DNA of 64,000 nt from positions 1 to 64,000 of the IMG/VR virus record IMGVR_UViG_3300044712_000340. The stretch is one strand, 5' to 3'. The position numbers and the translations under genes were made by a program. The notes under the pieces are model-generated. The model made no database searches. It was not told the origin of the DNA and worked only from the letters and a program-made list of their open reading frames with translations. The DNA comes from a virus. Positions 1-64,000 of the stretch are shown here, piece by piece (positions within the stretch are counted from its first letter, which is position 1; each line of letters starts with the position of its first letter).

Positions 1-120
1 TAAGCTCCTTCCAATAAACCCCCATAAGCAATATGTCTTGTGTCTGTTACTATACCCTTCTGTTTCTTTATGTACCTAACTTCTATTTTCTCATTAGGTA
101 ATTGAAATACTCCTGCCATT
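1..120 (-). CDS. structural protein downstream of capsid gene (partial, N-terminus only)
   Basis: An open frame on the minus strand starts with ATG at 118-120 (MAGVFQLPNEKIEVRY...) and runs off the window edge after 39 residues without a stop. It is the next gene after the capsid gene and follows that gene's terminator. In crAss-like phages a conserved virion protein sits here, so a structural role is inferred from position only. Confidence 0.75.
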
Positions 121-143
121 TTTTTTTTATTTTTAAAGTTAGT

Positions 144-172
144 AAAAATTCAGGAGGATTTCTCCCCCTGAA
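144..172 (-). terminator. intrinsic terminator after the capsid gene
   Basis: On the minus strand a stem TTCAGG/CCTGAA extended by a GGA/TCC helix is followed by TTTTT. It lies 10 bases beyond the stop codon of the major capsid gene, so it most likely ends or attenuates the capsid transcript before the next structural gene. Confidence 0.7.
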
Positions 173-181
173 TGAATATAA

Positions 182-1678
182 TTATGCTAGAATTGTTGGT
201 AACAATGTAGCTGTTTTACCTGGGTCAAGAACAGCAGCACCTAACTGTGCATAACGAGTATAAGTAGCTGAATCTTCCATAGTTCCCATGTATTTAATAT
301 CACGTTCACCAGTAAATGCATTACGGAAACCTGACATATAACCTCTAAATTCACCTTCAGTAGTTTCTACCCTTTGAATATTGGCTTCTGAGTTAGTAGC
401 TTGACTACCCATATAAAGAATATCGTAACGATAACTTTCTGCAACACCTCCATTTGGATGAAGAATCTTGTTACGAACTTTATCATCATACATAGCATCA
501 ACTTCTAACTTAACTTTAATTCCGTTAGGAGCTAACCATTCTGTAAATTGATAACCAGCAGTAAGAGCATTTGAATGTAGAGGAGATTGAGTCTTCATAA
601 TATTTGCAGGATTATCACCACGCAAATTGAACCAACCTTTACCTAACTCAGTAACTGCTTTAGAAAATTGAGAAGCACCTCTAGTACCTGTACGAATCAA
701 GAATTCCCTATCTCCTAGGTCAGTTTTACCTTCAACTAAGTCATTAAGAATTGATTCAAGTAAGTCTAAACTGAATGTGTTATAGAATTCAGTATTAGAT
801 ACTTCCATTTGTTCCCTGATACCAGCCCCTTGTTTAATATAAAAACCAGATTTTCCAATATCATAATAAGAACCATCAGAAGCTCTATTAGACCTAGAGA
901 ACATTAAAGCTACTGCTTTTTCTTGTGCCCATTGACGTTCAAATTGCCACTCAGCATATTGCATCCAAGCAGTAAATGATTTCAAGTTTCCTTGAGCGTC
1001 TTTACCTTCAATAGTTGTAGCAACACGTCTGTTTAACAAATTACCAGGAACTTTATGTTCCATACGCAATGAAGTAAAGCTATTTCTCATATCAATAGGA
1101 GTAGAAAAATGAATATTTCCACCTTTTACTGACATAGTATCTTCTACAGGAGAGAACTCTTTAGAGAACCTTTTACCAGCAATAAGCTCTGATCCAGGAA
1201 CACCATTAGAGTTATAACCCATTACTTGAGTTTTATAAACCCAACCAATAGCTTCTTTAACTGGTTCATCAAGAATTCTGAATTGATACACTTCATTCTT
1301 TTCACCTACAATAACGTTAACATCAGTGAAATATTTTTCACCAAATACAAGGTAGATAATACTACCAGAAGCACCTACTCCTACATCACCTGTAACAACA
1401 GGAGAAGCTGAAGTTGATACGTAAGCCATTAACAAAGGAATGTTCCTGTTGTCACCACCAATAAGTTTCCATGTAAAATCCTCATCATTTTCTAAACGTT
1501 TAACTGGGTATCTGCTTAACACAGTCTCCAAGTTATTAACGCCAGAAGAAGCTAAGATTTGAATCATGGCTTTGGTTAAAATTTGTGGTTGAGATCCAAA
1601 AATCAATCCAAGATGGTTCTTGGTTGTAAGACCTGACCAGTTTTTAACCTCAGTCATTTGAAATTTTCCTAATTCCAT
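182..1678 (-). CDS. major capsid protein, crAss-like
   Basis: 498 aa, the size of crAss-like major capsid proteins, and in the family position after terminase, portal and the acidic scaffold-like gene. The N-terminus (MELGKFQMTEVKNW) and the overall composition fit the family; the HK97-type fold is family knowledge and not visible as a motif. The codons are richer and less A/T-biased than in the small early genes, as expected of a highly expressed gene. It is bounded downstream by a terminator and shares an upstream promoter with the scaffold-like gene. It forms the icosahedral shell around the genome. Confidence 0.85.
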   Translation of the reverse strand: MELGKFQMTEVKNWSGLTTKNHLGLIFGSQPQILTKAMIQILASSGVNNLETVLSRYPVKRLENDEDFTWKLIGGDNRNIPLLMAYVSTSASPVVTGDVGVGASGSIIYLVFGEKYFTDVNVIVGEKNEVYQFRILDEPVKEAIGWVYKTQVMGYNSNGVPGSELIAGKRFSKEFSPVEDTMSVKGGNIHFSTPIDMRNSFTSLRMEHKVPGNLLNRRVATTIEGKDAQGNLKSFTAWMQYAEWQFERQWAQEKAVALMFSRSNRASDGSYYDIGKSGFYIKQGAGIREQMEVSNTEFYNTFSLDLLESILNDLVEGKTDLGDREFLIRTGTRGASQFSKAVTELGKGWFNLRGDNPANIMKTQSPLHSNALTAGYQFTEWLAPNGIKVKLEVDAMYDDKVRNKILHPNGGVAESYRYDILYMGSQATNSEANIQRVETTEGEFRGYMSGFRNAFTGERDIKYMGTMEDSATYTRYAQLGAAVLDPGKTATLLPTILA

Positions 1679-1700
1679 TTCTTAAGTTTTAAACTTGTTA

Positions 1701-2783
1701 TTAATCTATTAAACTAACTATAGGAGAATCATATGAATCTTGATCATCTAATCCTACAGATGATCCTCCTGATTTTATGTAAGTGCTATTTTGTATAGCA
1801 TCTCTTAATTTCTTTGAAGCTGTAGTATTGGATTTGTTTATAAACTTGTTTATATCTTTAAATCCATTAGTTAAATCATACATATAATATAAACTTTTTT
1901 CAAACCCTACAGGATCTTCTAATCTATGTTTCATTAATTTATTTAAAGGCTCTCCTTGTTGTGAGTATTCAACTACTTTAGTCATAGTGTCATATACTCT
2001 TTGTTTTAATCCTTGATCTACTTTAAAAGAACCTAAAAAATTATCTTCTTCAAATACAGCTTTTTTTAAGTTATTTACTTGTTCTTCAGCTCTTTTCTTT
2101 TGCTCTAGCTCGTTTTGTTTCTCTAGTTTGATTGTATTTTCATATTCTTGTGCTTCCTTTAATTTTAGATTATCCCTAGAAGCTTTTGCTTCTTCATAAG
2201 ATTCTCCAGCATCAAAAATACGTTTATAATCTCTTTCTGCTCTAGACTGATCAAAACCACTAGCAAGTCTGTCATTTATTATTAGTTGTTTCCTTATCTC
2301 TTCATCTTCACTTAAAATATCATCTGTAATATTTTCAAAGATCGTTCTTGTTTTTTGATGTGATTGAATTACTTCACTTGGTACTCCTTCTCTTAAAGCT
2401 TCAAGATATTCTCTTTGTAACTCATTCAAATCTGCTAACTCATTCTTTTTAATTTCCTGCCTAAAAGCTTCTGCTAAATCTTCTTCATTTTTAATCTTAA
2501 TATCAAGGTCAGAAAAGAATCCCTGTTCTTTAAGAAACGAAGCTAAAGGCTCAAACACATCTTCAGCGGCAGGAGAATCAGGGTCATTAGTCTCTTCTTC
2601 TTTTTCTTTGAGATCCTCTTCTTTCCTATCTTCACCTACGTTCTCCTGCTTTTCAGCATCGGCAATTTCATTAGTATTAGTTATTTCTTGTGTAGTATCA
2701 ACTACCTTATCTTCTGGTTCTTCTGAGTTAAAATCTATTAAACTCATGTCAAATGTAAAATCTTCTCCTGCCATAAAAATCAT
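1701..2783 (-). CDS. acidic, coiled-coil scaffold-like protein
   Basis: 360 aa, strongly acidic in the first 90 residues (runs of E and D), then long charged helices with QE/KE-rich coiled-coil stretches around residues 200-270. Location between portal and major capsid genes, acidity and helicity are typical of a capsid assembly scaffold or a minor capsid protein; no enzymatic motif is seen. An alternative start at 2774 (MAGEDFTF) would leave a 16-base leader from the promoter at 2797-2804 and may be the real start, because ATG at 2783 would sit only about 7 bases from the predicted transcript start. Confidence 0.7.
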   Translation of the reverse strand: MIFMAGEDFTFDMSLIDFNSEEPEDKVVDTTQEITNTNEIADAEKQENVGEDRKEEDLKEKEEETNDPDSPAAEDVFEPLASFLKEQGFFSDLDIKIKNEEDLAEAFRQEIKKNELADLNELQREYLEALREGVPSEVIQSHQKTRTIFENITDDILSEDEEIRKQLIINDRLASGFDQSRAERDYKRIFDAGESYEEAKASRDNLKLKEAQEYENTIKLEKQNELEQKKRAEEQVNNLKKAVFEEDNFLGSFKVDQGLKQRVYDTMTKVVEYSQQGEPLNKLMKHRLEDPVGFEKSLYYMYDLTNGFKDINKFINKSNTTASKKLRDAIQNSTYIKSGGSSVGLDDQDSYDSPIVSLID

Positions 2784-2796
2784 AATTAATTTGTAA

Positions 2797-2804
2797 CAAA
2801 TATA
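2797..2804 (-). promoter_or_regulatory. Bacteroidota-type -7 box for scaffold/capsid transcript
   Basis: TATATTTG on the minus strand matches the Bacteroidota -7 consensus TAnnTTTG. It lies just downstream of a terminator and 13-23 bases before the scaffold-like start codon. This would give the scaffold and capsid genes their own strong transcript independent of portal. Confidence 0.55.
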
Positions 2805-2819
2805 ATAAGACTTTTATTA

Positions 2820-2860
2820 AAAATAAAAGAGAACTAAAGTACTGATACCTTAGTTCTCTT
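2820..2860 (-). terminator. intrinsic terminator between portal and scaffold-like gene
   Basis: An 11 bp perfect stem (arms at 2827-2837 and 2850-2860) is followed on the minus strand by a T-rich tail. It sits directly after the portal stop and before the scaffold/capsid promoter, so it separates two late transcripts. Confidence 0.75.
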
Positions 2861-2883
2861 GTCAACTTATAGCTAAACTAATA

Positions 2884-5187
2884 TTATTTCTTGGAAGGTT
2901 TTGACCTTTCTACTTTCATTTTATCTTTATGTTGTTCCATCTCAGATTGTAGTTCTTTAATCCTTAACATTATTTCATCTTTGCTAAGTTCTGTGTTAGA
3001 GTCTATCTGTTTATTAGTTGTATCTTGCTGCATCTGAGCTACAAGAAGTTTAGTAGCATTATTGGCATCTATAGTATATAAAGCTAACTCACGTTCTTTG
3101 TCTTTTTCTATAGAAGCAGCCTGTAATTGCTCCTGTTGTATTTGCATTTGTTGTTGTGCTTGTTGTTGTTCTATTTGTCCTCGTTCAAATTCAGCTAACT
3201 CTATTCTTCTTTTCTTATCTGACATAGATTCTGAGAACAATATATCCATAACAACACTTAAAGACCCCCCATTCTGCATAAAGGCATGAGCAAACTGATT
3301 GAGTGTTTGTTCCATTTCTTTAGCTTTACTTTCAGCAGATACAAATATATCATAATCTAATTCTGAAAATTCGTCCCCATCTAGTTCAAATACTTCAGCA
3401 GAAAAGTCATCTAATATATTCTGAAGCTTCATCTTATTTCCTCTTAAAGCTATTTTAGCTGTTTCAAGAAATATAGTAAGTGCTCTTACTTTTACAGATT
3501 CATGTTTTTTAAACCACCATTCTGTATTGTTAGAAGATTGAATTACTGATCTTTCTACACCACCTAAAGTTTCAGAAGAAGTTGTAGCTCCTTGTCTTTG
3601 AGGAGTAATACCTACTATTTCAGACATTTCTGCCTTTATATAAGATAATAAGTTTATATGTTGTTGTATGTAATTACCTGTATCTACATCTATACCTCTA
3701 CCTGAAGTATTAAATTGTCCCGCTAGTTTACCTGTTGCTGCTCCTTTATTAATCTCTTTAGCAGAATCTATAAACCCAATACCATAATCTTTAGCAAAAG
3801 ACATCCATTTATGAACACCCCAACCTTTAGGTATCTTAGCCATATCTACCTCTAGTATCTGACCTAAGTTCTTTTCAATAGCTCTTATAACTCTATACCA
3901 TATAATATCATATAGGTATTGGTATGATTTCATTCTATCTACAAGAGATATAGATTTACCTTGATTATAGTTATATATTTCTCCTACAATACCAGGATGC
4001 CCTATTGAAGGATTGCCCATACGAGAGTATTGTACAGGCTTAGGTCTCATATTAAGATAAATATCAGCTATTTTAGTTCCTTCCCACCATTCATTTACCC
4101 ACATCTTTTCTACTGTCTCTCCTCTTGATGGGTCTGGAATATATTCTTCTGACATTATTTTAGTTTCAGGATCTCCATTCTCATCAAAGCCTGACACTTT
4201 AAGAACTAATTTTTTAGATCTCCAATAACATCTAAGAACCCTTATATTTCCTGAACTATCTACAAGTACTTTAGAATATGTAGAACCTGAAAGTTGTGTA
4301 GCAGCAACAAATCCATCTACAATAGATCCTGCTGTATCACCTATAATAAAACTATCTGCAAATGAAGCAGTAGCAAAGTTATTACCTGTATTTAGAAATC
4401 CTCCTGATATTCTATCTACATCTTCAGGTTTTAATTGGTCATAATATACATCAATTACTTTGCCTGGATTCCAATATTCTTCTACTATAATTACATCAGA
4501 ATCTTCTATCCTACCAGAGAAACCACTTCTAAGAACATGTACTCTTTGAGGGTTTAGTTTTTCAAATGTAGGCTCATTACCTTGAATATCACATTGATAT
4601 ATCTCTTCTCCTTGTACTAAGACATCTCTAAACCCTTCATTAAATTTAGATTTCATTTCTAAAGCCCTAAAGTAGTGTTTGAGTAATTTATTAGCTCTTA
4701 CTTCTCTTAGGTCTTTCCATTCATACTTAAAGTATATCTTTAGTTTCTCAAGTTCTGTTTTTATTTCTTCTTCAGATTTATCTTGACTTATAAGATCTGT
4801 TATTTTTTTATCTATAATAGATTTCTTTTCTTGCATCTTCATAGATATACCTGTAGAATCTCCTACCATTATAGTAAAATCAAAAGGTCTTTTAAGTTCT
4901 TCCCCCACAAGTAAATCTATTTTAGGGACAAGTATTGGTTGGTGTTGTATATCATTAGGAACATAATCTGCTATAGTATTGGAAGGATTTATGACTTTCA
5001 TCATATCAGGTATATTTAATTTACCTTCATATAAATCCTGACAGATTATTTTACTTCTTATAGTACGTCTAGTACCTAAATTATATTGATAAGATAGTCC
5101 TGTATCTAAAGCATTTAGACATGCTTTTCTCCATTCTTTATCTTTCTGTTTATATGTTTTCTTTTGTGGAGGTAATTTTATATCCAT
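2884..5187 (-). CDS. portal protein, crAss-like
   Basis: 767 aa, typical of crAss-like portals. It begins MDIKLPPQKKTYKQK and shows the usual pattern of these portals: a long helical N-terminal segment, a central beta-rich clip/wing region with many YW and GD motifs, and a C-terminal Q-rich coiled coil (residues about 675-760, runs of EQQQAQQQMQ). It forms the dodecameric ring through which DNA is packaged by the neighbouring terminase. It is preceded by its own -7 box at 5205-5212 and followed by a terminator. Confidence 0.88.
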   Translation of the reverse strand: MDIKLPPQKKTYKQKDKEWRKACLNALDTGLSYQYNLGTRRTIRSKIICQDLYEGKLNIPDMMKVINPSNTIADYVPNDIQHQPILVPKIDLLVGEELKRPFDFTIMVGDSTGISMKMQEKKSIIDKKITDLISQDKSEEEIKTELEKLKIYFKYEWKDLREVRANKLLKHYFRALEMKSKFNEGFRDVLVQGEEIYQCDIQGNEPTFEKLNPQRVHVLRSGFSGRIEDSDVIIVEEYWNPGKVIDVYYDQLKPEDVDRISGGFLNTGNNFATASFADSFIIGDTAGSIVDGFVAATQLSGSTYSKVLVDSSGNIRVLRCYWRSKKLVLKVSGFDENGDPETKIMSEEYIPDPSRGETVEKMWVNEWWEGTKIADIYLNMRPKPVQYSRMGNPSIGHPGIVGEIYNYNQGKSISLVDRMKSYQYLYDIIWYRVIRAIEKNLGQILEVDMAKIPKGWGVHKWMSFAKDYGIGFIDSAKEINKGAATGKLAGQFNTSGRGIDVDTGNYIQQHINLLSYIKAEMSEIVGITPQRQGATTSSETLGGVERSVIQSSNNTEWWFKKHESVKVRALTIFLETAKIALRGNKMKLQNILDDFSAEVFELDGDEFSELDYDIFVSAESKAKEMEQTLNQFAHAFMQNGGSLSVVMDILFSESMSDKKRRIELAEFERGQIEQQQAQQQMQIQQEQLQAASIEKDKERELALYTIDANNATKLLVAQMQQDTTNKQIDSNTELSKDEIMLRIKELQSEMEQHKDKMKVERSKPSKK

Positions 5188-5204
5188 AGTAAAATAATTT
5201 ACTA

Positions 5205-5212
5205 CAAATATA
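5205..5212 (-). promoter_or_regulatory. Bacteroidota-type -7 box upstream of portal
   Basis: TATATTTG on the minus strand, 18 bases before the portal ATG, in the short gap after the terminase gene. It matches TAnnTTTG; no clear -33 TTTG was found at the right distance, so confidence is moderate. Confidence 0.45.
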
Positions 5213-5224
5213 TGTACTATTTAA

Positions 5225-7474
5225 TTAAAAATCAAACTGTAAGTTACTATTAGCTAACATAGGATTTTGGGATTGTCTTCTATGATAGTTATTAGTTAGA
5301 AAAGCATCGTTAGCATATTCATCTTCATCATCATTATCTGTATTTCTTGTAGCTTCCACTTGTTTATATCTATCAGCCCTTAGTACAAATACCATATTAG
5401 CAGCAGACACTCTATCAAAGTTTCCATCTAAATTCCAGGATATACATTCTTGTAAGTAACCAAAAGACCTAATAGACTTAACATTTAAATTATACTCTAC
5501 TTTTTCTTCCCCTTCTGAATTTGTAATTATTATAGGTCTTTGTTTATTTTCACTTCTCATCCAATCTGCTTGTTGTTTTCTAGCCCAAGCATTTATTTGT
5601 ACAGATGCAGGAGTGCCATAAGATCTATTTCCTATAAGTCTAGCATCCTTTATATAATTCATATCTTTTAATATAGAAGGTGTTTCAGCAAGGTATCTTA
5701 ATTTATTCCTTCTATTAATATACTCATATAATCCTTTTCTATTATTCTCATAATTTATTTGAGCGTTATAAAATACAGCTAACTTTAGAGCTATGTCAAA
5801 ATTATCGTCTGCTAAAGGGTGTCTCCCTATCCATTCAGCTACAAATACATCATTCCATAAATCAAATACATGTACCCCAAATAGTGATATTCCATATGTT
5901 TTATATGTATCGTCGTCTACTGGGTCAATTCCGGCTATATATCTACCGTTAGGTATTTCTTTGCCTTTAGTGGCTTGAGGTAATTCGAATATCTCTATAG
6001 CCCCTAATAAGTTAGTACCTTTATAAGGCCACTCTCTAATAGGATGTTTATCAAATACAGGTTTATATTCTACCTTATCTGAGCCTATCCAGGTTAAATC
6101 TACTATATAGTGATTAGATAGAAATTGTTCTCTTGCAGGAGATATATTAGCTAAATGTTCTTTTAATTCATGTACAGGAAACTCTGAACCTTGTATTCTC
6201 ATAAAAGCTTCTTGAGGAGTTATAGGTTCTTCTGCCTTTACACGAGACAAGTACTGAGTATCATCAGAACTATATTTCACTTCTAACCTATGTTCTATAT
6301 CTTCTCCTAGTGCTTTTATTACGTCTGAATTTCCATCTCTATCATAACAGTCTGCCCTGTTGAGATAATCTGGTATAAATAAAGCACATGTGTTTTTTTC
6401 AGAGTTTTTATCAAATACATTTCTAATACCATAAACGTGATATGCTTTACATTTATAAAATAATTGCTCTAATCCTTGGAAGTTAGACGCTTCATCTCCT
6501 CCTGTACCAAAAGCTATTTGAAATCCAAATACCCTTTTACCGTCCTCTAATGATTTTAAAGCAATATTCCAAGATTGAATTAGATTAGGATTAGACCCCG
6601 ATTCTTCCCATGCTATAAGCTTTCCCCTTTTTCCTCTCGATTTCTGGGGATTATTTTTAAGGGTTACACCTATTCTTTCAGATTTAAACCCATATTTAGT
6701 AGAATCTCCAGGTTTAGTATATCCTGAAATTCTATGCATTAAAGAATCTTTTAAGGCTAACTTCTTACTAAACCCACAATGAGTATTAACAAAAGAGAAA
6801 TTATCATCTGCTTTATTTAATATACCATCTGCATCAAGATATTCTGATTCAGCAGCAAAAGCATATGATTTACTTTTAGATATAAGAAAGAAATTTCTAT
6901 TTAACATACTAGCTAACTTAAAAGAGTAACCTTTACCCCTAGCTTTAAGAGTTGCTCCATGCTTTCCTGCCTTTTCAGCTTGGTCTACATAGTGAAAAAA
7001 CATATAATCTCCATCCCATATATCAGGAAACCCTTCTACCCTATCTACTCTGCTAGCCTCACCTTCAACTCTTTTAGTTAATAGTATAGGCCCATAGTTA
7101 AGATAATAATAGTAGTATCCTGGTATCCATTCTCCATCCTCTTCTCTTACATATCCTTCAAGACACCTTCTAATTTCTTCATCCCAAAACTTCTTATAAG
7201 GACTGTTAGGACTTCTTGAAGGGTAATAAGGACAGTATTTGCCTGTAGTTAAAAAAGTCTCTCTTGTTTTAATAAAGTAAGACATATTTTCAAGTATATG
7301 AGGTCTAGACACGTCTACTATGATTCTACCTTTAGAATCTCTAGGCATGTCTTTAGATCTTGGACGATTAGGATTAATCATCCAATTAACAAGAGGAATA
7401 TTCAAAACTAAATTAGTTAATTCTGTATATCCCTCTGTACCTTGTTTAAATATATCTTCTACTTTACTAATCAT
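5225..7474 (-). CDS. terL: terminase large subunit
   Basis: 749 aa, the usual size for crAss-like TerL. The ATPase half carries a divergent Walker A near residues 177-186 (ARGKGYSFK) and a Walker B with catalytic acid at 286-292 (LIAWEES). The nuclease half begins near residue 515 with an acidic beta strand (AGIDPVDDD), followed by conserved hydrophobic strand/acid patterns, as in RNase H-like terminase nucleases. It pumps DNA into the prohead through the portal and cuts it at the end. The start overlaps the stop of the upstream 58 aa gene (ATGA), indicating translational coupling. Confidence 0.92.
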   Translation of the reverse strand: MISKVEDIFKQGTEGYTELTNLVLNIPLVNWMINPNRPRSKDMPRDSKGRIIVDVSRPHILENMSYFIKTRETFLTTGKYCPYYPSRSPNSPYKKFWDEEIRRCLEGYVREEDGEWIPGYYYYYLNYGPILLTKRVEGEASRVDRVEGFPDIWDGDYMFFHYVDQAEKAGKHGATLKARGKGYSFKLASMLNRNFFLISKSKSYAFAAESEYLDADGILNKADDNFSFVNTHCGFSKKLALKDSLMHRISGYTKPGDSTKYGFKSERIGVTLKNNPQKSRGKRGKLIAWEESGSNPNLIQSWNIALKSLEDGKRVFGFQIAFGTGGDEASNFQGLEQLFYKCKAYHVYGIRNVFDKNSEKNTCALFIPDYLNRADCYDRDGNSDVIKALGEDIEHRLEVKYSSDDTQYLSRVKAEEPITPQEAFMRIQGSEFPVHELKEHLANISPAREQFLSNHYIVDLTWIGSDKVEYKPVFDKHPIREWPYKGTNLLGAIEIFELPQATKGKEIPNGRYIAGIDPVDDDTYKTYGISLFGVHVFDLWNDVFVAEWIGRHPLADDNFDIALKLAVFYNAQINYENNRKGLYEYINRRNKLRYLAETPSILKDMNYIKDARLIGNRSYGTPASVQINAWARKQQADWMRSENKQRPIIITNSEGEEKVEYNLNVKSIRSFGYLQECISWNLDGNFDRVSAANMVFVLRADRYKQVEATRNTDNDDEDEYANDAFLTNNYHRRQSQNPMLANSNLQFDF

Positions 7475-7647
7475 TTAGATTCATTAAACCTTTGTCCTAA
7501 CCAATTAGCAATATCAGCATCATATACTTTTTGTAAGTATTCTGCTGGATCTTCATGATTTGCAGTTATCAACTCTATCCTAGAATCTGATAATAAGTAA
7601 TTACCAAAAGATACTAAATCATCTAAGTTAAATTTTTGTTCTTCCAT
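7471..7647 (-). CDS. small protein overlapping terminase start
   Basis: 58 aa acidic protein (MEEQKFNLDDLVSFG...) starting at 7645-7647 and ending TGA at 7471-7473, with an ATGA overlap with terL. No family is recognised. Its position just ahead of terL, its helical acidic make-up and tight coupling would suit a terminase accessory or small-subunit-like role, but this is inference only. Confidence 0.65.
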   Translation of the reverse strand: MEEQKFNLDDLVSFGNYLLSDSRIELITANHEDPAEYLQKVYDADIANWLGQRFNESK

Positions 7648-7648
7648 A

Positions 7649-7834
7649 TTATTTAATTTTAATTCTAATTCTTTTTCTTTGTATTAAAAGTTCAAGAAAT
7701 TCTTTAGTACTATTACACATTTTAGATATAGTAAGTTCTTCTGACCATACTCCAGATATAGGTTCAAGTACCTGATATACAGTACCTCTACTAAAATCAT
7801 TTACTTGTTTAGGGTAAATATAATCAGTCTCCAT
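7649..7834 (-). CDS. hypothetical late-operon protein
   Basis: 61 aa, beginning METDYIYPKQVNDFSRG and ending with a very basic tail (KRIRIKIK). It overlaps the end of the 182 aa gene by 11 bases and is followed two bases later by the next start, so it is part of the packaging operon. No domain is recognised; the basic C-terminus could bind nucleic acid. Confidence 0.55.
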   Translation of the reverse strand: METDYIYPKQVNDFSRGTVYQVLEPISGVWSEELTISKMCNSTKEFLELLIQRKRIRIKIK

Positions 7835-8372
7835 CTTCGTAAATTCCTTTCTGTCCAGACCCTCTAATACTACCTTCTATTTCTTGTTCTTTTTTAATCT
7901 GTTCTTTAAGTTCTCTTATAGCTTGCATAAGTTTGGGAGATTCCTTTATAGAATCTATAACTTTCTTAGGATCATAAACCAAAGAACCTTTCATATCTCT
8001 TTCAGAATAATCTACATCATCAAAATATCTTCCGGTTTTATCAAGAGCATTTAATACCCTGTCAAGATATAAAGAAGTAGGTGTATGGCTTCTACTTTTA
8101 TAGAAATCAATAGCTTCTTGAGTAACTTTATCTATTTTTAGTTTATCAGATTCTGACATAGATAATAATATAGCCTCACTTCTCTCTTTTTCATCCCTTA
8201 TATCAGAATACTCTGACTTAGGATTGCACATAAAAGCAATGTAAGATAATTCAGATATACCATATCTTTTATCTTTATACTTATCTAATACCTTTTTAAA
8301 ACAAGATAATGTAAGTACTTGTGGGTTTATCTCTACCTCAAAATCATCATTAAATTCAAATAAACTATTCAT
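7824..8372 (-). CDS. conserved late-operon protein of unknown function
   Basis: 182 aa, mostly helical and charged, with a central segment containing many S/E/K residues and an acidic end (KGIYEDGD). The start overlaps the stop of the upstream zinc-knuckle mini-gene (TAATG). Proteins of about this size lie between the HU/IHF-like and terminase genes in crAss-like phages; no function can be read from the sequence. Confidence 0.65.
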   Translation of the reverse strand: MNSLFEFNDDFEVEINPQVLTLSCFKKVLDKYKDKRYGISELSYIAFMCNPKSEYSDIRDEKERSEAILLSMSESDKLKIDKVTQEAIDFYKSRSHTPTSLYLDRVLNALDKTGRYFDDVDYSERDMKGSLVYDPKKVIDSIKESPKLMQAIRELKEQIKKEQEIEGSIRGSGQKGIYEDGD

Positions 8373-8488
8373 TATGTTTTTATCTTACCGCAATTCAAAC
8401 ATTGTCTATACATTATAAATTTACCATTTTTCATGGATGCTTTCCTAATCCATCTATGCCCAAAAAAGAAACAATAAATTCTTTTCAT
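8372..8488 (-). CDS. 38 aa zinc-knuckle-like mini-protein
   Basis: ATG at 8486-8488, stop 8372-8374. It contains CFFFGHRW near the N-terminus and CLNCG near the C-terminus, a C...H...CxxC arrangement that could bind one zinc ion. It is tightly packed between two genes (one-base overlap downstream, one base from the upstream stop), which supports translation. Confidence 0.55.
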   Translation of the reverse strand: MKRIYCFFFGHRWIRKASMKNGKFIMYRQCLNCGKIKT

Positions 8489-8489
8489 A

Positions 8490-8945
8490 CTAACAAGGTT
8501 TTACATTTACATCTAAAGTAGTTGTCGTATTACCTGTAATGGTATTATACTCTTGTTCTAATTCCTTAATTTCTTCTAATTCATCTATGTTAACATAAAC
8601 ATATTTTACTTCTCTTGAAGAAATAAACAAGTAAGGCTTTTTATCTATAATCTCAATAGGAGGAATAATTTCATAATTATCTGGCCCTATATCACTTACA
8701 GAACCTATTTGTCTAGCACCTTTGTTCTTTTTAGGAAATCTATCTACAAATAATTCTATTTCTTCTCCAGCACTAACATTAGCATTAGGCCCTGCTACAA
8801 GTACAGTCTGCCTTGATAATATTTCACCTGTTTCTTTTGATGTTAGTATAACTCCTCCAGGGGATATCTTTCTTGTATTTGCTGTAGTAATAATATGATC
8901 ATACATACATCTAATTGGCAACTTCTCTATTCTTTTCTTTTTCAT
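8490..8945 (-). CDS. GroES/Cpn10-like co-chaperonin
   Basis: 151 aa. Residues 10-70 align by eye with the GroES fold: a DHIITTANTRK start in place of the DRVLVKP strand, a mobile-loop-like segment with the SPGGVILT turn (28-35), then QTVLVAGPNANVSAGEEIELFVDRF in place of GxVxAVGPG...vkxGDxVLf. Residues 103-118 (KPYLFISSREVKYVYV) match the closing YLilreeDIlav strand. A roughly 30-residue insertion (70-102) separates them. Phage co-chaperonins such as T4 gp31 redirect host GroEL to fold capsid protein; its place in the capsid operon fits that role. Homology is judged by pattern, not by search. Confidence 0.6.
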   Translation of the reverse strand: MKKKRIEKLPIRCMYDHIITTANTRKISPGGVILTSKETGEILSRQTVLVAGPNANVSAGEEIELFVDRFPKKNKGARQIGSVSDIGPDNYEIIPPIEIIDKKPYLFISSREVKYVYVNIDELEEIKELEQEYNTITGNTTTTLDVNVKPC

Positions 8946-9159
8946 TTAACTTACTTCTATTTAATTTATTTTTAACTGCTAATTTACCAAATCCAGGTAA
9001 AGAAAAATTAGTCTTTACACCTTCTAAACTATCTAAATTCCTGTATACCTTCTTAGTAATATTCATTCTTATATAACTCATAAAAGTAGTAATAACACTT
9101 TTAACTGTATTTACTGGTATACCTAAAGTATCTGCTACTTCTTTAAATATTTCATCCAT
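8911..9159 (-). CDS. HU/IHF-like DNA-binding protein
   Basis: 82 aa. It has an N-terminal helical pair (MDEIFKEVADTLGIPVNTVKSVITTF) and the conserved beta-turn signature LPGFGKL at 53-59, as in HU/IHF proteins, although the arm is short. IHF-like proteins are a conserved crAss-like gene at this site. It likely binds and bends phage DNA, for packaging or gene control. The start overlaps the stop of the upstream gene by one base (TAATG-type), and its 3' end overlaps the GroES-like gene. Confidence 0.75.
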   Translation of the reverse strand: MDEIFKEVADTLGIPVNTVKSVITTFMSYIRMNITKKVYRNLDSLEGVKTNFSLPGFGKLAVKNKLNRSKLNEKEKNREVAN

Positions 9160-9521
9160 TATAGAAACACTAACTTTAATTCAAAAGATTCTTTTGGTGG
9201 AATATAAGATGGATTTATACCTTTATCTTTAAGTGCTCCTTTCTTTCTAAGAATAGTAAGATAATTATGTAATACACCGTCCTTCATATTAAACTTAACC
9301 TTTATATTCTTCTTAACATCAATATCAAATAGTAACTTATTAATAAGTAAGTCATCATGTACAGGATATTTATTTACTATCTCATAATACTTTAATATTA
9401 ACTCTACTAATATATCTATTTCTTTATCTCTAAGGCTATGCCACTTATGAAGTGTATCTAGGTACAATCTAACTCTCTGCTCAACAGATGTTGATTTAAT
9501 AGGAATACTTATTGATTTCAT
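9159..9521 (-). CDS. first gene of packaging operon, unknown function
   Basis: 120 aa from ATG at 9519-9521 (MKSISIPIKSTSVEQRVRLYL...). A longer TTG-initiated frame exists to 9542 but would overlap the -7 box at 9540-9547, so the ATG is preferred. The mid-part is helical with a C-terminal block (LHNYLTILRKKGALKDKGINPSYIP) resembling a small winged-helix or recognition helix. It is conserved at this position in crAss-like phages as far as I recall; function unknown, possibly a regulator of the late operon. Confidence 0.65.
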   Translation of the reverse strand: MKSISIPIKSTSVEQRVRLYLDTLHKWHSLRDKEIDILVELILKYYEIVNKYPVHDDLLINKLLFDIDVKKNIKVKFNMKDGVLHNYLTILRKKGALKDKGINPSYIPPKESFELKLVFL

Positions 9522-9539
9522 GCCGCTTATTTTACAGTA

Positions 9540-9547
9540 CAAATATA
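9540..9547 (-). promoter_or_regulatory. late packaging operon promoter (-7 box)
   Basis: TATATTTG on the minus strand, about 20 bases before the first ATG of the minus-strand operon, in a divergent intergenic region of almost pure A/T. It matches the Bacteroidota -7 consensus. Confidence 0.55.
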
Positions 9548-9605
9548 AAACAAAAATAATTAAAACAAAATATAACCTATAATAAAAATTATATTATAAA
9601 TATAA

Positions 9606-9613
9606 TACATTTG
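9606..9613 (+). promoter_or_regulatory. divergent early promoter (-7 box)
   Basis: TACATTTG matches TAnnTTTG and lies 25 bases before the first plus-strand ATG (9639). No -33 TTTG at the right distance is visible. Together with the box at 9540-9547 it makes this 97-base A/T region the divergence point between packaging and early genes. Confidence 0.45.
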
Positions 9614-9638
9614 TATTAACAAACAAATAAATTAAAAT

Positions 9639-9851
9639 ATGGAAAAATTAATTAAAGAATTTGAACGTATATGTGATCAAGGTATATACCCTTGGAAAAT
9701 GGCAAAAGAATGTACAGAAGTGAGCAAGAAAATAGCAATTAAATATTCTGATTATATTTACGATAATTTTCAATCCTATGACGGATTAGATTTACCTGTA
9801 TCACAAGAAGAACTATTTGATAAATTTATAGAAGAAGAATATGGAAAGTAA
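9639..9851 (+). CDS. hypothetical early protein
   Basis: 70 aa acidic protein (MEKLIKEFERICDQGIYPWKM...). Helical, no recognised domain. First gene of the short plus-strand early operon; its end overlaps the next start (ATG at 9841). Confidence 0.6.
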   Translation: MEKLIKEFERICDQGIYPWKMAKECTEVSKKIAIKYSDYIYDNFQSYDGLDLPVSQEELFDKFIEEEYGK

Positions 9852-9954
9852 TGTAAACCATCCTACTCATTATGGTGGAGATGACCCTCTAGAAGTAATA
9901 AACATAATAGAATATTATAAACTAGGATTCTGTTTAGGTAATGTATGTAAGTAA
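9841..9954 (+). pseudogene. DUF3310-type protein, truncated after first half
   Basis: 37 codons starting at 9841 encode VNHPTHYGGDDPLEVINIIEYYK and LGFCLGNVCK, then TAA at 9952-9954. This is the N-terminal half of the phage DUF3310 family (HPxHYxx...EVIDII......GFxLGNxIKY). Full family members continue with a YI.R.K helix and a second half of about 30 residues, absent here in any frame. It overlaps its neighbours by 11-14 bases on both sides. It could be a functional minimal version or the remnant of a truncated gene. Confidence 0.65.
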
Positions 9955-10144
9955 CATAGAAATTTTAGGATGGAAACAAGGCAAATTACCTTATCAATTC
10001 TTTGATGGTATACATATGCTAGTATTTTCAGATCATCATAAAATACAAATAAATCACCTAGCAGATGATGTATGTATATTTGATGGTATTATAAAAAACA
10101 AGTCACAATTAAAAATTTTAATGCAATGGTTAAATATAAATTAA
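9941..10144 (+). CDS. hypothetical protein
   Basis: 67 aa (MYVSNIEILGWKQGK...), starting inside the end of the truncated DUF3310 gene in another frame. It looks like a small beta-rich protein with repeated H/D residues; no family recognised. Confidence 0.55.
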   Translation: MYVSNIEILGWKQGKLPYQFFDGIHMLVFSDHHKIQINHLADDVCIFDGIIKNKSQLKILMQWLNIN

Positions 10145-10296
10145 GATTAGTACATTATTGGAGAATACTATGGTATACATTTTTGTTATATTTAACAATA
10201 GTACATGTAATACAAAGGTTTAAATCTCCAAAATTAACAGAAACACAGCTATTACAAGAAATACCTAATAATTTAGTTTTAAAATTTAAACTTTAA
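10126..10296 (+). CDS. small membrane protein
   Basis: 56 aa starting at ATG 10126 and overlapping the previous gene by 19 bases. A basic N-terminus (MVKYKLRLVHYWR) precedes one hydrophobic segment (WYTFLLYLTIVHVI, about residues 16-29) and a polar tail, predicting a single-pass membrane protein. No function recognised. Confidence 0.5.
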   Translation: MVKYKLRLVHYWRILWYTFLLYLTIVHVIQRFKSPKLTETQLLQEIPNNLVLKFKL

Positions 10297-10320
10297 TGAA
10301 ACAATTAAATATAATTTAAT

Positions 10321-10566
10321 ATGGGATGTAATGATGATAGAATAGATGGAATACCTACTTTTAGTGAACTTACATCTAAATTTGATTTGAGTAAGTATTT
10401 AGGTAAAGGAATACATGAACAAATACAAGAAAGTAATATTACTAACTACAATACATTAACACCACAAATACTAGAAAAATTTATACAAGATTCGGTAAGT
10501 AAACAACAAAATATAGATCCTGAATTTAAACAAATAATAGATGATAATTTCTTTAACTTAATTTAA
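10321..10566 (+). CDS. hypothetical protein
   Basis: 81 aa, acidic and Q/N-rich, starting MGCNDDRIDGIPTF. It contains no cysteine cluster beyond C3 and no recognisable domain. It sits in the early operon 25 bases after the small membrane protein gene. Confidence 0.55.
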   Translation: MGCNDDRIDGIPTFSELTSKFDLSKYLGKGIHEQIQESNITNYNTLTPQILEKFIQDSVSKQQNIDPEFKQIIDDNFFNLI

Positions 10567-10572
10567 ATTATT

Positions 10573-10794
10573 ATGAAAGATAGATGGGTTAATGTAAAAC
10601 GAGCTGTTCCAAATATAGATGAAGAAGTATTAGTTTGGGTAGGAGATGATCAACAATGTTTTGATGTAGCTAGATATAATCCTATTTGTGCATCTCACAA
10701 TAATGGGTTTCAATGCAACTTAACCCCAAACAATTATAGAAATATAACTCATTGGAAATACATAGGAAATAAACCTATTATTAAAAATAAATGA
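10573..10794 (+). CDS. DUF551-like protein
   Basis: 73 aa. The pattern WVNVKRAVPNIDEEVLVWVG ... VARYN ... ITHWKYI matches the phage DUF551 family (W.xVxxxxPxxxxxVLVxxx...xxHWxxL). These small beta-rich proteins are common in phage genomes and have no known function. A terminator follows at 10845. Confidence 0.7.
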   Translation: MKDRWVNVKRAVPNIDEEVLVWVGDDQQCFDVARYNPICASHNNGFQCNLTPNNYRNITHWKYIGNKPIIKNK

Positions 10795-10844
10795 GTATAT
10801 TTGTAAGTGTTTTTTCATACTTTGAATTTAATTGATTAGTTTCA

Positions 10845-10868
10845 AGTCCCTACTTGTTAGGGACTTTT
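10845..10868 (+). terminator. terminator between convergent early and repL units
   Basis: AGTCCCTA and TAGGGACT form an 8 bp stem with a CTTGT loop, followed by TTTT. A -7-like box (TATATTTG, 10796-10803) lies upstream, so a short RNA of about 55 bases ending here is also possible. Confidence 0.75.
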
Positions 10869-10870
10869 CT

Positions 10871-11050
10871 TTACTCCTTAAATACAGTTAATTCTATATC
10901 CCCAGCATCAGTAGTGGCTTCATGTATTTTATCCATAATTCTAGTCATCGACTTCATTAATTTCTTATCAAACAATCCGTAAGAATCCATAACTGTGTAT
11001 AACTTCCATAACTGATCTAAGTCTTCCTTTTCTATCGTTATTGCATACAT
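10871..11050 (-). CDS. small protein cotranscribed with repL
   Basis: 59 aa, ATG at 11048-11050, three bases after the end of the RepL-like gene on the same strand. Sequence MYAITIEKEDLDQLWKLY... is helical and acidic. No family recognised; context suggests a partner or regulator of the RepL-like protein. Confidence 0.6.
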   Translation of the reverse strand: MYAITIEKEDLDQLWKLYTVMDSYGLFDKKLMKSMTRIMDKIHEATTDAGDIELTVFKE

Positions 11051-11053
11051 AAT

Positions 11054-11497
11054 TTACCCTCCGAATTCTACATTAAGTGTTAATTTACCTGTTTTTAAAA
11101 ATTCATTTCTAGTATCATTTCTTCCTTTCCAAAATACCATAGGATTAATAAAGTAAGTTCCTTTATCCCCCTCTAGCAATCCATTAACTTTTAAATGTTT
11201 TATAGCATTAGATAATTGTTGAGAACTTATACCTAGAAACTCAACTAATCTATTTCTTTCCCCTGAAGGTAAAAGTACTCTACCTGTATTGTATTCTGCC
11301 ATTATGCAGAACTTAGTTAATACTTTCATTTCAACTACAGATTTTAAATTAAAGAATCCTGCCATATTTTCTATATAAGTCATATAGAACTCATCTTGGT
11401 TAACCCTAACTGAGAAAGTTTTAGAGGTAGTTGTAATCTCTCCTGTCTCAGGATCCACAACTGTTTGCTCATGTTTTAATTTCTTATTCTTTATCAT
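11054..11497 (-). CDS. RepL-like replication initiator (winged helix)
   Basis: 147 aa. The layout is that of RepL-type plasmid initiators: a VDPETGEI strand near residue 15, a helical core, a winged-helix segment (about 77-105, LVEFLGISSQQLSNAIKHLKVNGLL), and the family ending GTYFINPMVFWKG at 113-125. RepL-like proteins occur in cultured crAss-like phages and have been linked to plasmid-like replication. It is encoded alone with one small gene against the surrounding plus-strand genes, has a strong own promoter, and reads away from a repeat-rich candidate origin. Confidence 0.72.
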   Translation of the reverse strand: MIKNKKLKHEQTVVDPETGEITTTSKTFSVRVNQDEFYMTYIENMAGFFNLKSVVEMKVLTKFCIMAEYNTGRVLLPSGERNRLVEFLGISSQQLSNAIKHLKVNGLLEGDKGTYFINPMVFWKGRNDTRNEFLKTGKLTLNVEFGG

Positions 11498-11498
11498 G

Positions 11499-11519
11499 TG
11501 TACATTTTATTAGTGTACA
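11499..11519. promoter_or_regulatory. paired TGTACA operator-like sites at the repL start
   Basis: Two palindromic TGTACA hexamers (11499-11504 and 11514-11519) spaced 15 bases apart lie between the repL -7 box and its start codon, overlapping the predicted transcription start. The placement suits autorepression by a dimeric protein. Confidence 0.4.
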
Positions 11520-11549
11520 AATTTAACAAAAACTTGTGTAATTTACAAA
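11518..11549 (-). promoter_or_regulatory. repL promoter with -33 and -7 boxes
   Basis: On the minus strand TTTG (11546-11549) and TAAATTTG (11518-11525) are separated by 20 bases, a full match to the Bacteroidota sigma-ABfr promoter layout. The start codon follows about 21 bases downstream, giving a short leader. Confidence 0.65.
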
Positions 11550-11566
11550 CTTTATTTTACAATTCA

Positions 11567-11860
11567 ATTCACTCATGAGTGAACCGTTTTATGCCATGAG
11601 TGAATAGCATAACGGTAGGAATGAACGACAAATCTTGTAACTAATTAACATTCAATTATATCCTTACTTACCCCTTCTTATCTATTATGATAGGGTAGAT
11701 TTATCTACCTATATGATAAAATAAATTGAACTACAGTATGTTATCATCCCTTATGCATAATATCATACCTATAAGATAACAAGCAACCTGTATGATAACA
11801 CAGTAATGTCCAGTAAATTATAAAAAAAAACTGGACAAACATAAGCCTATACTGTAGACT
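11567..11860. other. candidate replication origin region
   Basis: Upstream of repL, without any open frame: a 16 bp perfect palindrome (11568-11583), a second half-copy ATGAGTGAAT (11596-11605), an inverted repeat ACCGTTttATGC/GCATAACGGT (11583-11594, 11607-11616), GTAGAtttaTCTAC at 11695-11708, four copies of TATGATA in either orientation (11686, 11712, 11761 reversed, 11791) with a near copy at 11742, a long-range repeat CTACAGTAT/ATACTGTAG (11731, 11849), and an 8 bp hairpin TGTCCAGT/ACTGGACA with a 15-base A/T loop (11807-11837). Iteron-like repeats plus palindromes beside an initiator gene suggest an origin. Confidence 0.45.
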
Positions 11861-11973
11861 AGATGGTAGATATATGAGAAGTACATATTAGTAATTTCAA
11901 AAAAAAATTATAAAAATTTTTAAAGTAACATGTATATCGTTATGTGTTTACTATTCCATAAACATACCCCCAC

Positions 11974-12085
11974 TAAGTTAGAGCGAGTGACAGTATCCCT
12001 GTCATTGTTTAGTGTGACCAAGATTGCTGAATATCCTAGAGATATTACAAATCGGAAGACTACATACTAATCACTCACTAACTTA
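11974..12085 (+). ncRNA. structured RNA domain 1
   Basis: Closed by TAAGTTAG (11974-11981) pairing with CTAACTTA (12078-12085), continued inward by GAGTGA/TCACTC. An inner GACAG/CTGTC hairpin (11989-12003) follows at once. No open frame. Strand is assumed from the poly-U tails of neighbouring domains. Confidence 0.45.
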
Positions 12086-12092
12086 CACTGCT

Positions 12093-12144
12093 GATAGGCC
12101 AGATATAGTCTATCACTTATTTTGACTATCCTCTTCAGCCTATC
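12093..12144 (+). ncRNA. structured RNA domain 2
   Basis: GATAGGC (12093-12099) pairs with GCCTATC (12138-12144); inside, ATAGTC (12105-12110) pairs with GACTAT (12124-12129). A compact 52-base rod-like element eight bases after domain 1. Confidence 0.4.
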
Positions 12145-12158
12145 TATATACCACAATG

Positions 12159-12206
12159 ATGTAGTATTAACTTACAGGTTTATAAGCCTTTAGGTTAATA
12201 TTACAT
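12159..12206 (+). ncRNA. structured RNA domain 3 (long hairpin)
   Basis: A 13 bp stem with a single G-U wobble joins 12159-12171 to 12194-12206; an inner AGG/CCT helix closes the tip. The 3' arm is followed by a partial repeat of its 5' arm (GATGTAGTA at 12214), which could compete for pairing. Confidence 0.45.
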
Positions 12207-12282
12207 ATCATTTGATGTAGTACTTAGGTTGATAGGTTATAGTTCTATACAGTTATGATGACATAACGTATAACTTGAATGG

Positions 12283-12322
12283 AAGTGTTGTTATTGTTAC
12301 AACAGAGAGAATAACACACTTT
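12283..12322 (+). ncRNA. hairpin upstream of 29 aa membrane mini-gene
   Basis: AAGTGT and TTATT pair with AATAA and ACACTT around a 14-base loop. It lies 53 bases before the start codon at 12375; the intervening stretch 12323-12374 is plain A/T. Confidence 0.3.
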
Positions 12323-12374
12323 TCACCAATTTTACCAATAATTGAAAATTACTAACTTTAATAATATAGCTAAA

Positions 12375-12464
12375 ATGAAAGCAAATATACCATTAGCAAT
12401 ATACATTATAGGTACTTTAGCTGCTATTGTAGTTACAGTGTACTTCATAGTATTTGTACAATAA
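12375..12464 (+). CDS. 29 aa membrane mini-protein
   Basis: MKANIPLAIYIIGTLAAIVV... is almost entirely one transmembrane helix with a short charged N-terminus. ATG 12375, stop 12462-12464. It belongs to a set of five similarly tiny membrane proteins in 12-18 kb. No function recognised; single-helix inhibitors or holin-like roles are possible. Confidence 0.45.
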   Translation: MKANIPLAIYIIGTLAAIVVTVYFIVFVQ

Positions 12465-12470
12465 CATAAA

Positions 12471-12526
12471 GGATGAGCAAGATTAGGTCTTGTATTAAGT
12501 ATGTCAATCGCATTGACACCTCATCC
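12471..12526 (+). ncRNA. structured RNA domain 4 (three-way junction)
   Basis: Closed by GGATGAG/CTCATCC (12471-12477, 12520-12526). Two inner hairpins: CAAGA/TCTTG with loop ttagg (12478-12492) stacks directly on the closing stem, and TGTCAAT/ATTGACA with a CGC triloop (12502-12518). The 56-base three-way junction is complete, with no unpaired gap on one side, which is hard to get by chance. Confidence 0.55.
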
Positions 12527-12534
12527 TATTCATA

Positions 12535-12597
12535 CATCACAAGCAGGTTTGCAACTATGAATAAGCATAGTTAAGGGTTCGATTCCATTTGTGGTGC
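12535..12597 (+). tRNA. shrunken tRNA-like RNA
   Basis: A 7 bp acceptor-like stem (CATCACA 12535-12541 with TGTGGTG 12590-12596, one G-U), a short D-like arm GCA/TGC (12543-12552), a 5 bp anticodon-like stem CTATG/CATAG (12555-12570) and a T-arm with the canonical TTCGATT loop (12578-12584). But the anticodon loop is 6 bases, the variable loop 2 bases and the total 63, against about 76 for a real tRNA. No CCA is encoded. It is either a decayed tRNA or a tRNA mimic; I do not assign an amino acid. Confidence 0.5.
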
Positions 12598-12599
12598 TA

Positions 12600-12690
12600 A
12601 TAAACGTAGAGCTGTTCTAGATACTCACAGTATTGTATAGTGATTAGGGTATTGCTTTAGCGAGCTAATTATACAAGTCTTTACGTTTAT
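12600..12690 (+). ncRNA. structured RNA domain 5 (cloverleaf-like)
   Basis: A 9 bp perfect closing stem ATAAACGTA/TACGTTTAT (12600-12608, 12682-12690) encloses three arms: AGA/TCT (12608-12618), ATACT/AGTAT with a CAC triloop (12621-12633), and a long arm TTGTATA...ATTAG/CTAAT...TATACAA (12633-12676). It starts three bases after the tRNA-like element. The plan is a four-way junction like a tRNA without a T-loop. Confidence 0.55.
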
Positions 12691-12696
12691 ATCTTA

Positions 12697-12729
12697 CAGG
12701 TTAAACAGTGTTGCCTGAAAATACACTGT
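12697..12729 (+). promoter_or_regulatory. H-type pseudoknot in the leader of the 123 aa gene
   Basis: Hairpin ACAGTGT/ACACTGT (12705-12711, 12723-12729) has CCTG in its loop (12714-12717), complementary to CAGG just upstream (12697-12700). The pseudoknot ends 20 bases before the ATG at 12750, where it could act as a translational operator, for example for autoregulation by the encoded protein. Confidence 0.45.
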
Positions 12730-12749
12730 AATATCTTAATATCAATATT

Positions 12750-13121
12750 ATGTCATTCAATTCAATGTGTCTAGTTAATGCAGTAGCATTCAATTCAGGT
12801 AAAACCGATAAAAATGGTGAAACACCAGTATTACTTAATGTTCTTGCAGGCAAAGCTCCTAATAGGACTGTTATCTCTGGTACAATTGCAAAACGCAATG
12901 GTTATGAGTTAGGTAAGATGTACATTGTACAGATTACTGAAGGTAAAGAAGATCCTCAATATGGACGTCAATTCAACATTAACAAAATCTCTGAATGCTC
13001 AGTAACAGAAATGTTCTCAGCTATCAAGGGATTTGGTGCTGCTGAAATCTTTACGGTAGGACAAGAGCAAGATGCTTCTGTAGAAGAAGTTATTACTGTA
13101 GTTGATACAGAGATTAAGTAA
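12750..13121 (+). CDS. conserved protein, possibly OB-fold/ssDNA-binding
   Basis: 123 aa. The middle (ISGTIAKRNGYELGKMYIVQITEGKEDPQYGRQFNINKIS) is a run of beta strands with alternating hydrophobic and charged residues, compatible with an OB-fold; a short acidic C-terminus (VITVVDTEIK) follows. Codons are more balanced (GGT, GCT, CGC) than in neighbours, a sign of high expression. It has a pseudoknot in its leader and a terminator after it, so it is an independent unit. A single-stranded DNA-binding role is an inference; nothing decisive is visible. Confidence 0.5.
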   Translation: MSFNSMCLVNAVAFNSGKTDKNGETPVLLNVLAGKAPNRTVISGTIAKRNGYELGKMYIVQITEGKEDPQYGRQFNINKISECSVTEMFSAIKGFGAAEIFTVGQEQDASVEEVITVVDTEIK

Positions 13122-13138
13122 TCTTCTTGCAAAATAAT

Positions 13139-13166
13139 GAAAGGTGTAGCAATGCACCTTTCTTAT
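13139..13166 (+). terminator. terminator after the 123 aa gene
   Basis: GAAAGGTG/CACCTTTC 8 bp stem (13139-13146, 13155-13162) with loop TAGCAATG followed by a T-rich stretch. Confidence 0.75.
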
Positions 13167-13191
13167 TACTAATTTAAAACTTATAGAAGAA

Positions 13192-13377
13192 ATGAAGATA
13201 TTTGCATTAATTTGTTTTGCATTGATTATTACTTTTGGAATAATTAATTCTTTAAATAAACCCAAAGAATTAACAATATCACTACCTGAAGAAATAAGAC
13301 AAGCTACATCTCAAGATACTTTAATATGTATTAAGAGAAATGATACATTATTCATAGAATTTAATAATAAATACTAA
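13192..13377 (+). CDS. secreted or membrane-anchored small protein
   Basis: 61 aa. MKIFALICFALIITFGIINSL is a signal-anchor-like hydrophobic N-terminus; the rest is a polar ectodomain of 40 residues. No signal peptidase II cysteine in the right place. No family recognised. Confidence 0.55.
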   Translation: MKIFALICFALIITFGIINSLNKPKELTISLPEEIRQATSQDTLICIKRNDTLFIEFNNKY

Positions 13378-13384
13378 CAATATA

Positions 13385-13459
13385 AAACAAGGTAATACCT
13401 AAATAGGTCTTATTAAAAGATAATTAATAAGGTTGGAAAAGACCATAATTACCTTGTTT
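13385..13459 (+). ncRNA. structured RNA domain 6 (12 bp closing stem)
   Basis: AAACAAGGTAAT (13385-13396) pairs perfectly with ATTACCTTGTTT (13448-13459). Inside are GGTC/GACC (13406-13409, 13441-13444) and CTTATT/AATAAG (13409-13414, 13426-13431), giving one long imperfect rod of 75 bases followed by ATTTTAT. It may also act as a terminator for the gene before it. Confidence 0.5.
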
Positions 13460-13474
13460 ATTTTATAGTATTGT

Positions 13475-13578
13475 CACGATTCCTCTAACCTCGTGAATAT
13501 CCTGTAAGTTTCAGGCTGTACCTATACTAGATGTAAATAGGATATTATACATTTGAGGCTAGTTAATTTGTATAATAT
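13475..13578 (+). ncRNA. structured RNA domain 7 with mutually exclusive stems
   Basis: After a CACGA/TCGTG hairpin (13475-13495), AATATCCT (13496-13503) can pair with AGGATATT (13539-13546). But ATATTATACA (13542-13551) can instead form a 10 bp stem with TGTATAATAT (13569-13578). The two helices share 13542-13546, so only one can form, as in a riboswitch or attenuator. Confidence 0.45.
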
Positions 13579-13662
13579 GATAAAGTGAAAGGAAAGCACT
13601 TGTCTACTTTGACAAACCCAAGTTCCACGTAGCTTAATTAATTGCTATTGTATAGCTATGCT

Positions 13663-13690
13663 AGCAGACCAGATAGTCTGCTTTTAATTT
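13663..13690 (+). terminator. terminator-like hairpin before the 141 aa gene
   Basis: AGCAGAC/GTCTGCT (13663-13669, 13676-13682) with loop CAGATA, followed by TTTTAATTT. It could end the preceding RNA or attenuate transcription into the gene at 13714. The stretch 13579-13662 holds smaller hairpins only. Confidence 0.6.
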
Positions 13691-13713
13691 GTAAATCTTT
13701 AAATCTTAATATT

Positions 13714-14139
13714 ATGGAAAACTTATATTTAGGAAAGTATAATTCTGCTGAAAGTTCTAAAGAAATAACAGTAGGAAAAGGAAATTTTATGTGGCATGGA
13801 ATGATGTCTCATTTATACTTTAATAGAAGTATAATTGAATTAAATTCTATAGTAAACGAAATACAACGTATAAAAAATACTAAAGCTACTCTAATAGAAA
13901 AAGCAGTAGATTTAATAAATAATTTTCATTGGACTCATATGATGGAAGATAACAGTAACGCTACTACAAAGCAACGTAAAAAAGAGGAAGAATTAAAAAA
14001 GATTCTTGAAATATGCACAGAAGATATGTTAAAAGATATATATGTTGCTTATATACACAAAGCATTGATTCATTCTATGGGATGGAAAAGCCCTATGTCT
14101 TATGATAAATTTGTATCAAGAGAGTTACCCTTAACATAA
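13714..14139 (+). CDS. hypothetical protein
   Basis: 141 aa from ATG 13714; the longer TTG-initiated frame would run back through a terminator-like hairpin. Helical, with a charged middle (TTKQRKKEEELKKILEIC) and repeated His/Met/Trp residues (MWHGMMSHLYF, HWTHMMED). No family recognised. Its leader TAAATCTTTAAATCTTAATAT is repeated before the next small gene at 14162. Confidence 0.6.
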   Translation: MENLYLGKYNSAESSKEITVGKGNFMWHGMMSHLYFNRSIIELNSIVNEIQRIKNTKATLIEKAVDLINNFHWTHMMEDNSNATTKQRKKEEELKKILEICTEDMLKDIYVAYIHKALIHSMGWKSPMSYDKFVSRELPLT

Positions 14140-14161
14140 ATAATCTTTAAATCTTAATATA

Positions 14162-14287
14162 ATGAAATTAATGAAATCTAATTGGAAATCATTAGTGATA
14201 TTAATGGTTCCTGTAATCTTATTAGTTGCAGCTATTGTATATAATGTTGTAACAGTTGGAACTAGTTGCTATTTAGTAACTATGTAA
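14162..14287 (+). CDS. 41 aa membrane mini-protein
   Basis: A basic N-terminus (MKLMKSNWK) then a transmembrane stretch (SLVILMVPVILLVAAIVY) and a short polar end with one cysteine. ATG 14162, stop 14285-14287. Shares its A/T leader sequence with the gene before it. Confidence 0.5.
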   Translation: MKLMKSNWKSLVILMVPVILLVAAIVYNVVTVGTSCYLVTM

Positions 14288-14294
14288 GCTCAAA

Positions 14295-14343
14295 AAGTGA
14301 GAACATATTTAATATGTTATTACATCTCACCTTATTATTTTTC
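14295..14343 (+). terminator. terminator after the 41 aa gene
   Basis: GTGAGA/TCTCAC (14297-14302, 14325-14330) encloses a perfect AACATAT/ATATGTT inner stem; a T-rich tail (TTATTATTTTTC) follows. Confidence 0.65.
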
Positions 14344-14376
14344 TTCTTAAATTTGTTAAACTTTAAAACTTAAAAT

Positions 14377-14559
14377 ATGACCTGGAATCAAAAACTATGG
14401 AGGGACACTCCAGAAGATGACACAGATCAAGATACTTACTGCTTGCAATGTGGTAGATATATTGATCCTAATTTCAGTAATCATAATGGATTATGTGATT
14501 ACTGTAATGAAAGAAAGTATGATAATGAAGAATTAGATTGTTGTAATAAAGTTAAATAA
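14377..14559 (+). CDS. zinc-ribbon mini-protein
   Basis: 60 aa with CLQCG and CDYCN (about residues 27-45) forming a CxxC...CxxC zinc ribbon, flanked by acidic segments; a further CC pair lies at the C-terminus. No family name recognised. Such ribbons often bind nucleic acid or proteins. Confidence 0.55.
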   Translation: MTWNQKLWRDTPEDDTDQDTYCLQCGRYIDPNFSNHNGLCDYCNERKYDNEELDCCNKVK

Positions 14560-14561
14560 TT

Positions 14562-14657
14562 ATGAAAACAATCTATAAAGTACTCAAAGTTATTACTATT
14601 GTTATAGTAATATTAGCTATTATAGTATTAATTACACCTTTAATAGCATTAATATGA
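14562..14657 (+). CDS. 31 aa membrane mini-protein
   Basis: MKTIYKVLKVITIVIVILAIIV... is one hydrophobic helix with a basic start. The stop overlaps the next start (ATGA at 14654-14657), showing coupling and supporting that both are translated. Confidence 0.5.
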   Translation: MKTIYKVLKVITIVIVILAIIVLITPLIALI

Positions 14658-14752
14658 ACTGGAACGATTTTAAAAATGAATTATTGCCTTATATTTTTAT
14701 GATAGTAACCTCTGGGTTACTGTTATATATTTATGTAAGGTATATAATATAA
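14654..14752 (+). CDS. 32 aa membrane mini-protein
   Basis: A polar start MNWNDFKNELLPY is followed by a single transmembrane helix (IFMIVTSGLLLYIYV). Coupled by ATGA overlap to the mini-gene before it; together they look like a two-component membrane unit. A GTAACC/GGTTAC hairpin lies inside the gene at 14705-14720. Confidence 0.5.
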   Translation: MNWNDFKNELLPYIFMIVTSGLLLYIYVRYII

Positions 14753-14763
14753 GATACTAATTA

Positions 14764-14998
14764 AGCTAGTTTATGAACAGCCACACCATTCGTTGTATAC
14801 AAGGAGTAATAAGGTGTAAAGAGGTGAGATGCCTCATTCGAGTAATATCTGGTTGCTAGCCAGAAATAACATATAATATTAATTAAAGAGTTGTTGTACA
14901 ACTATCCAGTAAGTTGCTGGCCATTTGAATAGTAAGCATACTTTTAAATCAGGGATACGTTTGTAATAGAAATATTATTTAGCTTTCATGAACTAGCT
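14764..14998 (+). ncRNA. structured RNA domain 8 (235 nt, 14 bp closing stem)
   Basis: The 14-base arm at 14764-14777 pairs with 14985-14998 with one G-U wobble and no other defect. Inside are ACACC/GGTGT (14783-14817), GAGG/CCTC (14821-14835), TCTGG/CCAGA (14849-14864) and CCAG/CTGG (14906-14920), so a multi-branched RNA is likely. No open frame of use. It begins 11 bases after the membrane mini-gene. Confidence 0.55.
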
Positions 14999-15000
14999 AT

Positions 15001-15078
15001 CTCAAATGAGAAATATGAATCAGTGTAATTCTGACCTACAAAGGAATAGTATTCCAATGTAACTGCTATAGGCAGTAA
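15001..15078 (+). ncRNA. hairpin train between domains 8 and 9
   Basis: Four short perfect hairpins follow each other: CTC/GAG (15001-15010), TCAG/CTGA (about 15020-15034), GGAAT/ATTCC (about 15042-15055) and ACTGC/GCAGT (about 15062-15076), then a run of nine A. Their regular spacing suggests a folded unit but pairing is short. Confidence 0.3.
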
Positions 15079-15090
15079 TTAAAAAAAAAT

Positions 15091-15272
15091 AAAGATTTGG
15101 TAACTAAATAATAATTCGGATAGAAAACCTGTAGAAATTACAGTTAATTAGACTATCAAGAGTAAAATCTTATATTATTTAGTCAACTTAGGTTGAAGTT
15201 TGAATTCAATGGTTTAGCTTACGAGCATTAAAACAATGGAGTTTCCAGTAGTTCAAACTTTACCAAATCTTT
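15091..15272 (+). ncRNA. structured RNA domain 9 (giant cloverleaf)
   Basis: A 13 bp perfect closing stem (15091-15103 with 15260-15272) opens into a four-way junction with no spare bases: an 11 bp arm (15103-15113 with 15173-15183), a CAAC/GTTG tetraloop hairpin (15184-15195) and a 9 bp arm (15196-15204 with 15252-15260). The first arm branches again into GATAG/CTATC with an inner CTGTA/TACAG, and AAGA/TCTT. The 182-base RNA ends in TTTTT. It is the clearest evidence that these are selected RNA structures. Confidence 0.65.
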
Positions 15273-15283
15273 TTAAAATATAG
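15266..15283 (+). repeat. 18 bp spacer repeat, copy 1
   Basis: AAATCTTTTTAAAATATA occurs here after domain 9 and identically at 15550-15567 before domain 12. It resembles the A/T leaders in front of small genes here, but no start codon follows. Confidence 0.6.
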
Positions 15284-15374
15284 TAATAAGTAATAATTCA
15301 GAGAATACTGATGATATTGAATAATAGAAGTAAATGTCTTTTACAATTACTAAAGAATAGTATTACTTATTACT
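15282..15374 (+). ncRNA. structured RNA domain 10 (14 bp closing stem)
   Basis: AGTAATAAGTAATA (15282-15295) pairs perfectly with TATTACTTATTACT (15361-15374). Inner hairpins: ATTCA/TGAAT (15296-15322) and GTAAA/TTTAC (15330-15344). 93 bases, about the size of a small RNA. Confidence 0.6.
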
Positions 15375-15381
15375 TTAACAT

Positions 15382-15534
15382 AATAACAAATAATATTGGT
15401 GGAGTAATTACCCAGTTTATACTACAATATGAGAGTCTATAAAGTGTCAGGTATAAGTAAATCTCCTTGGTGACTTGTGAGTAGGACACCTGCTTTGTAA
15501 TCGTATAATTAACCAATTATTTGTTATTTTTTTT
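15382..15534 (+). ncRNA. structured RNA domain 11 ending in U8
   Basis: AATAACAAATAA plus ATTGGT (15382-15400) pairs with ACCAAT plus TTATTTGTTATT (15512-15528) with a two-base bulge, and eight T follow at 15527-15534, as in an intrinsic terminator. The interior has CAGGT/ACCTG (15448-15492) and GGTG/CACC options. The U-tract fixes the strand as plus. Confidence 0.6.
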
Positions 15535-15549
15535 AATAAAACTCTAGTT

Positions 15550-15567
15550 AAATCTTTTTAAAATATA
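15550..15567 (+). repeat. 18 bp spacer repeat, copy 2
   Basis: Identical to the copy at 15266-15283 (AAATCTTTTTAAAATATA). It precedes domain 12. Confidence 0.6.
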
Positions 15568-15688
15568 ACTATAAATTGATGTTTTAATGGAGTACTATGA
15601 ACAGTTTAAGAACACTTACAAGTATACCGAGTGCCATTTGAGTAATTGGTTGTGATGGAAAGAAGACAAACTAGACATTTATAGTTAT
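15565..15688 (+). ncRNA. structured RNA domain 12, flanked by direct repeats
   Basis: ATAACTATAAAT (15565-15576) pairs perfectly with ATTTATAGTTAT (15677-15688). The domain is bracketed by a direct repeat AACTCTAG(T/C)TAAA (15540-15552 and 15694-15706), as if the unit had been inserted or duplicated. Internal pairing is less clear. Confidence 0.5.
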
Positions 15689-15726
15689 TATAGAACTCTA
15701 GCTAAAGAGGATAAAGAAAGCCATGA

Positions 15727-15837
15727 GATAACTTATTAATTGGTTATAAGAAATAGATCGAAATAAATCTATACCAAAGATTAGAATAAAATGTAACAAT
15801 TTGTTATAGTAAAGGCTAAATTAATAAGAAGTTTATC
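15727..15837 (+). ncRNA. structured RNA domain 13
   Basis: GATAA and CTTATTAATT (15727-15741) pair with AATTAATAAG and TTATC (15819-15837). Inner hairpins are ATAGAT/ATCTAT (15753-15772) and TAAC/GTTA (15794-15806). A terminator follows immediately. Confidence 0.5.
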
Positions 15838-15838
15838 A

Positions 15839-15867
15839 GGCTGTAGTGAGATTCTACAGCCACTTTT
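15839..15867 (+). terminator. strong terminator ending RNA domains 8-13
   Basis: GGCTGTAG/CTACAGCC 8 bp stem (15839-15846, 15854-15861) with a 7-base loop, followed by CACTTTT. It probably ends the transcript carrying the preceding RNA domains. Confidence 0.75.
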
Positions 15868-15885
15868 AATTTAAAATTAGTAAAT

Positions 15886-16098
15886 ATGGAATACATTACA
15901 TTGATAGGATGGAAATCTAACATAGGAAGATCATTAAATTGGTTAACAATATCAGATATTGAATGTAGTCAAAAATGGAAAAATAAAATATATTTTCCTC
16001 AAGATGTATTAACTACTGAAAAAGGATTTTTATTAGTTCAAACTACAGAAGGAATAAAAGAATTCTCTAAAAGTCATTTTGAAATTTATAAAGAATAA
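15886..16098 (+). CDS. hypothetical small protein
   Basis: 70 aa (MEYITLIGWKSNIGRS...), beta-rich with W/K-rich strands and a C-terminal KEFSKSHFEIYKE; looks like a small barrel. No family recognised. It lies between two RNA domains and carries the common A/T leader. Confidence 0.55.
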   Translation: MEYITLIGWKSNIGRSLNWLTISDIECSQKWKNKIYFPQDVLTTEKGFLLVQTTEGIKEFSKSHFEIYKE

Positions 16099-16269
16099 AA
16101 TCTCTTTGCTTAGGAAGCAAGCAATAAGTTGCGGTGAATATCCGCCATGCAAGGCAAGCTAACTATAAGCTTATGATTTGGCAAATCAGCTTGCGGAATA
16201 AGACACTTAACAGAGATAGTAAACTCTTTAAAACGTAAGGTGTTACAGCCAAGTACAGAGAGATTTTTT
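16097..16269 (+). ncRNA. structured RNA domain 14 ending in U6
   Basis: AAAATCTCT (16097-16105) pairs with AGAGATTTT (16259-16267) and T continues to 16269. Inner helices: GCGG/CCGC (16131-16145), a 7 bp GCAAGCT/AGCTTGC (16154-16160, 16188-16194) holding GATTT/AAATC with a GGC loop (16175-16187), and ACAC-TTA/TAAGGTGT (16204-16242). This region is clearly more G/C-rich than its surroundings, as structured RNAs in A/T-rich genomes tend to be. The closing stem overlaps the stop of the preceding gene. Confidence 0.6.
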
Positions 16270-16274
16270 AATAT

Positions 16275-16445
16275 AATAGTTAATAAACCAAGAAAATTGG
16301 TTGAAGATCATTTGTTAGATATATAGATTAATTGACATAGATAACATTAAGAGTTAAAACCTGCTATAATAAGTGCGCCACTTATGATGGGATTGAAAGC
16401 AGTAGCAAGTATAATTATAGAATACAGAAATTCATATTAACTATT
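16275..16445 (+). ncRNA. structured RNA domain 15
   Basis: AATAGTTAATA (16275-16285) pairs perfectly with TATTAACTATT (16435-16445). The first inner hairpin AACCAA/TTGGTT (16286-16302, loop GAAAA) stacks directly on it. A second arm has CTGCT/AGCAG (16361-16365, 16398-16402) around ATAAGTG/CACTTAT with a CGC triloop (16369-16385), the same triloop as in domain 4. Confidence 0.6.
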
Positions 16446-16476
16446 TTAATTGGAAATTAACTAAAATAATAAATAT

Positions 16477-16855
16477 ATGTGTTTAATTTTAAATAAAGAC
16501 TCAAAAAAATTGTTAGCAAAAAAAAGATATTTTTTGCTATAAATGGTTATTTAAAATACCTATTAAAGATTCAATAGATAAAAATTATAATTATAAAACA
16601 GTATATCAAAAAGTAGATGTCGTAATTGGTGAGACTTATATTTCCGAACTTAGACGTATAGACTCTGTATATTTTTCTTATATTACAAAAGGGTTACATT
16701 CATATAAACATATACCTGTTGATGTATTTTATAACGCTATTCTTGTGGAATGTATTATACCAAAAGGAGCAAAATATTATAGTGGACGATTTAATGCTAT
16801 GTCTAGTTATGCTTCTGATACATTGAAATACATTAAAATAATAAATAACTTATAA
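16477..16855 (+). pseudogene. small conserved phage protein, frameshifted at an A8 run
   Basis: From ATG 16477 the frame reads MCLILNKDSKKLLAKK and hits a stop after 21 codons; the rest (DIFCYKWLFKIPIKD ... GLHSYKHIP ... VECIIPKGAKYYSG ... SYASDTLKY) is open in the +1 frame to TAA at 16853-16855. Removing one A from the eight at 16518-16525 restores one protein of about 125 residues with the pattern MCLxL, K-D-I-x-C-Y-K, GLHS, CIIPKGAxYY, YASDTLKY that I associate with a family common in Bacteroidota phages. Either a real lesion, a slippage site or a sequencing error. Confidence 0.7.
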
Positions 16856-16897
16856 TCCAACGGAGGAATACTCATGTAACATTCGAGGATACTAATC

Positions 16898-16994
16898 TAT
16901 GCAGTTGAAGTGGAATTGGCTTGATCCAATCGATAGATATAGAAGGACACTCAAAAGGGATGCAGGTAGCCAATGTCTTAGAAAGGTCTGCATA
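16898..16994 (+). ncRNA. structured RNA domain 16
   Basis: TATGCAG (16898-16904) pairs with CTGCATA (16988-16994); inside, ATTGGC (16915-16920) pairs with GCCAAT (16969-16974), with an alternative local hairpin ATTGG/CCAAT (16915-16930). Upstream 16856-16897 is G/C-richer than average but I see no clear stem in it. Confidence 0.45.
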
Positions 16995-17025
16995 AGTTAT
17001 TTAAACTAATTAAAACAAAAGTAAA

Positions 17026-17403
17026 ATGTATATTGTAGATATTGAAAAGTTTACTTTTTTGCAAAGAGATTTTCTAGTGCCTATTTACATGGCTAGAGGG
17101 TGCTTTAACGGTAGAGATCTGCATCCAATAATTACTATTGAAGATAAAATATATGTTCTATCTCATACAAAACAAAAAGGAAAAAGATTAAATATTAAGA
17201 TAAGAATCTATGATATAGAAGGGGAATTTATTACAGGTATAAAATCTTTCAATAGCCATCTTACTGGAAATCAGTATTTAACTTTACCTTTATTTAAGCC
17301 TAATAAAATTTATTCTAATATAAGTGGGTATATAATGATAAAACCTTATTTATATGATTTAGGTCTAACTGTTAAAAAATTCAAACTAATTAAAACTGTA
17401 TAA
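17026..17403 (+). CDS. hypothetical protein
   Basis: 125 aa, beta-rich and basic, with no clear domain (MYIVDIEKFTFLQRDF ... YLTLPLFKPNKIYSN). It begins a run of four closely spaced genes to 18130; the next start lies one base after its stop. Confidence 0.6.
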   Translation: MYIVDIEKFTFLQRDFLVPIYMARGCFNGRDLHPIITIEDKIYVLSHTKQKGKRLNIKIRIYDIEGEFITGIKSFNSHLTGNQYLTLPLFKPNKIYSNISGYIMIKPYLYDLGLTVKKFKLIKTV

Positions 17404-17404
17404 T

Positions 17405-17866
17405 ATGAAATACAATTTAGTGGCTAGATGGCCTGGAACAGATTTATGTTATAGGGATAAGCAATGCCCTAAGTGTAAAAAAGAATATTTAGATACAGAT
17501 AAAATATTTTGTGATATTTGTGAATGTACTAAAGAAGAAACAATTGAAGAAGCTATGCAAATATCTTTAAAAGATAAATTTTCTGGTTGGACTGTATCAC
17601 CTGTTTTTGATGGGAATGAATTAGAAGATGCTTGGATGAGAGGAGCAAATTGGCAAAAAGAACAAGATCTTACTCTTATTAAAGAAGGAGTAATATGTCT
17701 GAAAGAATCTAATATTCTTCTAGAAGCAATGTCTAATAAAATAGATAAAATGTATACTGAAGAAGAAGTTTACAATATTGCATTTTTATTATGGGAAGGA
17801 TATATTCACGAAACAAAAGAATATCCTGATTATTGCACATGGTTTGAACAAAATAAAAAGAAATAA
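17405..17866 (+). CDS. zinc-ribbon protein
   Basis: 153 aa. Residues 21-24 (CPKC) and 36-39 (CDIC), with C41 nearby, form a four-cysteine zinc ribbon at the N-terminus; the remainder is helical and acidic, with an EEAMQISLKDKFSGW motif and a C-terminal YCTWFEQNKKK. No family recognised; possibly a nucleic-acid-binding or protein-binding adaptor. Confidence 0.6.
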   Translation: MKYNLVARWPGTDLCYRDKQCPKCKKEYLDTDKIFCDICECTKEETIEEAMQISLKDKFSGWTVSPVFDGNELEDAWMRGANWQKEQDLTLIKEGVICLKESNILLEAMSNKIDKMYTEEEVYNIAFLLWEGYIHETKEYPDYCTWFEQNKKK

Positions 17867-17867
17867 T

Positions 17868-18029
17868 ATGCCAGAAATAATAACATTAAATGATTTGCTA
17901 TTAGGGACTTTAGTAGCAATCATAATTGTAGTAGCTTATAAAGTAGCTACAGGAAAAAATTTCATTTCAAAGGAAGATAATAGTCCCACTTGGAGTGAAT
18001 TAGAAAGTAGAAGATTAAATAAAAGATGA
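17868..18029 (+). CDS. small membrane protein
   Basis: 53 aa from ATG 17868 (MPEIITLNDLLLGTLVAIIIVVAYKV...), one N-terminal transmembrane helix and a polar C-terminus. A longer frame starting inside the preceding gene is rejected. Stop overlaps the next start (ATGA). Confidence 0.55.
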   Translation: MPEIITLNDLLLGTLVAIIIVVAYKVATGKNFISKEDNSPTWSELESRRLNKR

Positions 18030-18130
18030 ATCCTTTGATAAAATTCTTGCTTGTCATAGCTATTATGATAAGTATAATAACATTTTGTTATATAGTATAT
18101 ACTATTATAACAAACAATAAAAACAAATAA
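18026..18130 (+). CDS. 34 aa membrane mini-protein
   Basis: MNPLIKFLLVIAIMISIITF... is a single transmembrane helix followed by TNNKNK. ATGA overlap with the preceding membrane protein gene and one base before the next start, so it is likely translated. Fifth of the tiny membrane proteins in the 12-18 kb region. Confidence 0.5.
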   Translation: MNPLIKFLLVIAIMISIITFCYIVYTIITNNKNK

Positions 18131-18131
18131 A

Positions 18132-18449
18132 ATGGAACTATTAGTGAGACAGAAAAGGCCATTACAGGACTTTTCAAGTGGTAAATGGGTAAATAAACAA
18201 TTTCCTATTATCTTTTATACAATAAAGGATAATAAAAGATTGGTTATAACTCATATGAGTGAGGATGTAAGATCATATGTATTGACATTAACTATAAACA
18301 ACAATTCGTGTATAGGTAAATACAATACACATGAAGATTCTTTATTGTTCAATTTAAATATGGAAGACAATAATTTAAGAATAAAAGATAATACAAGGAT
18401 AGAAGGTCTTGTATTATTAGAAAGAATTGCACCAAATGAGCCAATTTAA
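18132..18449 (+). CDS. hypothetical protein
   Basis: 105 aa, beta-rich, beginning MELLVRQKRPLQDFSSGKW. N-rich middle; no family recognised. Last gene before a 580-base stretch of structured RNA. Confidence 0.55.
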   Translation: MELLVRQKRPLQDFSSGKWVNKQFPIIFYTIKDNKRLVITHMSEDVRSYVLTLTINNNSCIGKYNTHEDSLLFNLNMEDNNLRIKDNTRIEGLVLLERIAPNEPI

Positions 18450-18490
18450 GGCTGTGATTTAATTGATTTTAGGGTAGGTGCACCCATCTT

Positions 18491-18545
18491 AAAGGGGTAG
18501 ACAGTCTGGTTTTCAATAAGGCTATTCGTTTCCAGGCTGCCCTTT
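18491..18545 (+). ncRNA. structured RNA domain 17 (hairpin)
   Basis: AAAGGG/CCCTTT (18491-18496, 18540-18545) and CAGTCTGG/CCAGGCTG (18502-18509, 18532-18539) stack into a 14 bp stem with one G-U and a small 5' bulge, topped by a 22-base loop. Upstream a GGT/ACC hairpin (18471-18484) adds a second element. Confidence 0.5.
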
Positions 18546-18556
18546 ATAAATTTAAA

Positions 18557-18640
18557 AGGGGCTTAATAATTAATAACATTGATTGTTAGTATTATATGTA
18601 ATAGGTAGGCAGTTTTCCCCTCTGCCGTTATTAGGATGTG
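18557..18640 (+). ncRNA. structured RNA domain 18 with possible pseudoknot
   Basis: GGCAG/CTGCC (18608-18612, 18622-18626) has CCCC in its loop (18617-18620), complementary to GGGG at 18558-18561 upstream. The pair could form a long-range pseudoknot around an A/T-rich spacer. No open frame. Confidence 0.35.
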
Positions 18641-18695
18641 TTGGATTTATTTTCATAATTTTTAGGTTTAGGTTAATAATGTTTTGGTTAGTATA

Positions 18696-18730
18696 GTACT
18701 ACAGGTTGCATCCTACTGTAGTGCTTTTTT
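18696..18730 (+). terminator. terminator before the tRNA-like gene
   Basis: GTACTACAG/CTGTAGTGC (18696-18704, 18716-18724), 9 bp with one G-U, followed by TTTTTT (18725-18730). Confidence 0.75.
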
Positions 18731-18734
18731 ATTT

Positions 18735-18742
18735 TATATTTG
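18735..18742 (+). promoter_or_regulatory. -7 box directly upstream of the tRNA-like RNA
   Basis: TATATTTG matches TAnnTTTG. The predicted start, about 7-10 bases downstream, coincides with the first G of the acceptor-like stem at 18753, and a terminator isolates it from upstream transcription. This is the layout of an independently transcribed RNA gene. Confidence 0.5.
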
Positions 18743-18752
18743 TAGAATATTT

Positions 18753-18860
18753 GGGTTGTATGTTACTGGGTGGTAATATCCTAATGGTATGATTTAGGAA
18801 GTGATAGAAATATGTGATATCCTAATACTATCTTATGAAGTTCGAATCTTCAACAACCCA
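18753..18860 (+). tRNA. oversized tRNA-like RNA
   Basis: A perfect 7 bp acceptor stem GGGTTGT/ACAACCC (18753-18759, 18853-18859) with discriminator A, a perfect T-arm TGAAG/CTTCA with the canonical TTCGAAT loop (18836-18852), and a D-arm TTAC/GTAA with a GGG-containing loop (18763-18776). The anticodon-like arm TCCTAA/TTAGGA has a 9-base loop, and a 36-base region with GATAG/CTATC replaces the variable loop. The 10-base repeat ATATCCTAAT occurs twice (18776, 18817). At 108 bases it is too long for an ordinary tRNA; no amino acid is assigned and CCA is not encoded. Confidence 0.55.
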
Positions 18861-18863
18861 CTA

Positions 18864-19010
18864 AAATAGTAATAATTTTATAGAAATCTATAGGAAACTG
18901 TAGACGTAAATACAATACAATATTAAGAAGATAATTTATTAATGTTGGAATGCTGGAGTTTGTATATTGGTAGTAAGAAAAGGCTAGACTATCTTAAACT
19001 ATTACTATTT
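18864..19010 (+). ncRNA. structured RNA domain 19
   Basis: AAATAGTAATA (18864-18874) pairs perfectly with TATTACTATTT (19000-19010), 11 bp, enclosing 125 bases with a TATAG/CTATA hairpin (18879-18892). It begins four bases after the tRNA-like element and ends 21 bases before the endolysin start. Confidence 0.5.
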
Positions 19011-19031
19011 ATTGTTTAACTTAAAAAGAAA

Positions 19032-19508
19032 ATGATGAAATGGATATTAACATTAGTATTATGTCTTATTTACTTGAACATAAATCCAAGTATAAAAGAA
19101 TTAAAGGGAAATAAATTAAATTCTATTAAAAGTTTATCTATTGAAGGTAAAGAGCTAATTTACAAGAAAGTATATCAAGAAACAATAGAAACACTAAAGA
19201 GACAAGAAGGATTTAGAGCTTATTTCTACTCAGATAACGGATATCAATGTATTGGTTATGGTCAAAGAATAAAGTTTTATTCTGAGAAGATACAAGAACC
19301 AGTTACAAAAGAGCAAGCAACTAGGATTCTTGAAAAGAGTTTTAATAATCATATTAAACTAGTAAAAAGAATATATCCTAAATTAGATGATATAAGAGTT
19401 ATAGAATTAGCTCATATATCATATCAAAGTGGAATAGTAAAAGTAATTAAACTAATGAAAAATCAATATGAATTACAAAATAGTAACCAACGAACAACAG
19501 TTAATTGA
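19032..19508 (+). CDS. GH24-type phage lysozyme (endolysin) with N-terminal membrane anchor
   Basis: 158 aa. Residues 1-20 are hydrophobic (MKWILTLVLCLIYLNI), a signal-anchor. The catalytic region shows E59 (RQEGF), D68 (YSDNG) and the CIGYGQR strand at 73-79, matching the GH24 E-D-T arrangement (EGxxLxxYxDxxGxxTIGYG) but with cysteine where threonine is usual. It would cleave peptidoglycan at lysis; a secreted or SAR-type mode is suggested by the N-terminus. The C-terminal lobe is short and overlaps the next gene by 41 bases. Confidence 0.7.
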   Translation: MMKWILTLVLCLIYLNINPSIKELKGNKLNSIKSLSIEGKELIYKKVYQETIETLKRQEGFRAYFYSDNGYQCIGYGQRIKFYSEKIQEPVTKEQATRILEKSFNNHIKLVKRIYPKLDDIRVIELAHISYQSGIVKVIKLMKNQYELQNSNQRTTVN

Positions 19509-20148
19509 GTTCATTGATTGGCTACCAGAGCTTAGATACAATGAGACTTTTTATGTGTGTCTATTTGCACGTAAGAAGTATTGTCAGCATTTAGTTCATA
19601 TAGCTAGTGATAAAGGTCAAATGAAACGATTTACTTCTAAAAAAGATTATCTTATTCAAAAGATAAAACAATTAGAATGTGAAGTAGGAAATTATACTGT
19701 TAAAGGTGTAATTGCACCCCAAGAAAGTTTAGCTTTGTATATCAATCCTAACCCCAGGGACATGGAGAAAGCAGCCAAACAATCTTTAAAACATTTTGCT
19801 GAGTTAATTACTAAACCTTATGGAGGATGGAATCCTCAAGCAGAAGTTATATCAGAAATACAGAAAGCTAAAAGTAGAACTATTTATTTTGACATTGATT
19901 TTGATGGAGTAGAGATATCTTCTATAAAAGACAGATTGTTAGGAATATTAAATTATTCTTCCTGCCATTTTCTTAAAACTAGAGGGGGATTCCATTTATT
20001 AGTTGAAATAGATAAAATTAATGAAGAATATAAGAAAACTTGGTACAAATCTGTAACTTCTTTTGAGGGTATAGATATTAAAGGAGACAATATGATTCCT
20101 GTACCAGGATGTACACAAGGAGATTTTACACCTTATTTTATAAAATAA
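19468..20148 (+). CDS. primase-polymerase-like (AEP-type) protein
   Basis: 226 aa. It carries IYFDIDFDG (139-147), a metal-binding DxD strand, and KTRGGFHLLVEID (170-182), resembling AEP motifs I (hhDhD) and II (sGxGxHhhh). A conserved block PVPGCTQGDFTP (211-222) ends the protein. This suggests a small AEP/PrimPol-like enzyme or a catalytic relative, but the third acidic motif is unclear, so I keep it tentative. It overlaps the endolysin gene, with which it is likely cotranslated. Confidence 0.45.
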   Translation: MNYKIVTNEQQLIEFIDWLPELRYNETFYVCLFARKKYCQHLVHIASDKGQMKRFTSKKDYLIQKIKQLECEVGNYTVKGVIAPQESLALYINPNPRDMEKAAKQSLKHFAELITKPYGGWNPQAEVISEIQKAKSRTIYFDIDFDGVEISSIKDRLLGILNYSSCHFLKTRGGFHLLVEIDKINEEYKKTWYKSVTSFEGIDIKGDNMIPVPGCTQGDFTPYFIK

Positions 20149-20163
20149 TAAATCTAAAATAAA

Positions 20164-20649
20164 ACGGAAAAAGAAATTAAAATACAAGTACCTGATGGGT
20201 ATGAAATTGATAAAGATAAAAGTACTTTTGAAAGAATAGTATTTAAAGAGATTAAGAAAAATTTGACTTATAATGATATTGCCAAAAATCTATTTACTGG
20301 AAAAGACTTATGGAATTTAGAAGAAGGTGATGTAGATAAACTTGATTGGTCTTTAACAGACATTTTATATGCAGATAATTCTAAAACAAGAGAGCAATTA
20401 GAATCAATTTTAGCTTTAAATAAGTTATGTAATGTAGCTAAATACTTGAATGGTGACTGGATTCCTAATTTTATGGATTCTAGTAGAAAATGGTATATTT
20501 ACATAAGTGAAGGTGGAGCATTAAATATTCATAACTTTATTTCTACTAAGTTTAGTATTGTCTATTTTAAAACAGAACAACTAGCACAACAAGCTATAGA
20601 AATTTTAGGTGAAGAAGAAATAAGAAAAGCATTAACTTTAAATTGGTAG
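20164..20649 (+). CDS. conserved small phage protein with apparent ACG start
   Basis: In frame with a TTG at 20263 the reading frame is open back to a stop at 20155, and reads T-EKEIKIQVPDGYEIDKDKSTFERIVFK before the TTG. This segment matches the usual N-terminus (MKEIKIxVPxGYEIDKExSTFExIVFK) of a protein frequent in Bacteroidota phages and Bacteroides, so the true gene starts about 20164, where ACG stands in place of ATG. The product would be 161 aa. Function unknown. Confidence 0.6.
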   Translation, partial: TEKEIKIQVPDGYEIDKDKSTFERIVFKEIKKNLTYNDIAKNLFTGKDLWNLEEGDVDKLDWSLTDILYADNSKTREQLESILALNKLCNVAKYLNGDWIPNFMDSSRKWYIYISEGGALNIHNFISTKFSIVYFKTEQLAQQAIEILGEEEIRKALTLNW

Positions 20650-20651
20650 AT

Positions 20652-20993
20652 ATGGGAACTCAAGATTTAATAAAACTTAGTTTAGAAAAAGGATTTATGC
20701 CTATATTGTGGCATATCTCTTCATCTCCGCCAACAAAATTAGCTGAAAAATTCTATCCTTTATGGTTAAGTGATTTGCAGAAATGGTTAAGAGAAGCACA
20801 TAATATTCATATTGAAATACAAGCTATTAAAGGTGGGTATATCTCTACTAAGTTAGATGAACCTAAAATTCATTATAGACAAACTGTGTATACTGATTTA
20901 GTTACAGAAGATACATTAGATGAAACAAAATATAACATATATGAAGAGGCTTTAGAGTCTGCTTTAGAAGAAGCATTAACACTAATAAAATAA
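20652..20993 (+). CDS. conserved small phage protein
   Basis: 113 aa from ATG 20652. It has the pattern LxKGFxPxxWH...LQKWLREAHNIHIEI...Y..ALESALEEAL common to a family of small phage proteins in Bacteroidota. Function unknown. It starts two bases after the preceding stop. Confidence 0.6.
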   Translation: MGTQDLIKLSLEKGFMPILWHISSSPPTKLAEKFYPLWLSDLQKWLREAHNIHIEIQAIKGGYISTKLDEPKIHYRQTVYTDLVTEDTLDETKYNIYEEALESALEEALTLIK

Positions 20994-20996
20994 AAT

Positions 20997-21218
20997 ATGG
21001 AAATGTTTATAGGTTGCTGGAATAGTAGGCTAGATATTGTTCCAGAGCTTACTGAACAGGAAAAACAAGAAATATATGGAACTAATTGGAAATTTTTAAC
21101 TAATAAAAACTTAAATTATGGAGACTTACAAGACAAAATTAACAGACAGAGTTGCTGTATTATATCAATCAACAATGTTGGAAGCAGCAAAACCTGTGAC
21201 AAGACAGGAATTAATTAA
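20997..21218 (+). CDS. hypothetical protein overlapping next gene
   Basis: 73 aa (MEMFIGCWNSRLDIVPELTEQEKQEIYGTNW...). The last 100 bases overlap the 103 aa gene in another frame, and the C-terminal composition (C-, S- and N-rich) looks less natural than the first 40 residues. It may have lost its original end. Confidence 0.4.
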   Translation: MEMFIGCWNSRLDIVPELTEQEKQEIYGTNWKFLTNKNLNYGDLQDKINRQSCCIISINNVGSSKTCDKTGIN

Positions 21219-21429
21219 TAGAGAATGGGTAATAGACTTACCTGTTATAAGAAAACCACACAATAGGTACAGAAAAGATACACTATTATCTCCTGAACAA
21301 AAAGAAAGCCTTAAAGAAAACTATGGTAATCTTTATCTTAAAGGTATGACAGAACAAGACATTCTTAAAGTACTAAGAAAAAGACACAAGAACCACAAAT
21401 TAACTATGTTTGCTATAATTAGAAATTAA
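21118..21429 (+). CDS. helix-turn-helix-like small basic protein
   Basis: 103 aa, very basic. The C-terminal part (LKENYGNLYLKGMTEQDILKVLRKRHKNHKLTMFAII) looks like a recognition-helix or resolvase-like HTH segment. It might bind nucleic acid; no family recognised. Confidence 0.5.
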   Translation: METYKTKLTDRVAVLYQSTMLEAAKPVTRQELINREWVIDLPVIRKPHNRYRKDTLLSPEQKESLKENYGNLYLKGMTEQDILKVLRKRHKNHKLTMFAIIRN

Positions 21430-21453
21430 TATTAACCTTAAAAATTTATTATT

Positions 21454-21624
21454 ATGCCGCTATTTTGTGAAGTATGTAAAGTTGTTGTTAGTAAATTTAC
21501 TAAGCAACATTCAGATCCTTTTCAGCCTTATAATGATTTAACAGCTAAATTAGCTGAGATTCAGGCTAAAGAGGATATGAAGAAAGAAAAAGAACAAGAA
21601 AAGAAGAAAGAGAAAAAGTCATGA
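21454..21624 (+). CDS. small protein with CxxC knuckle and KE-rich coiled tail
   Basis: 56 aa (MPLFCEVCKVVVSKFTKQHSD..., ending in a long K/E run). A single CxxC pair at residues 5-8. ATG 21454; TGA overlaps the next start (ATGA at 21621-21624). Confidence 0.5.
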   Translation: MPLFCEVCKVVVSKFTKQHSDPFQPYNDLTAKLAEIQAKEDMKKEKEQEKKKEKKS

Positions 21625-22031
21625 GAAAACTATTGGTTTTATTTAGTTTACTCTTAGTAGTAAACTCTCAAGCACAAACTAAGGATCAATTCAAAATCTT
21701 ATTAGATAAACTTGATTGTAAAGTTATAGTAGATACTACATCTTTTATTATAGGTGAGGTAGAATGTGAAAGGTTGATATCAGGTGTAAAATATAGAGTT
21801 GATTTATATGTTACAGGAATATTAGATAGAAATACTTTAACTTCCTGGACTGAGAGTTGGACTGATGCTACTAAACAAGATGTAATTCAAACTCTTAATG
21901 ATAATGAGTATCTAAAAAGAGCTGGGGAATCTAATGTATGGTTAGGTAGATTTGCTAATAAAGATTTTATGTGTATGCCATTGTTCTCTTATGAGAGGGA
22001 ATATTGGTATATATTATTTGTATTTATATAA
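21621..22031 (+). CDS. secreted protein of unknown function
   Basis: 136 aa. MRKLLVLFSLLLVVNSQAQ is a clear signal peptide with an AQ cleavage motif. The mature part has two cysteines that could pair (C33, C49) and W-rich strands (SWTESWTDATKQD). Periplasmic, perhaps a lysis or exclusion factor; unrecognised. Confidence 0.6.
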   Translation: MRKLLVLFSLLLVVNSQAQTKDQFKILLDKLDCKVIVDTTSFIIGEVECERLISGVKYRVDLYVTGILDRNTLTSWTESWTDATKQDVIQTLNDNEYLKRAGESNVWLGRFANKDFMCMPLFSYEREYWYILFVFI

Positions 22032-22032
22032 G

Positions 22033-22065
22033 ATAATAAGGGTAGAAATGCCCTTATTATTTTTT
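22033..22065 (+). terminator. terminator after the secreted protein gene
   Basis: ATAATAAGGG/CCCTTATTAT 10 bp stem (22033-22042, 22051-22060) and T6. Confidence 0.8.
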
Positions 22066-22091
22066 CCTTAAGGCATTTAAATTAAATAAGT

Positions 22092-22649
22092 ATGGAAACA
22101 GAAGAAATATGGAAACCAATTAAAGGGTATGAAGATTTATACGAAGTGTCTAATCTGGGTAGAGTTAAAAGATTAGATTCTAATATAATATTGAAATATA
22201 ACAAGGATATTAAAAATAAATTAAAAGTTTGTTTGTGTAAACAAGGAAAAATAACTTATAAAGTAGTATCACGTATTGTAGTAGAATCCTTTTTAGGTCT
22301 TTCTTATAAACATTTTATTAAGTTTAAAGACTCAAATAGCTTGAATGTTAAACTAAATAATTTAGACACCAATAATATTAGATACTGTTCTGATTGCGGA
22401 AAAGAACTATTTTTAATAAATAAAGAAAGAATTAAATGTGATTACTGCTTTAAAGTACCTTATTATAAAATAAGTAAAATAAGTAAAAGAAATAAAATTA
22501 AAGACTTACATCCTACATATGTAAATTTCCTTTTAAAAGACAAGGGGTTTGCTAAAGAAGAGATAAATCCTATATTATATGATATACAATTATTAATGGT
22601 TAAAACAAAAAGATTATGCAAAACATTAAAGAACTCAGAGATGCTTTAG
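22092..22649 (+). CDS. NUMOD4 protein with degenerate HNH and zinc ribbon
   Basis: 185 aa. Residues 5-26 (EIWKPIKGYEDLYEVSNLG and RVKRL) are a NUMOD4 module, normally fused to HNH homing endonucleases. The expected HNH core is present only as FIKFKDSNSLNVKLNNL, with the histidine of NHxDGNxxNN missing. A CSDCG...CDYC zinc ribbon follows instead (about residues 98-118). It is likely a nuclease-derived DNA-binding protein or an inactive homing endonuclease. Confidence 0.6.
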   Translation: METEEIWKPIKGYEDLYEVSNLGRVKRLDSNIILKYNKDIKNKLKVCLCKQGKITYKVVSRIVVESFLGLSYKHFIKFKDSNSLNVKLNNLDTNNIRYCSDCGKELFLINKERIKCDYCFKVPYYKISKISKRNKIKDLHPTYVNFLLKDKGFAKEEINPILYDIQLLMVKTKRLCKTLKNSEML

Positions 22650-22846
22650 CTAAAAATTATGAAAGATTAGAAGAAGCTTATTCAAATCAAAATGTAACTA
22701 AAGAATTACAGTTTATTACAAAAGAGGTAACTAATATGACAGGTAAATTTATGCAATCTGTAGCTTTAGAAGTAAAAACACAGCAACATTTAGGAATAAA
22801 AGAATCAATACCTTTCATGAAATATAATAAAACTAGTAAAAAATGA
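22616..22846 (+). CDS. hypothetical helical protein
   Basis: 76 aa from ATG 22616 (MQNIKELRDALAKNYERLEEAY...), overlapping the previous gene by 34 bases in another frame. Predicted helical bundle with basic end; common as small phage proteins. No function. Confidence 0.5.
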   Translation: MQNIKELRDALAKNYERLEEAYSNQNVTKELQFITKEVTNMTGKFMQSVALEVKTQQHLGIKESIPFMKYNKTSKK

Positions 22847-22848
22847 AG

Positions 22849-22939
22849 TATAAGTAATGAAAAACTGTAATGGAGTACTGGAACTTCACATTAAATAATA
22901 AAACGGTTCGGAGCAGAAGTGCTGATGCTATTACTTATA
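22849..22939 (+). ncRNA. structured RNA domain 20
   Basis: TATAAGTAAT (22849-22858) pairs perfectly with ATTACTTATA (22930-22939), enclosing an AGCA/TGCT hairpin with loop gaag near 22914-22925. 91 bases, same plan as the domains in 12-19 kb. Confidence 0.5.
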
Positions 22940-22952
22940 TTTAATATGTAAT

Positions 22953-23043
22953 TATACAGAGTAAAGAGTGTAGCAACAGGTGAATAGAGATTGTAGCCTA
23001 AAAGCACCGACGATTTGGCATAGTGGGTACAGTCTCCTGTATA
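22953..23043 (+). ncRNA. structured RNA domain 21
   Basis: TATACAG (22953-22959) pairs with CTGTATA (23037-23043). Directly stacked inside, GAGATTGTA (22987-22995) pairs with TACAGTCTC (23028-23036), one G-U, and GCC/GGC closes the inner loop. A further CACT/AGTG + TTGT/ACAA hairpin (23064-23087) precedes the next gene. Confidence 0.5.
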
Positions 23044-23110
23044 GTTATATATTTATAGGTTTTCACTGTTGTACCTTAAACAATAGTGATTTTAAATTAA
23101 ATTAATTATT

Positions 23111-23491
23111 ATGAATAATATAAAGTGGAAAACATATAATCCTAAAACAACAGGTAAGTATCTAACATGGGTACAACATAGCCACTCTACCTTAGAAAAA
23201 TCTTTCTATTTCTTTTTAACTACTTATGATTCAGACAATGGATGGCATACAAGTCCAAATGTTACAGTACTATGTTGGACACATCTACCTGATATGCCTA
23301 AATTTGAAGTAGATTTAGTAGATGAAAAGATGGAGGAATTTATTGATAAAGTGGATAAACTTTGTTATGACTATGGGTATGAAATAAGTGCCCTTACTAC
23401 AGTTGAAATGAACTCTTTATTAGTAATAGAGGGAGAAAATGAAAGAGTTAAACTTAAATCCATTATAGGGGATGGAAGAGGTAAATTATGA
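23111..23491 (+). CDS. DUF551-like protein
   Basis: 126 aa. The start IKWKTYNPKTTGKYLTWVQHS...VTVLCWTHLPDMP follows the DUF551-type layout of a W-x-P-x-x-G opening and a closing WxxLP, with an extra helical acidic C-terminus. Function unknown. Overlaps the next start by 4 bases (ATGA). Confidence 0.55.
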   Translation: MNNIKWKTYNPKTTGKYLTWVQHSHSTLEKSFYFFLTTYDSDNGWHTSPNVTVLCWTHLPDMPKFEVDLVDEKMEEFIDKVDKLCYDYGYEISALTTVEMNSLLVIEGENERVKLKSIIGDGRGKL

Positions 23492-23802
23492 GAATATATA
23501 AGAGACATAAAATAAAATATGTAATAGATACAGAGTGGTATTTGAATACTTTAAAGTTACATTCATGGTATAAAAATGAGTGGAAAACAAGTTCTGTAGG
23601 AGTTAAGGTATTTACAATATTACCTAGTCTGTATTTAACTTTTCCTTATTGGAGAGGTATTACACATGATTCTAATACTGTATGTGTTATATGTAGTTTT
23701 CTAACTTTTTGGTTTAAACTAAGTATTTATTATAAATTTACTCCTATACAAAAATTAGAAGACGGTAAAACAATTGATTATAGTAATACTATAGATATAT
23801 GA
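23488..23802 (+). CDS. hypothetical membrane-associated protein
   Basis: 104 aa with a basic N-terminus and a hydrophobic aromatic middle (VFTILPSLYLTFPYW and VICSFLTFWFKLSIYY) that could span or lie on the membrane. No family. Coupled by ATGA overlaps to both neighbours. Confidence 0.5.
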   Translation: MRIYKRHKIKYVIDTEWYLNTLKLHSWYKNEWKTSSVGVKVFTILPSLYLTFPYWRGITHDSNTVCVICSFLTFWFKLSIYYKFTPIQKLEDGKTIDYSNTIDI

Positions 23803-23993
23803 AAAAATTTGTACAATGTTGTACTAAGATAACTTGTAAAGATATAAACGAATTATGTAGTAAAATAAATGCTTTAGAGGCAGCTAGTGAATACCCTATA
23901 AGTGTTTCTCCTTCTATAGCTAATAGAACAGATACTAATTTTTGGTATAATGTATTTTATTATAAACAAGTAGCAAATGACGAAAATTTATGA
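23799..23993 (+). CDS. hypothetical small protein
   Basis: 64 aa with four cysteines in the first 21 residues (CCTKITCKDINELC), which could bind a metal. Coupled by ATGA overlaps at both ends. Confidence 0.5.
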   Translation: MKKFVQCCTKITCKDINELCSKINALEAASEYPISVSPSIANRTDTNFWYNVFYYKQVANDENL

Positions 23994-24199
23994 AAATAAA
24001 TTGGTATACAGGTGATCCTGTACTTGAAGGATGGTATATAGTTTATGCTAATTATACTTGGGAAGAGCAACACTTGGTTGGAATACAAGCTATGTTTAAA
24101 TGGAGCAAAGTAGATTTATGGCATTGCCCTCTTGGATATGAAATACTTTATTGGACTTATTTACTAGATGAACCTACAGATGAAAATATTATTTCTTGA
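23990..24199 (+). CDS. DUF551-like small protein
   Basis: 69 aa (INWYTGDPVLEGWYIVYANYTWEEQH ... YEILYWTYLLDEP), similar in plan to the 126 aa protein two genes upstream: W...P..GWY..........W..L.EP. Unknown function. Confidence 0.5.
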   Translation: MKINWYTGDPVLEGWYIVYANYTWEEQHLVGIQAMFKWSKVDLWHCPLGYEILYWTYLLDEPTDENIIS

Positions 24200-24659
24200 T
24201 TTTGACGGAGTATTAAACTCTTTAGATAATATGGAAGCTAATTATTTTCTTTGGAAAAGTGGAATACAACATAAATCTAAAGATAGATTTGGGGATTTAT
24301 TTGACCAAAGATGTGTTAATTGGTTAACATATATTGTAATGAAAACAAACTGTAAAATAGTTATATCTAGTTCTTGGAGAAAGTCTGGTAAATTTGCTAT
24401 GATAGAAGTATGGGAAGAAAGAAAAATGCCTGGATACTTAATAGGTACTACACCCATACTAGAGGATCAACTAAGAGGATACGAGATAAAAGAATTCTTA
24501 TTACAAGAAGAGATGATAGGTGGGGGTAATGTAGAGTCTTATTGTATTGTAGATGATGATAATGATATGTTAGAAGGGCAACCATTAGTACAAACTAATC
24601 CTATATATGGATTAGATAAAACTGCTGCAATACAAGTAATGAATATTTTAAATAAATGA
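24180..24659 (+). CDS. HAD-superfamily phosphatase-like protein
   Basis: 159 aa from ATG 24180 (an earlier ATG at 24168 adds four residues). MKILFLDFDGVLNS is HAD motif I with the nucleophile Asp and general acid Asp; motif II KIVISSSWR follows; the acid pair VDDDNDM completes the active site. The layout matches the HAD domain of RNA-repair type proteins (HAD_SAK family), small phosphatases frequent in crAss-like phages. It may remove phosphates from nucleic acid ends or nucleotides. Confidence 0.72.
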   Translation: MKILFLDFDGVLNSLDNMEANYFLWKSGIQHKSKDRFGDLFDQRCVNWLTYIVMKTNCKIVISSSWRKSGKFAMIEVWEERKMPGYLIGTTPILEDQLRGYEIKEFLLQEEMIGGGNVESYCIVDDDNDMLEGQPLVQTNPIYGLDKTAAIQVMNILNK

Positions 24660-24687
24660 ATTATTAATAATTAAATTAAGTATAAGT

Positions 24688-25317
24688 ATGAATAAATTTT
24701 TAGATTTTAGTTCATTAATGAACTTGGAAGTAGCTACTCCAGAAAAAGTAAAAGTACAAAGAGGTACTTTAAAAACTGATATTAAAGGTGATTTTAGAAT
24801 TACTAAGTCAGGACATATCTATTATTCTGATTCTTTTAAGAAAGAATTAGAAGTTCTAGTAGATGTGCAAGTAGAAGAAACAGGTACTATTGAACCTAAA
24901 CCATTTCTAAAATACCTTGATGTAATAGATGGAACAAAAGTAAAATGGTCTAATGACCAAAAAGCTGATTTTATGTTTGTTGCTATTCAACCTGTAGGAA
25001 CAGCTAAAGCAGCTATTCAAGGTGGTGAAGGTAAAGTAGCATTTGTTGATAAATGGTTCAAACAAATTGCTAATGCTTGTTATGCTGTTAATTGGGAAAC
25101 AGAATCTTTTATTGATTTTACTTTATTGAAAGATAAAGCTAAAGAATTTAAAATTTTCAATATTCCAAGAACTAATAAGAAAGGTGAGCCTGATTATGCA
25201 AGAAGGGAAAATATTACAATGTACCCTTGTGTACCTACTAGTATGATTCCACCTGTAGTAGTACAACAAGAAATAGAGTTTCCTGAAGTTGTTAATGAAT
25301 CAGTAACAATAGAGTAA
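24688..25317 (+). CDS. conserved protein upstream of DNA polymerase
   Basis: 209 aa with a beta-rich first half (TLKTDIKGDFRITKSGHIYYS) and more balanced codons than its neighbours, suggesting good expression. It has its own terminator and directly precedes the DNA polymerase gene. No motif is diagnostic; an ssDNA-binding or processivity role is plausible from context only. Confidence 0.55.
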   Translation: MNKFLDFSSLMNLEVATPEKVKVQRGTLKTDIKGDFRITKSGHIYYSDSFKKELEVLVDVQVEETGTIEPKPFLKYLDVIDGTKVKWSNDQKADFMFVAIQPVGTAKAAIQGGEGKVAFVDKWFKQIANACYAVNWETESFIDFTLLKDKAKEFKIFNIPRTNKKGEPDYARRENITMYPCVPTSMIPPVVVQQEIEFPEVVNESVTIE

Positions 25318-25329
25318 TTTTTAATTTTA

Positions 25330-25360
25330 GAAGGTACAATAAAGTACCTTCTTTTAATTT
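25330..25360 (+). terminator. terminator before the DNA polymerase gene
   Basis: GAAGGTAC/GTACCTTC perfect 8 bp stem (25330-25337, 25344-25351), loop AATAAA, then TTTTAATTTT. Likely an attenuator lowering polymerase expression relative to the gene before it. Confidence 0.75.
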
Positions 25361-25368
25361 TTACACAG

Positions 25369-27690
25369 ATGAAACTTAATTATTTAGGTACAAAAGTAAA
25401 TGGTATTGATACTGGGGATTTTGAAGTATTTAAATCTTGGGTAATACAACAAAAGAAATTAGGGTTAGATTTGGAATCCAATGTCACCCAATCCATACTA
25501 GACAGGTTCTTAGTTACTGTTCAATTAGCAAATAAAGAGGAGACTTGGAGTTTTCAATGGTCATTTTTAACTTCTAAACAACAACAATTTATACTAGACA
25601 GACTAAATAAATCAGATATACTTTATATAATTCATGGAAGTACTTTTGAGTATACTTTATTACTAAAATATGGGGTAAGGCTTAAGAATATATGGGATAC
25701 ATATAGAGCAGAACAAGTATTGAATAAAGGAAGAGGCATAGAACAATCTCAATTTGATTTAGGTTCTGTAATATTTAAAAGATTTGGAATCACATTGAAT
25801 AAAGAACTTCAAACTTCTTTTGGTGACAATGTAATGACTAAAGAAAAAGTTTATTATATGAATATGGATGTAGCTAAGTCTGTAGAATTATATGAAATTC
25901 AATTAGGTGAGATGAAATCGTTTGATAAAGCATATCCTCAGAAATTTCATAAAGGTTTAGTTAAAACTATGTGGTGGGATAATGAATTTGCTTTAGTTGC
26001 TGGAGATTTAGAGTATCAAGGTGTAGTATTAGATACTAATAAATGGATGGAATGCTATAATAAATACTACCCTAAAATGTTAGAAGCTAAAGCTAAATTA
26101 GATGCTATTGTAATAGAAGAGTTTAGTGATTTTGCTAAAGGACAAGGTTGGTTATCAGATGTTGATAGATTTGAATCTATATGGGGAAGTACAGAAAAGA
26201 AAAGGGAAATACTGAAATTAGTATTTCCTAATATTGAATCTGTAACTAAATTAGGATTAAAAGAATATCTTAGAGATAATGATCCTGATTTTCCTAATGA
26301 ATTAAAAGACAAAAAAATAGTTGTAACTAAATGGAATGAGGATAAAACTCAAACTATAGAAGAAATAAAGTATAAATCTTTATTAAATACTAAACAATGG
26401 GATAATCATAAATATGAAAGGGATTTAAATAATAGTAAATACGATTTAATAAAGCTTTTACTTATTACAGGTAAAGACGAAGATTATACCCCTAATCTAA
26501 ACCAATTCTTCTATAAGAATTTTCCAGAGTTTATGTTAGAACATGAATATGTTATTCCTGCTAATACTTTAAGTTTAAACTGGGCTAGTCCTTCTCAAGT
26601 ATTGGATATATTCAAGCAAATAAAACCTACTATAGAAGATACTAAAGCATTAACTGTAGAAGATAACTTATTAACTCATAAACTATTTAAGGCTTACGAG
26701 GAATTTAAAGAGTATATTACTTTAGTTACTAAATACGGCCCAGAGTATTTAAATCATGTACAAGTTGACGGTAGAATTAGAACAGTCTATAATACAGTGC
26801 TGGCAACTGGACGTTTATCAGCAAAAGAACCCAACATGCTGGGCCTACCCAGGAATAATGATTATAGAGCTTGTTTCACAGCTCCTGAAGGATTTAAAAT
26901 AATAGACGCAGACTGGGACAGTCAAGAATTAACTATAATAGCCTCATTATCAAATGAATATATATGGTTACACCATTTAGAGTTAGCTCATGACCTACAT
27001 TCTGTTAATGCTGAGATTGTGTTGGAAGATGAATGGAAGAACAATGCTTTAGATGATTGTAATTATTATAAGAATTTTGATAAATGTAAATGCCCTAAAC
27101 ATAAAGAGCAAAGAACTTTTATTAAATCTATTGACTTTGGATTAGCTTATGGTTTAAGTGCTTATGGTTTAGCTGCTAGACAACATAAAACAGAAGAAGA
27201 AGCTAAGCTTGTAATAGATAAGTTTTTCTCTAAATTTACTAAAGTAAAAGAATTTTTAGATAAATGCGGAAAATTTGCAGTAACTTCTAGTATGATAAAT
27301 AACAGTGCTCTAGGAGGTATAAGATTCTTTGATAAATGGAAAACTGCTAAAAAACAAGACTATACAGGAATGTGGGTATATGCTAATCCTGAAGAAGCTA
27401 GAGGTGTTATGAGAGCTGGAATGAATTATCCTATTCAATCTTTTGGGGCTGATTTATTAAAAGTAGCTTTTGTACTTTTAAGAAGATGGATTATTAATAA
27501 CAATTTGACTAAAAATATTCAAATAGCACTTCCATATCATGATCAAGCTATACTATATGCCGATAATGAGCATACTATACTAGCAGCAGAAAAGCTAGAG
27601 TATTTTATGAAACTATCAGGCAAGTTGTTATTAAAGAATGATTTACTTAGAGCTAGTGCTTCAATAAGTGATTTTTGGAAAAAAGATTAA
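25369..27690 (+). CDS. family A DNA polymerase with 3'-5' exonuclease
   Basis: 773 aa. The N-terminal proofreading domain has LDLES (33-37, DxE), a WDT strand, and YYMNMD (YxxxD) as exonuclease motifs I-III. In the polymerase domain motif A is IDADWDSQEL, motif B RTFIKSIDFGLAYG (with the K and YG of family A), and motif C PYHDQA (724-726), where HDE is usual: the second acidic residue is Gln. It replicates the phage genome together with the DnaB-like helicase and primase encoded downstream. Confidence 0.92.
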   Translation: MKLNYLGTKVNGIDTGDFEVFKSWVIQQKKLGLDLESNVTQSILDRFLVTVQLANKEETWSFQWSFLTSKQQQFILDRLNKSDILYIIHGSTFEYTLLLKYGVRLKNIWDTYRAEQVLNKGRGIEQSQFDLGSVIFKRFGITLNKELQTSFGDNVMTKEKVYYMNMDVAKSVELYEIQLGEMKSFDKAYPQKFHKGLVKTMWWDNEFALVAGDLEYQGVVLDTNKWMECYNKYYPKMLEAKAKLDAIVIEEFSDFAKGQGWLSDVDRFESIWGSTEKKREILKLVFPNIESVTKLGLKEYLRDNDPDFPNELKDKKIVVTKWNEDKTQTIEEIKYKSLLNTKQWDNHKYERDLNNSKYDLIKLLLITGKDEDYTPNLNQFFYKNFPEFMLEHEYVIPANTLSLNWASPSQVLDIFKQIKPTIEDTKALTVEDNLLTHKLFKAYEEFKEYITLVTKYGPEYLNHVQVDGRIRTVYNTVLATGRLSAKEPNMLGLPRNNDYRACFTAPEGFKIIDADWDSQELTIIASLSNEYIWLHHLELAHDLHSVNAEIVLEDEWKNNALDDCNYYKNFDKCKCPKHKEQRTFIKSIDFGLAYGLSAYGLAARQHKTEEEAKLVIDKFFSKFTKVKEFLDKCGKFAVTSSMINNSALGGIRFFDKWKTAKKQDYTGMWVYANPEEARGVMRAGMNYPIQSFGADLLKVAFVLLRRWIINNNLTKNIQIALPYHDQAILYADNEHTILAAEKLEYFMKLSGKLLLKNDLLRASASISDFWKKD

Positions 27691-27694
27691 TAAT

Positions 27695-27979
27695 ATGAAT
27701 AAACATTTAGAAATAATACTTAAAAAGATGTGTGAAATGGTAGAAGCTGATTACTCTTTAATTGATTTTAAAGAAGAAGGCTGGTTTACTAAATATACAT
27801 GGACTTTAGAACGAGAAAAAGAATTTAAAGTATGGTTACAGAATTATTTAAAGGATAATAAAGAAGTCAGACAAGCTTTATTAAGTTATCCTATTTTAAG
27901 GAAAAGTAATTACTCTAAAGCAGTAGATGAATTTTGTTTTAACTATGGTTGGAAATATGAAAAAGATAAAACTATTTAA
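27695..27979 (+). CDS. conserved small phage protein
   Basis: 94 aa from ATG 27695. The pattern GWFTKYTWTLEREKEFKVWLQNYL ... FCFNYGWKY recurs in Bacteroidota phage proteins; function unknown. An earlier start inside the polymerase frame is rejected. Confidence 0.6.
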   Translation: MNKHLEIILKKMCEMVEADYSLIDFKEEGWFTKYTWTLEREKEFKVWLQNYLKDNKEVRQALLSYPILRKSNYSKAVDEFCFNYGWKYEKDKTI

Positions 27980-28109
27980 TCCTATTAATGTAGTAGGTTG
28001 TCCTAAATGTGGTCAAAGAACATTTAAGAAGATAGTTAATTCGGATAATAGTTTTTACTGGAAATGTACTCATTGTCTTTATGAAACACAAGTAAACAAA
28101 AAGAAATGA
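27957..28109 (+). CDS. zinc-ribbon mini-protein
   Basis: 50 aa from ATG 27957. CPKCG (residues 15-19) and CTHC (37-40) make a classic four-cysteine ribbon. Likely nucleic-acid binding. Overlaps both neighbours. Confidence 0.6.
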   Translation: MKKIKLFNPINVVGCPKCGQRTFKKIVNSDNSFYWKCTHCLYETQVNKKK

Positions 28110-28330
28110 ACTACTTTGAAATGAGGTATATTTGGGATGACCCACAACAAGCTGCATATTCTAAAACCATAAGTTTTGAATGCAAAGGCCTATTTAAAAC
28201 TTGGAAATTAGAGAATGAAACTGACGAAATATTTAAGTGTCGGTCTGAAAAAGCTGCTATAGAACAATTAGGTAGAATAAATAGAAAAAGTAGGATTCCT
28301 GCTTTAGTAGAAATATTTGAATTTTATTAA
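28106..28330 (+). CDS. hypothetical small protein
   Basis: 74 aa (MNYFEMRYIWDDPQQAAYSK...), coupled by ATGA overlap to the zinc-ribbon gene. No family recognised. Confidence 0.5.
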   Translation: MNYFEMRYIWDDPQQAAYSKTISFECKGLFKTWKLENETDEIFKCRSEKAAIEQLGRINRKSRIPALVEIFEFY

Positions 28331-28335
28331 AAGAA

Positions 28336-28710
28336 ATGACACAAGAAGAATTAGAAGGTAATAAATTAATAGCTAAATATATTGGAGCTACTAAACGTGA
28401 GCAAGGTAGTTTTGAATTATATAATTTTCCAGAGAAAACCAAAGAAGGGTTTAAATCCTATGATGTAATTTACTTAGAGTTTCATTGTTCAATGGATTGG
28501 TTATATCCAGTATATCAAAAGATTGTGAAGTGGCATGAAAAAGGTAATAATGATAAATTAGATATTTATTCTAAAACATTGTTAAATAGTAAGTACTTAG
28601 ACTGTATATTGAAAGTTTCTGGAGGAGAATCTGTTTCTGAAATATTCAAAAAGATAGTTGAATGGATTAAAATTTACAATTTAAAAGTATTAGAAAATGA
28701 CAAAACTTGA
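28336..28710 (+). CDS. conserved small phage protein, paralogue of 31919 gene
   Basis: 124 aa. It begins MTQEELEGNKLIAKYIGA and has a D-W-L-Y-P-V-Y motif and a terminal V.WIK.YN segment, matching the phage family iAxFMG...WdxLMpVvxkI...vvxfIkWyN. The 140 aa gene at 31919 is a second, less divergent member. Function unknown. Confidence 0.55.
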   Translation: MTQEELEGNKLIAKYIGATKREQGSFELYNFPEKTKEGFKSYDVIYLEFHCSMDWLYPVYQKIVKWHEKGNNDKLDIYSKTLLNSKYLDCILKVSGGESVSEIFKKIVEWIKIYNLKVLENDKT

Positions 28711-28990
28711 AGAAATAATAAATAAACATCGTATAGATGCAAACCATTGGGCAGACCAAGATTTTACAGATGAAACTGTTGAAATTATTGCTAAAGAATA
28801 TGCAGAGTTCTGTTGTGAAGAGCAAAAGAAAACTTGCGCTGAGAATGCTAGTTTAACAAGTATGACTTTAGAAGAAATACCTGAGAATTGTAATTTTATG
28901 CATTTTCAATTATTAGACTCAGATTTTGCTATCGTTGATAAAGAATCAATTTTAAATTGTCCGACTTATAAAGAAGAAGATGGAAAGTAA
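28697..28990 (+). CDS. hypothetical small protein
   Basis: 97 aa, acidic, with three cysteines in the middle (FCCEEQKKTC). Begins MTKLEEIINKHRIDANHWAD and overlaps its neighbours by 11-14 bases. No family recognised. Confidence 0.5.
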   Translation: MTKLEEIINKHRIDANHWADQDFTDETVEIIAKEYAEFCCEEQKKTCAENASLTSMTLEEIPENCNFMHFQLLDSDFAIVDKESILNCPTYKEEDGK

Positions 28991-29291
28991 ATATAAAGAA
29001 AGAGTTGTTAATCTATTCGAAGTGTATAAAAATTTATACCATTTTGAAGAGGGTTCACCTGAATATCTTATAGATAAAGAGGATTTTATTGAAGTAATGT
29101 GTCAATTAGCTGAAGAAGTTGAAAAAGAAGTAGTAGATCAGTTTTTAGGTAATCCAGGTTATATTTGGTATACTAAAGAACAAGCAGAAGAATTACTTCA
29201 GAAACAAAGAGAATTATGTGCTAAAGTTGATAGAGATAGTATTTTAAATACAAAACTTAAACTGGATGGAAAAGATATTAAGAAAAGTTAA
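28980..29291 (+). CDS. hypothetical small protein
   Basis: 103 aa, acidic helical protein (MESKYKERVVNLFEVYKNLYH...). Overlaps both neighbours. No family recognised. Confidence 0.5.
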   Translation: MESKYKERVVNLFEVYKNLYHFEEGSPEYLIDKEDFIEVMCQLAEEVEKEVVDQFLGNPGYIWYTKEQAEELLQKQRELCAKVDRDSILNTKLKLDGKDIKKS

Positions 29292-29628
29292 ATGTAGTGA
29301 AAGATTGCCAACTGAAGAAGGATATCGATTTGTATTAATGCCTACAAGTGAGAAAAGAAAACTAATGTTTATAAAACTGGATAATACCTGGTATTCTGAT
29401 GCAAATGAAATAAAAAATCCTGAATATTGGTATGAAGAAGTTGAGTTAGATTTGATAGCGATTGAAAGACTTGGGTTAAAAGATAAATTTATACATTCTG
29501 AATTATTTGCTAAAGAGAGGTATGAAAAAGCTTTAAACTATATTGAAGAACATTCAGGAAATATAATATGCTATTTAGAAGAAGCAAGAAAAGCACTTAG
29601 AATAGCTGCTGGATTGGAGGAAGTATGA
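29266..29628 (+). CDS. DUF551-like fusion protein
   Basis: 120 aa. The N-terminal half (CSERLPTEEGYRFVLMP...WYSD...YWYEEVEL) resembles a DUF551-type unit; the second half is helical (ERYEKALNYIEEHSGN). Unknown function. Confidence 0.5.
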   Translation: MEKILRKVKCSERLPTEEGYRFVLMPTSEKRKLMFIKLDNTWYSDANEIKNPEYWYEEVELDLIAIERLGLKDKFIHSELFAKERYEKALNYIEEHSGNIICYLEEARKALRIAAGLEEV

Positions 29629-29927
29629 CAAAAGCACATAAGTATTTAAAAGATTTCCATTTACCTAATGATGAAAAACTCTTGCAATTAATTAAAAAAG
29701 TGCAAGAAGATACAATCAAAGAAACTGTTGAAGAATGTTCTAAAAATTTATTTCTCATCGGGTCTTGGCAAGAACCTAATTATATGCAAACTATGGGATA
29801 TAGAAATACTGTTAGTTTTGTTAAAACGTGGGAATTAAAAGCTCTTAATCTTAAAGTAAGAATAAATATTGAAACAGATAAAAACCATGTTTTATCAGTA
29901 GCTGAGAAATTAATAAAAAAATTATGA
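29625..29927 (+). CDS. hypothetical small protein
   Basis: 100 aa (MTKAHKYLKDFHLPNDEKLLQL...), coupled by ATGA overlaps to genes on both sides. Helical; unrecognised. Confidence 0.5.
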   Translation: MTKAHKYLKDFHLPNDEKLLQLIKKVQEDTIKETVEECSKNLFLIGSWQEPNYMQTMGYRNTVSFVKTWELKALNLKVRINIETDKNHVLSVAEKLIKKL

Positions 29928-30151
29928 CAAAAGAAAGTACAATTAGATCTATTAAAGCTAGAATTATAGCTGAACATTCCAAGCATAGTAATTTAGATTG
30001 GATGGAAATAACTGCTAGAAAATTATATTCTGGTATTATTCAAGATTTACAAAGAGATGCTTTTGAAGCTGGTAGAGAAGGACATATAGAAGTCATTGGA
30101 GCAACTTATTATAAAACATTTGAAGATTATTTAAAAGAGATAAATGAATGA
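29924..30151 (+). CDS. hypothetical small protein
   Basis: 75 aa (MTKESTIRSIKARIIAEHSKHS...), helical and charged. Overlaps the previous stop by ATGA. No family recognised. Confidence 0.5.
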   Translation: MTKESTIRSIKARIIAEHSKHSNLDWMEITARKLYSGIIQDLQRDAFEAGREGHIEVIGATYYKTFEDYLKEINE

Positions 30152-30299
30152 TATAAAATATTTATATGGGTTTAATATAGGGATACTAGTAGAGTTTATA
30201 GTTAGAGTAGATTCTACTAATTTATTTGCTTGGATTTGTCTTAGTTTATTGTTATTAATAGTTATTTTAGATACAATAGAAGAAAGAATAAAAAGATGA
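30144..30299 (+). CDS. small membrane protein
   Basis: 51 aa from ATG 30144 with one transmembrane helix (LFAWICLSLLLLIVIL, residues 27-42) and a charged C-terminus. Overlaps the preceding stop and the helicase start (ATGA), consistent with translation. Confidence 0.5.
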   Translation: MNDIKYLYGFNIGILVEFIVRVDSTNLFAWICLSLLLLIVILDTIEERIKR

Positions 30300-31585
30300 A
30301 TGATATAAAAAGTAGAAAACAAAGAGAATTTGCTGATAAGTATATTGAATTATTTAATGATTATTATTCTATAGCAGAACCTTGTAATTTCTCTATTATA
30401 AGTGCCACTGGTACAGGAAAGTCTATGATTACTTTTCTTATTCTTGATGAAATACATAAGTATTTTGATAAAATAATTATATTAGTTAATGCTGATAGAC
30501 TTAGAGATTTTACTTGGAAAGAAGAATTCAAGAAGTGGAATAGACAAGATATATTAGCAAAAACAGAATTAGTTAATTATCAAACTGCTTATAAATGGAC
30601 TCAAGATAAAGTAGATTTATCTAAGACTTTTTTAGTATTGGATGAAATAGATTTCATTATTGGCACTGACAATTACGGGAGACTATTCCAAAACTACCCT
30701 GATGTTTCTATGTTAGGATTAACAGGTTATTGTGCTATAAGTAAAAGAGAAGAATTGAATAGAGTATGTAGACCTATTGTAGAATATACATTTGAACAAG
30801 CTGTAGCTGATGGAGTTATAAATGATGTAAAATTTGTATTTGTTAAGTTTGATTTAGATAAAGAAAAATCTATAAAAGTAGAATATACTGATAAAATAAC
30901 TAAACAAAGAAAATCATTTTATCAATCAGAAAATGATGCTTATGATTATGCAGATGCTGCATTTAGAATAGCCTATGGTAAGTGGGATAAAGCTAATTCA
31001 GATTATACATTAGGTATGTGTACAGCTAAAGAGTTATCTAATCTTGAGTATGATATGAAGAGAAAAAGAGATGCTAGATTGAAAATACTTTATAATGGTA
31101 TAGCATCTAAGAAGATAGCTTTAGGATTACAAGAATCTATTCTTAAGGAGTCTAATAATAAAGTTATAACTTTTAGTAGATATACAGCTCAATGTGATAA
31201 TATTAACAGTTATACCTATCATTCTAAAAATACAGACATTCAAAACGATTCTAATTTATCTAATTTTAATGAAGGTAAAATAAGAAGTTTAGGTGTTTGT
31301 AGTAAGATAGATAGAGGAGAAAACTTAAAAGGACTGAATAATATAATCCTAGAAAGTTATACCTCTAGTGATACTATTATCACGCAAAGAAGAGGGCGCT
31401 CCTCACGGTTAGGTGTAAATGAAGTTGCTACATTTTATGTTCTTCTTCCTTATTTTATGAGAAAGAACAAAGACAAGAGCTATACTTTAGCTGAAACTCA
31501 GGCTGTTACATGGGCTAAAAATATGTTAGCTCAAGAAGATACAAGTGATTGTAAAGTAATTGATTTACGAACAATAAAAGAATAA
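30296..31585 (+). CDS. superfamily 2 helicase
   Basis: 429 aa. Walker A SATGTGKSM (36-44), DEAD-like box LDEID (115-119), motif III LTGYCA region, and motif VI QRRGRSSRLG near residue 360 define an SF2 DNA/RNA helicase of the compact phage type. The gene lies between polymerase and DnaB-like helicase, so a role in replication, recombination or fork repair is likely. It is coupled to the small membrane gene before it. Confidence 0.85.
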   Translation: MNDIKSRKQREFADKYIELFNDYYSIAEPCNFSIISATGTGKSMITFLILDEIHKYFDKIIILVNADRLRDFTWKEEFKKWNRQDILAKTELVNYQTAYKWTQDKVDLSKTFLVLDEIDFIIGTDNYGRLFQNYPDVSMLGLTGYCAISKREELNRVCRPIVEYTFEQAVADGVINDVKFVFVKFDLDKEKSIKVEYTDKITKQRKSFYQSENDAYDYADAAFRIAYGKWDKANSDYTLGMCTAKELSNLEYDMKRKRDARLKILYNGIASKKIALGLQESILKESNNKVITFSRYTAQCDNINSYTYHSKNTDIQNDSNLSNFNEGKIRSLGVCSKIDRGENLKGLNNIILESYTSSDTIITQRRGRSSRLGVNEVATFYVLLPYFMRKNKDKSYTLAETQAVTWAKNMLAQEDTSDCKVIDLRTIKE

Positions 31586-31586
31586 T

Positions 31587-31766
31587 ATGTCATCAGAGGA
31601 ATTTTATAAAGAACAAAATGTTAAAGCTTTATATGATATGCCAGCAGGTATAGTAGCTTTGAAAGAAAAAGATTTATTTAAATTAATGGAAGATTACGCT
31701 TTACATTGTCAAGTAGAATCTGTAGTAGTTACTATGATAGATAATAAAGTTTTAGAAAAAGATTAA
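31587..31766 (+). CDS. hypothetical small protein
   Basis: 59 aa (MSSEEFYKEQNVKALYDMPAG...). ATG 31587, one base after the helicase stop. Helical; no family recognised. Confidence 0.5.
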   Translation: MSSEEFYKEQNVKALYDMPAGIVALKEKDLFKLMEDYALHCQVESVVVTMIDNKVLEKD

Positions 31767-31776
31767 AATTTAATTT

Positions 31777-31941
31777 ATGTGGTTATATAAAGCAATAATA
31801 GTAGCTATAGTTTTATTAATTCTAGTTGCTACTATGTATATAGTATACAATATACTAGTAATACAAAGAAAAGATAAAAAAGAACTAGATGAGTTAATTA
31901 AAAGAATTAAGGAAAGTCATGACACAACAGGAGATACTTGA
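31777..31941 (+). CDS. small membrane protein
   Basis: 54 aa. An N-terminal transmembrane helix (MWLYKAIIVAIVLLILVATMYIV) is followed by a charged coiled tail (RKDKKELDELIKRIKES). The layout resembles Rz/spanin i-subunits or anchors for cytoplasmic coils, but no partner is evident. Overlaps the next gene by 23 bases. Confidence 0.5.
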   Translation: MWLYKAIIVAIVLLILVATMYIVYNILVIQRKDKKELDELIKRIKESHDTTGDT

Positions 31942-32341
31942 TAATGAGTTAATTGCTGAATTTATGGGTATAGAAGTTACCAGATTTAAATTTAGAACTT
32001 GGGATGCTTTAATTATTGGGGATGAAGATGATGCAATGGATTACGGTAATCTAGTTTATTATAATCCTAATCATAATTGGAACCAATTGATGCCTGTAGT
32101 AGAGAAAATAGAATCTTTAAAGATGGATACAACTATCTCTATTTTTGAAGTTAAAATAGGTATTAACAGATGTTTTATTGAGAAGCATCCTCAATGGGAT
32201 TGGAATTTTGAAATATACCCTCAACCTATAGAAATAATAGATGATTCTATTAATAAAATTGAAGTTGTATGGAAAGCAGTTATTGAATTTATAAAATGGT
32301 ACAATGAACAAGGAAGAGATACTTCAAGTATTGATAGATAA
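31919..32341 (+). CDS. conserved small phage protein
   Basis: 140 aa with the complete family pattern: IAEFMGIEV..., NWNQLMPVVEKIESL, and a C-terminal VWKAVIEFIKWYNEQG. Widespread in Bacteroidota phages and prophages, no known function. Paralogue of the 124 aa gene at 28336. Confidence 0.6.
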   Translation: MTQQEILDNELIAEFMGIEVTRFKFRTWDALIIGDEDDAMDYGNLVYYNPNHNWNQLMPVVEKIESLKMDTTISIFEVKIGINRCFIEKHPQWDWNFEIYPQPIEIIDDSINKIEVVWKAVIEFIKWYNEQGRDTSSIDR

Positions 32342-32753
32342 TAAAGTTATATTTAGATTGAATGATGAATACTTCTTGATTGATAAAAAAACTAATAAAG
32401 TTAAAGGTGGAAAATGTAAAAACTTACCAGACAAATATTTAGGAGTTACTTCAAAACAAAGCTATAAATATTTTATGGAAGATTGTGAAATTCCTTTTTT
32501 TAGTTCTGGTAATTTAGTATATTCGCTTCGGGAGGAGAGCATAGGTGCATTAGCTGTATTGAAGACTATACTTGAAAATCCTACCATTGACTATTTAATT
32601 TTAGTTTCAAAAATCAAATCTTTTTATAAACTTCCAGGTAAAACAACTGTACATCCTAAATTTAGTAAATTCTTAGAAACAGGTGTTTGGGAAGGTGTCT
32701 ATGAAAGTAAAATTAATAAAAACAACAATGATGAATATGTTGATAGTATGTAA
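32304..32753 (+). CDS. hypothetical protein
   Basis: 149 aa (MNKEEILQVLIDNKVIFRLNDEYFLID...), alpha/beta, with no recognised domain. It overlaps the previous gene by 38 bases and precedes the DnaB-like helicase by three bases. Confidence 0.5.
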   Translation: MNKEEILQVLIDNKVIFRLNDEYFLIDKKTNKVKGGKCKNLPDKYLGVTSKQSYKYFMEDCEIPFFSSGNLVYSLREESIGALAVLKTILENPTIDYLILVSKIKSFYKLPGKTTVHPKFSKFLETGVWEGVYESKINKNNNDEYVDSM

Positions 32754-32756
32754 GGT

Positions 32757-33833
32757 ATGAGTTACTATGAAATAGCCAAAGAACAAAGAGATAGAGGTAA
32801 GTTAGGATTAAATAAAGGTATACCAATACTTCTTCCTAAGTTTAGAAGGTATATACCTAATATACAAAAAGGTAAGTTCTATTTGATAGCAATGGATTCT
32901 GGGACAGGTAAAACAAAGTTGACAAATTATCTATTTATGTATACACCTTTCTTTCAATGGGTAAAAGCTAAAGGTAATTTTGATATTGATATTAGATACT
33001 ACACAGCAGAGATGCCTATAGAAGAAATAATAGCAGAATTTCATGCTTATTGGGTGTTTCTTAATAGTCAAAAACTAACAGACATGGATCATATCTACTC
33101 TTTTGGTGAGAACAAGCTAGATAAAGAGATTGATGATATGTTAGAATCTAATGAATGTAAAGATATTACTAAGGAATTTGAAAAGAAAGTAAAAATTATA
33201 AATGAATCCTTTGGTAGAAAGTATATTTACAAACAACTAATAGCTAGTGCTGAAAGAAATGGTACAATATCCTGGGAAACCAATAATGACTCACATTTTA
33301 TAAAATCCTACAAAGAACACAATCCTAATATGTATAATATCAATATAGTAGATAACTTTCAAAGACTGGTTAGTTTACCAGGTGAAAGTTCTAAACAAAC
33401 TATTGATGAGTTATCAAGACAGATGGATTGGGGAAGACAGAAGTTTAACCAAATATGGGTTGGATTACAACAAATCAATAGAAACACTAAGAATCTTGAT
33501 AGGTATAAATTAGGCCAGTATTTTCCTGGCCCAGAGTCTTTAAAAGATACAGAAAACCCTTTTCATGATTGTCAAGTGTGTATAGTTGGTATTAGTCCTA
33601 AAGCTTTAAACCTTAAAGAGTATGATGGGTATAAAGTAGCTCATGACAAGGAAAGTAAAGGATTAATGGATAGACTTAGACCTATTAGAATATTGAAAAA
33701 TAGAGGAGGTATATCTAATAAAACAGGATATTTAGGATTTCTAGGAGAATGTGCCCATTTCTTTGAACTACCAGAAGCAGATAAAATATCTGTTAAATTT
33801 TATGATGATTTTTATAATAATTATGGAGAGTAA
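32757..33833 (+). CDS. DnaB-like replicative helicase
   Basis: 358 aa, RecA-fold. Walker A is MDSGTGKTKLTN (46-57); the following strand YYTAEMPIEEI with its catalytic Glu, the INIVDNFQRLV Walker B strand (about 197-208) and the QQINRN segment (about 239-244) match DnaB/Twinkle family motifs H1a, H2 and H3. The N-terminal primase-binding domain is short. It unwinds DNA ahead of the polymerase. Confidence 0.75.
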   Translation: MSYYEIAKEQRDRGKLGLNKGIPILLPKFRRYIPNIQKGKFYLIAMDSGTGKTKLTNYLFMYTPFFQWVKAKGNFDIDIRYYTAEMPIEEIIAEFHAYWVFLNSQKLTDMDHIYSFGENKLDKEIDDMLESNECKDITKEFEKKVKIINESFGRKYIYKQLIASAERNGTISWETNNDSHFIKSYKEHNPNMYNINIVDNFQRLVSLPGESSKQTIDELSRQMDWGRQKFNQIWVGLQQINRNTKNLDRYKLGQYFPGPESLKDTENPFHDCQVCIVGISPKALNLKEYDGYKVAHDKESKGLMDRLRPIRILKNRGGISNKTGYLGFLGECAHFFELPEADKISVKFYDDFYNNYGE

Positions 33834-33988
33834 TGTTACACCAAGAGAAAATATTAAAAGAAATTTTAGTTGATTCATATCGTACATGTGATAAATGCAA
33901 TAAAACTATACAAGAATGTAGTGAAGAACTAATAAAGCTACTTGAAGAAAATGAGTACAATGTACAGCATAAAACATGGGATATTTAA
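33833..33988 (+). CDS. zinc-knuckle mini-protein
   Basis: 51 aa, starting in the TAATG overlap with the helicase stop. TCDKCNKTIQEC gives three cysteines in a CxxC...C set. Helical otherwise. Unknown function. Confidence 0.5.
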   Translation: MLHQEKILKEILVDSYRTCDKCNKTIQECSEELIKLLEENEYNVQHKTWDI

Positions 33989-33997
33989 CTAGTAATT

Positions 33998-34171
33998 ATG
34001 ATAGTAGAAGTAACATATCAATCAAGTGATTTGTATAGAGGTAAATGCTCAAATTGTGGTGAATGGACTACTACTCTTGTTAAAGGAGAAGGTAGGTGTA
34101 TTGACTGCATTGAAGATGAGAGATTCTTTGATGAAACTATGAAAATAAAACAAAATGAAATTAGAGATTGA
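33998..34171 (+). CDS. zinc-ribbon mini-protein
   Basis: 57 aa with CSNCG (17-21) and CIDC (34-37), a four-cysteine ribbon. Placed between helicase and recombination-type ATPase genes; probably a nucleic-acid-binding accessory factor. Confidence 0.55.
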   Translation: MIVEVTYQSSDLYRGKCSNCGEWTTTLVKGEGRCIDCIEDERFFDETMKIKQNEIRD

Positions 34172-34173
34172 GT

Positions 34174-34359
34174 ATGGAAGAAGACAATGATGTTACAGAA
34201 AATACTGTTTTACCTAAATTAATACTAGAATCTAAAGGTATGAAATTGAATGGTAAACAGTATGAGAAGCTTATTACTTTTCTTGAAAAGTTCAGAGAAG
34301 ATTTAAGCTATACTTCAGAATTTATAATAACAGGTTTTTATATTAATTATACAGAGTAA
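34174..34359 (+). CDS. hypothetical small protein
   Basis: 61 aa from ATG 34174 (MEEDNDVTENTVLPKLILESKG...). A TTG-initiated frame six bases earlier is less likely. Its stop overlaps the start of the ATPase gene by one base. Unknown function. Confidence 0.5.
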   Translation: MEEDNDVTENTVLPKLILESKGMKLNGKQYEKLITFLEKFREDLSYTSEFIITGFYINYTE

Positions 34360-35063
34360 TGGCAGATATTATATTAAATATTGGAAAATCAGGTAGTGGT
34401 AAAACTTCAGGTCTAAGAAATTTACCAGCAGAAAAAACATTTATGATTAGACCAAACAGTAAATCTTTACCTTTTCCTGGTGGAGATAAGAATTTTGTAG
34501 AAGGTAAAAATTTGTTGATTACAGATGCTATGTCTACTGTAAAATCTACTTTGATTCAAGCTAGTAAAGCAGCTAATAATCCTTATAAGTACTACATAAT
34601 TGAAGATTTAAATCATTTCTTTAATGCAAGAACTACAAGTGATGCTTTTATAGCTCAAAATTCAGGGGGTGCAGCTTTCAGTAAATGGAATCAATTTGCA
34701 GCAGATATTATACAATCATTTATTGTAGTAGCTAAAGCTTTACCAGCAGATAGTTATTTGATTATCTTAGCTCATACAGAGGAAAAAGATGATGGTACTA
34801 TTGGAATGCAAACATCAGGTAAATTGTTAGAAAGTAATCTTTATATTCCTGGATATGTAACTTATGTATTACATAGCATGATTACAGGGGATGCTAAAGA
34901 TCCTAATTATGTGTATTTAACTAATGCGGATGGATTACATTTAGCTAAATCACCGGCAGGTAGTTTAGATAAAACTATGCCTAATGATATGTACAAAGTT
35001 GTATTAGCTGTAGACGCTTATAAAAAAGGTGAAAGTAAAGTTCAAGTTAAATGGAAAGAATAA
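34359..35063 (+). CDS. AAA/RecA-like ATPase (Sak4-type)
   Basis: 234 aa. Walker A GKSGSGKTS (9-17) and a Walker B strand YYIIEDLNHFF with catalytic acid near residue 80 mark a compact P-loop ATPase like phage Sak4/AAA_24 recombination proteins. Together with the following 251 aa gene it forms a pair conserved in crAss-like phages. It likely loads or anneals single-stranded DNA. Confidence 0.75.
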   Translation: MADIILNIGKSGSGKTSGLRNLPAEKTFMIRPNSKSLPFPGGDKNFVEGKNLLITDAMSTVKSTLIQASKAANNPYKYYIIEDLNHFFNARTTSDAFIAQNSGGAAFSKWNQFAADIIQSFIVVAKALPADSYLIILAHTEEKDDGTIGMQTSGKLLESNLYIPGYVTYVLHSMITGDAKDPNYVYLTNADGLHLAKSPAGSLDKTMPNDMYKVVLAVDAYKKGESKVQVKWKE

Positions 35064-35088
35064 TTATTAATATATTAAAAATCAAATT

Positions 35089-35844
35089 ATGGTAGGAATA
35101 GGTATCAATGAAAATGTAACAATTAGTAGTGAAACAAAAATTAATGATAAAGGTACATTAGAATTAATTTTAAAACAAGGCAGTTTGTCAGAAGAAGAAA
35201 AAGTGTTAGCTTCTTTAGGGGGTAACGATGTAGATGATAAATCTACTAAATTATTATTGTTTAATCCAAAACTAACTAATGATAGTACTGGTGTAGTAAA
35301 AGCTCCTGGTCAAATTATGAAAGAAATTCAAGATTTTAGAAAACAACTGGCTGAATTTCTATTGTGTTATATGACTACAGAGGAAGTAGAATCTTTATTT
35401 GGCTCAAATATTCCAAAGACTTTATCTAAAATTGAAGATGATAAAGCTTTTGTTGTAGCATTAAAGAAAGACACTACTGTAGATGCTATTACAACAGGGA
35501 TGGTTACATTATTTGTTAAGTTATGTAAAGAGAATAATATATTTGATAGTAAGAAAACATTTAGATTGAAACTTTGGAGACAAAAGAAAGAGAAGAACTT
35601 TCCTAAACTTCCAGCAGGGTTTTCTAAATGGGTTGAGCCTATGGACGTACCTACACCCAAAGTTAAAATTGAAAAATTTGATGAACAGCCTTATGATAGT
35701 ACAACTAAATTATGTAGAGTAAGTAAAGAACCTATGGAAGCGGATACAATTTCTCCAGAAGTTGTAGAAACTACCAACAGTGTATTTAATAATTTAGAAG
35801 AAGAATCTAAAGGGTTTGTATTTCCAGATTCATTAAATTCATAA
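35089..35844 (+). CDS. conserved partner of the Sak4-type ATPase
   Basis: 251 aa (MVGIGINENVTISSETKINDKG...). It is an alpha/beta protein with good codon usage and no motif I recognise; in phages with Sak4-type ATPases an ssDNA-binding or recombination cofactor is usual here. Inference from context only. Confidence 0.55.
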   Translation: MVGIGINENVTISSETKINDKGTLELILKQGSLSEEEKVLASLGGNDVDDKSTKLLLFNPKLTNDSTGVVKAPGQIMKEIQDFRKQLAEFLLCYMTTEEVESLFGSNIPKTLSKIEDDKAFVVALKKDTTVDAITTGMVTLFVKLCKENNIFDSKKTFRLKLWRQKKEKNFPKLPAGFSKWVEPMDVPTPKVKIEKFDEQPYDSTTKLCRVSKEPMEADTISPEVVETTNSVFNNLEEESKGFVFPDSLNS

Positions 35845-35851
35845 AAAAAAT

Positions 35852-36886
35852 ATGTGTTTAGTAGATGAGTTAGTAAATGAAAGCTTGTCTATTACAAACA
35901 TATTAAGGTATATTGATGATTACTCAATATATTCTAAATATATAGGAGAAGAGTTAGAGTTAAATACTTGTTACTCTTCTCCCATTAGAGAAGGGGATGA
36001 TATACCTTCCTTTTGTTTGTATAAGACAAATAATAAAATTAAATTCAAGGATTTTGCAAGAGCAGAACTGAAAGGAGATATTTTTGATTTTGTAAAAATA
36101 CTTATAGGAAAGGAAAAATTCAAAGAAATCCCCTTGTATAGAGTATTACAACAAATAGATTCTGATTTTCAATTAGGTCTATATACAGATGTAGGAGAGT
36201 TACCTAAACTACAAATAAGAAAAATAAGTGATATTAAAGTTAAAGATAAATACACTATTAATGTTACTTCCCACAAAATACCAACACAAGAATTTACAGA
36301 TTATTGGGAAAATAAATATGATATAACAGAGGATATATTAAAAATGTACAATTGTACCAATCCTCAAATATTACACTTTACCTCTAAATCAAATAAATTT
36401 CATGTATACCCTAAAAGTTTATGCATATCTTATCAGATAGGAGGAAAATATAAAATTTATTTTCCATTCGAACATAAATCAAAAAAATTCAGAAATGACT
36501 TTCCTTCCAATTGGGTAGAAGGTTATATGCAACTAAAAAGGAAGAATAATTTCTTTATTATAACTAAAGCCATGAAAGAAGTTATGTTTTTTAGAAAGCA
36601 TTTTGATTGGGACACAGTAGCAGGTAAATCAGAAACTACGATGATACCAAATCATCTTATGATAAAACTCTTTAATGATTATGAAAAAGGTTATATATGG
36701 TTAGATAGGGATGAAGCAGGTAGACAATCTCAAAAAGATTATATTGCTAAATACCCTAATTTAATACCAATAGTATATCCTGATTATATAACACAAAAAG
36801 ACGTAACTGATAGGTATGATTTTATGAAACAGGCTGGATTACAGCAAATTGCATTAAATGAAATAAAACAATTAATAAATAAATAA
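35852..36886 (+). CDS. DnaG-type primase (Toprim)
   Basis: 344 aa. The N-terminal part has the DnaG pattern SPIREGDDIPSFCLY...FKDFA...GDIFDFVKIL (about residues 45-90), lacking most zinc cysteines. The Toprim domain shows KAMKEVMFF in place of the usual EGxxD strand and YIWLDRDEAGRQS (281-293) with the DxD-type acids. It primes lagging-strand synthesis. The altered first Toprim motif (K for E) should be noted. Confidence 0.75.
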   Translation: MCLVDELVNESLSITNILRYIDDYSIYSKYIGEELELNTCYSSPIREGDDIPSFCLYKTNNKIKFKDFARAELKGDIFDFVKILIGKEKFKEIPLYRVLQQIDSDFQLGLYTDVGELPKLQIRKISDIKVKDKYTINVTSHKIPTQEFTDYWENKYDITEDILKMYNCTNPQILHFTSKSNKFHVYPKSLCISYQIGGKYKIYFPFEHKSKKFRNDFPSNWVEGYMQLKRKNNFFIITKAMKEVMFFRKHFDWDTVAGKSETTMIPNHLMIKLFNDYEKGYIWLDRDEAGRQSQKDYIAKYPNLIPIVYPDYITQKDVTDRYDFMKQAGLQQIALNEIKQLINK

Positions 36887-36889
36887 AGT

Positions 36890-37498
36890 ATGAAAACAAT
36901 TAAATTAAAGTTATTAACTCAAAATCAATTACAACCAATTACAACAAATGCAAGTACTTTTGCAGAATTTAAAGCAGATGAACAAGTTAAAGCTTTAGGT
37001 ATTGATTGGAGTAGTCATAAATTAATAGACAGGGCTACAAGGGCTACATTTGAATTGGACGAAGCTAAGATGCCAGAAGTAGACTCCATCATGTTTGTTA
37101 CCCCTACTAAAACTAAATCAGGCATGTTATCTTATAAAGAAGCCAAAGAAGAAATTCAAAAACTTATATCTGAAGGTAAAATTGAGAAAATCAGTTGGGT
37201 AGGTAAATCCACTAAAGATTTGAATGATCTTTTACAAAAATCTTTTACAGAAAAAACTGGGAAATTAGTTACTGAAAAAGTAGCACAAGAATTAAACGAA
37301 AAGGATACTATTGTAGAAGAAATTCAAGAGTTACTTACTAAAGTATCTAACAAAGTAAATGAATTATCTAAATTATCAGGTAATGATACTTCTGTTCTTG
37401 CTAAAGAACTTAAAGAGTTTAAAGAAAACTTAGCAGATTTTGTCACTAATGATGATCTAACTAAGGAGTTAAAAGATATTCAAAGCAGACTTAAATAA
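36890..37498 (+). CDS. candidate ubiquitin-like modifier precursor
   Basis: 202 aa. Residues 1-75 look like a beta-grasp domain: a first strand KTIKLKLL, a short hairpin, a helix (FAEFKADEQVKALG), then strands SSHKLIDRATRATFEL and DSIMFVTPTK. A KSG follows at about 76-78, then a long charged helical tail (79-202). A free C-terminal GG is not present, so any conjugation would need processing, which the JAMM protease encoded two genes downstream could do. The assignment rests mainly on operon context (E2-, JAB- and E1-like neighbours). Confidence 0.45.
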   Translation: MKTIKLKLLTQNQLQPITTNASTFAEFKADEQVKALGIDWSSHKLIDRATRATFELDEAKMPEVDSIMFVTPTKTKSGMLSYKEAKEEIQKLISEGKIEKISWVGKSTKDLNDLLQKSFTEKTGKLVTEKVAQELNEKDTIVEEIQELLTKVSNKVNELSKLSGNDTSVLAKELKEFKENLADFVTNDDLTKELKDIQSRLK

Positions 37499-37502
37499 TA
37501 GT

Positions 37503-37524
37503 AAAGAGCCGAAAGGCTCTTTTT
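37503..37524 (+). terminator. terminator/attenuator between modifier and E2-like genes
   Basis: AAAGAGCC gaaa GGCTCTTT, an 8 bp stem with a stable GAAA tetraloop and a following T run. It would lower expression of the enzyme genes relative to the modifier, as expected if substrate must exceed enzymes. Confidence 0.8.
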
Positions 37525-37543
37525 CATTTTAAATAGTTATAAA

Positions 37544-38743
37544 ATGGTGATACCAGAAGAATTATTAAAAATGTCAGAAAAAGAGCTTAAAGAGGCTCTA
37601 CCTGATAATATATTTAAAGCAACCTACATACAACATCACTCAGAAATATATAAAATACTACATAAATTAAATAAAATTTTAACTGTTTATTCTTACACTG
37701 ATAAAGTTATCACTACAATATCTAATCAATTACACGAGGATTACTATGAGCCTTTTACAATAAGTAGCTTTAAAATTGCAGTAGAAAGTAAGAGAGAAAA
37801 ATATTTAAAAACTTTAGATGTAGATAAGTTCATTAATTGGATAGAAAGTGTAGTAAAATCTTATATAGACGAAGATAAATATGATATACAAAAAATAAAT
37901 GAAAGTAGAGTAGAGTTAATACTATACTATCCTGAAATATCTATTACTAATAGTGTAGAATTTAAGCATACTTTAAGAGATGTATATTTAAAGTATATAT
38001 TTATTAAATCAAAAAATCTATGGGGATTTAATTCTATATCTATGTGTAGAAATACTTATACTGAAAAAGAATGGTTAGATTATTATATGCATTCTCATAT
38101 CGCTGTGTCTTACTTAAATTCATATTCTTCTAGTTTTTGTATGGGCAGTAATACTCCTACAAGTAACTTGTTAACTCAGTTTCAAAAAAATTTATTAAAA
38201 TTTAGAGAATTTATACTATTATTTGAAGCTTATTTAAGTTGGGAAAGCATAGAAGGTAAACCTTATAGGTATATAGAAAATGTATTGAAACCTATAGAAG
38301 CTAATTATGATTTTATAGGTTTAGAAGTTATACCTGATTACATTACTGTAGTATATACTTTAACTAAAAGAGTTTTAAGTATTTTACAAGATATACAATT
38401 TGACTATATTCCTCTTGTATTTAGTAGAAATTACACTATTATATTAAAACAATCTACTGTAGATGAAATAGATGAACTACTTACTAAAGAATACCCTGAG
38501 TATTGTTATACTGTTTTAGATGACAATACAGTAAAATTAAAAGAAAGAGTTAGATTAACTGTAAATGGTAAACATACTGATATTTATTTTAAAGGTGAGA
38601 ATAAATTAATAACTATAATCCCTGAAAAAGATACAGTTAAAGAAGATTTACCTATAAAAATACATAGAAGTTTATTAAATTCAGTAACAAAAGAGATTAA
38701 AGAGCAATTCGAACAATTTATAATTAATAAAATATTAGGATGA
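37544..38743 (+). CDS. E2-like (UBC-fold) protein
   Basis: 399 aa. The central part follows the prokaryotic E2 pattern: strand VELILYYPEI (123-132, with the YP of the E2 core), then after a helix-rich stretch YMHSHI (181-186) and SFCMG (197-201). In E2 enzymes an H-P/x-H pair shortly precedes the catalytic cysteine in (F/I)CLG, so C199 is the candidate active-site residue. N- and C-terminal helical extensions of about 120 and 190 residues are larger than usual. It would accept the modifier from the E1 at 39746. Judged by motif and neighbours, not search. Confidence 0.55.
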   Translation: MVIPEELLKMSEKELKEALPDNIFKATYIQHHSEIYKILHKLNKILTVYSYTDKVITTISNQLHEDYYEPFTISSFKIAVESKREKYLKTLDVDKFINWIESVVKSYIDEDKYDIQKINESRVELILYYPEISITNSVEFKHTLRDVYLKYIFIKSKNLWGFNSISMCRNTYTEKEWLDYYMHSHIAVSYLNSYSSSFCMGSNTPTSNLLTQFQKNLLKFREFILLFEAYLSWESIEGKPYRYIENVLKPIEANYDFIGLEVIPDYITVVYTLTKRVLSILQDIQFDYIPLVFSRNYTIILKQSTVDEIDELLTKEYPEYCYTVLDDNTVKLKERVRLTVNGKHTDIYFKGENKLITIIPEKDTVKEDLPIKIHRSLLNSVTKEIKEQFEQFIINKILG

Positions 38744-39759
38744 AAGAAGAAAATATAGGAGTGATTGGTACACTTAAAATAAGTAAAAGATTACAAAAGA
38801 TAATAGATTATCTTCATTATAAAATAGGATCTGTAGAGTGGTCAGGAGTTTTATACTATAAATTAACTAAAGGTAATTTAGAGGATTTAGAAGATTTAGA
38901 ATTTGAGGCTACTTTTATGTATCCTATGAATATAGGATCTTCAACATATACTGAGTTTGATTACAATGGAGAACTAGTATCTGCTTATGATATATTTGAG
39001 GAAGGACTTGAGCAATCTACATCTCTCATACATACACATCATTCTATGGGAGCATTTCATTCTGGTACAGATTTAAAAGAACTTACAGATAATGCAGATA
39101 AATATAATTATTATCTATCATTAGTAGTAAATTTCTCACATACTTATTGTGCTAAATTAGCTATTCCTTCTACTGAAATTGTAAATTATACCTCATATAT
39201 TAAAAATCAAGAAGGTAAATTGGTTAATTTTCATGGAGAAAGAGAAGAGAAGATACTCCTTATAGGTGATTTAAATATTGTATTTGAAGAAGAAGTAACT
39301 AATGAATCTTGGCTAGATGAGAGAATAAAAACACTACAAGAAAAGTCTAAAGAACAAAAAATTAGATTTAAAGATGCTAATGTTTTTGATATAGGTCTAC
39401 CTAACTTTGGTTTTGATAGATTTAAAGAAAATCTAAAAAGTTCTATAAGTGCTACTACAGAAGTAACTACAGATAAATTTCTAGCTTCTTTACTTTCTTT
39501 AAATGAAAAGATTACAGATAGTTTTGAAGCTATTCTTAAATTGCATTTAGATGCTACAGAAGAAGAATTAGATATACTTGAAGAGGCATTAGAGTCTAAT
39601 TACGAAATTATACATGAGAATTTGTATGGTATGGATGCTGATATAAGAAGTGACTCTATAAATGCTTTACATGAGTTGAATAAATATCTCTCTAAGTATG
39701 GAAAGTATAAAATATTTGATGTTTTAGATTTAATACTATCTAGCTATGTCGCAATTTAA
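38740..39759 (+). CDS. JAB/JAMM-domain metalloprotease
   Basis: 339 aa. E34 in VEWSGVLYY is the upstream Glu, and HTHHSMGAFHSGTD (98-111) is a complete HxHx7SxxD zinc motif (H98, H100, S108, D111). These residues define active JAMM isopeptidases that trim or remove ubiquitin-like modifiers. The C-terminal 200 residues are helical and not recognised. The gene is coupled to the E2-like gene (ATGA) and overlaps the E1 gene start by 14 bases. Confidence 0.82.
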   Translation: MKEENIGVIGTLKISKRLQKIIDYLHYKIGSVEWSGVLYYKLTKGNLEDLEDLEFEATFMYPMNIGSSTYTEFDYNGELVSAYDIFEEGLEQSTSLIHTHHSMGAFHSGTDLKELTDNADKYNYYLSLVVNFSHTYCAKLAIPSTEIVNYTSYIKNQEGKLVNFHGEREEKILLIGDLNIVFEEEVTNESWLDERIKTLQEKSKEQKIRFKDANVFDIGLPNFGFDRFKENLKSSISATTEVTTDKFLASLLSLNEKITDSFEAILKLHLDATEEELDILEEALESNYEIIHENLYGMDADIRSDSINALHELNKYLSKYGKYKIFDVLDLILSSYVAI

Positions 39760-40405
39760 TGATAGATTTAAAGACGCTCCTTGGTACAATCAAAGTTGTA
39801 ATGAAGAAATATTAGTTGTAGGAGCAGGAGGTATAGGCTCTAATTTTGTTTATTGCTTGGGTAAATCTACTTTAATGAGAATATTTTTAATGGATTCAGA
39901 TAAAGTAGAATATCACAATGTAGGTACACAGTTTTTCACAAAAGAAGATGTAGGGAGTAATAAAGTACGGGCAATGTATGAATACATGAGTAAATGTAAT
40001 AGGTACATTGGTACGATACAAAGAAGGTATGATAGCTCATTTTCTCCAATTATGGTAGCTGCTGTAGATAACATGAAAACTAGAAAAGAGATATTCGATG
40101 CATGGAGGCAAAAAGAAAATAGAGAGCTATTACTTGATGGTAGATTGCGTGCAAATTATTATGAAATTTATGCTGTTATTTCAGGTAAGGAAGATGAATA
40201 TGAAAAAACATTATTCTTAGATTCAGAAGTAGACTCAGGGCCTTGTACATTTAAGCAAACAGCTTATTTTGGTATGTTGATAGGAGCTAGAATGACACAA
40301 ATAATAGTTAATTACTTAACTAATAAGTATTCAGAAGAACCTATTTGTAATGTACCATTTAAAGTCAGTGAATTTGGTGAACCTTTTAGTATAGAAATAT
40401 TATGA
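39746..40405 (+). CDS. E1-like ThiF-family adenylating enzyme
   Basis: 219 aa. LVVGAGGIGSN (23-33) is the ATP-binding loop; MDSDKVEYHNVGTQFF (49-64) gives the conserved D...N..Q set; KEDVGSNK has the lysine that contacts phosphate; VAAVDNMKTR (104-113) is the next acidic strand; SGPCTFKQT (164-172) places C167 as the candidate catalytic cysteine. It lacks the large extra domains of eukaryotic E1, as usual for bacterial and phage ThiF/PRTRC-type enzymes. It would adenylate the C-terminus of the modifier. Confidence 0.85.
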   Translation: MSQFNDRFKDAPWYNQSCNEEILVVGAGGIGSNFVYCLGKSTLMRIFLMDSDKVEYHNVGTQFFTKEDVGSNKVRAMYEYMSKCNRYIGTIQRRYDSSFSPIMVAAVDNMKTRKEIFDAWRQKENRELLLDGRLRANYYEIYAVISGKEDEYEKTLFLDSEVDSGPCTFKQTAYFGMLIGARMTQIIVNYLTNKYSEEPICNVPFKVSEFGEPFSIEIL

Positions 40406-40902
40406 TTTTAAAAAGAAATGATAAGATTTTACCATTGATTTTTACTTTGCCTGAGTATGAGAATTCTAAGTATATAGACCTAGTGTTTCCAACTTATTGT
40501 TCTACTGTGTATAAAGAATCAGCATATAATTTTGTTACTGATAATAATCATGGGTATGTACATAGAACAAGGTATAATGAGTACTATAAGACTTTCTATT
40601 TAGGAATAATAGATAAAAAAGAAGAAAGTATAATTTCAATGTTAGTAAAGTACAATAATGAAAATTATTTATTATTATGTAAAGATTTTGCAGAAAAAAA
40701 CACAAGTGCTACAAGAAAAATAAAGAAAAGCGCAGTAGAAACATATAACATAGATGTAAAAAAGAAATTAATACTAGCTGAAGAAAGCGAATTATATGAA
40801 TATTATTTAAAACTTATAAGTCCTACATTTGAAGATTATAAACAAGAGAATAAAGTAAAATTAGCTAAAGAATTTATAGAATGGAAGAAAAACAACGATT
40901 AG
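40402..40902 (+). CDS. fifth gene of the ubiquitin-like cassette, unknown
   Basis: 166 aa (MILKRNDKILPLIFTLPEYEN...), ATGA-coupled to the E1 gene. Alpha/beta with a basic middle (TSATRKIKKSAVETYNIDVKKK). The beginning (LKRNDKIL...) resembles that of the 161 aa protein at 41688 (MTRNDKILKVYVLPLYGIET), suggesting the two are distant relatives. Could be a substrate adaptor or a regulatory subunit; not recognised. Confidence 0.5.
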   Translation: MILKRNDKILPLIFTLPEYENSKYIDLVFPTYCSTVYKESAYNFVTDNNHGYVHRTRYNEYYKTFYLGIIDKKEESIISMLVKYNNENYLLLCKDFAEKNTSATRKIKKSAVETYNIDVKKKLILAEESELYEYYLKLISPTFEDYKQENKVKLAKEFIEWKKNND

Positions 40903-41684
40903 CTTTAATAGATTTAGATACTTTAATTTATATTGTGGCTTATAATCAACACAAGAATGGTAATAGAGACAATTCTGCACTAGTAAAACTACATGTAAAG
41001 GAATTTATATCTACCATTCTTGTAAGGTGTAGAGCTAACTTAGTTTCTATGGTTTATCAAGACAAAGGACACAGTAACTTTAGAAAGTATTTTTATCCTG
41101 ATTATAAAGCTAATAGACCAGAAGCTCCTGAATTTATAGTATTATGGAAAGATACTATAATAGAGATTTTCTCAGAAATAGGGGCTGTAGGTGTCAAAGT
41201 AATAGAATCAGATGATGTATTAAATATAGGGTACAATAGATTTAAAAATGAATATGATTTAATAATAGTTTCAGGGGATAAAGATTTAAATCAAATACCA
41301 GGTGAACATTACAATCCTAGAGAAAACAAAAGTTATGTTGTTAGTAACAAGGAGGCATTGTATAATCTTAGTTTACAGTTACTTATGGGGGATTCTACAG
41401 ATAATGTGAAAGCTATCCCTAAAATGGGAACTAAAATATCCTCTAAACTTTTAAATGAAGTATTAGGAAATACTGATTTAACTTTTTCTTTTATAGGTAT
41501 TTGTTATGATCAGTATAGAAAAGCTTTTGGAGATATTTGGTATTCTGAGTATTTAAAAACTAAGTTTTTAGTGACAATGTTACCTGAAATAGATTATAAT
41601 TCTTATCCATTTAATCAAGAAGTATCTGAATTATTTAATATAATACCTTGTTCTAATTTAATAGTAACTAGTGTATTTATGTAA
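40881..41684 (+). CDS. 5'-3' exonuclease / flap endonuclease
   Basis: 267 aa. LIDLDTL at the N-terminus, YKANRPE (arch), ESDDVL and SGDKDLNQI give the acidic metal-binding set, and LLMGDSTDNVKAIPKMGTKIS is the helix-hairpin-helix. This is a complete FEN/T5-exonuclease-type enzyme that removes RNA primers and flaps. It overlaps the ubiquitin-like cassette by 22 bases. Confidence 0.88.
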   Translation: MEEKQRLALIDLDTLIYIVAYNQHKNGNRDNSALVKLHVKEFISTILVRCRANLVSMVYQDKGHSNFRKYFYPDYKANRPEAPEFIVLWKDTIIEIFSEIGAVGVKVIESDDVLNIGYNRFKNEYDLIIVSGDKDLNQIPGEHYNPRENKSYVVSNKEALYNLSLQLLMGDSTDNVKAIPKMGTKISSKLLNEVLGNTDLTFSFIGICYDQYRKAFGDIWYSEYLKTKFLVTMLPEIDYNSYPFNQEVSELFNIIPCSNLIVTSVFM

Positions 41685-41687
41685 TTT

Positions 41688-42173
41688 ATGACGAGAAATG
41701 ATAAAATATTAAAAGTTTATGTGTTGCCTTTATATGGAATAGAAACTTCTGATAAAGATGTGGAAAAGATCTACCTTAATAAAGATGGAAGTTATCTATT
41801 CTTACAATTAAAAGAGTTAAGCCCTAAGTTAGAATCTAACCTACTCTATTCGGGAGTATTTGAATATTGTAATAAAGAATTTTATATGTTTAAAACTTCT
41901 ATAGCTTATGCCAAAGATATAATAAAGATAATTAAAGGAGAGTATAGTAAGTTAAGTAAAAATGCTAAAAATACTATAATTCAATTGAGTGGTTTACCTT
42001 ATATGAAGAAACAAGGTAAAGAAACAATAACTCACTCTTTTTTATTAGCTTTGTTAAAACACAAAAAGTATAAGAAAATACTAGAAGATAGACTAGGTGT
42101 AGAATTACAAGAAGAGAATGAACTTATGGATAAACTAACAAAAGAAACGTTTATTGATAATTTAATAACTTAA
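41688..42173 (+). CDS. hypothetical protein
   Basis: 161 aa, beta-rich N-terminus and a helical second half containing basic helices (KNTIIQLSGLPYMKKQGKETI, KHKKYKKILEDR). Its start resembles the 166 aa protein of the ubiquitin-like cassette. No known family. Confidence 0.55.
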   Translation: MTRNDKILKVYVLPLYGIETSDKDVEKIYLNKDGSYLFLQLKELSPKLESNLLYSGVFEYCNKEFYMFKTSIAYAKDIIKIIKGEYSKLSKNAKNTIIQLSGLPYMKKQGKETITHSFLLALLKHKKYKKILEDRLGVELQEENELMDKLTKETFIDNLIT

Positions 42174-42176
42174 AAT

Positions 42177-42419
42177 ATGGGAAAATATAATATAAGAGAT
42201 GAAGTATACTTCATGGAATGTGATGTAGCTAGAAAAGGTAAGATAACTGGAATAATTACATACGAGGGGCATATTAAAACCATGAGTTTTGATGATAAAG
42301 TACCTGAAGGACAGATTGTAATTAATTATGTAATAGATTGTTATACTACAAGAAGAGAAGAAGCTTTGTATAATTCTGTTTTAGAGTTACAATCTAGTGT
42401 TTTTAAGAATTTAAAATAA
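42177..42419 (+). CDS. small beta-barrel-like protein
   Basis: 80 aa. The start KYNIRDEVYFMECDVARKGKITGI reads as a KOW/SH3-like barrel entry (GDxVxxx...GxIxxI). Unknown function; possibly a nucleic-acid or protein-binding module. Terminator follows. Confidence 0.5.
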   Translation: MGKYNIRDEVYFMECDVARKGKITGIITYEGHIKTMSFDDKVPEGQIVINYVIDCYTTRREEALYNSVLELQSSVFKNLK

Positions 42420-42422
42420 CAT

Positions 42423-42446
42423 AGAAGTCCTGAAAAGGACTTCTTT
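42423..42446 (+). terminator. terminator
   Basis: AGAAGTCC/GGACTTCT 8 bp stem (42423-42430, 42437-42444) with loop TGAAAA; only a short T run follows, so it may be an attenuator. Confidence 0.65.
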
Positions 42447-42457
42447 AATGTAAATAT

Positions 42458-42961
42458 ATGAGTAATAGAAATAAACAAGTAGGCTCAAATTTAGAACGCA
42501 AGTTGTTCCAGCTTATTAATAGAAGAACAATAGCATCACAACAAGGGGTAGAATTAACAGAAAAGGAATTATCTAATAAAGATTTAGAGGCTATACCAGA
42601 AAGTAATTTTGTATTATTTCCTAAATTAGGGTCTACAAGAAAGTTGAGTAGAAGTATGGATGCTAAAAAGAAAGATATTACTCCTGAGAACATGGATAGA
42701 TTACATGACTTTCCTTATATATTACAAGCTAAAAGTTTAGCTGTAAGTGCTGCTCCTTATGCCAAATTATTAGCAGAAGTTAAAGAAAATAATAAATGGG
42801 GAATACCTGTAGTTATTCATGAGCAAACTAAAAAACAAGGAAGTAGATTTGTAAAGCAAGATGATTTTGCTATAATGTATCGTAAAGATTTTATTGATAT
42901 GATATTTAAAATAGCTGAGTTAGAATTTGAGTTAAAACAAAAAGAACATTTTGAAAAATGA
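42458..42961 (+). CDS. PD-(D/E)XK nuclease, Holliday-junction-resolvase-like
   Basis: 167 aa. GSNLERKLFQLI (9-20) carries the N-terminal Glu (E13) in the RGxxxE-type helix; D68 in SRSMDAKKKD and QAK (90-92) fit the D...(E/Q)xK core, followed by the SLAV...PYAKLL helix. This is the layout of Hjc/VRR-type resolvases. It would cut branched DNA during replication and packaging. Confidence 0.65.
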   Translation: MSNRNKQVGSNLERKLFQLINRRTIASQQGVELTEKELSNKDLEAIPESNFVLFPKLGSTRKLSRSMDAKKKDITPENMDRLHDFPYILQAKSLAVSAAPYAKLLAEVKENNKWGIPVVIHEQTKKQGSRFVKQDDFAIMYRKDFIDMIFKIAELEFELKQKEHFEK

Positions 42962-43479
42962 GTAGTACAGGTAGAGGGGGAGTTAAATTAGACCAAGATA
43001 AATATTATACACCTATTTGGTGTGTAGAAAAACTTATATCTAAGATACATATTACTGAAATAAAATCTTTCTTAGAACCTTGTAAAGGAGATGGTAGAAT
43101 ACTTACTTATATACCCACAGATATTACTAGAGATTGGTGTGAATTAAGTGATGATAAAGACTATTTAACTTTTATTCCTTCAATGGAGTATGATTTGATT
43201 ATTACCAATCCTCCTTTTAGTTTATCCATAGAGTTTTTAACTAAATCTTTAAAGGAGGCTAAAACAGTTTGTTATTTACAAAGATTGAATTGGTTAGGTA
43301 GTAAAACTAGAAAAGATTTTTGGAATACTAATACTCCAGACAAGTTATTTATATTGTCACAAAGACCTCAGTTTATGAAAGAAATGGGATTAAAGTCTGG
43401 AAGTGATAGTACAGAATATGCTTGGTTTATATGGGATAAATTAGGAATTGTAAATGGTAAACATATAGAAATATTATAA
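42958..43479 (+). CDS. N6-adenine DNA methyltransferase
   Basis: 173 aa. YYTP near residue 16, FLEPCKGDGRIL (38-49) for AdoMet motif I and TNPPFS (83-88) for catalytic motif IV identify a compact adenine-N6 methyltransferase without a target-recognition domain. It may protect phage DNA from host restriction. Coupled by ATGA to the nuclease gene. Confidence 0.78.
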   Translation: MSSTGRGGVKLDQDKYYTPIWCVEKLISKIHITEIKSFLEPCKGDGRILTYIPTDITRDWCELSDDKDYLTFIPSMEYDLIITNPPFSLSIEFLTKSLKEAKTVCYLQRLNWLGSKTRKDFWNTNTPDKLFILSQRPQFMKEMGLKSGSDSTEYAWFIWDKLGIVNGKHIEIL

Positions 43480-43481
43480 CA

Positions 43482-44153
43482 ATGAATAAATTAAGAATAA
43501 CAACAGGTAATGGATGGTATAAAAAATCAATAGGGCAGGTATTTCCTGTTTTAGATTTTAACAGAACAGACGGTTATTTAGTAGATATTGATGGAGAAGA
43601 GGGTTTAATGTTTTATGTTAAACCTTCTGATTGTGAAGTAGTAGAAGAATCTAATTTACCTATAAGTGGTAAAAAAGTTAAATTTGATGATACACAAGAA
43701 CTTCTTATTAAGTTAATACCAAATAGTGAAGGTAAATGCGTGGATTTTCCTGTTAAACTAGAGCAAGGAGATTGGATTGATTTAAGGGCTTGCGTTAATG
43801 CTGAAAAGTATATAAAATATCAAACAAGTGTTCCGTTTACTGTGTCTCTAGGTATATCTTGTAAATTACCTGAAGGTTATGAGGCCATTATAGCACCTAG
43901 AAGCTCCCTATTTAAAAAACAAGGGTTAACTTTAGTTAATTCCATTGGAATAATTGATTCTAGTTACTGTGGAAATGATGATATATGGATGGCAGTATTT
44001 ATGCCACATAGAGATGGTTTATTATCTTTTAATGAAAGAATTTGCCAGTTTAGGATACAGAAGAATCAACCTACTTTAAAACTTACTCAAGTAGATAACT
44101 TAGAAGGAATTAATAGAGGAGGATTTGGTGAAGGAACTAAAAATGAGAAATGA
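43482..44153 (+). CDS. dut: dUTPase with N-terminal extension
   Basis: 223 aa. The C-terminal 150 residues are a full trimeric dUTPase: APRSSL (138-143), NSIGIIDSSY (153-162), NERICQFRI (184-192) and NRGGFGEGTK (211-220). An extra 65-residue N-terminal barrel-like domain (WYKKSIGQVFPVLD...GLMFYVKPSDCEVVEE) resembles the repeated modules of the next gene and is absent from ordinary dUTPases. The enzyme keeps uracil out of DNA by hydrolysing dUTP. Confidence 0.88.
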   Translation: MNKLRITTGNGWYKKSIGQVFPVLDFNRTDGYLVDIDGEEGLMFYVKPSDCEVVEESNLPISGKKVKFDDTQELLIKLIPNSEGKCVDFPVKLEQGDWIDLRACVNAEKYIKYQTSVPFTVSLGISCKLPEGYEAIIAPRSSLFKKQGLTLVNSIGIIDSSYCGNDDIWMAVFMPHRDGLLSFNERICQFRIQKNQPTLKLTQVDNLEGINRGGFGEGTKNEK

Positions 44154-46051
44154 TGGAAAAATTTAAAGTAGGAGATTGGGTTATAGATGATAGCGCAAAC
44201 AAACCAGAAGCTAGAAAAATAATACAAATAGAAGGAAAAGCTTTATTTATAACTAGTGCTAGCTGTTTTTATTCTTCTAATGATTTTTTGAGATTAGCAA
44301 CACCAGAAGAAATAGCTAAAGTTGCTGAAGAATTTGTTTTGCCTGCGAAATGGTGTATTAAAGTAACGGAAGAGAATAAAAATATTATTTGGAAATGGGC
44401 AGAATTTACTTTCTCTTGTAATACAGCGAGTCATAGATATGTTTCCAGTGATAAAACACATTTTGGTGGACAATACGGTACTTACGATTATACAGAAATC
44501 ACATTTGACCAATTTAAGAAGTATGTTTTAAAAGAAAAAGTAATTGATAAAGAAGAGTTATTAAGAGAAGCACGTAAAAGATACCCAGTTGGAACTAAAT
44601 TTGATAATCATAACTTAGGGTACACTTGTACACAAACAATAATTAAACAAGATTTTTATGTGTTAGATGATTTATCTGAAGTATCAGCTAACAAAGACTC
44701 AACAGATGGTACAGGATCTTATACTATTTATAAAAATGATAAATGGGCTAAAATAGTACAAGATACTTTAGGAGTAGAAGATTTGGTTGAAAATGAGATT
44801 TATGTAACTTCTTATCCAAATCAAGGTAATTATATATTTAAGTATCAATCTAGGGGTTATGAACCCTGGATTAATGATAAATCAAAATTGTATCATTTAA
44901 ATTATTCTAATATAAGACCTATAAATGGTTTTACTGAATTTAAAGTAGCTCAATTCTCTGACAGACAGTGGCTTGAAAAATGTATTGAAGCAGATAAATT
45001 TATACCTAAAGAAGAAGCATTAAAAAGTAAAGAAATGAAATTTGAAGTTGGAAAGTGGTATAAATGCTCTTGCAATAACAATTTTTATAGATATAAGTCT
45101 CATACAAAAGATAAATTCATTAACGATGCTGTAATAAATTTTTATGACTCTCAAGAAAATGGTGTAGGGTATATTGAAAGATTAAAAACAGATACCTGTT
45201 TAGAGTATTTTAATCCTGATGCAATATGTTCTGATTCTGAAATAAAGTCATATTTACCTACAAATTATAACAATACTGTATCTAACGAATGGTGGAAAAC
45301 ACTTAAAAAAGGAGATGTTGTTAGATGTATTGCTAATCCTGGTAAAGTAGTATCAAGAAAGGTAGGTCAAGAGTATATAGTACAAGAAGATTTCAAGGGT
45401 TCTATAGAGTACACTTATTATCATGCTAGTACTGATTTTGAAGATTGGAAACTTGTAAAAAGAGCTAATGAAGTAGAAAAATGGAGTGTTGGGACTTACG
45501 TTGTATTTAAAATTAAAAAACTAAATCATAGTAAAGGTGAAATTGGTAGAATAGTAAGTAAAGATACAACTACATTTGATTTAGAGGATGAAAAAAGAAT
45601 AGGTTATACTAGTGCTTATGCAGAAGATTTAGAATGGTTTCCAAATCTACAAGAAGCACAAGCATTTGCAAAGTCCTTAGTTAAAGAAGAAAAGTATAAA
45701 ATAGATGATGCTACTTGCCATGAATGCAATGGAGAAGGTAAAGTAATGGTTGCCAAATTGTATCCTTCAGGACATACAGAAGTATGGGAAACTTGTGAAA
45801 CTTGCAGTGGAGAAGGTTATATAGAAGAAGAGAAAGAACATGAAAAGCACGATTTTAAACAAGCTAGTGATGTAAGTGCCTGGTTACATGGAGAAGAGTA
45901 TGTAAAGAAATTTAATTGGAACGGATTAACAATTAAGAGTCATTTATCTTCTATATTTACTAAAGAAATTGATGATGATAAAGTACAATTACCTAAATTT
46001 GTACTTAATAAAGATTACACAAATTATTTTGAAAAAGAATTAGAAAATTAA
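44150..46051 (+). CDS. multi-module protein with DnaJ-type zinc motifs
   Basis: 633 aa. It contains several repeated small barrel-like modules: FKVGDWVID (near 4), FEVGKWYKC (near 298), KKGDVVRCI (near 384) and WSVGTYVVF (near 444). Near residues 524-560 are two CxxCxGxG elements (CHECNGEG, CETCSGEG), the zinc motif of DnaJ cysteine-rich domains. No enzymatic site is visible. Possibly an assembly or chaperone adaptor for replication proteins. ATGA-coupled to dut. Confidence 0.6.
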   Translation: MMEKFKVGDWVIDDSANKPEARKIIQIEGKALFITSASCFYSSNDFLRLATPEEIAKVAEEFVLPAKWCIKVTEENKNIIWKWAEFTFSCNTASHRYVSSDKTHFGGQYGTYDYTEITFDQFKKYVLKEKVIDKEELLREARKRYPVGTKFDNHNLGYTCTQTIIKQDFYVLDDLSEVSANKDSTDGTGSYTIYKNDKWAKIVQDTLGVEDLVENEIYVTSYPNQGNYIFKYQSRGYEPWINDKSKLYHLNYSNIRPINGFTEFKVAQFSDRQWLEKCIEADKFIPKEEALKSKEMKFEVGKWYKCSCNNNFYRYKSHTKDKFINDAVINFYDSQENGVGYIERLKTDTCLEYFNPDAICSDSEIKSYLPTNYNNTVSNEWWKTLKKGDVVRCIANPGKVVSRKVGQEYIVQEDFKGSIEYTYYHASTDFEDWKLVKRANEVEKWSVGTYVVFKIKKLNHSKGEIGRIVSKDTTTFDLEDEKRIGYTSAYAEDLEWFPNLQEAQAFAKSLVKEEKYKIDDATCHECNGEGKVMVAKLYPSGHTEVWETCETCSGEGYIEEEKEHEKHDFKQASDVSAWLHGEEYVKKFNWNGLTIKSHLSSIFTKEIDDDKVQLPKFVLNKDYTNYFEKELEN

Positions 46052-46076
46052 TTATTAACTATTTAAATTTAAAAGT

Positions 46077-46541
46077 ATGGCAAGATATGCTAAAGTAACA
46101 AAGAACAATGTAAGTGATGTTAAATTAACATTTGGTAAAAGAGTAGCAGAGTTTAAAAATGTAACTACAGAAGAAAATGTAGATATGTTTGGAGCAAAAG
46201 TAATAGCAGAATGGAGTAAACAAATCAGAATTAGAGAGACTAAACTTAATTCTATGGAAGAGGATTACAACAATGCTATGATTGATCATAATCAAAAACT
46301 TGATGAGTATAAACAAGCTTATGAAAATTCATTCTTGGATATTGATGAAAAAAGGGTTGATTCTGTTGATAAAAGAAGTTCTTATCTATCCACTTATGAA
46401 GCTCAAATCAACCAAGCTTTACAGAATTATGAAACTTACAAGAAAGCTGTTAGTAATTTTGGTTTGGATTATGTTGCTGAAGTAGCTAAAATAGGAGCTA
46501 AAATCAATTTTTATAAAGATTGTTTAGCTAAAATTAAATAG
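46077..46541 (+). CDS. coiled-coil protein
   Basis: 154 aa, almost entirely helical with heptad-like spacing (KLNSMEEDYNNAMIDHNQKLDEYKQAYEN). No recognised family. Terminator follows. Confidence 0.55.
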   Translation: MARYAKVTKNNVSDVKLTFGKRVAEFKNVTTEENVDMFGAKVIAEWSKQIRIRETKLNSMEEDYNNAMIDHNQKLDEYKQAYENSFLDIDEKRVDSVDKRSSYLSTYEAQINQALQNYETYKKAVSNFGLDYVAEVAKIGAKINFYKDCLAKIK

Positions 46542-46545
46542 TAAT

Positions 46546-46567
46546 AAGGAGTAGCAATACTCCTTTT
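46546..46567 (+). terminator. terminator after the coiled-coil gene
   Basis: AAGGAGT agcaat ACTCCTT stem of 7 bp followed by TT and A/T sequence with TTTT. Confidence 0.7.
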
Positions 46568-46578
46568 AAATTTTACTT

Positions 46579-46753
46579 ATGAAAAAAGATTCAATATATT
46601 TTGTTATTACTTATATTCTCTTGTATTTTTCTACCTTTTATATTTATAGGAACTATCCTAATTCTTATTCAAATGTGGGGACAATGGGTTTATAAGGAGC
46701 TAAATGAAAGGATAGAATATTTTATAGATTCAGTAACAAATGATAGAAATTAA
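46579..46753 (+). pseudogene. membrane protein gene, frameshifted at an A6 run
   Basis: From ATG 46579 the frame gives MKKDSIYFVITYILLYF and stops at 46693-46695. But the +1 frame is open without break to a TAA at 46751-46753 and reads KKIQYILLLLIFSCIFLPF..., a membrane helix, then an amphipathic QWVYKELNERIEYFIDSV tail. Deleting one of the six A at 46582-46587 fuses ATG to this frame (MKKIQYILLLL), a far more natural 57 aa membrane protein whose end overlaps the next start. Confidence 0.55.
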
Positions 46754-47003
46754 ACTAGTAGCACCTATAACAGAGGAAATTCCTTATATAACTGTGCCTA
46801 ATCAAGAGCTTATTAAAGGTATACTAGCTATGCCTGAGAACGAATATAGAGAAGTAATTACAGGTGTATTATCTGTGGATAAATTAAATGTAAAAAGATT
46901 TATGATATTGTTTGCTTATGCTGGAAATTGTATCAGAACTATGGAATTAGATCCAGCACAGAAGTCTGTAGTAGAAGAGTATATAAAGAATTTTAAGTTA
47001 TGA
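46740..47003 (+). CDS. hypothetical protein
   Basis: 87 aa (MIEIKLVAPITEEIPYITVPNQEL...), alpha/beta; overlaps the end of the frameshifted membrane gene and is ATGA-coupled to the next. No family recognised. Confidence 0.5.
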   Translation: MIEIKLVAPITEEIPYITVPNQELIKGILAMPENEYREVITGVLSVDKLNVKRFMILFAYAGNCIRTMELDPAQKSVVEEYIKNFKL

Positions 47004-47233
47004 GAATACCAGAATATAAAGTAAATAAAATACTTAAATTATATGAAGAAGGATTTAAAACTTGTACTAAGTGCAAAAGAGTTAAACCAATAGATGAATT
47101 TTATACTATTACAAAAGGAACGAGATTATTACCTTTATCACCTAATTGTAAGCATTGTGCTAAAGTGGTTTCAAGAAAAAGGTATAAGGCATTAAAATGG
47201 ATTAGAGATGTAAAGAAAAGTAAAAAGGAGTAG
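47000..47233 (+). CDS. zinc-ribbon protein of HNH-fragment type
   Basis: 77 aa. CTKCKRVKPIDEFY ... SPNCKHC gives the CxxCxxxKpxxxFY...CxxC layout often found in front of phage HNH nucleases, here without the HNH part. Basic C-terminus; DNA binding likely. Its stop lies within the terminator stem. Confidence 0.6.
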   Translation: MRIPEYKVNKILKLYEEGFKTCTKCKRVKPIDEFYTITKGTRLLPLSPNCKHCAKVVSRKRYKALKWIRDVKKSKKE

Positions 47234-47256
47234 GTTTTGCCCTATTCCCTTTTTTA
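47222..47256 (+). terminator. terminator at end of the replication block
   Basis: A 12-13 bp imperfect stem (arms 47222-47234 and 47241-47254) with TTTTTT. It closes the early/middle operon before the fibre operon promoter. Confidence 0.75.
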
Positions 47257-47272
47257 TTTAAGGCATAAGTTG

Positions 47273-47280
47273 TATATTTG
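47273..47280 (+). promoter_or_regulatory. fibre operon promoter (-7 box)
   Basis: TATATTTG, 22 bases before ATG 47302 and directly downstream of a terminator. Matches the Bacteroidota -7 consensus, with a T-rich stretch about 20 bases upstream in place of a clean -33 TTTG. Confidence 0.6.
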
Positions 47281-47301
47281 TACAGACTAGTATATTGTGT
47301 T

Positions 47302-47835
47302 ATGGGAAGTTATGTTCAACAACTTAAAATACTTAGAGATAAAGATAGAAACTCACTTACAAAACAAGTAGAGGAGTTTATTATTAACAGGTGTGTTAAG
47401 AAAGTTGACTTTTATCAAAATACCTCCCAATTAGATTATGTACCTAGACATGAAGCTTATATATATTATACAGAACCTAATCCACCCACAGCTACTTTAG
47501 ATTTAATTTTAGGTTTAAATTTAATATTTAATATAAACGTAGAATCTAATATAGTTGTACCTTTAAAAGAAGTAGGTATATGTTATAATACTACAGGACA
47601 TCCTACTACAAGAAATACCAGAATAAAACTACAACCTAAGTATGGTACGCAAATATTAACTTTGGATAGTTCTTATTTTGATCTATTTCATAATTGGTAT
47701 TTTAGGGTGTATGTTAAATCTTGTGTAGGTATTATATATAGTAATCAAGAACTTATAAATAATGAAGTAGAATATATATTGGATTCTTTTGAGAATCCTA
47801 TACTAGATTCATATGAAGACGCTTTAATTGAATAA
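47302..47835 (+). CDS. first protein of the tail-fibre operon
   Basis: 177 aa from ATG 47302; a TTG start at 47278 would overlap the promoter and is rejected. Beta-rich (EAYIYYTEPNPPTATLDLILGLNLIFNINVE), with no known domain; position suggests a virion or fibre-attachment protein. Confidence 0.6.
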   Translation: MGSYVQQLKILRDKDRNSLTKQVEEFIINRCVKKVDFYQNTSQLDYVPRHEAYIYYTEPNPPTATLDLILGLNLIFNINVESNIVVPLKEVGICYNTTGHPTTRNTRIKLQPKYGTQILTLDSSYFDLFHNWYFRVYVKSCVGIIYSNQELINNEVEYILDSFENPILDSYEDALIE

Positions 47836-47852
47836 TTATAAAAATATATACA

Positions 47853-48239
47853 ATGAAAAATATTGATAAAAATAATAAAGGTACAAGAGGAGGATTTAGT
47901 TTTCCTATATCTGATGAAGCTACTCCTGTAACTACAGGTATAAAATATACAGATACTTTAATATATGGATTAGAATTAGAAGAAGTTTATGCTGTATGCA
48001 ATGTAGCTCCTACAACTACAGATATAATTATAGATATGTTAAAGAATGGTATATCTATGTTAACAAATAAAATCATTATCCCTATAGGAACAACTACAAG
48101 TAGAAATACTACTACTCCTGCTGCTATAAATGATAGTACTATACTAGATACAGATATAATAGCTTTTGAGATAATTCAAGGAGATGTAGCTGGTGCAGGT
48201 GTAAAAGTTCACGGTAAAGGATGGGAATTAAATAACTAA
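47853..48239 (+). CDS. structural/fibre-associated protein
   Basis: 128 aa, T/N-rich beta protein (VTTGIKYTDTLIYG ... NAAPTT-like strands ... GWELNN) resembling fibre shaft or adaptor modules. Unrecognised family; in the fibre operon. Confidence 0.55.
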   Translation: MKNIDKNNKGTRGGFSFPISDEATPVTTGIKYTDTLIYGLELEEVYAVCNVAPTTTDIIIDMLKNGISMLTNKIIIPIGTTTSRNTTTPAAINDSTILDTDIIAFEIIQGDVAGAGVKVHGKGWELNN

Positions 48240-48241
48240 TT

Positions 48242-48973
48242 ATGATACAAATAGGAAATTCATATAATTTTGTAGTACCTGAACCAGTTATAACTTCAAA
48301 TATAAAGTACGGAAGGTTGTATAATTGGTACGCAGTGAGTAATGCATTATTTGCTCCTGAAGGATGGCATGTTCCCACAGATGCAGAATACACTACATTA
48401 GGAAATTACCTTATTTCAAATGAATATAACTACGATGGAACAACATCAGGGAATAAAATTGCCAAATCTATGTGTGATACTAAATATTGGTACACTACTA
48501 CAAATGTAGGAACCCCAGGGAATACGGATTTTCCTTTGTTTAGAAATAAAAGTGGTCTAAATTACGTACCATCAGGGCAAAGAACTTCTTCCTTTAGTAT
48601 GATTGAATGGTTTACATTTTTATGGAGCAGTAGTTCCATGAATGCAGATTTTTCTTACAGTAGAGATATAAGAACTGATACTGTTAATTTTCATTCTGGC
48701 TCTAATTATAAATATTATGGGTTTGCAGTAAGACTAATCAAAGATGATTCCACATTAATTGATAATCTAACAGATTTAGAAGGTAATATTTATAGAACAG
48801 TAAAAATTGGAAACCAAGTATGGTTAGCAGATAATTGGGCTTGTACTAAATTAAATGATGGTACACCGATTCCAAATGTAACAGATAACACAGAATGGGC
48901 GGGATTAGTAACTGGAGCTTATTGTAATTATGATAATGATATAACTAATGTATTTATAGAAGTCCCTAACTAA
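48242..48973 (+). CDS. FISUMP-domain protein (surface adhesin-like)
   Basis: 243 aa. It contains YGRLYNWYAVSN...GWHVPTDAEYTTLGNYL (about 22-57) and WSSS...FAVRLIKD near 160, the two ends of a FISUMP domain (fibrobacter-type paralogous domain related to C-type lectin-like folds). A second, partial FISUMP start (GNIYRTVKIGNQVWLADNWACTKLNDG) follows at about 183-210. Phage use such domains as receptor-binding tips. It lies directly before the large fibre gene. Confidence 0.75.
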   Translation: MIQIGNSYNFVVPEPVITSNIKYGRLYNWYAVSNALFAPEGWHVPTDAEYTTLGNYLISNEYNYDGTTSGNKIAKSMCDTKYWYTTTNVGTPGNTDFPLFRNKSGLNYVPSGQRTSSFSMIEWFTFLWSSSSMNADFSYSRDIRTDTVNFHSGSNYKYYGFAVRLIKDDSTLIDNLTDLEGNIYRTVKIGNQVWLADNWACTKLNDGTPIPNVTDNTEWAGLVTGAYCNYDNDITNVFIEVPN

Positions 48974-51900
48974 TGAGAATAGATAAATATCCTAAAAGAC
49001 CTGGAGGAGTTCAGGGAGATGAAGAAATAGTAATAGTATGGGGTAGTGTAGGAGATCCAGGAGACCCTGACTATGTTCAAGGATTTACTTGGAAAGCTAC
49101 TTTAGATGAAGTTCTTGCTTTATTTCAAGAAACAGACCCTGTATTTAGTTCTAGTGCTTCTTTTGGAATAGATTCAACAGATATAAATAATTGGAATAAT
49201 GCTTATGGATGGGGTAATCATGCAGATGCAGGTTATTTAACTTCAGAAAGTGATCCAGTATTTACTACTTGGATAAGTACAACACCCCCTGCCTACCCTG
49301 GCGATATTCCAACTAATACAAGTGATTTAGATAATGATTCAGGATTTATTACTATCAATGATATACCTAGTGAAACAGATCCAGACTTTAATGCTTGGTT
49401 ATCTGCTACGCCTCCTGCATATCCAGGAGATATACCTACAGCTTTATCAGACCTAAGTGAAGACACTACTCATAGAACTGTAACAGATACTGAAAAATTT
49501 ACTTGGAATGCTAAATTAAGTAGTGAAACAGACCCACTGAGTTTACACTTAGATCAAACTGTACCTCAAACACTAATAAATGGTTCTCCTACAGTACAAG
49601 GGATTATATTTAATCAAACTACTGCTGAAACTAATGCACCAGGTAAATTATGGTGGAATGCAGCAGCTAAAACATTATCAATAGGATTAATTGATGGAGG
49701 GTCTTTTGAATTAGGACAAGAATTAGCAGATAATTATACATTTTCTACAGGTACTCCTCATGAAGGAGACATAGTATCTATAGTTACTGGCGCAGGGAAT
49801 CAAGATTATGTTGCTTTAACAGATGCTACAAATAAAATATCTGCTTATACCTGTATAGGTATGATAACATCTGTATTTAATACAAATAAAGTAAGGGTAA
49901 CTAAGATAGGTAAAATACATGATGTAAATACTAATTCATTTACTGAAGGTGATATATTATATGTAGACCCTGCAAATCCTGGAAAAATTATAAATACAAT
50001 ACCTACTTCACCTAATTATAGTATATCAGTAGGTGTAGTATCAGTTAAATCATCGACAGTAGGTGTTGTAGACTGTCACATATCTATAATACCAAGATTA
50101 CAAGATTTATCTGATATAAATGGAACAGCATTAACTCAAGATGGTCAATTTGCTGTATGGAATAATACAACTAAATTATTTGACTTTACTTCTAAAGTAT
50201 CTGACTTTGCTACATCATCTCACAATCACATACACAACAACTTAGATAGTATAGAAGGTGGAGACACCTCTCATAGATATCATTCAGACCAACAAATAAA
50301 CAAAACAAATGATGTAGAATTTAATACAATTAAATCTACAGTTCTTGCTACTACAGAAGTAGATAGAGGTACAGACTCTAAAATGGGTACTGGTATACCT
50401 GATATAGAAAAAAAGAAATTTAAGATAATAACTTCATATAATTCAGGCACTAATCAAATAACAGTTAGTGTTGCTTTTGTAGGAGCTTATACTTCCTTTA
50501 CTTATTACATTAATAATAAAAGATTTACTGTAACAGCATCTAATATAGCTGCATATACTCAAACTGCTACAGCAGCAGAAAGAGGTTGGTTCTTTTATAT
50601 TAATCAAAACACCGCAAGTGCTGACACACCTGTAATGGTACTAACACAAACACCTTGGGGGATATCTGATCCAGATGTTTTACTATGGAGTCAATCATGG
50701 GACGACACTAACAAAGAATTTCTATGGATAGGCCATGAAAAACATACATATGGTAGAGATATATTCAATCATGCAAGAAACCACGCTCAAGGAGCAGTAT
50801 ATCATTCAGGATTTTTATTTAGTCAGTATAACGGATTAACTAACTTCTCTGGTAATACAGATGATAACTTTGGTAGAGCTTTTACACAAATTGCTGGTGG
50901 TTACTTCTTTGATGAAGATTTAAAGAATGGTATTGCACATTCAGATACAGCTATTAGTGCTTCATTAGCTAATCCAGAAACAGATTGGGATAAGTTTGTA
51001 TATCAATTTTTGGGATTTAATGCTTTAGCAACTACAGGAACAACAACTACATCTATTGTATTTGGTTCTTCCCATACCTTAGTTACTGGGCAAGCTGTAA
51101 CTGTAATGGCTGGTAATACTACAACAATTAGGGGTACAACCACTATAACTACAGGTGGTACAGGAACTACATTTGCAGTAACTTCTGTAACAGGACTTGT
51201 TTCAGGTGATATGATTGTATTAGGTGGTAGAATACCAATATATTATATATCAGCAGTATCAGGTTCAAGCTACACATGGAGAAAATTATCTGCTACTTCA
51301 TTCTTAGGTGTTACTACATCAGCAGCAACATGGACTAGAAGCACAACTACTGCAACAATTACTGCTACCAATCATGGTATGCAAACTGGGGATAAAATAT
51401 CAGTTACAATATCTTCTGATGTTACTTCTATACCACTTAAAGATTATGTAATTACAAGAACTGGTGTAAGTACTTTTACTATAACATGCTTAAATGCTGG
51501 TGGTGCAAGTGGTAGTATGACGTATTATAATGCTTATAATCCAACCACAATAGCTTCTGGTGTTGCTCAATATAATAATGCAGTAGCAGGATTATTTACA
51601 ACCTGCAATGGTAATAGATATTATCCAATGTATATTGCAGCAACAAATTTTATTAATGAGCCAATTATTGCAATACTTGGTCAAGGACAAAGCACTAACG
51701 CTACATTAGCTACAGCTTTAACAGAAGCCCCATTTCAATTTACTAATTTAGTAGGTTTAAGTGGATTAGGAATACAAGAAATTGTCCCTATTTATAGACT
51801 TGTATTTCATTACAATACAACAGGCAGTTTTTCTAATACAAAGATAAAAGTAGTTAGTGTAACTTGGTTAGATATTAGAGTAGCAACAGTATCAGGAACA

Positions 51901-52857
51901 ATAGTTTCTGGTGGTGGGACTTCAGATCATGCTTTGTTAACACATTTAGACTGGCCTAATAGTAATCATACAGGTACAGCAAGTACAATAGCTGGGTTTG
52001 ATGCGGGTGGATTACCTACAACGTATGCGGCTTCATCATTAGGTGTACCTTATTTTGATGCAACTGTTGGTACTGGTGGTGATTATGCTACAATTACATT
52101 AGCTAATGCAGCAAGTAAAAGGGTACTAAAACAAGTTGGAAATATAGTAGAAACTACTGGTGACTTAGGAACAAATACTTTTGTTTTTGGCGATAAAAAC
52201 TATACTATAACTATACCAGCAGCTTCAACAGGAACAGTTAAATTTTTAAATTGTTTTTTAATCATAACTGGAGGTACTGATTTAATTGCTAAAATAGAAT
52301 TATCTACAGTTACATTTTCTGGTGGAGCTTTTAATAGCACATCTACAGTAATTTCTAATAGTACTATTATTCATAACAGTGGGCTTGGGCCATACAGAGC
52401 TAGTATTAGTAATTGTGTAATCACTTTAAGCATATCAATATATTTACAATTTACTGTTAATACCTTAATAACTGGAAATTATAATATTACAAATGGTGGT
52501 TATATGAGTAATTGTACTTACACCGGCACTGCTAATATATCACAAGTGACAATGAGTAATTGTTCTGTTTTAAATGGAACTGTTTATTGTAACGCTGGAG
52601 TATCTGTTATAGGTTCAAAAATAAAAGACTTGACTATTGGTACAGTAAATGCAGGAATAGTAAATTCTAATGTTATTACAGGGAATGTTGTTATAAGTGG
52701 AACTGATTATAATATATTTACATCAAATCAAGTAACTGGAACTTTAACATTGAATTCTGGCTCAGAATATAATATAATAACTGGAAACAAAATAACAGGA
52801 GGAGTGATTAATAATTCTGGCAATTCAACAAATGAAATTAATAATAACATTGGGTAA
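48973..52857 (+). CDS. large tail fibre protein
   Basis: 1294 aa. The N-terminal 30-190 residues hold repeats of the S(E)SDPVF..W..TPPAYPGDIP type, typical of Bacteroidota phage fibres. The centre has long T/G/S-rich beta stretches, and the C-terminal 200 residues consist of short strands with N-G-T turns (NYNITNG, NCTYTG, VISGTDYN), a right-handed beta-helix tip. It probably forms a trimeric fibre for receptor recognition or polysaccharide binding. Confidence 0.8.
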   Translation: MRIDKYPKRPGGVQGDEEIVIVWGSVGDPGDPDYVQGFTWKATLDEVLALFQETDPVFSSSASFGIDSTDINNWNNAYGWGNHADAGYLTSESDPVFTTWISTTPPAYPGDIPTNTSDLDNDSGFITINDIPSETDPDFNAWLSATPPAYPGDIPTALSDLSEDTTHRTVTDTEKFTWNAKLSSETDPLSLHLDQTVPQTLINGSPTVQGIIFNQTTAETNAPGKLWWNAAAKTLSIGLIDGGSFELGQELADNYTFSTGTPHEGDIVSIVTGAGNQDYVALTDATNKISAYTCIGMITSVFNTNKVRVTKIGKIHDVNTNSFTEGDILYVDPANPGKIINTIPTSPNYSISVGVVSVKSSTVGVVDCHISIIPRLQDLSDINGTALTQDGQFAVWNNTTKLFDFTSKVSDFATSSHNHIHNNLDSIEGGDTSHRYHSDQQINKTNDVEFNTIKSTVLATTEVDRGTDSKMGTGIPDIEKKKFKIITSYNSGTNQITVSVAFVGAYTSFTYYINNKRFTVTASNIAAYTQTATAAERGWFFYINQNTASADTPVMVLTQTPWGISDPDVLLWSQSWDDTNKEFLWIGHEKHTYGRDIFNHARNHAQGAVYHSGFLFSQYNGLTNFSGNTDDNFGRAFTQIAGGYFFDEDLKNGIAHSDTAISASLANPETDWDKFVYQFLGFNALATTGTTTTSIVFGSSHTLVTGQAVTVMAGNTTTIRGTTTITTGGTGTTFAVTSVTGLVSGDMIVLGGRIPIYYISAVSGSSYTWRKLSATSFLGVTTSAATWTRSTTTATITATNHGMQTGDKISVTISSDVTSIPLKDYVITRTGVSTFTITCLNAGGASGSMTYYNAYNPTTIASGVAQYNNAVAGLFTTCNGNRYYPMYIAATNFINEPIIAILGQGQSTNATLATALTEAPFQFTNLVGLSGLGIQEIVPIYRLVFHYNTTGSFSNTKIKVVSVTWLDIRVATVSGTIVSGGGTSDHALLTHLDWPNSNHTGTASTIAGFDAGGLPTTYAASSLGVPYFDATVGTGGDYATITLANAASKRVLKQVGNIVETTGDLGTNTFVFGDKNYTITIPAASTGTVKFLNCFLIITGGTDLIAKIELSTVTFSGGAFNSTSTVISNSTIIHNSGLGPYRASISNCVITLSISIYLQFTVNTLITGNYNITNGGYMSNCTYTGTANISQVTMSNCSVLNGTVYCNAGVSVIGSKIKDLTIGTVNAGIVNSNVITGNVVISGTDYNIFTSNQVTGTLTLNSGSEYNIITGNKITGGVINNSGNSTNEINNNIG

Positions 52858-52867
52858 ATAATTGATT

Positions 52868-53461
52868 ATGAAACAATTAAATAACATACAAACAGGAGAA
52901 ATTATCAGATACCAAAAATCTAAAGATTCAGGCATCTACTATAAAATATATGAAAACTCATTCATCATAGATGATAAAAAGTGTATTGACAAAAGATGTG
53001 ACTACTTTGATGAAAATGTAGAACTAGACAAAACACTGTTCGAAGGAGATACAGTTTCATTAAATGATGTAAAACATTATCAAACTTTATTAAAAATACA
53101 AGAATCAGAACCTAGTTGTATTCTTTCAGATGATGAAAGAAACTGGTTTATACAAACAGGTTCAACAGGATTAGAAACTCTATTTAGACTATTTATACCT
53201 AACAAAGCATATGATAATGCATTAAGGGATAAAGACAAAGATGGTAGTGTAGATGAAATGGGTGAATACTATCCGCTTTGGCAAGTGATAAGTTACGGAA
53301 CTGCTAATATTGACAGTAAGTTCAGTCAGATAACTGATAACTCTATTGTGTTATATCTTGAGGAATTGAATGAACAGCATAGAGCTATTATTGAAATGTA
53401 CTCTAAAGATAATGTGATAGTTGAAGATAAGTATCCTGTAAATCCAATGTTGGGTGTGTAA
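52868..53461 (+). CDS. fibre-operon protein of unknown function
   Basis: 197 aa from ATG 52868. The second half (RDKDKDGSVDEMGEYYPLWQVISYGTANIDSKF) contains a DKDKDGSVDE segment that could bind calcium like an EF-hand/dockerin loop. It directly follows the long fibre and could be its chaperone or adaptor. Confidence 0.55.
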   Translation: MKQLNNIQTGEIIRYQKSKDSGIYYKIYENSFIIDDKKCIDKRCDYFDENVELDKTLFEGDTVSLNDVKHYQTLLKIQESEPSCILSDDERNWFIQTGSTGLETLFRLFIPNKAYDNALRDKDKDGSVDEMGEYYPLWQVISYGTANIDSKFSQITDNSIVLYLEELNEQHRAIIEMYSKDNVIVEDKYPVNPMLGV

Positions 53462-53473
53462 TAAATATGTTTT

Positions 53474-54274
53474 ATGGCGATAATTAGTAGGAATAATAGG
53501 ATATTAATACCATTAAGTGATCCAGATGCTAGAACATTTATCTCTATCGCTGGTATTACGGATGGGACTCAGAAGGATGCTATTAATTATCTGGTGATAA
53601 ATCTTAAACAATATAATTTATGGTCAAAAATGAAAGCTGTTTATCCATTTGTTGGTGGAACAGCTAGTACTCATAAATGGAATCTAAAAAATCCTGTTGA
53701 TGCTAATTATGCTTATAGATTAACATTTTTTAATTCATTTACACATTCTTCAACTGGTTGTAAAGGAGATGGGTCTTCTGCATACATTAATACATATATA
53801 CAACCAAGTGTTAATCTTTTATCTAATAACGTACATTTATCATTTTATGCAAGATATGACAATTTATCTGGGTATTTATTTAGTGCATCGGATAATAATC
53901 CAGATAAAACATTTAATTTATACGGTATAGTTCCTATTAGTTCTAGTATATATAGCTTTAATACTGATGGTATATTGACTAGTCCTGGACCAGGTAAGGG
54001 ATTGATAATAGGTACTAGAACATCCTCATCTTATCACGCATTATTTTTAAATGAAAATAAATTAACAAGTCAAATAACAAGTAGAGGGACAGCTCCAACG
54101 GTTTCAAATTTATTTATGTTTGTTTTTAGCACTTTTAACAGTCCATCTAGCAATTATAGTGCAAATGAATGTGCATTTGCTTCAGTTGGTGATGGATTAA
54201 GTGATAGTGATTCGATAAATTTAAGTTTAATTGTTAAACAATATCAAGTAATTTTAAATAGAGCCGTAGTATGA
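53474..54274 (+). CDS. adhesin-like protein, tandem paralogue 1
   Basis: 266 aa. It shares with the following gene a signature of about 60 residues: LKQYNLWSKMKAVYPFVGGTASTHKWNLKNPVD ... FTHSSTGCKGDGSS...NNVHLSFYA. The remaining part is LamG-like in appearance (S/T/N-rich beta sandwich). This suggests gene duplication of a receptor-binding tip. ATGA-coupled to its paralogue. Confidence 0.65.
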   Translation: MAIISRNNRILIPLSDPDARTFISIAGITDGTQKDAINYLVINLKQYNLWSKMKAVYPFVGGTASTHKWNLKNPVDANYAYRLTFFNSFTHSSTGCKGDGSSAYINTYIQPSVNLLSNNVHLSFYARYDNLSGYLFSASDNNPDKTFNLYGIVPISSSIYSFNTDGILTSPGPGKGLIIGTRTSSSYHALFLNENKLTSQITSRGTAPTVSNLFMFVFSTFNSPSSNYSANECAFASVGDGLSDSDSINLSLIVKQYQVILNRAVV

Positions 54275-55044
54275 TATACACCCTAAATCCAACAGCATAC
54301 AACTTTGCTCTTGCAGCAAACATAACTGATAAGACACAGCTATGGGCATTACATCGTCTTGGTGAAGGACTTACTAAATACGGATTATTATCTAAGATGA
54401 AAGCTGTATATCCTTTTGTAGGAGGAACAGCAGATAAGCATAAATGGAATTTTGTTAATCCTGTTGATAGTGATGCTGCTTTTAGAATTACATGGACTGG
54501 TAATTGGGTCCATAATTCAGTTGGAATTGACCCAGATGGCTCTACTGCAATAGGAGATACATATTTTGATGTTTGGACAAATAGTATGCAAAATAATATA
54601 CATTTATCATATTATACTGATGATAATACATTAGAACCAAATACAGGAGGTAGGTTTACATTCGGAAGTAGTATAGATACAAATAGAAATTGTTCTATTA
54701 TAATAAATAGAGATGTTTATATTGTTGCATCAGACATAGGGACAGATGGGTCTATTGTAGCAATGGGAGGGAGTACAGCTATTAAAGGATTTGTTGTTGG
54801 TAATAGAACACCATTACCAACACATAGAGTTTATTTAAACGGTATATTAAAGGGTTCAAAAAACGAGGCAACTACTGGAACACTATATAATCAAAATATA
54901 AGATTTGGAAAAGTAAATAATTCAGTTTATACTACAATACGATGCTCTTTTGCTTCGATAGGTTTGGGGCTTACTGATACCGATGCTTTAAACCTCTATA
55001 ATATAGTTCAAGAAATGAACCAAATTTTAAATCGGGCTGTTTAA
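54271..55044 (+). CDS. adhesin-like protein, tandem paralogue 2
   Basis: 257 aa. Contains the same frame of conserved blocks as the gene before it: GLLSKMKAVYPFVGGTADKHKWNFVNPVD, NWVHNSVGIDPDGSTA, NNIHLSYYT, ending in Q-I-L-N-R-A-V. Between the blocks the two proteins differ widely, as expected of alternative receptor binders. Confidence 0.65.
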   Translation: MIYTLNPTAYNFALAANITDKTQLWALHRLGEGLTKYGLLSKMKAVYPFVGGTADKHKWNFVNPVDSDAAFRITWTGNWVHNSVGIDPDGSTAIGDTYFDVWTNSMQNNIHLSYYTDDNTLEPNTGGRFTFGSSIDTNRNCSIIINRDVYIVASDIGTDGSIVAMGGSTAIKGFVVGNRTPLPTHRVYLNGILKGSKNEATTGTLYNQNIRFGKVNNSVYTTIRCSFASIGLGLTDTDALNLYNIVQEMNQILNRAV

Positions 55045-55081
55045 AAATCTTAATTAAAACTATTTATAACAAAACAATATA

Positions 55082-55990
55082 ATGGCAATTACAAATCAAA
55101 CAAATCAACCTCAACAATTCAATCAACTTGCTGGAACCACTAACAGGATGGCTCAGGTTGATAGTGCTGGATTGTTAAGTGCAAGTCAGGATATAGTCAA
55201 TGGTAAGATAACTGATGGAACGGTTATTACACTGTTGACTACTGATACTAACTGGACAAGACTAGGTGCATATGTAGGGACTGCAATAACAGGAACTTAT
55301 GAGGGTCAGTATTATGCAGACGGTAGTTATGATTTTCTTGCTTATGCTGATAATACCTGGAGAAGAATTAAGAAGAATCAGGAAAGAAGTTACACAACCA
55401 CAGCAACAGCAGCAGGAACAACTACTCTGACAGTATCATCTAGTTATATGCAATATTTTACAGGTACTACAACTCAAACTATTGTGATGCCTGATGTAAC
55501 TACTTTAGTATTAGGGTTTCAGTTTAAGATTGTTAATCTTTCAACTGGAGTATTGACTGTTAATTCAAGCGGTAGTGATTTAATTACTACTATATCAATA
55601 GGTCAATCAGCTACAATAACTTGTATTGCAATTCCAGGCACTACAGCAGCTAGTTGGGATAAAGAGATAGCAGGTAGAAAAGTACCAAGAATACAGAGTG
55701 TTACATCTTCTGCAACTGTTACACCTAATGTAGACACGGACGATGTAGTAGATATCACAGCTCAAGCAGTAGGTTTAACTATTGCTAATCCTACAGGTAC
55801 TCCTGTAAATAAACAAGTGTTAATGATTGACATTAAAGACAATGGAGGTGCGCAAACAATAGCTTTTGGAAATGCTTATGCTGCTGGTGGTACAGCATTA
55901 CCTACAACAACTGTTGCAGGGTTACAAATGAGTATGGTATTTGTCTATACTAACTCATTATATAAATTAAGAAGTTTAGCACAAGAATAA
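55082..55990 (+). CDS. tail fibre/shaft protein
   Basis: 302 aa, T/G/S/A-rich beta-structured protein (TATAAGTTTLTVSSSYMQYFTG...IVMPDVTTLVLGFQFKIVNLS). Such repeats form trimeric fibre shafts in Bacteroidota phages. The stop overlaps the start of the beta-helix gene. Confidence 0.65.
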   Translation: MAITNQTNQPQQFNQLAGTTNRMAQVDSAGLLSASQDIVNGKITDGTVITLLTTDTNWTRLGAYVGTAITGTYEGQYYADGSYDFLAYADNTWRRIKKNQERSYTTTATAAGTTTLTVSSSYMQYFTGTTTQTIVMPDVTTLVLGFQFKIVNLSTGVLTVNSSGSDLITTISIGQSATITCIAIPGTTAASWDKEIAGRKVPRIQSVTSSATVTPNVDTDDVVDITAQAVGLTIANPTGTPVNKQVLMIDIKDNGGAQTIAFGNAYAAGGTALPTTTVAGLQMSMVFVYTNSLYKLRSLAQE

Positions 55991-57582
55991 TGGCTACATA
56001 CTATATAGATCCTTCAGGTACAGATTCAGCAGGTAGAAATGGAAGTGTAGGTCAGGAATGGGTATCACTATCATATGCATGTAGTAGAGTTACTGCATCT
56101 GGAAATACTATTTTTGTAAATGCAGGTACTTATAATGAATCTTCTCAAAGCAATTTGTCAGTCGGGGTAAATATTGATGGAACTGGGAATACATCAATTA
56201 TAAATTCAACATATGCTGGTGGATATACAATAAGACTTAATTCAACAGCAGGAACTTCTGGTAATCAGACTATTTCCAATATAAAAATGGATGGTAATAG
56301 TTACACTTCATATGGAGCTATTCAAGTATATGGTAGAAGTGATGTGATTATTCATGATTGTACTTTTGATAATTTCAGTGATTATGGATGTTCTTTTGAT
56401 TCGGCAACTTTAAACAATGATAATTTCTTTAGTCCTCCTGCAAGTTTTGCTACTGGTAATCTGTTCTATAATAATACAATGAATAATTGTGGTGGTCAAG
56501 GTGGCACATCTGGAACTAATAGAGATGCCTTACAGGTAAATGGTCAAGACGGAATGTTAATACATAATAACACAATTACAAATAACAAAGCAACATATTT
56601 AAATGGTAATTGCATTGGTGGGAGGAAAGGTTATATTAAAAATGTAAAAATTTACAATAATACTTTAAATAAGACATTTGTTGAAGGAACTACGCCTTGG
56701 GATTTTGCAATTGAATTTTGGAATTATTTAGGTGGTGTTGAAATTTATGATAACAATATAAATGGATGTATTGATATTGGTGGATGGTCTAATGTAAAAG
56801 GAAGTTCAACTTATAGTTGTTGGATACACCATAATAATATAGGTCAGAGTTCTTTGTTGGCTAGTCAAAATACTGTTGGTGTTATTATTGAAGGAGCTAA
56901 TGATAGCGTGATTGTAGAAAAAAATCATATATTTAATGTTGCTGGAGGGGTTAAATTTCCTATTGCTACAACAGGTAAGAATCAAACCAATATTAGAATA
57001 AGTTATAATCTAATGACTAATATAGGTTCAGCAACAAGTGGAACTTATTATGGATGGGGGATTAGGTGGTCAAATAGTGTATCAGGATGCAATGTAGATA
57101 ACATTATGATATGGAATAATGTTATTATTGGTGCTGTTAATTCAAATAATACAATGTGGGGAATTAATTTACCTGCAATTGGTACAGCTTCAAATATTAG
57201 TATCAGAAACAATATAATAGAAAATTTTGAATACTATCCAATTTTTGGAAATGACCCTCAAAGTATTGGAGCGACTATTGATGTTTTAAATATTGATAAT
57301 AATATTTTGTATGGTAATATTAGTAACACTATAAATATAACAGGTATTGTACCAACAAATTATTCACATGTAAATAATCTAACAAGTAATCCATTATTCA
57401 TATCGAGTTCAAATTTTCATTTACAATCTGGTAGTCCTGCAAAAGATGCTGGAATAGATGTAGGTTTAACTTCAGATTATGATGATCACACTGTACCTTA
57501 TAATTTAGTACCAGATATAGGAGCCTTTGAGTATTTTGTTGCTGCTATTGGATCAAAACATTTTTATGTATTATGTATGTAG
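55990..57582 (+). CDS. right-handed beta-helix protein (tailspike or depolymerase-like)
   Basis: 530 aa. The start MATYYIDPSGTDSAGRNGSVGQEWVSLSYACSRV...GNTIFVNAGTY is the opening of a pectate-lyase-like beta-helix, followed by repeats with N-N/D-N coils (IYNNTLNK, IYDNNINGC, IRNNIIENF). The C-terminal block (FHLQSGSPAKDAGID...DIGAFEYF) is common to such proteins in Bacteroidota. It may bind or cleave capsular polysaccharide; no catalytic residues can be assigned. Confidence 0.75.
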   Translation: MATYYIDPSGTDSAGRNGSVGQEWVSLSYACSRVTASGNTIFVNAGTYNESSQSNLSVGVNIDGTGNTSIINSTYAGGYTIRLNSTAGTSGNQTISNIKMDGNSYTSYGAIQVYGRSDVIIHDCTFDNFSDYGCSFDSATLNNDNFFSPPASFATGNLFYNNTMNNCGGQGGTSGTNRDALQVNGQDGMLIHNNTITNNKATYLNGNCIGGRKGYIKNVKIYNNTLNKTFVEGTTPWDFAIEFWNYLGGVEIYDNNINGCIDIGGWSNVKGSSTYSCWIHHNNIGQSSLLASQNTVGVIIEGANDSVIVEKNHIFNVAGGVKFPIATTGKNQTNIRISYNLMTNIGSATSGTYYGWGIRWSNSVSGCNVDNIMIWNNVIIGAVNSNNTMWGINLPAIGTASNISIRNNIIENFEYYPIFGNDPQSIGATIDVLNIDNNILYGNISNTINITGIVPTNYSHVNNLTSNPLFISSSNFHLQSGSPAKDAGIDVGLTSDYDDHTVPYNLVPDIGAFEYFVAAIGSKHFYVLCM

Positions 57583-57648
57583 ATTAGAATTAATTATATA
57601 GTATTGTATACAGAAGGAAATATTATAAGTAAATCTCATTGAGTTAAG

Positions 57649-57843
57649 ATGAAACTAGAAAGCACTAATTTCAATTATATTAGAGTTACAGAAAATAAAA
57701 ATGTATATTATATTTTAGATCCTAAAAATATAGAGGAATTTATATATGGATATAATAATGACTTGTTATACCCTAATATAAAAACTTTAGTTTATAGAAA
57801 TCTTACTATAGATATAAAAGATTCATTAATTTGTTTGAATTAA
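57649..57843 (+). CDS. hypothetical small protein
   Basis: 64 aa (MKLESTNFNYIRVTENKNVYYILD...), beta-rich. Its last 18 bases overlap the end of the convergent 1420 aa gene. No family recognised; last gene of the fibre operon. Confidence 0.5.
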   Translation: MKLESTNFNYIRVTENKNVYYILDPKNIEEFIYGYNNDLLYPNIKTLVYRNLTIDIKDSLICLN

Positions 57844-60800
57844 TTCATCTCCAAATCTTTTCATTCTTTCAACAGAATTTAGTAAAGGTAATTGTGATTC
57901 TATAAAAGGAGACCATTTACTTTCATCTTTATGGTAACCTGATTGGTATATCATGTCTTCATCTTCACCAAACATTTCTGTAATACTTAAACTATATAAT
58001 TTCCACATATCATCTAATAGTGATGTCATTGATGTAGGGTTTTTAATTAAGTCTGACCAAGCTTTAGGATTGTAGTAGAATTGAATATCTTTATTTATTT
58101 TTTGCATGATGTTCATGATACTTAGTTGTGCTATATTAGCATTTTTACATTTCTTATCATCGCCACACATTCCTTTTTTCATTAAAGCATATAATCCAAA
58201 ACTAAGAACCAAAGTACTTAATTCAGCTAAATTTACTTTCATATTTGCTTTATCTACTTCTGATAGTTCTCCTGTTTTCCATGCTTTATATATAGCACTA
58301 GGATTTAACTTGTATTTCTTTGTTAATTCTACCCAAGTTCTATATCTACCTTTAGTAGTAATGTTTCTATTATAATCCATCTTCTCTACTCCAAATCTAG
58401 AATGAAAAGCCTCAAAGAACCATAATCTAAACATAGATCCCATTCTACCTGCAAGTGTGTCTTTTACCATTAAAGGATTTGTATAATCTCCATGTATTTC
58501 CTGGATTTGAGATTTTACTCTAGTTACCATAGCTGTAATAGCATCTGCCCCTCTTTTATTTTCAAATACCCATTCATCAGATAAAGTACCATTTTCATTA
58601 ATGGCTTCCCACATTGATTTAGTTTCTCCTTTATCATTAGTAACTTTTGCATGTAACATCATAGCTATCATTACAGTACCCTGATTAGATTTCTCTGTAG
58701 CTGTTTGAATAGCATAAGGTTTAATAGACTTTGTTAGTTTGAAAAACCAGTTCTTACCTTCATCAAATTTATTTGATTGTTTAAATTCATATAGAATATC
58801 TCCTAAAATATTATAGTTTTCTGTTACTTTATTGAATTTTTTACTTTGAGTATATAACATAGATTCTGCTTGTAACCATTCTTTCATATTATATAATCTG
58901 CCTTCAGCAGCTTTATACATATTGGTTATCTTGCCTATAGCTAAGTTAGCTATACCAGCAGGTATATTCCATCCCATACCTTTAAGTCTCATGAAAGACA
59001 TTAAACCTTTAACTAAACTATTTGTTGTAACTCTAGTACCTAAAGAATCTAATTCCCTATTTAAAATATCTTGTTCTTCTTTAGTTATATTAGGATTCTC
59101 TAGTAGTTGTTTTATCTCTTTTTGTCTTTGTTTATCTTGTTTTGTAGTTACTGTAAATAAATTTTTAGAAGTATCCCCTTTAGGTTGTTTATAGTATGCT
59201 TCCTTTAAAAAGTAATCTACCATTTCTTTTAAGTTATCTATATATCCTTGACCTACTGTATTACCTTTTGAGTCTATTATTTCATCCCCAGTATTTACTG
59301 TAGAATTAGGTAAATAAGTCATAGCTACATTAACCATATCTTCTATCATTACAGAATGTTTATATGTAGTAGCGGCTAAGTTTAATAAATTTAGAGATTT
59401 AAATAAAGTACCTGAATCTTTATCTGTATTCATTTTATTAAATATCTCATTAGATGCATCAATATATAATTGTTTTCTCTCAGTATCATCTAACTCTCTA
59501 TCTAGTTTTAATTGTGTCTCTAATTTCTTTTTATTGTATAGTTCTTTTATCATTCCATCTATTGTAGATGTTCCTAGTCTGATAGTTCTTATTGGTTTTC
59601 CTGTTATAGGATCTATTTTTTCTTTTAAAGGTTTTCCACCCTCTAATTCTCCTAATATTTCATTAACTAATTCTTTAGTAAGAAATTCAGGTACACCGAC
59701 TTTATTTAATTTAGCTAGCATATCTGCTTCTATAAAAGTTAAAGAAGTAGACTTTAAATCGCTATGTCCATATAATTTTTGAGCGGTATTTGTTATTTCT
59801 TTAGCCTTTTTATAGAACTCATAAGCTACAGGAATTGCTTCTATTTGTTCAAAATTAGTATCATAATATCCTAAATCTACTCCAGATTTAGTAAATCTTT
59901 TTGGAACTATAACTAGGAAAGTGTCTTTACCTACAACATCATATATAGATCCACCTTTAGCATTATTAATAGCTTTTATTCTATAAATAGGGGAATTATT
60001 TCTTTCCCATACTTCTAAATCTGCTTTTTGTTCATTAGTTAGTTCTTCTTCTCCATACTCTACAGATATATGATCTTCTCTAACCTTTAGATAATTCTCA
60101 TAGGCTGTTTTAGCTTTTTCTATATATTCTTTAGTCCCTATTACACCTAAATTAGTTTCTATTTCTTTTATATATTTAGGATCATTAAGTTTAGTAGGGT
60201 CTATAGTGAATTGATTATTTTTTCTAAAAGAAACATTTTGATTATCATGTTTGTCACTAAAATACTTTTGAGAGAATTTATGTACTAATCTACCTGTAGG
60301 TGTCTTATGTTTAATATCATCTATTTCTACATCAGTAGTCTGGAAGAATAGACTCTCATTAAATCCAGAAGATTTCATAGATTTATATAATTCTGCTAAA
60401 TCTCTTGATTTAATCTTTACTTCTCTATATGCAGAATCATTAGCTTCATTAACTATTTTAGCTACATACTGTGCTAAGGCTTGTCCTACTCTATTTAAAG
60501 ATAGTGTATTTTTAAACCATGCACCTAACTTATGAGGTAAGGATATAATTTGTTCAAATGTAAGTCCTGTATTGAATGTAGAGTTAACTCCATTAGATAG
60601 TATTACTTTACCTTTGTTTAATAGTTTAGGCATCAATAATGCAGCTCTTCTACTTATATCTGAAAATTTATCCTGTATAATTTCAGAATCTCTCATTTCT
60701 TCATCAAGAAACATATGAGTTTCCTCACTAAAATCACCAGACTTAATCCACATCTTTAATTTAGTTACAGAATCATTAAACTCTGCTGGGCTTAACTTAG

Positions 60801-62088
60801 GTTTATTTAGTATTTTTTCTATTTCAATTAAGTTTCTTTCAGCTTCATTGTATATATCTGTTAATTCACCATTCTTGTGTATTTTATCAATTCTATCATT
60901 TAAGGATTCTATTCTATTATCAAGATTATTTATATCAGATTGTTTTCCACCTGAAGACTCTAAAGTAGATTTCTCTTTTACAACTTGATTCTTTTCTTCA
61001 TATAGTTTCTGTTCTAATACAGACATATCTAAATCTTCTGATGCTTCAGATTCATTTCTCATTTCCATGTATTGTTGCATAGAATTAAGATACTGAGTAT
61101 ACTTAGCATCATTGTATTCCTTCATAGCATCTTCATCAAAACTTACAATACCTATAGTGTGATTCAGTCCTTTCTTAGTTACTTCTCTTAATTGAATAAC
61201 ATTTCTACCAATAGTATTATAATACTCTTGATTTTGATTGTATAATCTACGTCTGTTCCTCTTGTATATGTTTTCTTTTCTTTTAGGCTCAGTTAAATCT
61301 GTCCATGTAATTCCATAATCTTCATCAGTAACTACTACCCAATTAGCCTTATCATGCTTGTGTAATACACCATGTTCTGCTATTTTATTAGTTTTATTTT
61401 CTTCTCTTGATTTTGTATTTAGATTATTTATAAGTTTCTTCTCATCTACAATACTTTCAAATAAATTGGCATTTAGATTCATAATATATGAATCACCTCT
61501 ATGATTAAATAATCCATTTTCTATAAAACTTTCATTTGTACTTAACATGGATTTTAATCTATTTATATCTTTAACCCAATTAGGATTTTCTGTAGTAACT
61601 ACATCTTCTTTAAATACTTTAGTTATATCTCTATCAGTAGTTGTACTAAGGAAGTTTAAAGCCCTGGCTTGTAAGTTATTATACTTTATAATTCTTGGAC
61701 TTTCTCCAGGACTATTGAATTTTGATAATACAGAAGTATTACTGAATATATTAGTCCTAGGAAATACAATAGGTCTTGTTTCTCCTTTTTTATTAACAAA
61801 CATATTATTTTCTATAGTTGGTTCTTCTATACTATTTAACCAACTTTTAAAAGATTTTGAGTATATTACAGCCTTAGTTTTTAAGGCTTTACTTCTATTA
61901 TTTCCTATTTCAGGTAATTTCATTAAATCTTGGAATAACTTAGATTCTAAACCTTCTGTAGTATAATCTAAATTATATCCATTATTATTGGCAAGTAAAG
62001 CATAAGCTATATCTTTATTGTCAAATACATTAACAAGTTCATCGTAATCTGAAGCAACTTGTGGAATATTAAAGTTTAAACAAATCAT
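57826..62088 (-). CDS. large virion (cargo-type) protein
   Basis: 1420 aa. Very large, charged, mostly helical protein with coiled coils at 340-420. The N-terminus MICLNFNIPQVASDYDELVNVF and the C-terminal segment with MCGDDKKCKNANIAQLSIMNIM and a hydrophobic helix near 1270-1300 (LAELSTLVLSFGLYALMKK) recall the very large proteins carried in crAss-like virions and ejected with DNA. No polymerase or protease motif was found. Function inferred from size and position only. Confidence 0.55.
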   Translation of the reverse strand: MICLNFNIPQVASDYDELVNVFDNKDIAYALLANNNGYNLDYTTEGLESKLFQDLMKLPEIGNNRSKALKTKAVIYSKSFKSWLNSIEEPTIENNMFVNKKGETRPIVFPRTNIFSNTSVLSKFNSPGESPRIIKYNNLQARALNFLSTTTDRDITKVFKEDVVTTENPNWVKDINRLKSMLSTNESFIENGLFNHRGDSYIMNLNANLFESIVDEKKLINNLNTKSREENKTNKIAEHGVLHKHDKANWVVVTDEDYGITWTDLTEPKRKENIYKRNRRRLYNQNQEYYNTIGRNVIQLREVTKKGLNHTIGIVSFDEDAMKEYNDAKYTQYLNSMQQYMEMRNESEASEDLDMSVLEQKLYEEKNQVVKEKSTLESSGGKQSDINNLDNRIESLNDRIDKIHKNGELTDIYNEAERNLIEIEKILNKPKLSPAEFNDSVTKLKMWIKSGDFSEETHMFLDEEMRDSEIIQDKFSDISRRAALLMPKLLNKGKVILSNGVNSTFNTGLTFEQIISLPHKLGAWFKNTLSLNRVGQALAQYVAKIVNEANDSAYREVKIKSRDLAELYKSMKSSGFNESLFFQTTDVEIDDIKHKTPTGRLVHKFSQKYFSDKHDNQNVSFRKNNQFTIDPTKLNDPKYIKEIETNLGVIGTKEYIEKAKTAYENYLKVREDHISVEYGEEELTNEQKADLEVWERNNSPIYRIKAINNAKGGSIYDVVGKDTFLVIVPKRFTKSGVDLGYYDTNFEQIEAIPVAYEFYKKAKEITNTAQKLYGHSDLKSTSLTFIEADMLAKLNKVGVPEFLTKELVNEILGELEGGKPLKEKIDPITGKPIRTIRLGTSTIDGMIKELYNKKKLETQLKLDRELDDTERKQLYIDASNEIFNKMNTDKDSGTLFKSLNLLNLAATTYKHSVMIEDMVNVAMTYLPNSTVNTGDEIIDSKGNTVGQGYIDNLKEMVDYFLKEAYYKQPKGDTSKNLFTVTTKQDKQRQKEIKQLLENPNITKEEQDILNRELDSLGTRVTTNSLVKGLMSFMRLKGMGWNIPAGIANLAIGKITNMYKAAEGRLYNMKEWLQAESMLYTQSKKFNKVTENYNILGDILYEFKQSNKFDEGKNWFFKLTKSIKPYAIQTATEKSNQGTVMIAMMLHAKVTNDKGETKSMWEAINENGTLSDEWVFENKRGADAITAMVTRVKSQIQEIHGDYTNPLMVKDTLAGRMGSMFRLWFFEAFHSRFGVEKMDYNRNITTKGRYRTWVELTKKYKLNPSAIYKAWKTGELSEVDKANMKVNLAELSTLVLSFGLYALMKKGMCGDDKKCKNANIAQLSIMNIMQKINKDIQFYYNPKAWSDLIKNPTSMTSLLDDMWKLYSLSITEMFGEDEDMIYQSGYHKDESKWSPFIESQLPLLNSVERMKRFGDELIQTN

Positions 62089-62107
62089 ATATTTAATTTT
62101 ATATTAG

Positions 62108-62115
62108 CAAAGATA
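62108..62115 (-). promoter_or_regulatory. -7 box of the large virion protein gene
   Basis: TATCTTTG on the minus strand fits TAnnTTTG and lies 19 bases before the ATG at 62086-62088, in the divergent gap with the M23 peptidase gene. Confidence 0.45.
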
Positions 62116-62147
62116 ATGAATTTAGTAATTAATTAATTAACAACAAA

Positions 62148-62723
62148 ATGAAAAAAATGATTTTAATTTTATTAACTATTTTAGCAATAGGATGTAAAGT
62201 ATCTACAACAGATATAGAAGTAAGTCCTTACATTGAACCGTCTTTAAATCTTAGAAATAACTTACCAACTAATCATAGATTTGGTATGCCTTTAAATTAT
62301 CCTAGCGGTAAAGGGTATTATGATGCTAACCCATTTGGAAACATAACTAAATATGGAAAGCATTTAGGAAGTGATTTAAATAAATTAGGAGGGGGAGATA
62401 ACGATTATAGAGATACAATATACTCTATAGGATACGGTGTTGTAGTACTCAGTACAGGAGCCTTAGTAGCAATTCTACATAAAACTATAAGTCAGGACAC
62501 TTCTTTTATAGTATCTAGTTACTTTCACTGTGATACTATATTTGTTCATGATGGAAAATATGTTACTGCGGGAGAACCTATAGCATTGGTAGGTAAAAAA
62601 TATACCAATAAAGCACATTTACATTTTGAGATTCTTACAGATACCACTAAAACTAACGGGTTTTATGGGGATTTACCTTGTTGTATAGATCCTGTAAAAT
62701 ATATAAATAATTATAACAAATAA
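62148..62723 (+). CDS. M23-family metallopeptidase lipoprotein
   Basis: 191 aa. A lipoprotein signal with lipobox LAIGC (12-16) is followed by an LytM/M23 domain: HLGSD (72-76) and HLHFE (157-161) supply the zinc ligands. M23 enzymes cut peptide crosslinks of peptidoglycan. Being a lipoprotein it would be anchored to the outer or inner membrane, which suits a lysis role. It is the only plus-strand gene in the 58-64 kb region. Confidence 0.8.
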   Translation: MKKMILILLTILAIGCKVSTTDIEVSPYIEPSLNLRNNLPTNHRFGMPLNYPSGKGYYDANPFGNITKYGKHLGSDLNKLGGGDNDYRDTIYSIGYGVVVLSTGALVAILHKTISQDTSFIVSSYFHCDTIFVHDGKYVTAGEPIALVGKKYTNKAHLHFEILTDTTKTNGFYGDLPCCIDPVKYINNYNK

Positions 62724-62726
62724 ATA

Positions 62727-62758
62727 AACCCAAGCTTTATTGCTTGGGTTCTTTTTTT
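62727..62758. terminator. bidirectional terminator
   Basis: AACCCAAGC/GCTTGGGTT 9 bp stem (62727-62735, 62742-62750) with a TTTATT loop and T7 on the plus side, between convergent genes; the stop of the minus-strand gene (62737) falls in the loop. Confidence 0.85.
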
Positions 62759-63930
62759 CTTACTACTTTGTTTCCTTGCCCTATTCCTATAGATGTTGCA
62801 AATTGTTTTAACATATCTGGTGGTACTTTTATTCCTTCTTTTAAAGCTTTTTGGTAACTGCCTTTAGGCTTCCATCCTGCTTCTTCATCCAATCTTATAG
62901 ATTCTAGCATGTCTTTTTTGTATTGATCTATATCCTTCAATACTTGCTCTTGTTTAGGTCTTTCATATACTACTTCAGACTTAGGTTTTTCTTGTCCTGT
63001 AGCTTTCCAGTAATCTATGTCAGAACTATATCTTTTTACAATACCTCTCATTCCAGCGCTCTCTCCAGAACCTCCCCTAGAACTAACATAACCTTTCCAT
63101 GTAGACCAAGCATTTTTGCCAGGCCCTATAGTCTTAAGACCTAATTCATCAACTACTAAGTTATATACTTTATTGCCCTCTTCATCTACGTCTTCTACAT
63201 AACCTAATGTAGTTCCTCCATGTTGAGTGAGTGCTGTATTTTCTTCTCCTCTCCAGTTTTTAGCTTTAGGATTAACATATTTACCTCTAGCCTCTCCAAA
63301 TGTAAGCATAGAACCTATAGGTATGTCTCTGACATCTAAATCCATTAATTTTTGTAGATATTCTGGATCATTTGCATCTACTATATGTTCACCTAATTTA
63401 TTATATACAATGAAATCAGCAGCCTCCCAAGCATCTACACCTTTACTGCTACCTTGAGGTTTTTCTGCACCTGTATTATCTGTTACTACTTGTCCTTTAT
63501 ATTCTGGATGTTCTTTATAAGCTTTTTCATAATCCTCATAAAATCCTGTAAGAGAAGGGTGTAAAGTTTTAAAATTCTTACAACTAGAGCCAACACAACC
63601 AGCACCCTTAGTTTCTGCACTATACTTTATGTATTTTGGATTAGATAAATACTCATTTTCTAATTGCTTGTACTGATCAGGAGTAAATATTGCTTTAGTA
63701 TAATTAGGGGATTTTGTTTCTTTTTTAGGTACAGGATCTGTAGTTACTAGTGTACCATCTTCAGCATAATCTTCTCTCACAGGTAGTTTCTCTATAAGTC
63801 TATCTAAACCTGTATGATCTCCTTTCTCAAGTAATTCTAATACTCTTTTTCTATGAATTACAGGTATTATAGCTATATCGCCTTTCTTATTCTTTACCAC
63901 TAATTCTTTATTCTCAGCATTAATTTTCAT
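62737..63930 (-). CDS. possible papain-like (NlpC/CHAP-type) peptidase
   Basis: 397 aa. A candidate catalytic block GAGCVGSSCKNF holds C112 and C117; IPIGSMLTF (203-211) resembles the GDxxxF strand and HGGTTLGYV (237-245) the HVGIxVG strand with the catalytic histidine. This arrangement fits NlpC/P60 or CHAP peptidases, with long extra segments at both ends. It is on the same strand as the large virion protein, so a virion-associated peptidoglycan hydrolase is possible. The evidence is a motif pattern only. Confidence 0.4.
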   Translation of the reverse strand: MKINAENKELVVKNKKGDIAIIPVIHRKRVLELLEKGDHTGLDRLIEKLPVREDYAEDGTLVTTDPVPKKETKSPNYTKAIFTPDQYKQLENEYLSNPKYIKYSAETKGAGCVGSSCKNFKTLHPSLTGFYEDYEKAYKEHPEYKGQVVTDNTGAEKPQGSSKGVDAWEAADFIVYNKLGEHIVDANDPEYLQKLMDLDVRDIPIGSMLTFGEARGKYVNPKAKNWRGEENTALTQHGGTTLGYVEDVDEEGNKVYNLVVDELGLKTIGPGKNAWSTWKGYVSSRGGSGESAGMRGIVKRYSSDIDYWKATGQEKPKSEVVYERPKQEQVLKDIDQYKKDMLESIRLDEEAGWKPKGSYQKALKEGIKVPPDMLKQFATSIGIGQGNKVVRKKEPKQ

Positions 63931-64000
63931 TATACTAAGGTTTTAAGGTGATTGTCAAACAAAAATAAAGATTCTTTAGAAGTACCAAAAGCATCTAAGA
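63930..64000 (-). CDS. C-terminus of a further minus-strand gene (partial)
   Basis: An open frame enters from the window edge and ends with TAA at 63930-63932, overlapping the next start by one base (TAATG). The visible end reads LDAFGTSKESLFLFDNHLKTLV. No family can be named. Confidence 0.6.
   Translation of the reverse strand, partial: LDAFGTSKESLFLFDNHLKTLV

Follow-up and report, generated by a model that had tools for sequence, protein, structure and literature searches.

Structured RNA families absent from Rfam recur in a non-coding array of a crAss-like phage and in other uncultivated phages

Introduction

Among the structured RNAs of phages and prophages, GOLLD and ROOL have an unknown function and often lie near tRNA islands (PMC12286853). 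The Pistol ribozyme was discovered through a search near ribozyme-associated phage genes (PMC4604425). Multiple tRNA genes, divergent ones included, are found in crAss-like phages (PMC7886860); where the main text of that paper was covered, tRNAs are the only such feature named, with no mention of non-coding, intergenic or RNA structure. No description of arrays such as the one presented here was found in open-licence papers.

The window analyzed here comprises bases 1–64,000 of a 93.5-kb virus record from an uncultivated crAss-like phage. Its non-coding array at 12–19 kb belongs to phage islands of structured RNA, and at least five of the array RNAs belong to families that Rfam lacks but that are also found in other uncultivated phages.

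Results

Genomic setting

A portal protein (phrog_6547), a TerL (phrog_6681), and a DNA polymerase are encoded in the window. The portal and TerL belong to what we take to be crAss-type families, and together with the family A polymerase they place the phage among the crAss-like phages. Leftward packaging genes extend to about 9.5 kb, genes run mostly rightward from about 9.6 kb, and GC skew changes from negative to positive around 9–12 kb. The array sits early in the rightward cluster, between packaging and replication genes, with a lysozyme-like gene (19032) downstream of it. This position, just past the flip in transcription direction and in GC skew, would suit inverted repeats that act as DNA, for example as a replication origin. 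We consider such a role very unlikely, given the invariant loops, the G-U pairs kept in plus-strand orientation, and the recurrence of the same modules in varied orders and contexts beside tRNA, tmRNA, and ribozyme neighbors (all described below).

Searches with established models returned nothing for the array. Rfam 15 gave no match anywhere in the window, including GOLLD and ROOL at gathering score and the Hatchet, Pistol, and twister covariance models. A permissive search of 11500–19100 (E up to 10) produced two chance-level matches, neither of them GOLLD or ROOL, in agreement with the first-pass annotation, which had seen no match to the layout of either RNA. ARAGORN called no tRNA or tmRNA in the 64-kb window, and neither Rfam nor ARAGORN gave a tmRNA there, standard or permuted. 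BLAST of the array against 50,697 phage records found nothing. A sigma-70 promoter scan stayed at shuffle level (52 versus 50.9), and a full Bacteroidota-type promoter was looked for in the array and not found. Protein coding with recoded stops was rejected, as the longest stop-free run was at most 78 codons in the segments checked.

Stems, folding energies, and terminators compared with shuffles

The first-pass annotation had described the non-coding sequence at 12–19 kb as non-random, and the counts bear this out. Long complementary stems occur at about nine times the shuffled frequency: for stems of at least 10 bp, the shortest length counted, the non-coding stretches hold 24, compared with 9.1 ± 2.8 in 100 dinucleotide shuffles, and for those of at least 13 bp they hold 8, compared with 0.9 ± 0.95 (shuffle maximum, 3). 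Three stems that the annotation had named are exact (13, 14, and 14 bp, the last containing one G-U pair). Terminator-like sites number 11 in the array, roughly seven times the 1.6 ± 1.5 expected from shuffles, and 7 of the 11 lie on the plus strand, where the annotation had noted U-tract or terminator ends.

Folding energies were compared with 200 dinucleotide shuffles per segment and expressed as z. Clear values were obtained for 12100–12250 (−5.8), 13385–13459 (−4.0), 14764–14998 (−4.5), 15091–15272 (−4.5), 15692–15862 (−3.0), 16099–16265 (−2.9), 18753–18860 (−3.1), and 15282–15374 (−2.8). Five segments folded at shuffle level: 15545–15690 (+0.3), 16856–17000 (0.0), 18450–18560 (−0.4), 18600–18750 (−0.6), and 13462–13546 (−0.8). 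The expectation of better-than-shuffled energies thus held for many segments and failed for these five, and the data do not go as far as "at least fifteen" closed segments. When z was averaged over fixed 150-nt tiles, the plus strand gave −1.19 across the array (23 tiles) versus −0.40 in the rest of the window. The gap on the minus strand is similar (−1.07 versus −0.46), as is expected of any inverted repeat.

Segments with z near 0 are what chance structure in A/T-rich non-coding DNA would give. As an account of the array, chance is the least probable of the explanations considered: it has to contend with the excess of stems over shuffles, with covariation in elements A and C of the array and D of its relatives, and with covariance model matches to element A beyond the training set. 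It is contradicted for elements A, C, and G and is possible for domains without homologs.

Relatives of the array

A 93,292-bp relative (L007–L011) has most of its genome in common with the window phage, at 23%–80% protein identity. Array DNA aligns to it almost solely in short islands, at 14878–14929, 15086–15112, and 16090–16203, which correspond to elements A, B, and C and whose order does not differ between the two phages. Following the last island brought up L035, a third crAss-like phage, which carries C and E. Further relatives were recovered in viral contigs through an alignment of three polymerases; single queries (a 123-aa gene product, or the polymerase alone) were unsuccessful there. 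Several of the relatives found by polymerase have non-coding arrays upstream of the polymerase gene, some with tRNAs.

Element A

Element A occurs twice in the window, on the plus strand. Copy 1 (13462–13546) has 75% identity to L028/L025 and three hairpins, TCACGA/TCGTGA, CCTG-TAAGTTT-CAGG, and CCTAT-ACTAGATGTAA-ATAGG, each with compensatory differences from relatives. Copy 2 (14881–14965) has 94% identity over 52 nt to L008 3539–3590. Covariance model CM R2 matches copy 1, which belongs to its training set, at 13461–13568 (E 2e-17) and copy 2, which does not, at 14881–14948 (E 1.3e-4); E-values of the custom models are approximate, as a shortened calibration was used. Other copies from outside the training set were recovered in L023, L020, L007, L008, and L050. 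The core pattern, taken from the island at 14878–14929, identified 11 viral DNA stretches with common extended flanks or hairpins.

Pairing is kept in hairpin 1 with free sequence, in 11 distinct versions among 13 copies, a count that includes L020, where this hairpin could not be defined. Hairpin 2 has the consensus CC(A/T)G-UAAGYUN-C(T/A)GG, to which L050 adds one more compensatory change (CTGG/CCAG). Seven distinct stems were found for hairpin 3, whose loop often starts with ACUGAG. These stems were assigned by hand, with a script checking presence and pairing alone. In a MAFFT alignment of eight copies, which places hairpin 1 wrongly in two of the eight rows, 92% of cells pair and 6 of 11 pairs are changed on both sides. 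The covariation score was reached by 0 of 500 shuffles and the number of pairs by 12 of 500; these controls, like those below, leave the relatedness of the sequences in place. Loop-loop pairing of hairpins 2 and 3 was rejected since it shows no covariation. L023 has a portal of a different family (phrog_64), so element A appears to cross phage lineages.

Element G

Element G (14755–14842, plus strand) is also present in eight other phage contigs. The window copy sits in the training set of covariance model CM R1 and scores E 1e-18; for the divergent copy in L039, E is 2e-7. The nine phages have in common a slightly varying UUAAGCUAGUUUAUGAACAGCCACA, a variable stem, and a hairpin that includes GUGAGAUGC. 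In the window these are the hairpin GCUaGUU-UAUG-AACAGC, which is invariant, the stem ACACC/GGTGT, and the hairpin GAGGU-GAGAU-GCCUC. Compensatory changes were found in this third hairpin in three of eight sequences, with up to four pair types at one pair. The covariation score was reached by 0 of 500 shuffles and the number of both-side pairs by 180 of 500. Because the latter is not above shuffles, support for G comes from the covariation score and from slid controls.

G-U pairs are kept in plus-strand orientation in A and also in G, where U-G occurs in eight of eight sequences and GC becomes GU in two. A plus-strand sense of the RNAs is inferred from these pairs, from terminator polarity, and from gene direction. 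The G hairpin GUGAGAU(G/U)C also ends element E. It occurs 13 times in about 1 Mb (both strands), 9 of the 13 have at least three flanking pairs, and all nine of these fall in E or G. G is also present in L058, whose TerL is of the same family as that of the window phage. A pattern search for the A core and a search for the G core found neither in 84,980 bacterial and archaeal genomes, and short-query BLAST of each against 50,697 phage records gave chance matches only. Most of the 21 matches to the G pattern were discarded, as in context they looked like chance matches in protein-coding sequence.

The 14-bp pairing 14764–14777/14985–14998, annotated at first pass as a closing stem, spans the separate elements G and A. 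It is not conserved, as none of the eight other G members shows an equivalent of comparable length, and its reading as a long-range switch was rejected for that reason.

Sister families and the company of known RNAs

Element D was not found in the window. It is the best supported of the sister families in relatives, with very clear covariation: all cells pair (100%) in nine sequences, 11 of 17 pairs are changed on both sides, and the covariation score was reached by 0 of 500 shuffles. A is directly followed by D in L021, L025, L027, L028, and L050, and in L028 D also precedes A. Elements F, H, I, and J each occur in two or more relatives, and in L052 F is followed by G with no gene between them.

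Known RNAs accompany these elements. The L008 array holds a permuted tmRNA, Pistol, and tRNAs; other related arrays hold Hatchet with a tmRNA, and further tmRNA and tRNA occur among these arrays. Hatchet and Pistol copies in the related arrays score above the gathering threshold. This company is circumstantial evidence that points to RNA processing or translation as a target, with ribozymes as one possible role.

Some families, chiefly A, D, and G, may themselves be self-cleaving ribozymes of undescribed kinds, by which the array transcript would be divided into pieces. Their small size, two or three hairpins, and invariant unpaired letters would fit, as would a likely H-type pseudoknot after A, read by eye, with compensatory changes (AGGC/GCCT and GATCC/GGATC versus AGGG/CCCT and GGTCT/AGACC). 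Hatchet and tmRNA are neighbors, with A about 60 nt before Hatchet in L024, and Pistol itself came from a search around ribozyme-associated phage genes (PMC4604425). Set against this, the elements have no recognizable catalytic core and match no Rfam ribozyme class. We hold the possibility tentatively; it is compatible with the reading of the array as a set of trans-acting RNAs (see Discussion) and could form part of it.

Elements B, C, and E

These three elements also lie on the plus strand. Element B (15085–15285) is a multibranch structure closed by AAAGATTTGGTAA/TTACCAAATCTTT, with the inner stem ACTAAATAATA/TATTATTTAGT; both main stems recur in L008 4200–4455. Element C (16094–16272) has a closing helix, AAAATCTCTTTGC../..GTACAGAGAGATTTT, followed by a T run, and a conserved inner TTTGGCAAATCAGCTTG. 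Homologs at L008 4446–4641 and L035/L046 7919–8114 bring C to three phages including the window, with 36 consensus pairs, 9 of them with a compensatory change (three sequences, counted without a shuffle control). That the C covariance model finds the sequences it was trained on is expected by design. Of the new contigs from the C pattern, one was kept and the others were discarded, as in context they looked like chance matches in protein-coding sequence. Element E (15688–15866) is closed by AACTCTAGCT..GAAGTTT, has a homolog at L035 3196–3332, and terminates in a terminator-like hairpin, GGCTGTA-GTGAGATTC-TACAGCC, identified in the terminator scan. Matches to the E pattern beyond the window and L035 were rejected as terminators of unrelated phages. 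For B and E, each known from two sequences, a common architecture is the main support for the structures. Among the recurring module orders is B or E upstream of C.

The alternation of RNA domains with small genes would also be seen if the elements were cis-acting 5′ or 3′ parts of those genes (leaders, attenuators, or stability hairpins). The terminator-like hairpin of E lies just before a gene at 15886, and in L059 and L052 a gene follows soon after G, as it would a cis leader. We judge a cis role unlikely because the neighbors of one element change between contigs (downstream of G lies a gene, a tRNA, or a further RNA) and because several elements adjoin each other with no gene in between, as do B and further window domains, D-A-D in L028, and F-G in L052.

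Other domains in the array

Several further plus-strand domains have no detected homolog. Closed domains were found at 15282–15374 (perfect 14-bp stem), 15382–15532 (13-bp stem with a T run after it; z only −1.3), 16275–16445 (11-bp stem; z −1.8), and 18864–19010 (11-bp stem; z −2.8), the last directly before the lysozyme-like gene. A 12-bp stem, ATAACTATAAAT/ATTTATAGTTAT, is present in 15545–15690, which folds no better than shuffles. Hairpin domains lie at 13385–13459 (AAACAAGGTAAT/ATTACCTTGTTT) and 12100–12250, the latter a strong one with a 16-bp stem (12159–12174/12191–12206) and a segment energy reached by 0 of 200 shuffles.

Three domains resemble tRNAs. At 12470–12530, a three-way domain is closed by AGGATGAG/CTCATCCT (z −3.3), and neither ARAGORN nor Rfam gives a tRNA there. 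A cloverleaf at 12533–12606 (z −2.7) has the acceptor CATCACA/TGTGGTG and a T-arm-like GGGTTCGATTCC, found in a T-arm/acceptor scan. The domain at 18752–18860 (z −3.1) has a 7-bp acceptor, GGGTTGT/ACAACCC, a perfect T-arm, TGAAG-TTCGAAT-CTTCA, and a long variable region. Despite these acceptor and T-arm features, neither of the latter two is called as a tRNA by ARAGORN or by RF00005.

Discussion

Judged by sequence comparison, the shapes of several array RNAs have clearly been preserved by evolution. Compensatory changes beyond shuffles identify A and D as structured non-coding RNAs; C has such changes in three sequences, and the case for G is weaker, its both-side pair number being at shuffle level. 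The first-pass picture of a train of separate structured RNAs among small genes is upheld by covariation in homologs and by the lack of any Rfam match. Its proposal of one new class gives way to several unrelated families.

We think it rather likely that the array is a modular cassette of independently folded, trans-acting, plus-strand non-coding RNAs released from early transcripts. Modules A, B, C, E, and G, with D, F, and H in relatives, would each be maintained by evolution, while their presence, copy number, and order change from phage to phage through gain, loss, duplication, and rearrangement. Produced on long early transcripts, the RNAs would be released by intrinsic terminators and by cuts within the A/T linkers; self-cleaving ribozymes would contribute in the relatives. 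Once freed, they would probably work in trans, with host RNA or the translation machinery as targets, much as phage-borne tRNA and tmRNA do.

Several observations were counted against the cassette. Homologs are few (two sequences each for B and E, three for C), and there are none for the other domains. Five segments are at shuffle level, a fold signal is present on the minus strand, and G lies ahead of genes in L059 and L052.

Annotation of phage genomes usually stops at proteins and tRNAs. Here, one window yielded several structured-RNA families missing from Rfam, with A and G also missing from the phage records searched. If confirmed, this would mean that crAss-like and related phages spend kilobases on RNA effectors or ribozymes. 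More speculatively, and with low confidence, uncultivated phages of several lineages might share an Rfam-unknown, modular RNA repertoire, with new self-cleaving ribozyme classes and back-to-back, self-processing arrays that deliver early trans-acting RNAs. The small size of modules A, C, D, and G would allow direct synthesis and testing.

The crAss-like phages with multiple tRNA genes described in PMC7886860 belong to the same phage group as the window phage. Phage tRNA and tmRNA clusters, including those with the permuted tmRNA (RF04321), occupy the same place, and related arrays hold such genes, whereas the window shows tRNA-like folds only. Hatchet (RF02678) and Pistol (RF02679) keep the same genomic company and are present in related arrays, but none of those models finds element A, B, C, E, or G. 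GOLLD and ROOL are likewise structured phage RNAs of unassigned function; each is a single RNA of roughly 600–800 nt or more, whereas the array consists of many unrelated modules of about 70–200 nt.

Recurrent sequences and structured elements

Two small genes of the window, at 13697 and 14145, have a near-identical A/T leader (CTTTAAATCTTAATATTATG) immediately 5' of the start codon. A hairpin with GTGAGAT(G/T)C in its loop occurs in both element G (14755–14842, +; the hairpin at 14821–14835) and element E (15688–15866, +; the hairpin at 15839–15861), which belong to unrelated structured RNA families. Several related viral contigs carry copies of another RNA family, element F, with closing sequences CTCTCATCC..TGAGAG. 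Copies are located on the minus strand in L024 (around 6200–6400), L021 (11963–12119), and L022 (around 100–200), and on the plus strand in L008 (3040–3150). What looks like the 3' end of element F lies immediately upstream of element G in L052. By eye, several tandem T-arm-like hairpins (GGTTCGATTCC and variants) were identified in L043 (3720–3900, +).

Matches to known RNA classes in related phages

L008, a crAss-like relative, encodes a permuted tmRNA (1545–1934, +; Rfam RF04321, 52 bits) that was missed by ARAGORN and is directly followed by a tRNA-Asn, as well as a Pistol self-cleaving ribozyme (6424–6478, +; 55 bits). A group I intron-like match within a split polymerase gene of L035 (7027–7248, +) scored 43 bits, below the Rfam cut-off of 50, and the segment seemingly has its own reading frame. 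A sub-threshold match to YrlA, a Y RNA-like RNA, in L050 (5023–5086, −) adjoins a gene for a 573-aa protein (5422–7140, −) assigned to PHROG 850 ("RNA-binding protein") with weak similarity to DUF2828; together these are possibly a phage Ro/Y RNA pair.

Follow-up and report, generated by a model that had tools for sequence, protein, structure and literature searches.

RNAC and RNAD of phage T4 are encoded within the T4 tRNA cluster. These two small phage RNAs, whose function is unknown, have been detected in discrete form in infected cells (PMC9697503). Phages and prophages also encode GOLLD and ROOL, large, multi-branched RNAs that are often located near tRNA islands and likewise have no known function (PMC12286853). 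The unit described here, U2, is encoded in a 64-kb window (the whole stretch of DNA that was analysed), taken from a virus record of 93.5 kb. It is like RNAC and RNAD in being a candidate phage small RNA, a likeness drawn by description, though clustering of such units with tRNA genes is seen in relatives only. T4 has two of these RNAs, while the present array, in a different phage order, has five or more tiled units with long closing stems. U2 is similar to GOLLD and ROOL in setting and in branched shape, but those are single, long (GOLLD often >800 nt), conserved families, while U2 is 182 nt and has no homologue. Phage tRNA and tmRNA genes also have ends joined by a stem, multiple branches and clustering with short separators. 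They differ from U2 in their T-loop, in the length of the closing stem (12–13 bp in U2), and in that U2 matches no tRNA or tmRNA model. Arrays of this kind are not described in the open-access literature on structured or non-coding RNAs in crAss-like phages, as far as our incomplete coverage of it extends; novelty was gauged against that literature and Rfam 15. We give a probability of about 60% to the reading that U2 is one of several cassettes making up a non-coding RNA cluster in the early (rightward) part of the genome of a crAss-like phage.

The genome encodes an MCP (phrog_11589, E 5e-121), a portal protein (phrog_6547) and a TerL (phrog_6681) of families that we take to be crAss-type, which places it among the crAss-like phages. 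Gene direction diverges at ~9.5 kb: structural genes point leftward from here, and the small early genes point mostly rightward. U2 is inside a non-coding stretch, 14740–15885, in which there is no ORF of 60 aa and the longest stop-to-stop run is 50 codons (table 11). A protein gene in a recoded frame was considered and rejected, as the longest runs are 54 codons with tables 4 and 25 and 78 codons, on the minus strand, with table 15. Two short motifs near genes were also recorded. A recurrent leader, AATCTTTAAATCTTAATAT-ATG, possibly a translation or promoter signal, is found immediately 5' of small early genes at 13694, 14142 and 14352 and at locus L020 of a related record. Promoter-like matches to TTTG-N17-21-TANNTTTG are found on the minus strand just upstream of leftward genes (11518–11549 and 9540–9569); the pattern occurs 6 times in the window with 3.2 expected, which is not significant.

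Folding of the + strand with ViennaRNA reproduced the four-way junction layout that had been proposed for 15091–15272, with a 13-nt closing repeat (AAAGATTTGGTAA/TTACCAAATCTTT) that is Watson-Crick throughout (Table 1). The energy of the MFE structure is -45.3 kcal/mol, and that of the centroid is -43.1. Arms of 13, 11, 4 and 9 bp had been predicted. The 11 and the 4 were right, while the last arm has 11 bp rather than 9 in the MFE, and 12 of the 13 closing pairs are formed (mean P 0.94; P of the 13th pair 0.27), because A15103 extends the next arm instead. The outermost A-U pair of the closing stem frays (P 0.52). No unpaired bases had been expected beside the closing stem, and the MFE junction indeed has 0,0,0,0; the centroid has 1 nt on either side of the last arm. 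One arm was said to branch further, which arm 1 does, though two arms rather than one continue into further helices. The fold is nearly unchanged across 25–42 C, and the mean P of the closing stem is 0.91 with 50–400 nt of flanking sequence added at both ends, which makes the stem independent of the folding window chosen.

Table 1. Units and structural elements, in coordinates of the window.
Feature	Position	Strand	Description	z or other support
Small unit	13385..13459	+	12-bp stem, three branches	z -4.7
U1 core motif	14761..14838	+	Conserved RNA motif within U1: UUAAGCUAGUUUAUGAACAGCC - P1 hairpin - AAA - P2 hairpin, UGAGAUG loop	Nine records, covariation
U1	14764..14998	+	14-bp closing stem AGCTAGTTTATGAA/TTCATGAACTAGCT, one G-U	z about -4.05
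U2	15091..15272	+	Reported unit, perfect four-way junction, 182 nt	Folding
U2 closing stem, 5' strand	15091..15103	+	AAAGATTTGGTAA	
U2 arm 1	15103..15183	+	11 bp, branching into 4+5+5 bp helices	P 0.95
U2 arm 2	15184..15195	+	4-bp hairpin CAAC-TTAG-GTTG	P 0.98
U2 arm 3	15196..15260	+	11 bp, then 3+5+4 bp	P 0.93
U2 closing stem, 3' strand	15260..15272	+	TTACCAAATCTTT	
U3	15282..15374	+	14-bp Watson-Crick closing stem; U2–U3 separator 9 nt	z -2.7
U4	15382..15528	+	13-bp Watson-Crick closing stem; U3–U4 separator 7 nt	z -1.6
U5	15537..15716	+	Interrupted closing helices, inner 12-bp stem 15565/15688	z 0.2
Unit	16097..16267	+	12-bp closing stem AAAATCTCTTTG/CAGAGAGATTTT	z -3.1
Unit	16275..16445	+	11-bp closing stem; separator 7 nt from unit 16097–16267	z -1.6
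Unit	16842..17003	+	12-bp closing stem TAAATAACTTAT, overlaps end of preceding reading frame	z -1.2
Unit	22943..23053	+	17-bp closing stem incl. G-U pairs, 1 nt past unit 22847–22941	z -4.0

The folding energy of U2 exceeds that of dinucleotide-matched shuffles. The z-score is about -4.6 to -4.88, with none of 200 shuffles as stable, and a larger set of 4,000 dinucleotide shuffles also contained none as stable (best shuffle -40.2), in agreement with the claim that the layout is beyond what random A/T-rich sequence gives. U2 was called the strongest single example of the array, and it does have the top z-score between 14.7 and 17.0 kb; the separate small unit at 13385–13459 scores about the same (z -4.7). 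The z-scores of single units err somewhat on the optimistic side, since unit boundaries were picked by their stems, and shuffling of the array as a whole and coding controls are fairer tests.

Four or five closing-stem units sit end to end in 14740–15885. Under a strict criterion (a Watson-Crick stem of at least 10 bp, which leaves out U1 with its one G-U pair), 14730–15885 has 4 non-overlapping stems of 12–14 bp, with a mean of 0.40 in shuffles, and its tile score was reached by none of 400 shuffles; the array itself was thus confirmed. Among 64 coding windows of equal length, each has at most one such unit and none matches the tiling. A/T-rich sequence forms stems readily, and a genome contains many windows in which it could do so, but chance folding of A/T-rich spacer DNA is a highly improbable source of U2 given the shuffles of both the unit and the tiling and the coding windows, and at the level of the array it is excluded. 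The units are not all equal: the whole-unit folds of U4, U5, 16275–16445 and 16842–17003 are little or no better than shuffles (for U5, no better). The possibility that array units are diverged copies of each other was rejected, as a single short common stretch was reported, 25 nt at 15265/15550 that is 88% identical.

U2 is not a tRNA, a tmRNA, GOLLD, ROOL or a member of another Rfam family. ARAGORN and cmscan found no tRNA (RF00005) at U2 even at E 5. A scan of the whole window with Rfam, including GOLLD and ROOL, gave no gathering-threshold match at U2, and at E up to 5 the sole match in 11400–24200 was a sub-threshold RsaOG outside U2. Self-cleaving ribozymes, group I/II introns and riboswitches were likewise rejected, with no Rfam match at U2. 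There is no canonical tRNA and no tmRNA (RF00023) in the 64-kb window, and the same kinds of search detect tmRNA in two related records, G013 and G015. The term cloverleaf, used in the original prediction, fits the shape of U2 but not its sequence, which lacks a T-loop and any tRNA/tmRNA signal. U2 might still be a degenerate descendant of a tRNA or tmRNA gene, a remnant or an expanded form. Elements with an acceptor and a T arm but odd other arms are present in the window and in relatives, and the corresponding region in relatives contains tRNAs. The + strand of U2, however, has no T-arm motif with a TTCRA loop and is closed by 12–13 bp rather than by a 7-bp acceptor, and with no tRNA or tmRNA match at E 5 such descent is mostly excluded; we consider it very unlikely.

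Some tRNA-like elements were found apart from U2. At 18752–18861 in the window is an element with a 7-bp acceptor, a perfect T arm (TGAAG-TTCGAAT-CTTCA), a D-like arm and a long extra arm (fold z -3.4), for which ARAGORN and Rfam give no match. Acceptor and T-arm signals with abnormal D and anticodon arms are found at ~12530–12609 in the window, with only 4 of 5 T-stem pairs, and at 6471–6556 and 10495–10580 in L020. On the minus strand of another locus, L021, at ~5330–4880, there are two tandem tRNA genes that are apparently circularly permuted, in the order T arm and 3' acceptor strand (TCTCCCC), short linker, matching 5' acceptor strand (GGGGAGA), D arm. Both are within units closed by 7–9-bp stems, with ACAGCA close behind each, and both were missed by ARAGORN. 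No report of permuted tRNAs in phages was found in the literature searched.

Searches for U2 itself in other genomes gave no convincing homologue. A single-sequence covariance model found none in 11 virus records or, in a separate search, in eight loci; run unfiltered against L020, its best match (E 0.007) was within an ORF and not convincing. The closing-stem pattern had 3 matches in 2.9 million viral contigs, all resembling coding DNA and none convincing, and BLASTN against phages also found no convincing homologue. The wider array has no match in phages or plasmids, and no closer relatives were found with neighbouring genes as bait. Terminase homologues among the viral contigs are at most about 58% identical, so there is no close relative in the contigs searched. 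A class of 'stem-ACAGC' units, seen in the related record G009, was considered and does not include U2.

The neighbouring unit, U1, has a core motif that is shared. Pattern scans found it in eight further virus records, nine in all (the window, L021, L022/L020, L026, L027, L028, L030, L032 and L040), with the loop form UGRGAUG. In eight aligned sequences, P2 is 100% paired and 2 pairs are changed on both sides. Covariation in this set, from which G001 was excluded for its diverged P2 and the variable P1 tip was removed by hand, is 0.46, compared with 0.19 in shuffles (0 of 500) and at most 0.22 with slid partners. Covariation, as a sign of structured non-coding RNA, is thus found at the U1 core motif, next to U2. 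The motif has no Rfam match, and in bacterial genomes the pattern has only matches that appear to be due to chance. A head or terminase protein of crAss type supports seven of the nine records (the present record, 5 of 7 others by a head protein, and G015 by terminase); crAss-type proteins are unconfirmed in G009 and G014. An ORF begins soon after the motif in L026, L028 and L032.

Several of the U1-motif relatives carry units with perfect or near-perfect closing stems of 11–16 bp, and a number of these are beside tRNA or tmRNA genes. In G001, a tRNA-Ala gene (11726–11799) is followed after 4 nt by a unit at 11804–11880, and a further unit at 11900–12165 (L020) has a perfect 0/0/0/0 four-way junction like that of U2, with the small hairpin placed differently. 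In G013, a tRNA-Gln gene (1933–2005) is followed after 8 nt by a unit at 2014–2129, and a tmRNA gene is also present. In G014 the order is reversed, with a unit at 319–482 and a tRNA-Leu gene 5 nt later (488–557). In G015, two units 5 nt apart (2077–2198 and 2204–2316) are ~150 nt upstream of a tmRNA gene. When the relatives are pooled, long stems are only modestly enriched in non-coding DNA. The tmRNA genes of L030 (6321–6719) and L040 (1455–1925, minus strand) are in the same region as closing-stem units, and both tmRNA-bearing records encode crAss-type head or terminase proteins.

Good support for reading U2 as a structured, four-way-junction non-coding RNA comes from its predicted thermodynamics and from its setting, because it is in a tiled array and similar units adjoin tRNA genes in relatives. 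Since related phages place such units beside tRNA and tmRNA genes, the units of the array probably make up a group of phage noncoding RNAs that has been little described. They could instead be untranslated spacers of early mRNA without an independent function, their stems serving only to shield transcript ends or to keep cistrons apart. The units are between small co-directional genes, some fold no better than shuffles, and the sequence of U2 has no counterpart in relatives, as might be expected of spacers. A spacer, though, requires neither the tiling of several units without an intervening gene nor elaborate internal branching, and the units of relatives adjoin tRNA genes; we regard this as a rather unlikely explanation.

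The antisense strand of U2 folds nearly as well as the + strand (-39.8, z -4.4), because of which we infer from context that this is an RNA rather than a DNA structure. The gene-sense strand folds better in 20 of 25 units, but so it does in 75% of coding controls, and strand bias was rejected as proof of RNA. With the thermodynamic comparison non-discriminating, the + strand was assigned from gene direction and the U1 motif. A DNA-level element, a cruciform or palindrome for replication, packaging or recombination, would account for both strands folding and for closing stems that are mostly Watson-Crick, and the cumulative GC skew turns upward near 12–13 kb, which is close. Palindromes with inner loops of 65–210 nt are poor cruciforms, however, and such are the inner loops of these units. 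There is also no repeated copy of the U2 region elsewhere in the genome, and the occurrence of the units among tRNA and tmRNA genes and a covarying RNA motif is a sign of RNA, so a DNA element appears distinctly improbable.

The best reading is that U2 is a lineage-specific stable-RNA cassette in an RNA cluster of the phage tRNA/tmRNA type, probably excised through its closing stem. The + strand of U2 would be transcribed in a long precursor along with small early genes. Each closing stem of 11–17 bp would bring the ends of its unit together and protect them, like the acceptor stem of a tRNA, and nucleases may cut the short A/T-rich separators, or the stem itself (in the manner of RNase III), freeing a compact, end-protected stable RNA. 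The released RNA might then act in trans during infection, binding a host RNA or protein or serving as a decoy. We favour such a role in trans over regulation of the following gene, since the closed, branched shape keeps recurring although the underlying sequences change rapidly. A broader proposal, which we hold to be doubtful, is that the RNA genes of crAss-like phages include a modular class whose members, cassettes of ~75–270 nt, are recognised by shape and not by sequence, with a long stem closing a tight multi-way junction, and have tRNA-like placement and processing. Such cassettes would be located between tRNAs and would evolve so fast that the set differs from lineage to lineage, perhaps through an arms race with host defences that target RNA.

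Phage tRNA clusters already hold unexplained stable RNAs – RNAC and RNAD of T4, GOLLD and ROOL – and the tiled, shape-defined units, if the reading given here is true, add several more at one place. The function of such RNAs would then be testable, as this phage order has cultured members. A further caution is that non-coding stretches, which annotation of these genomes tends to leave blank, can be RNA genes.
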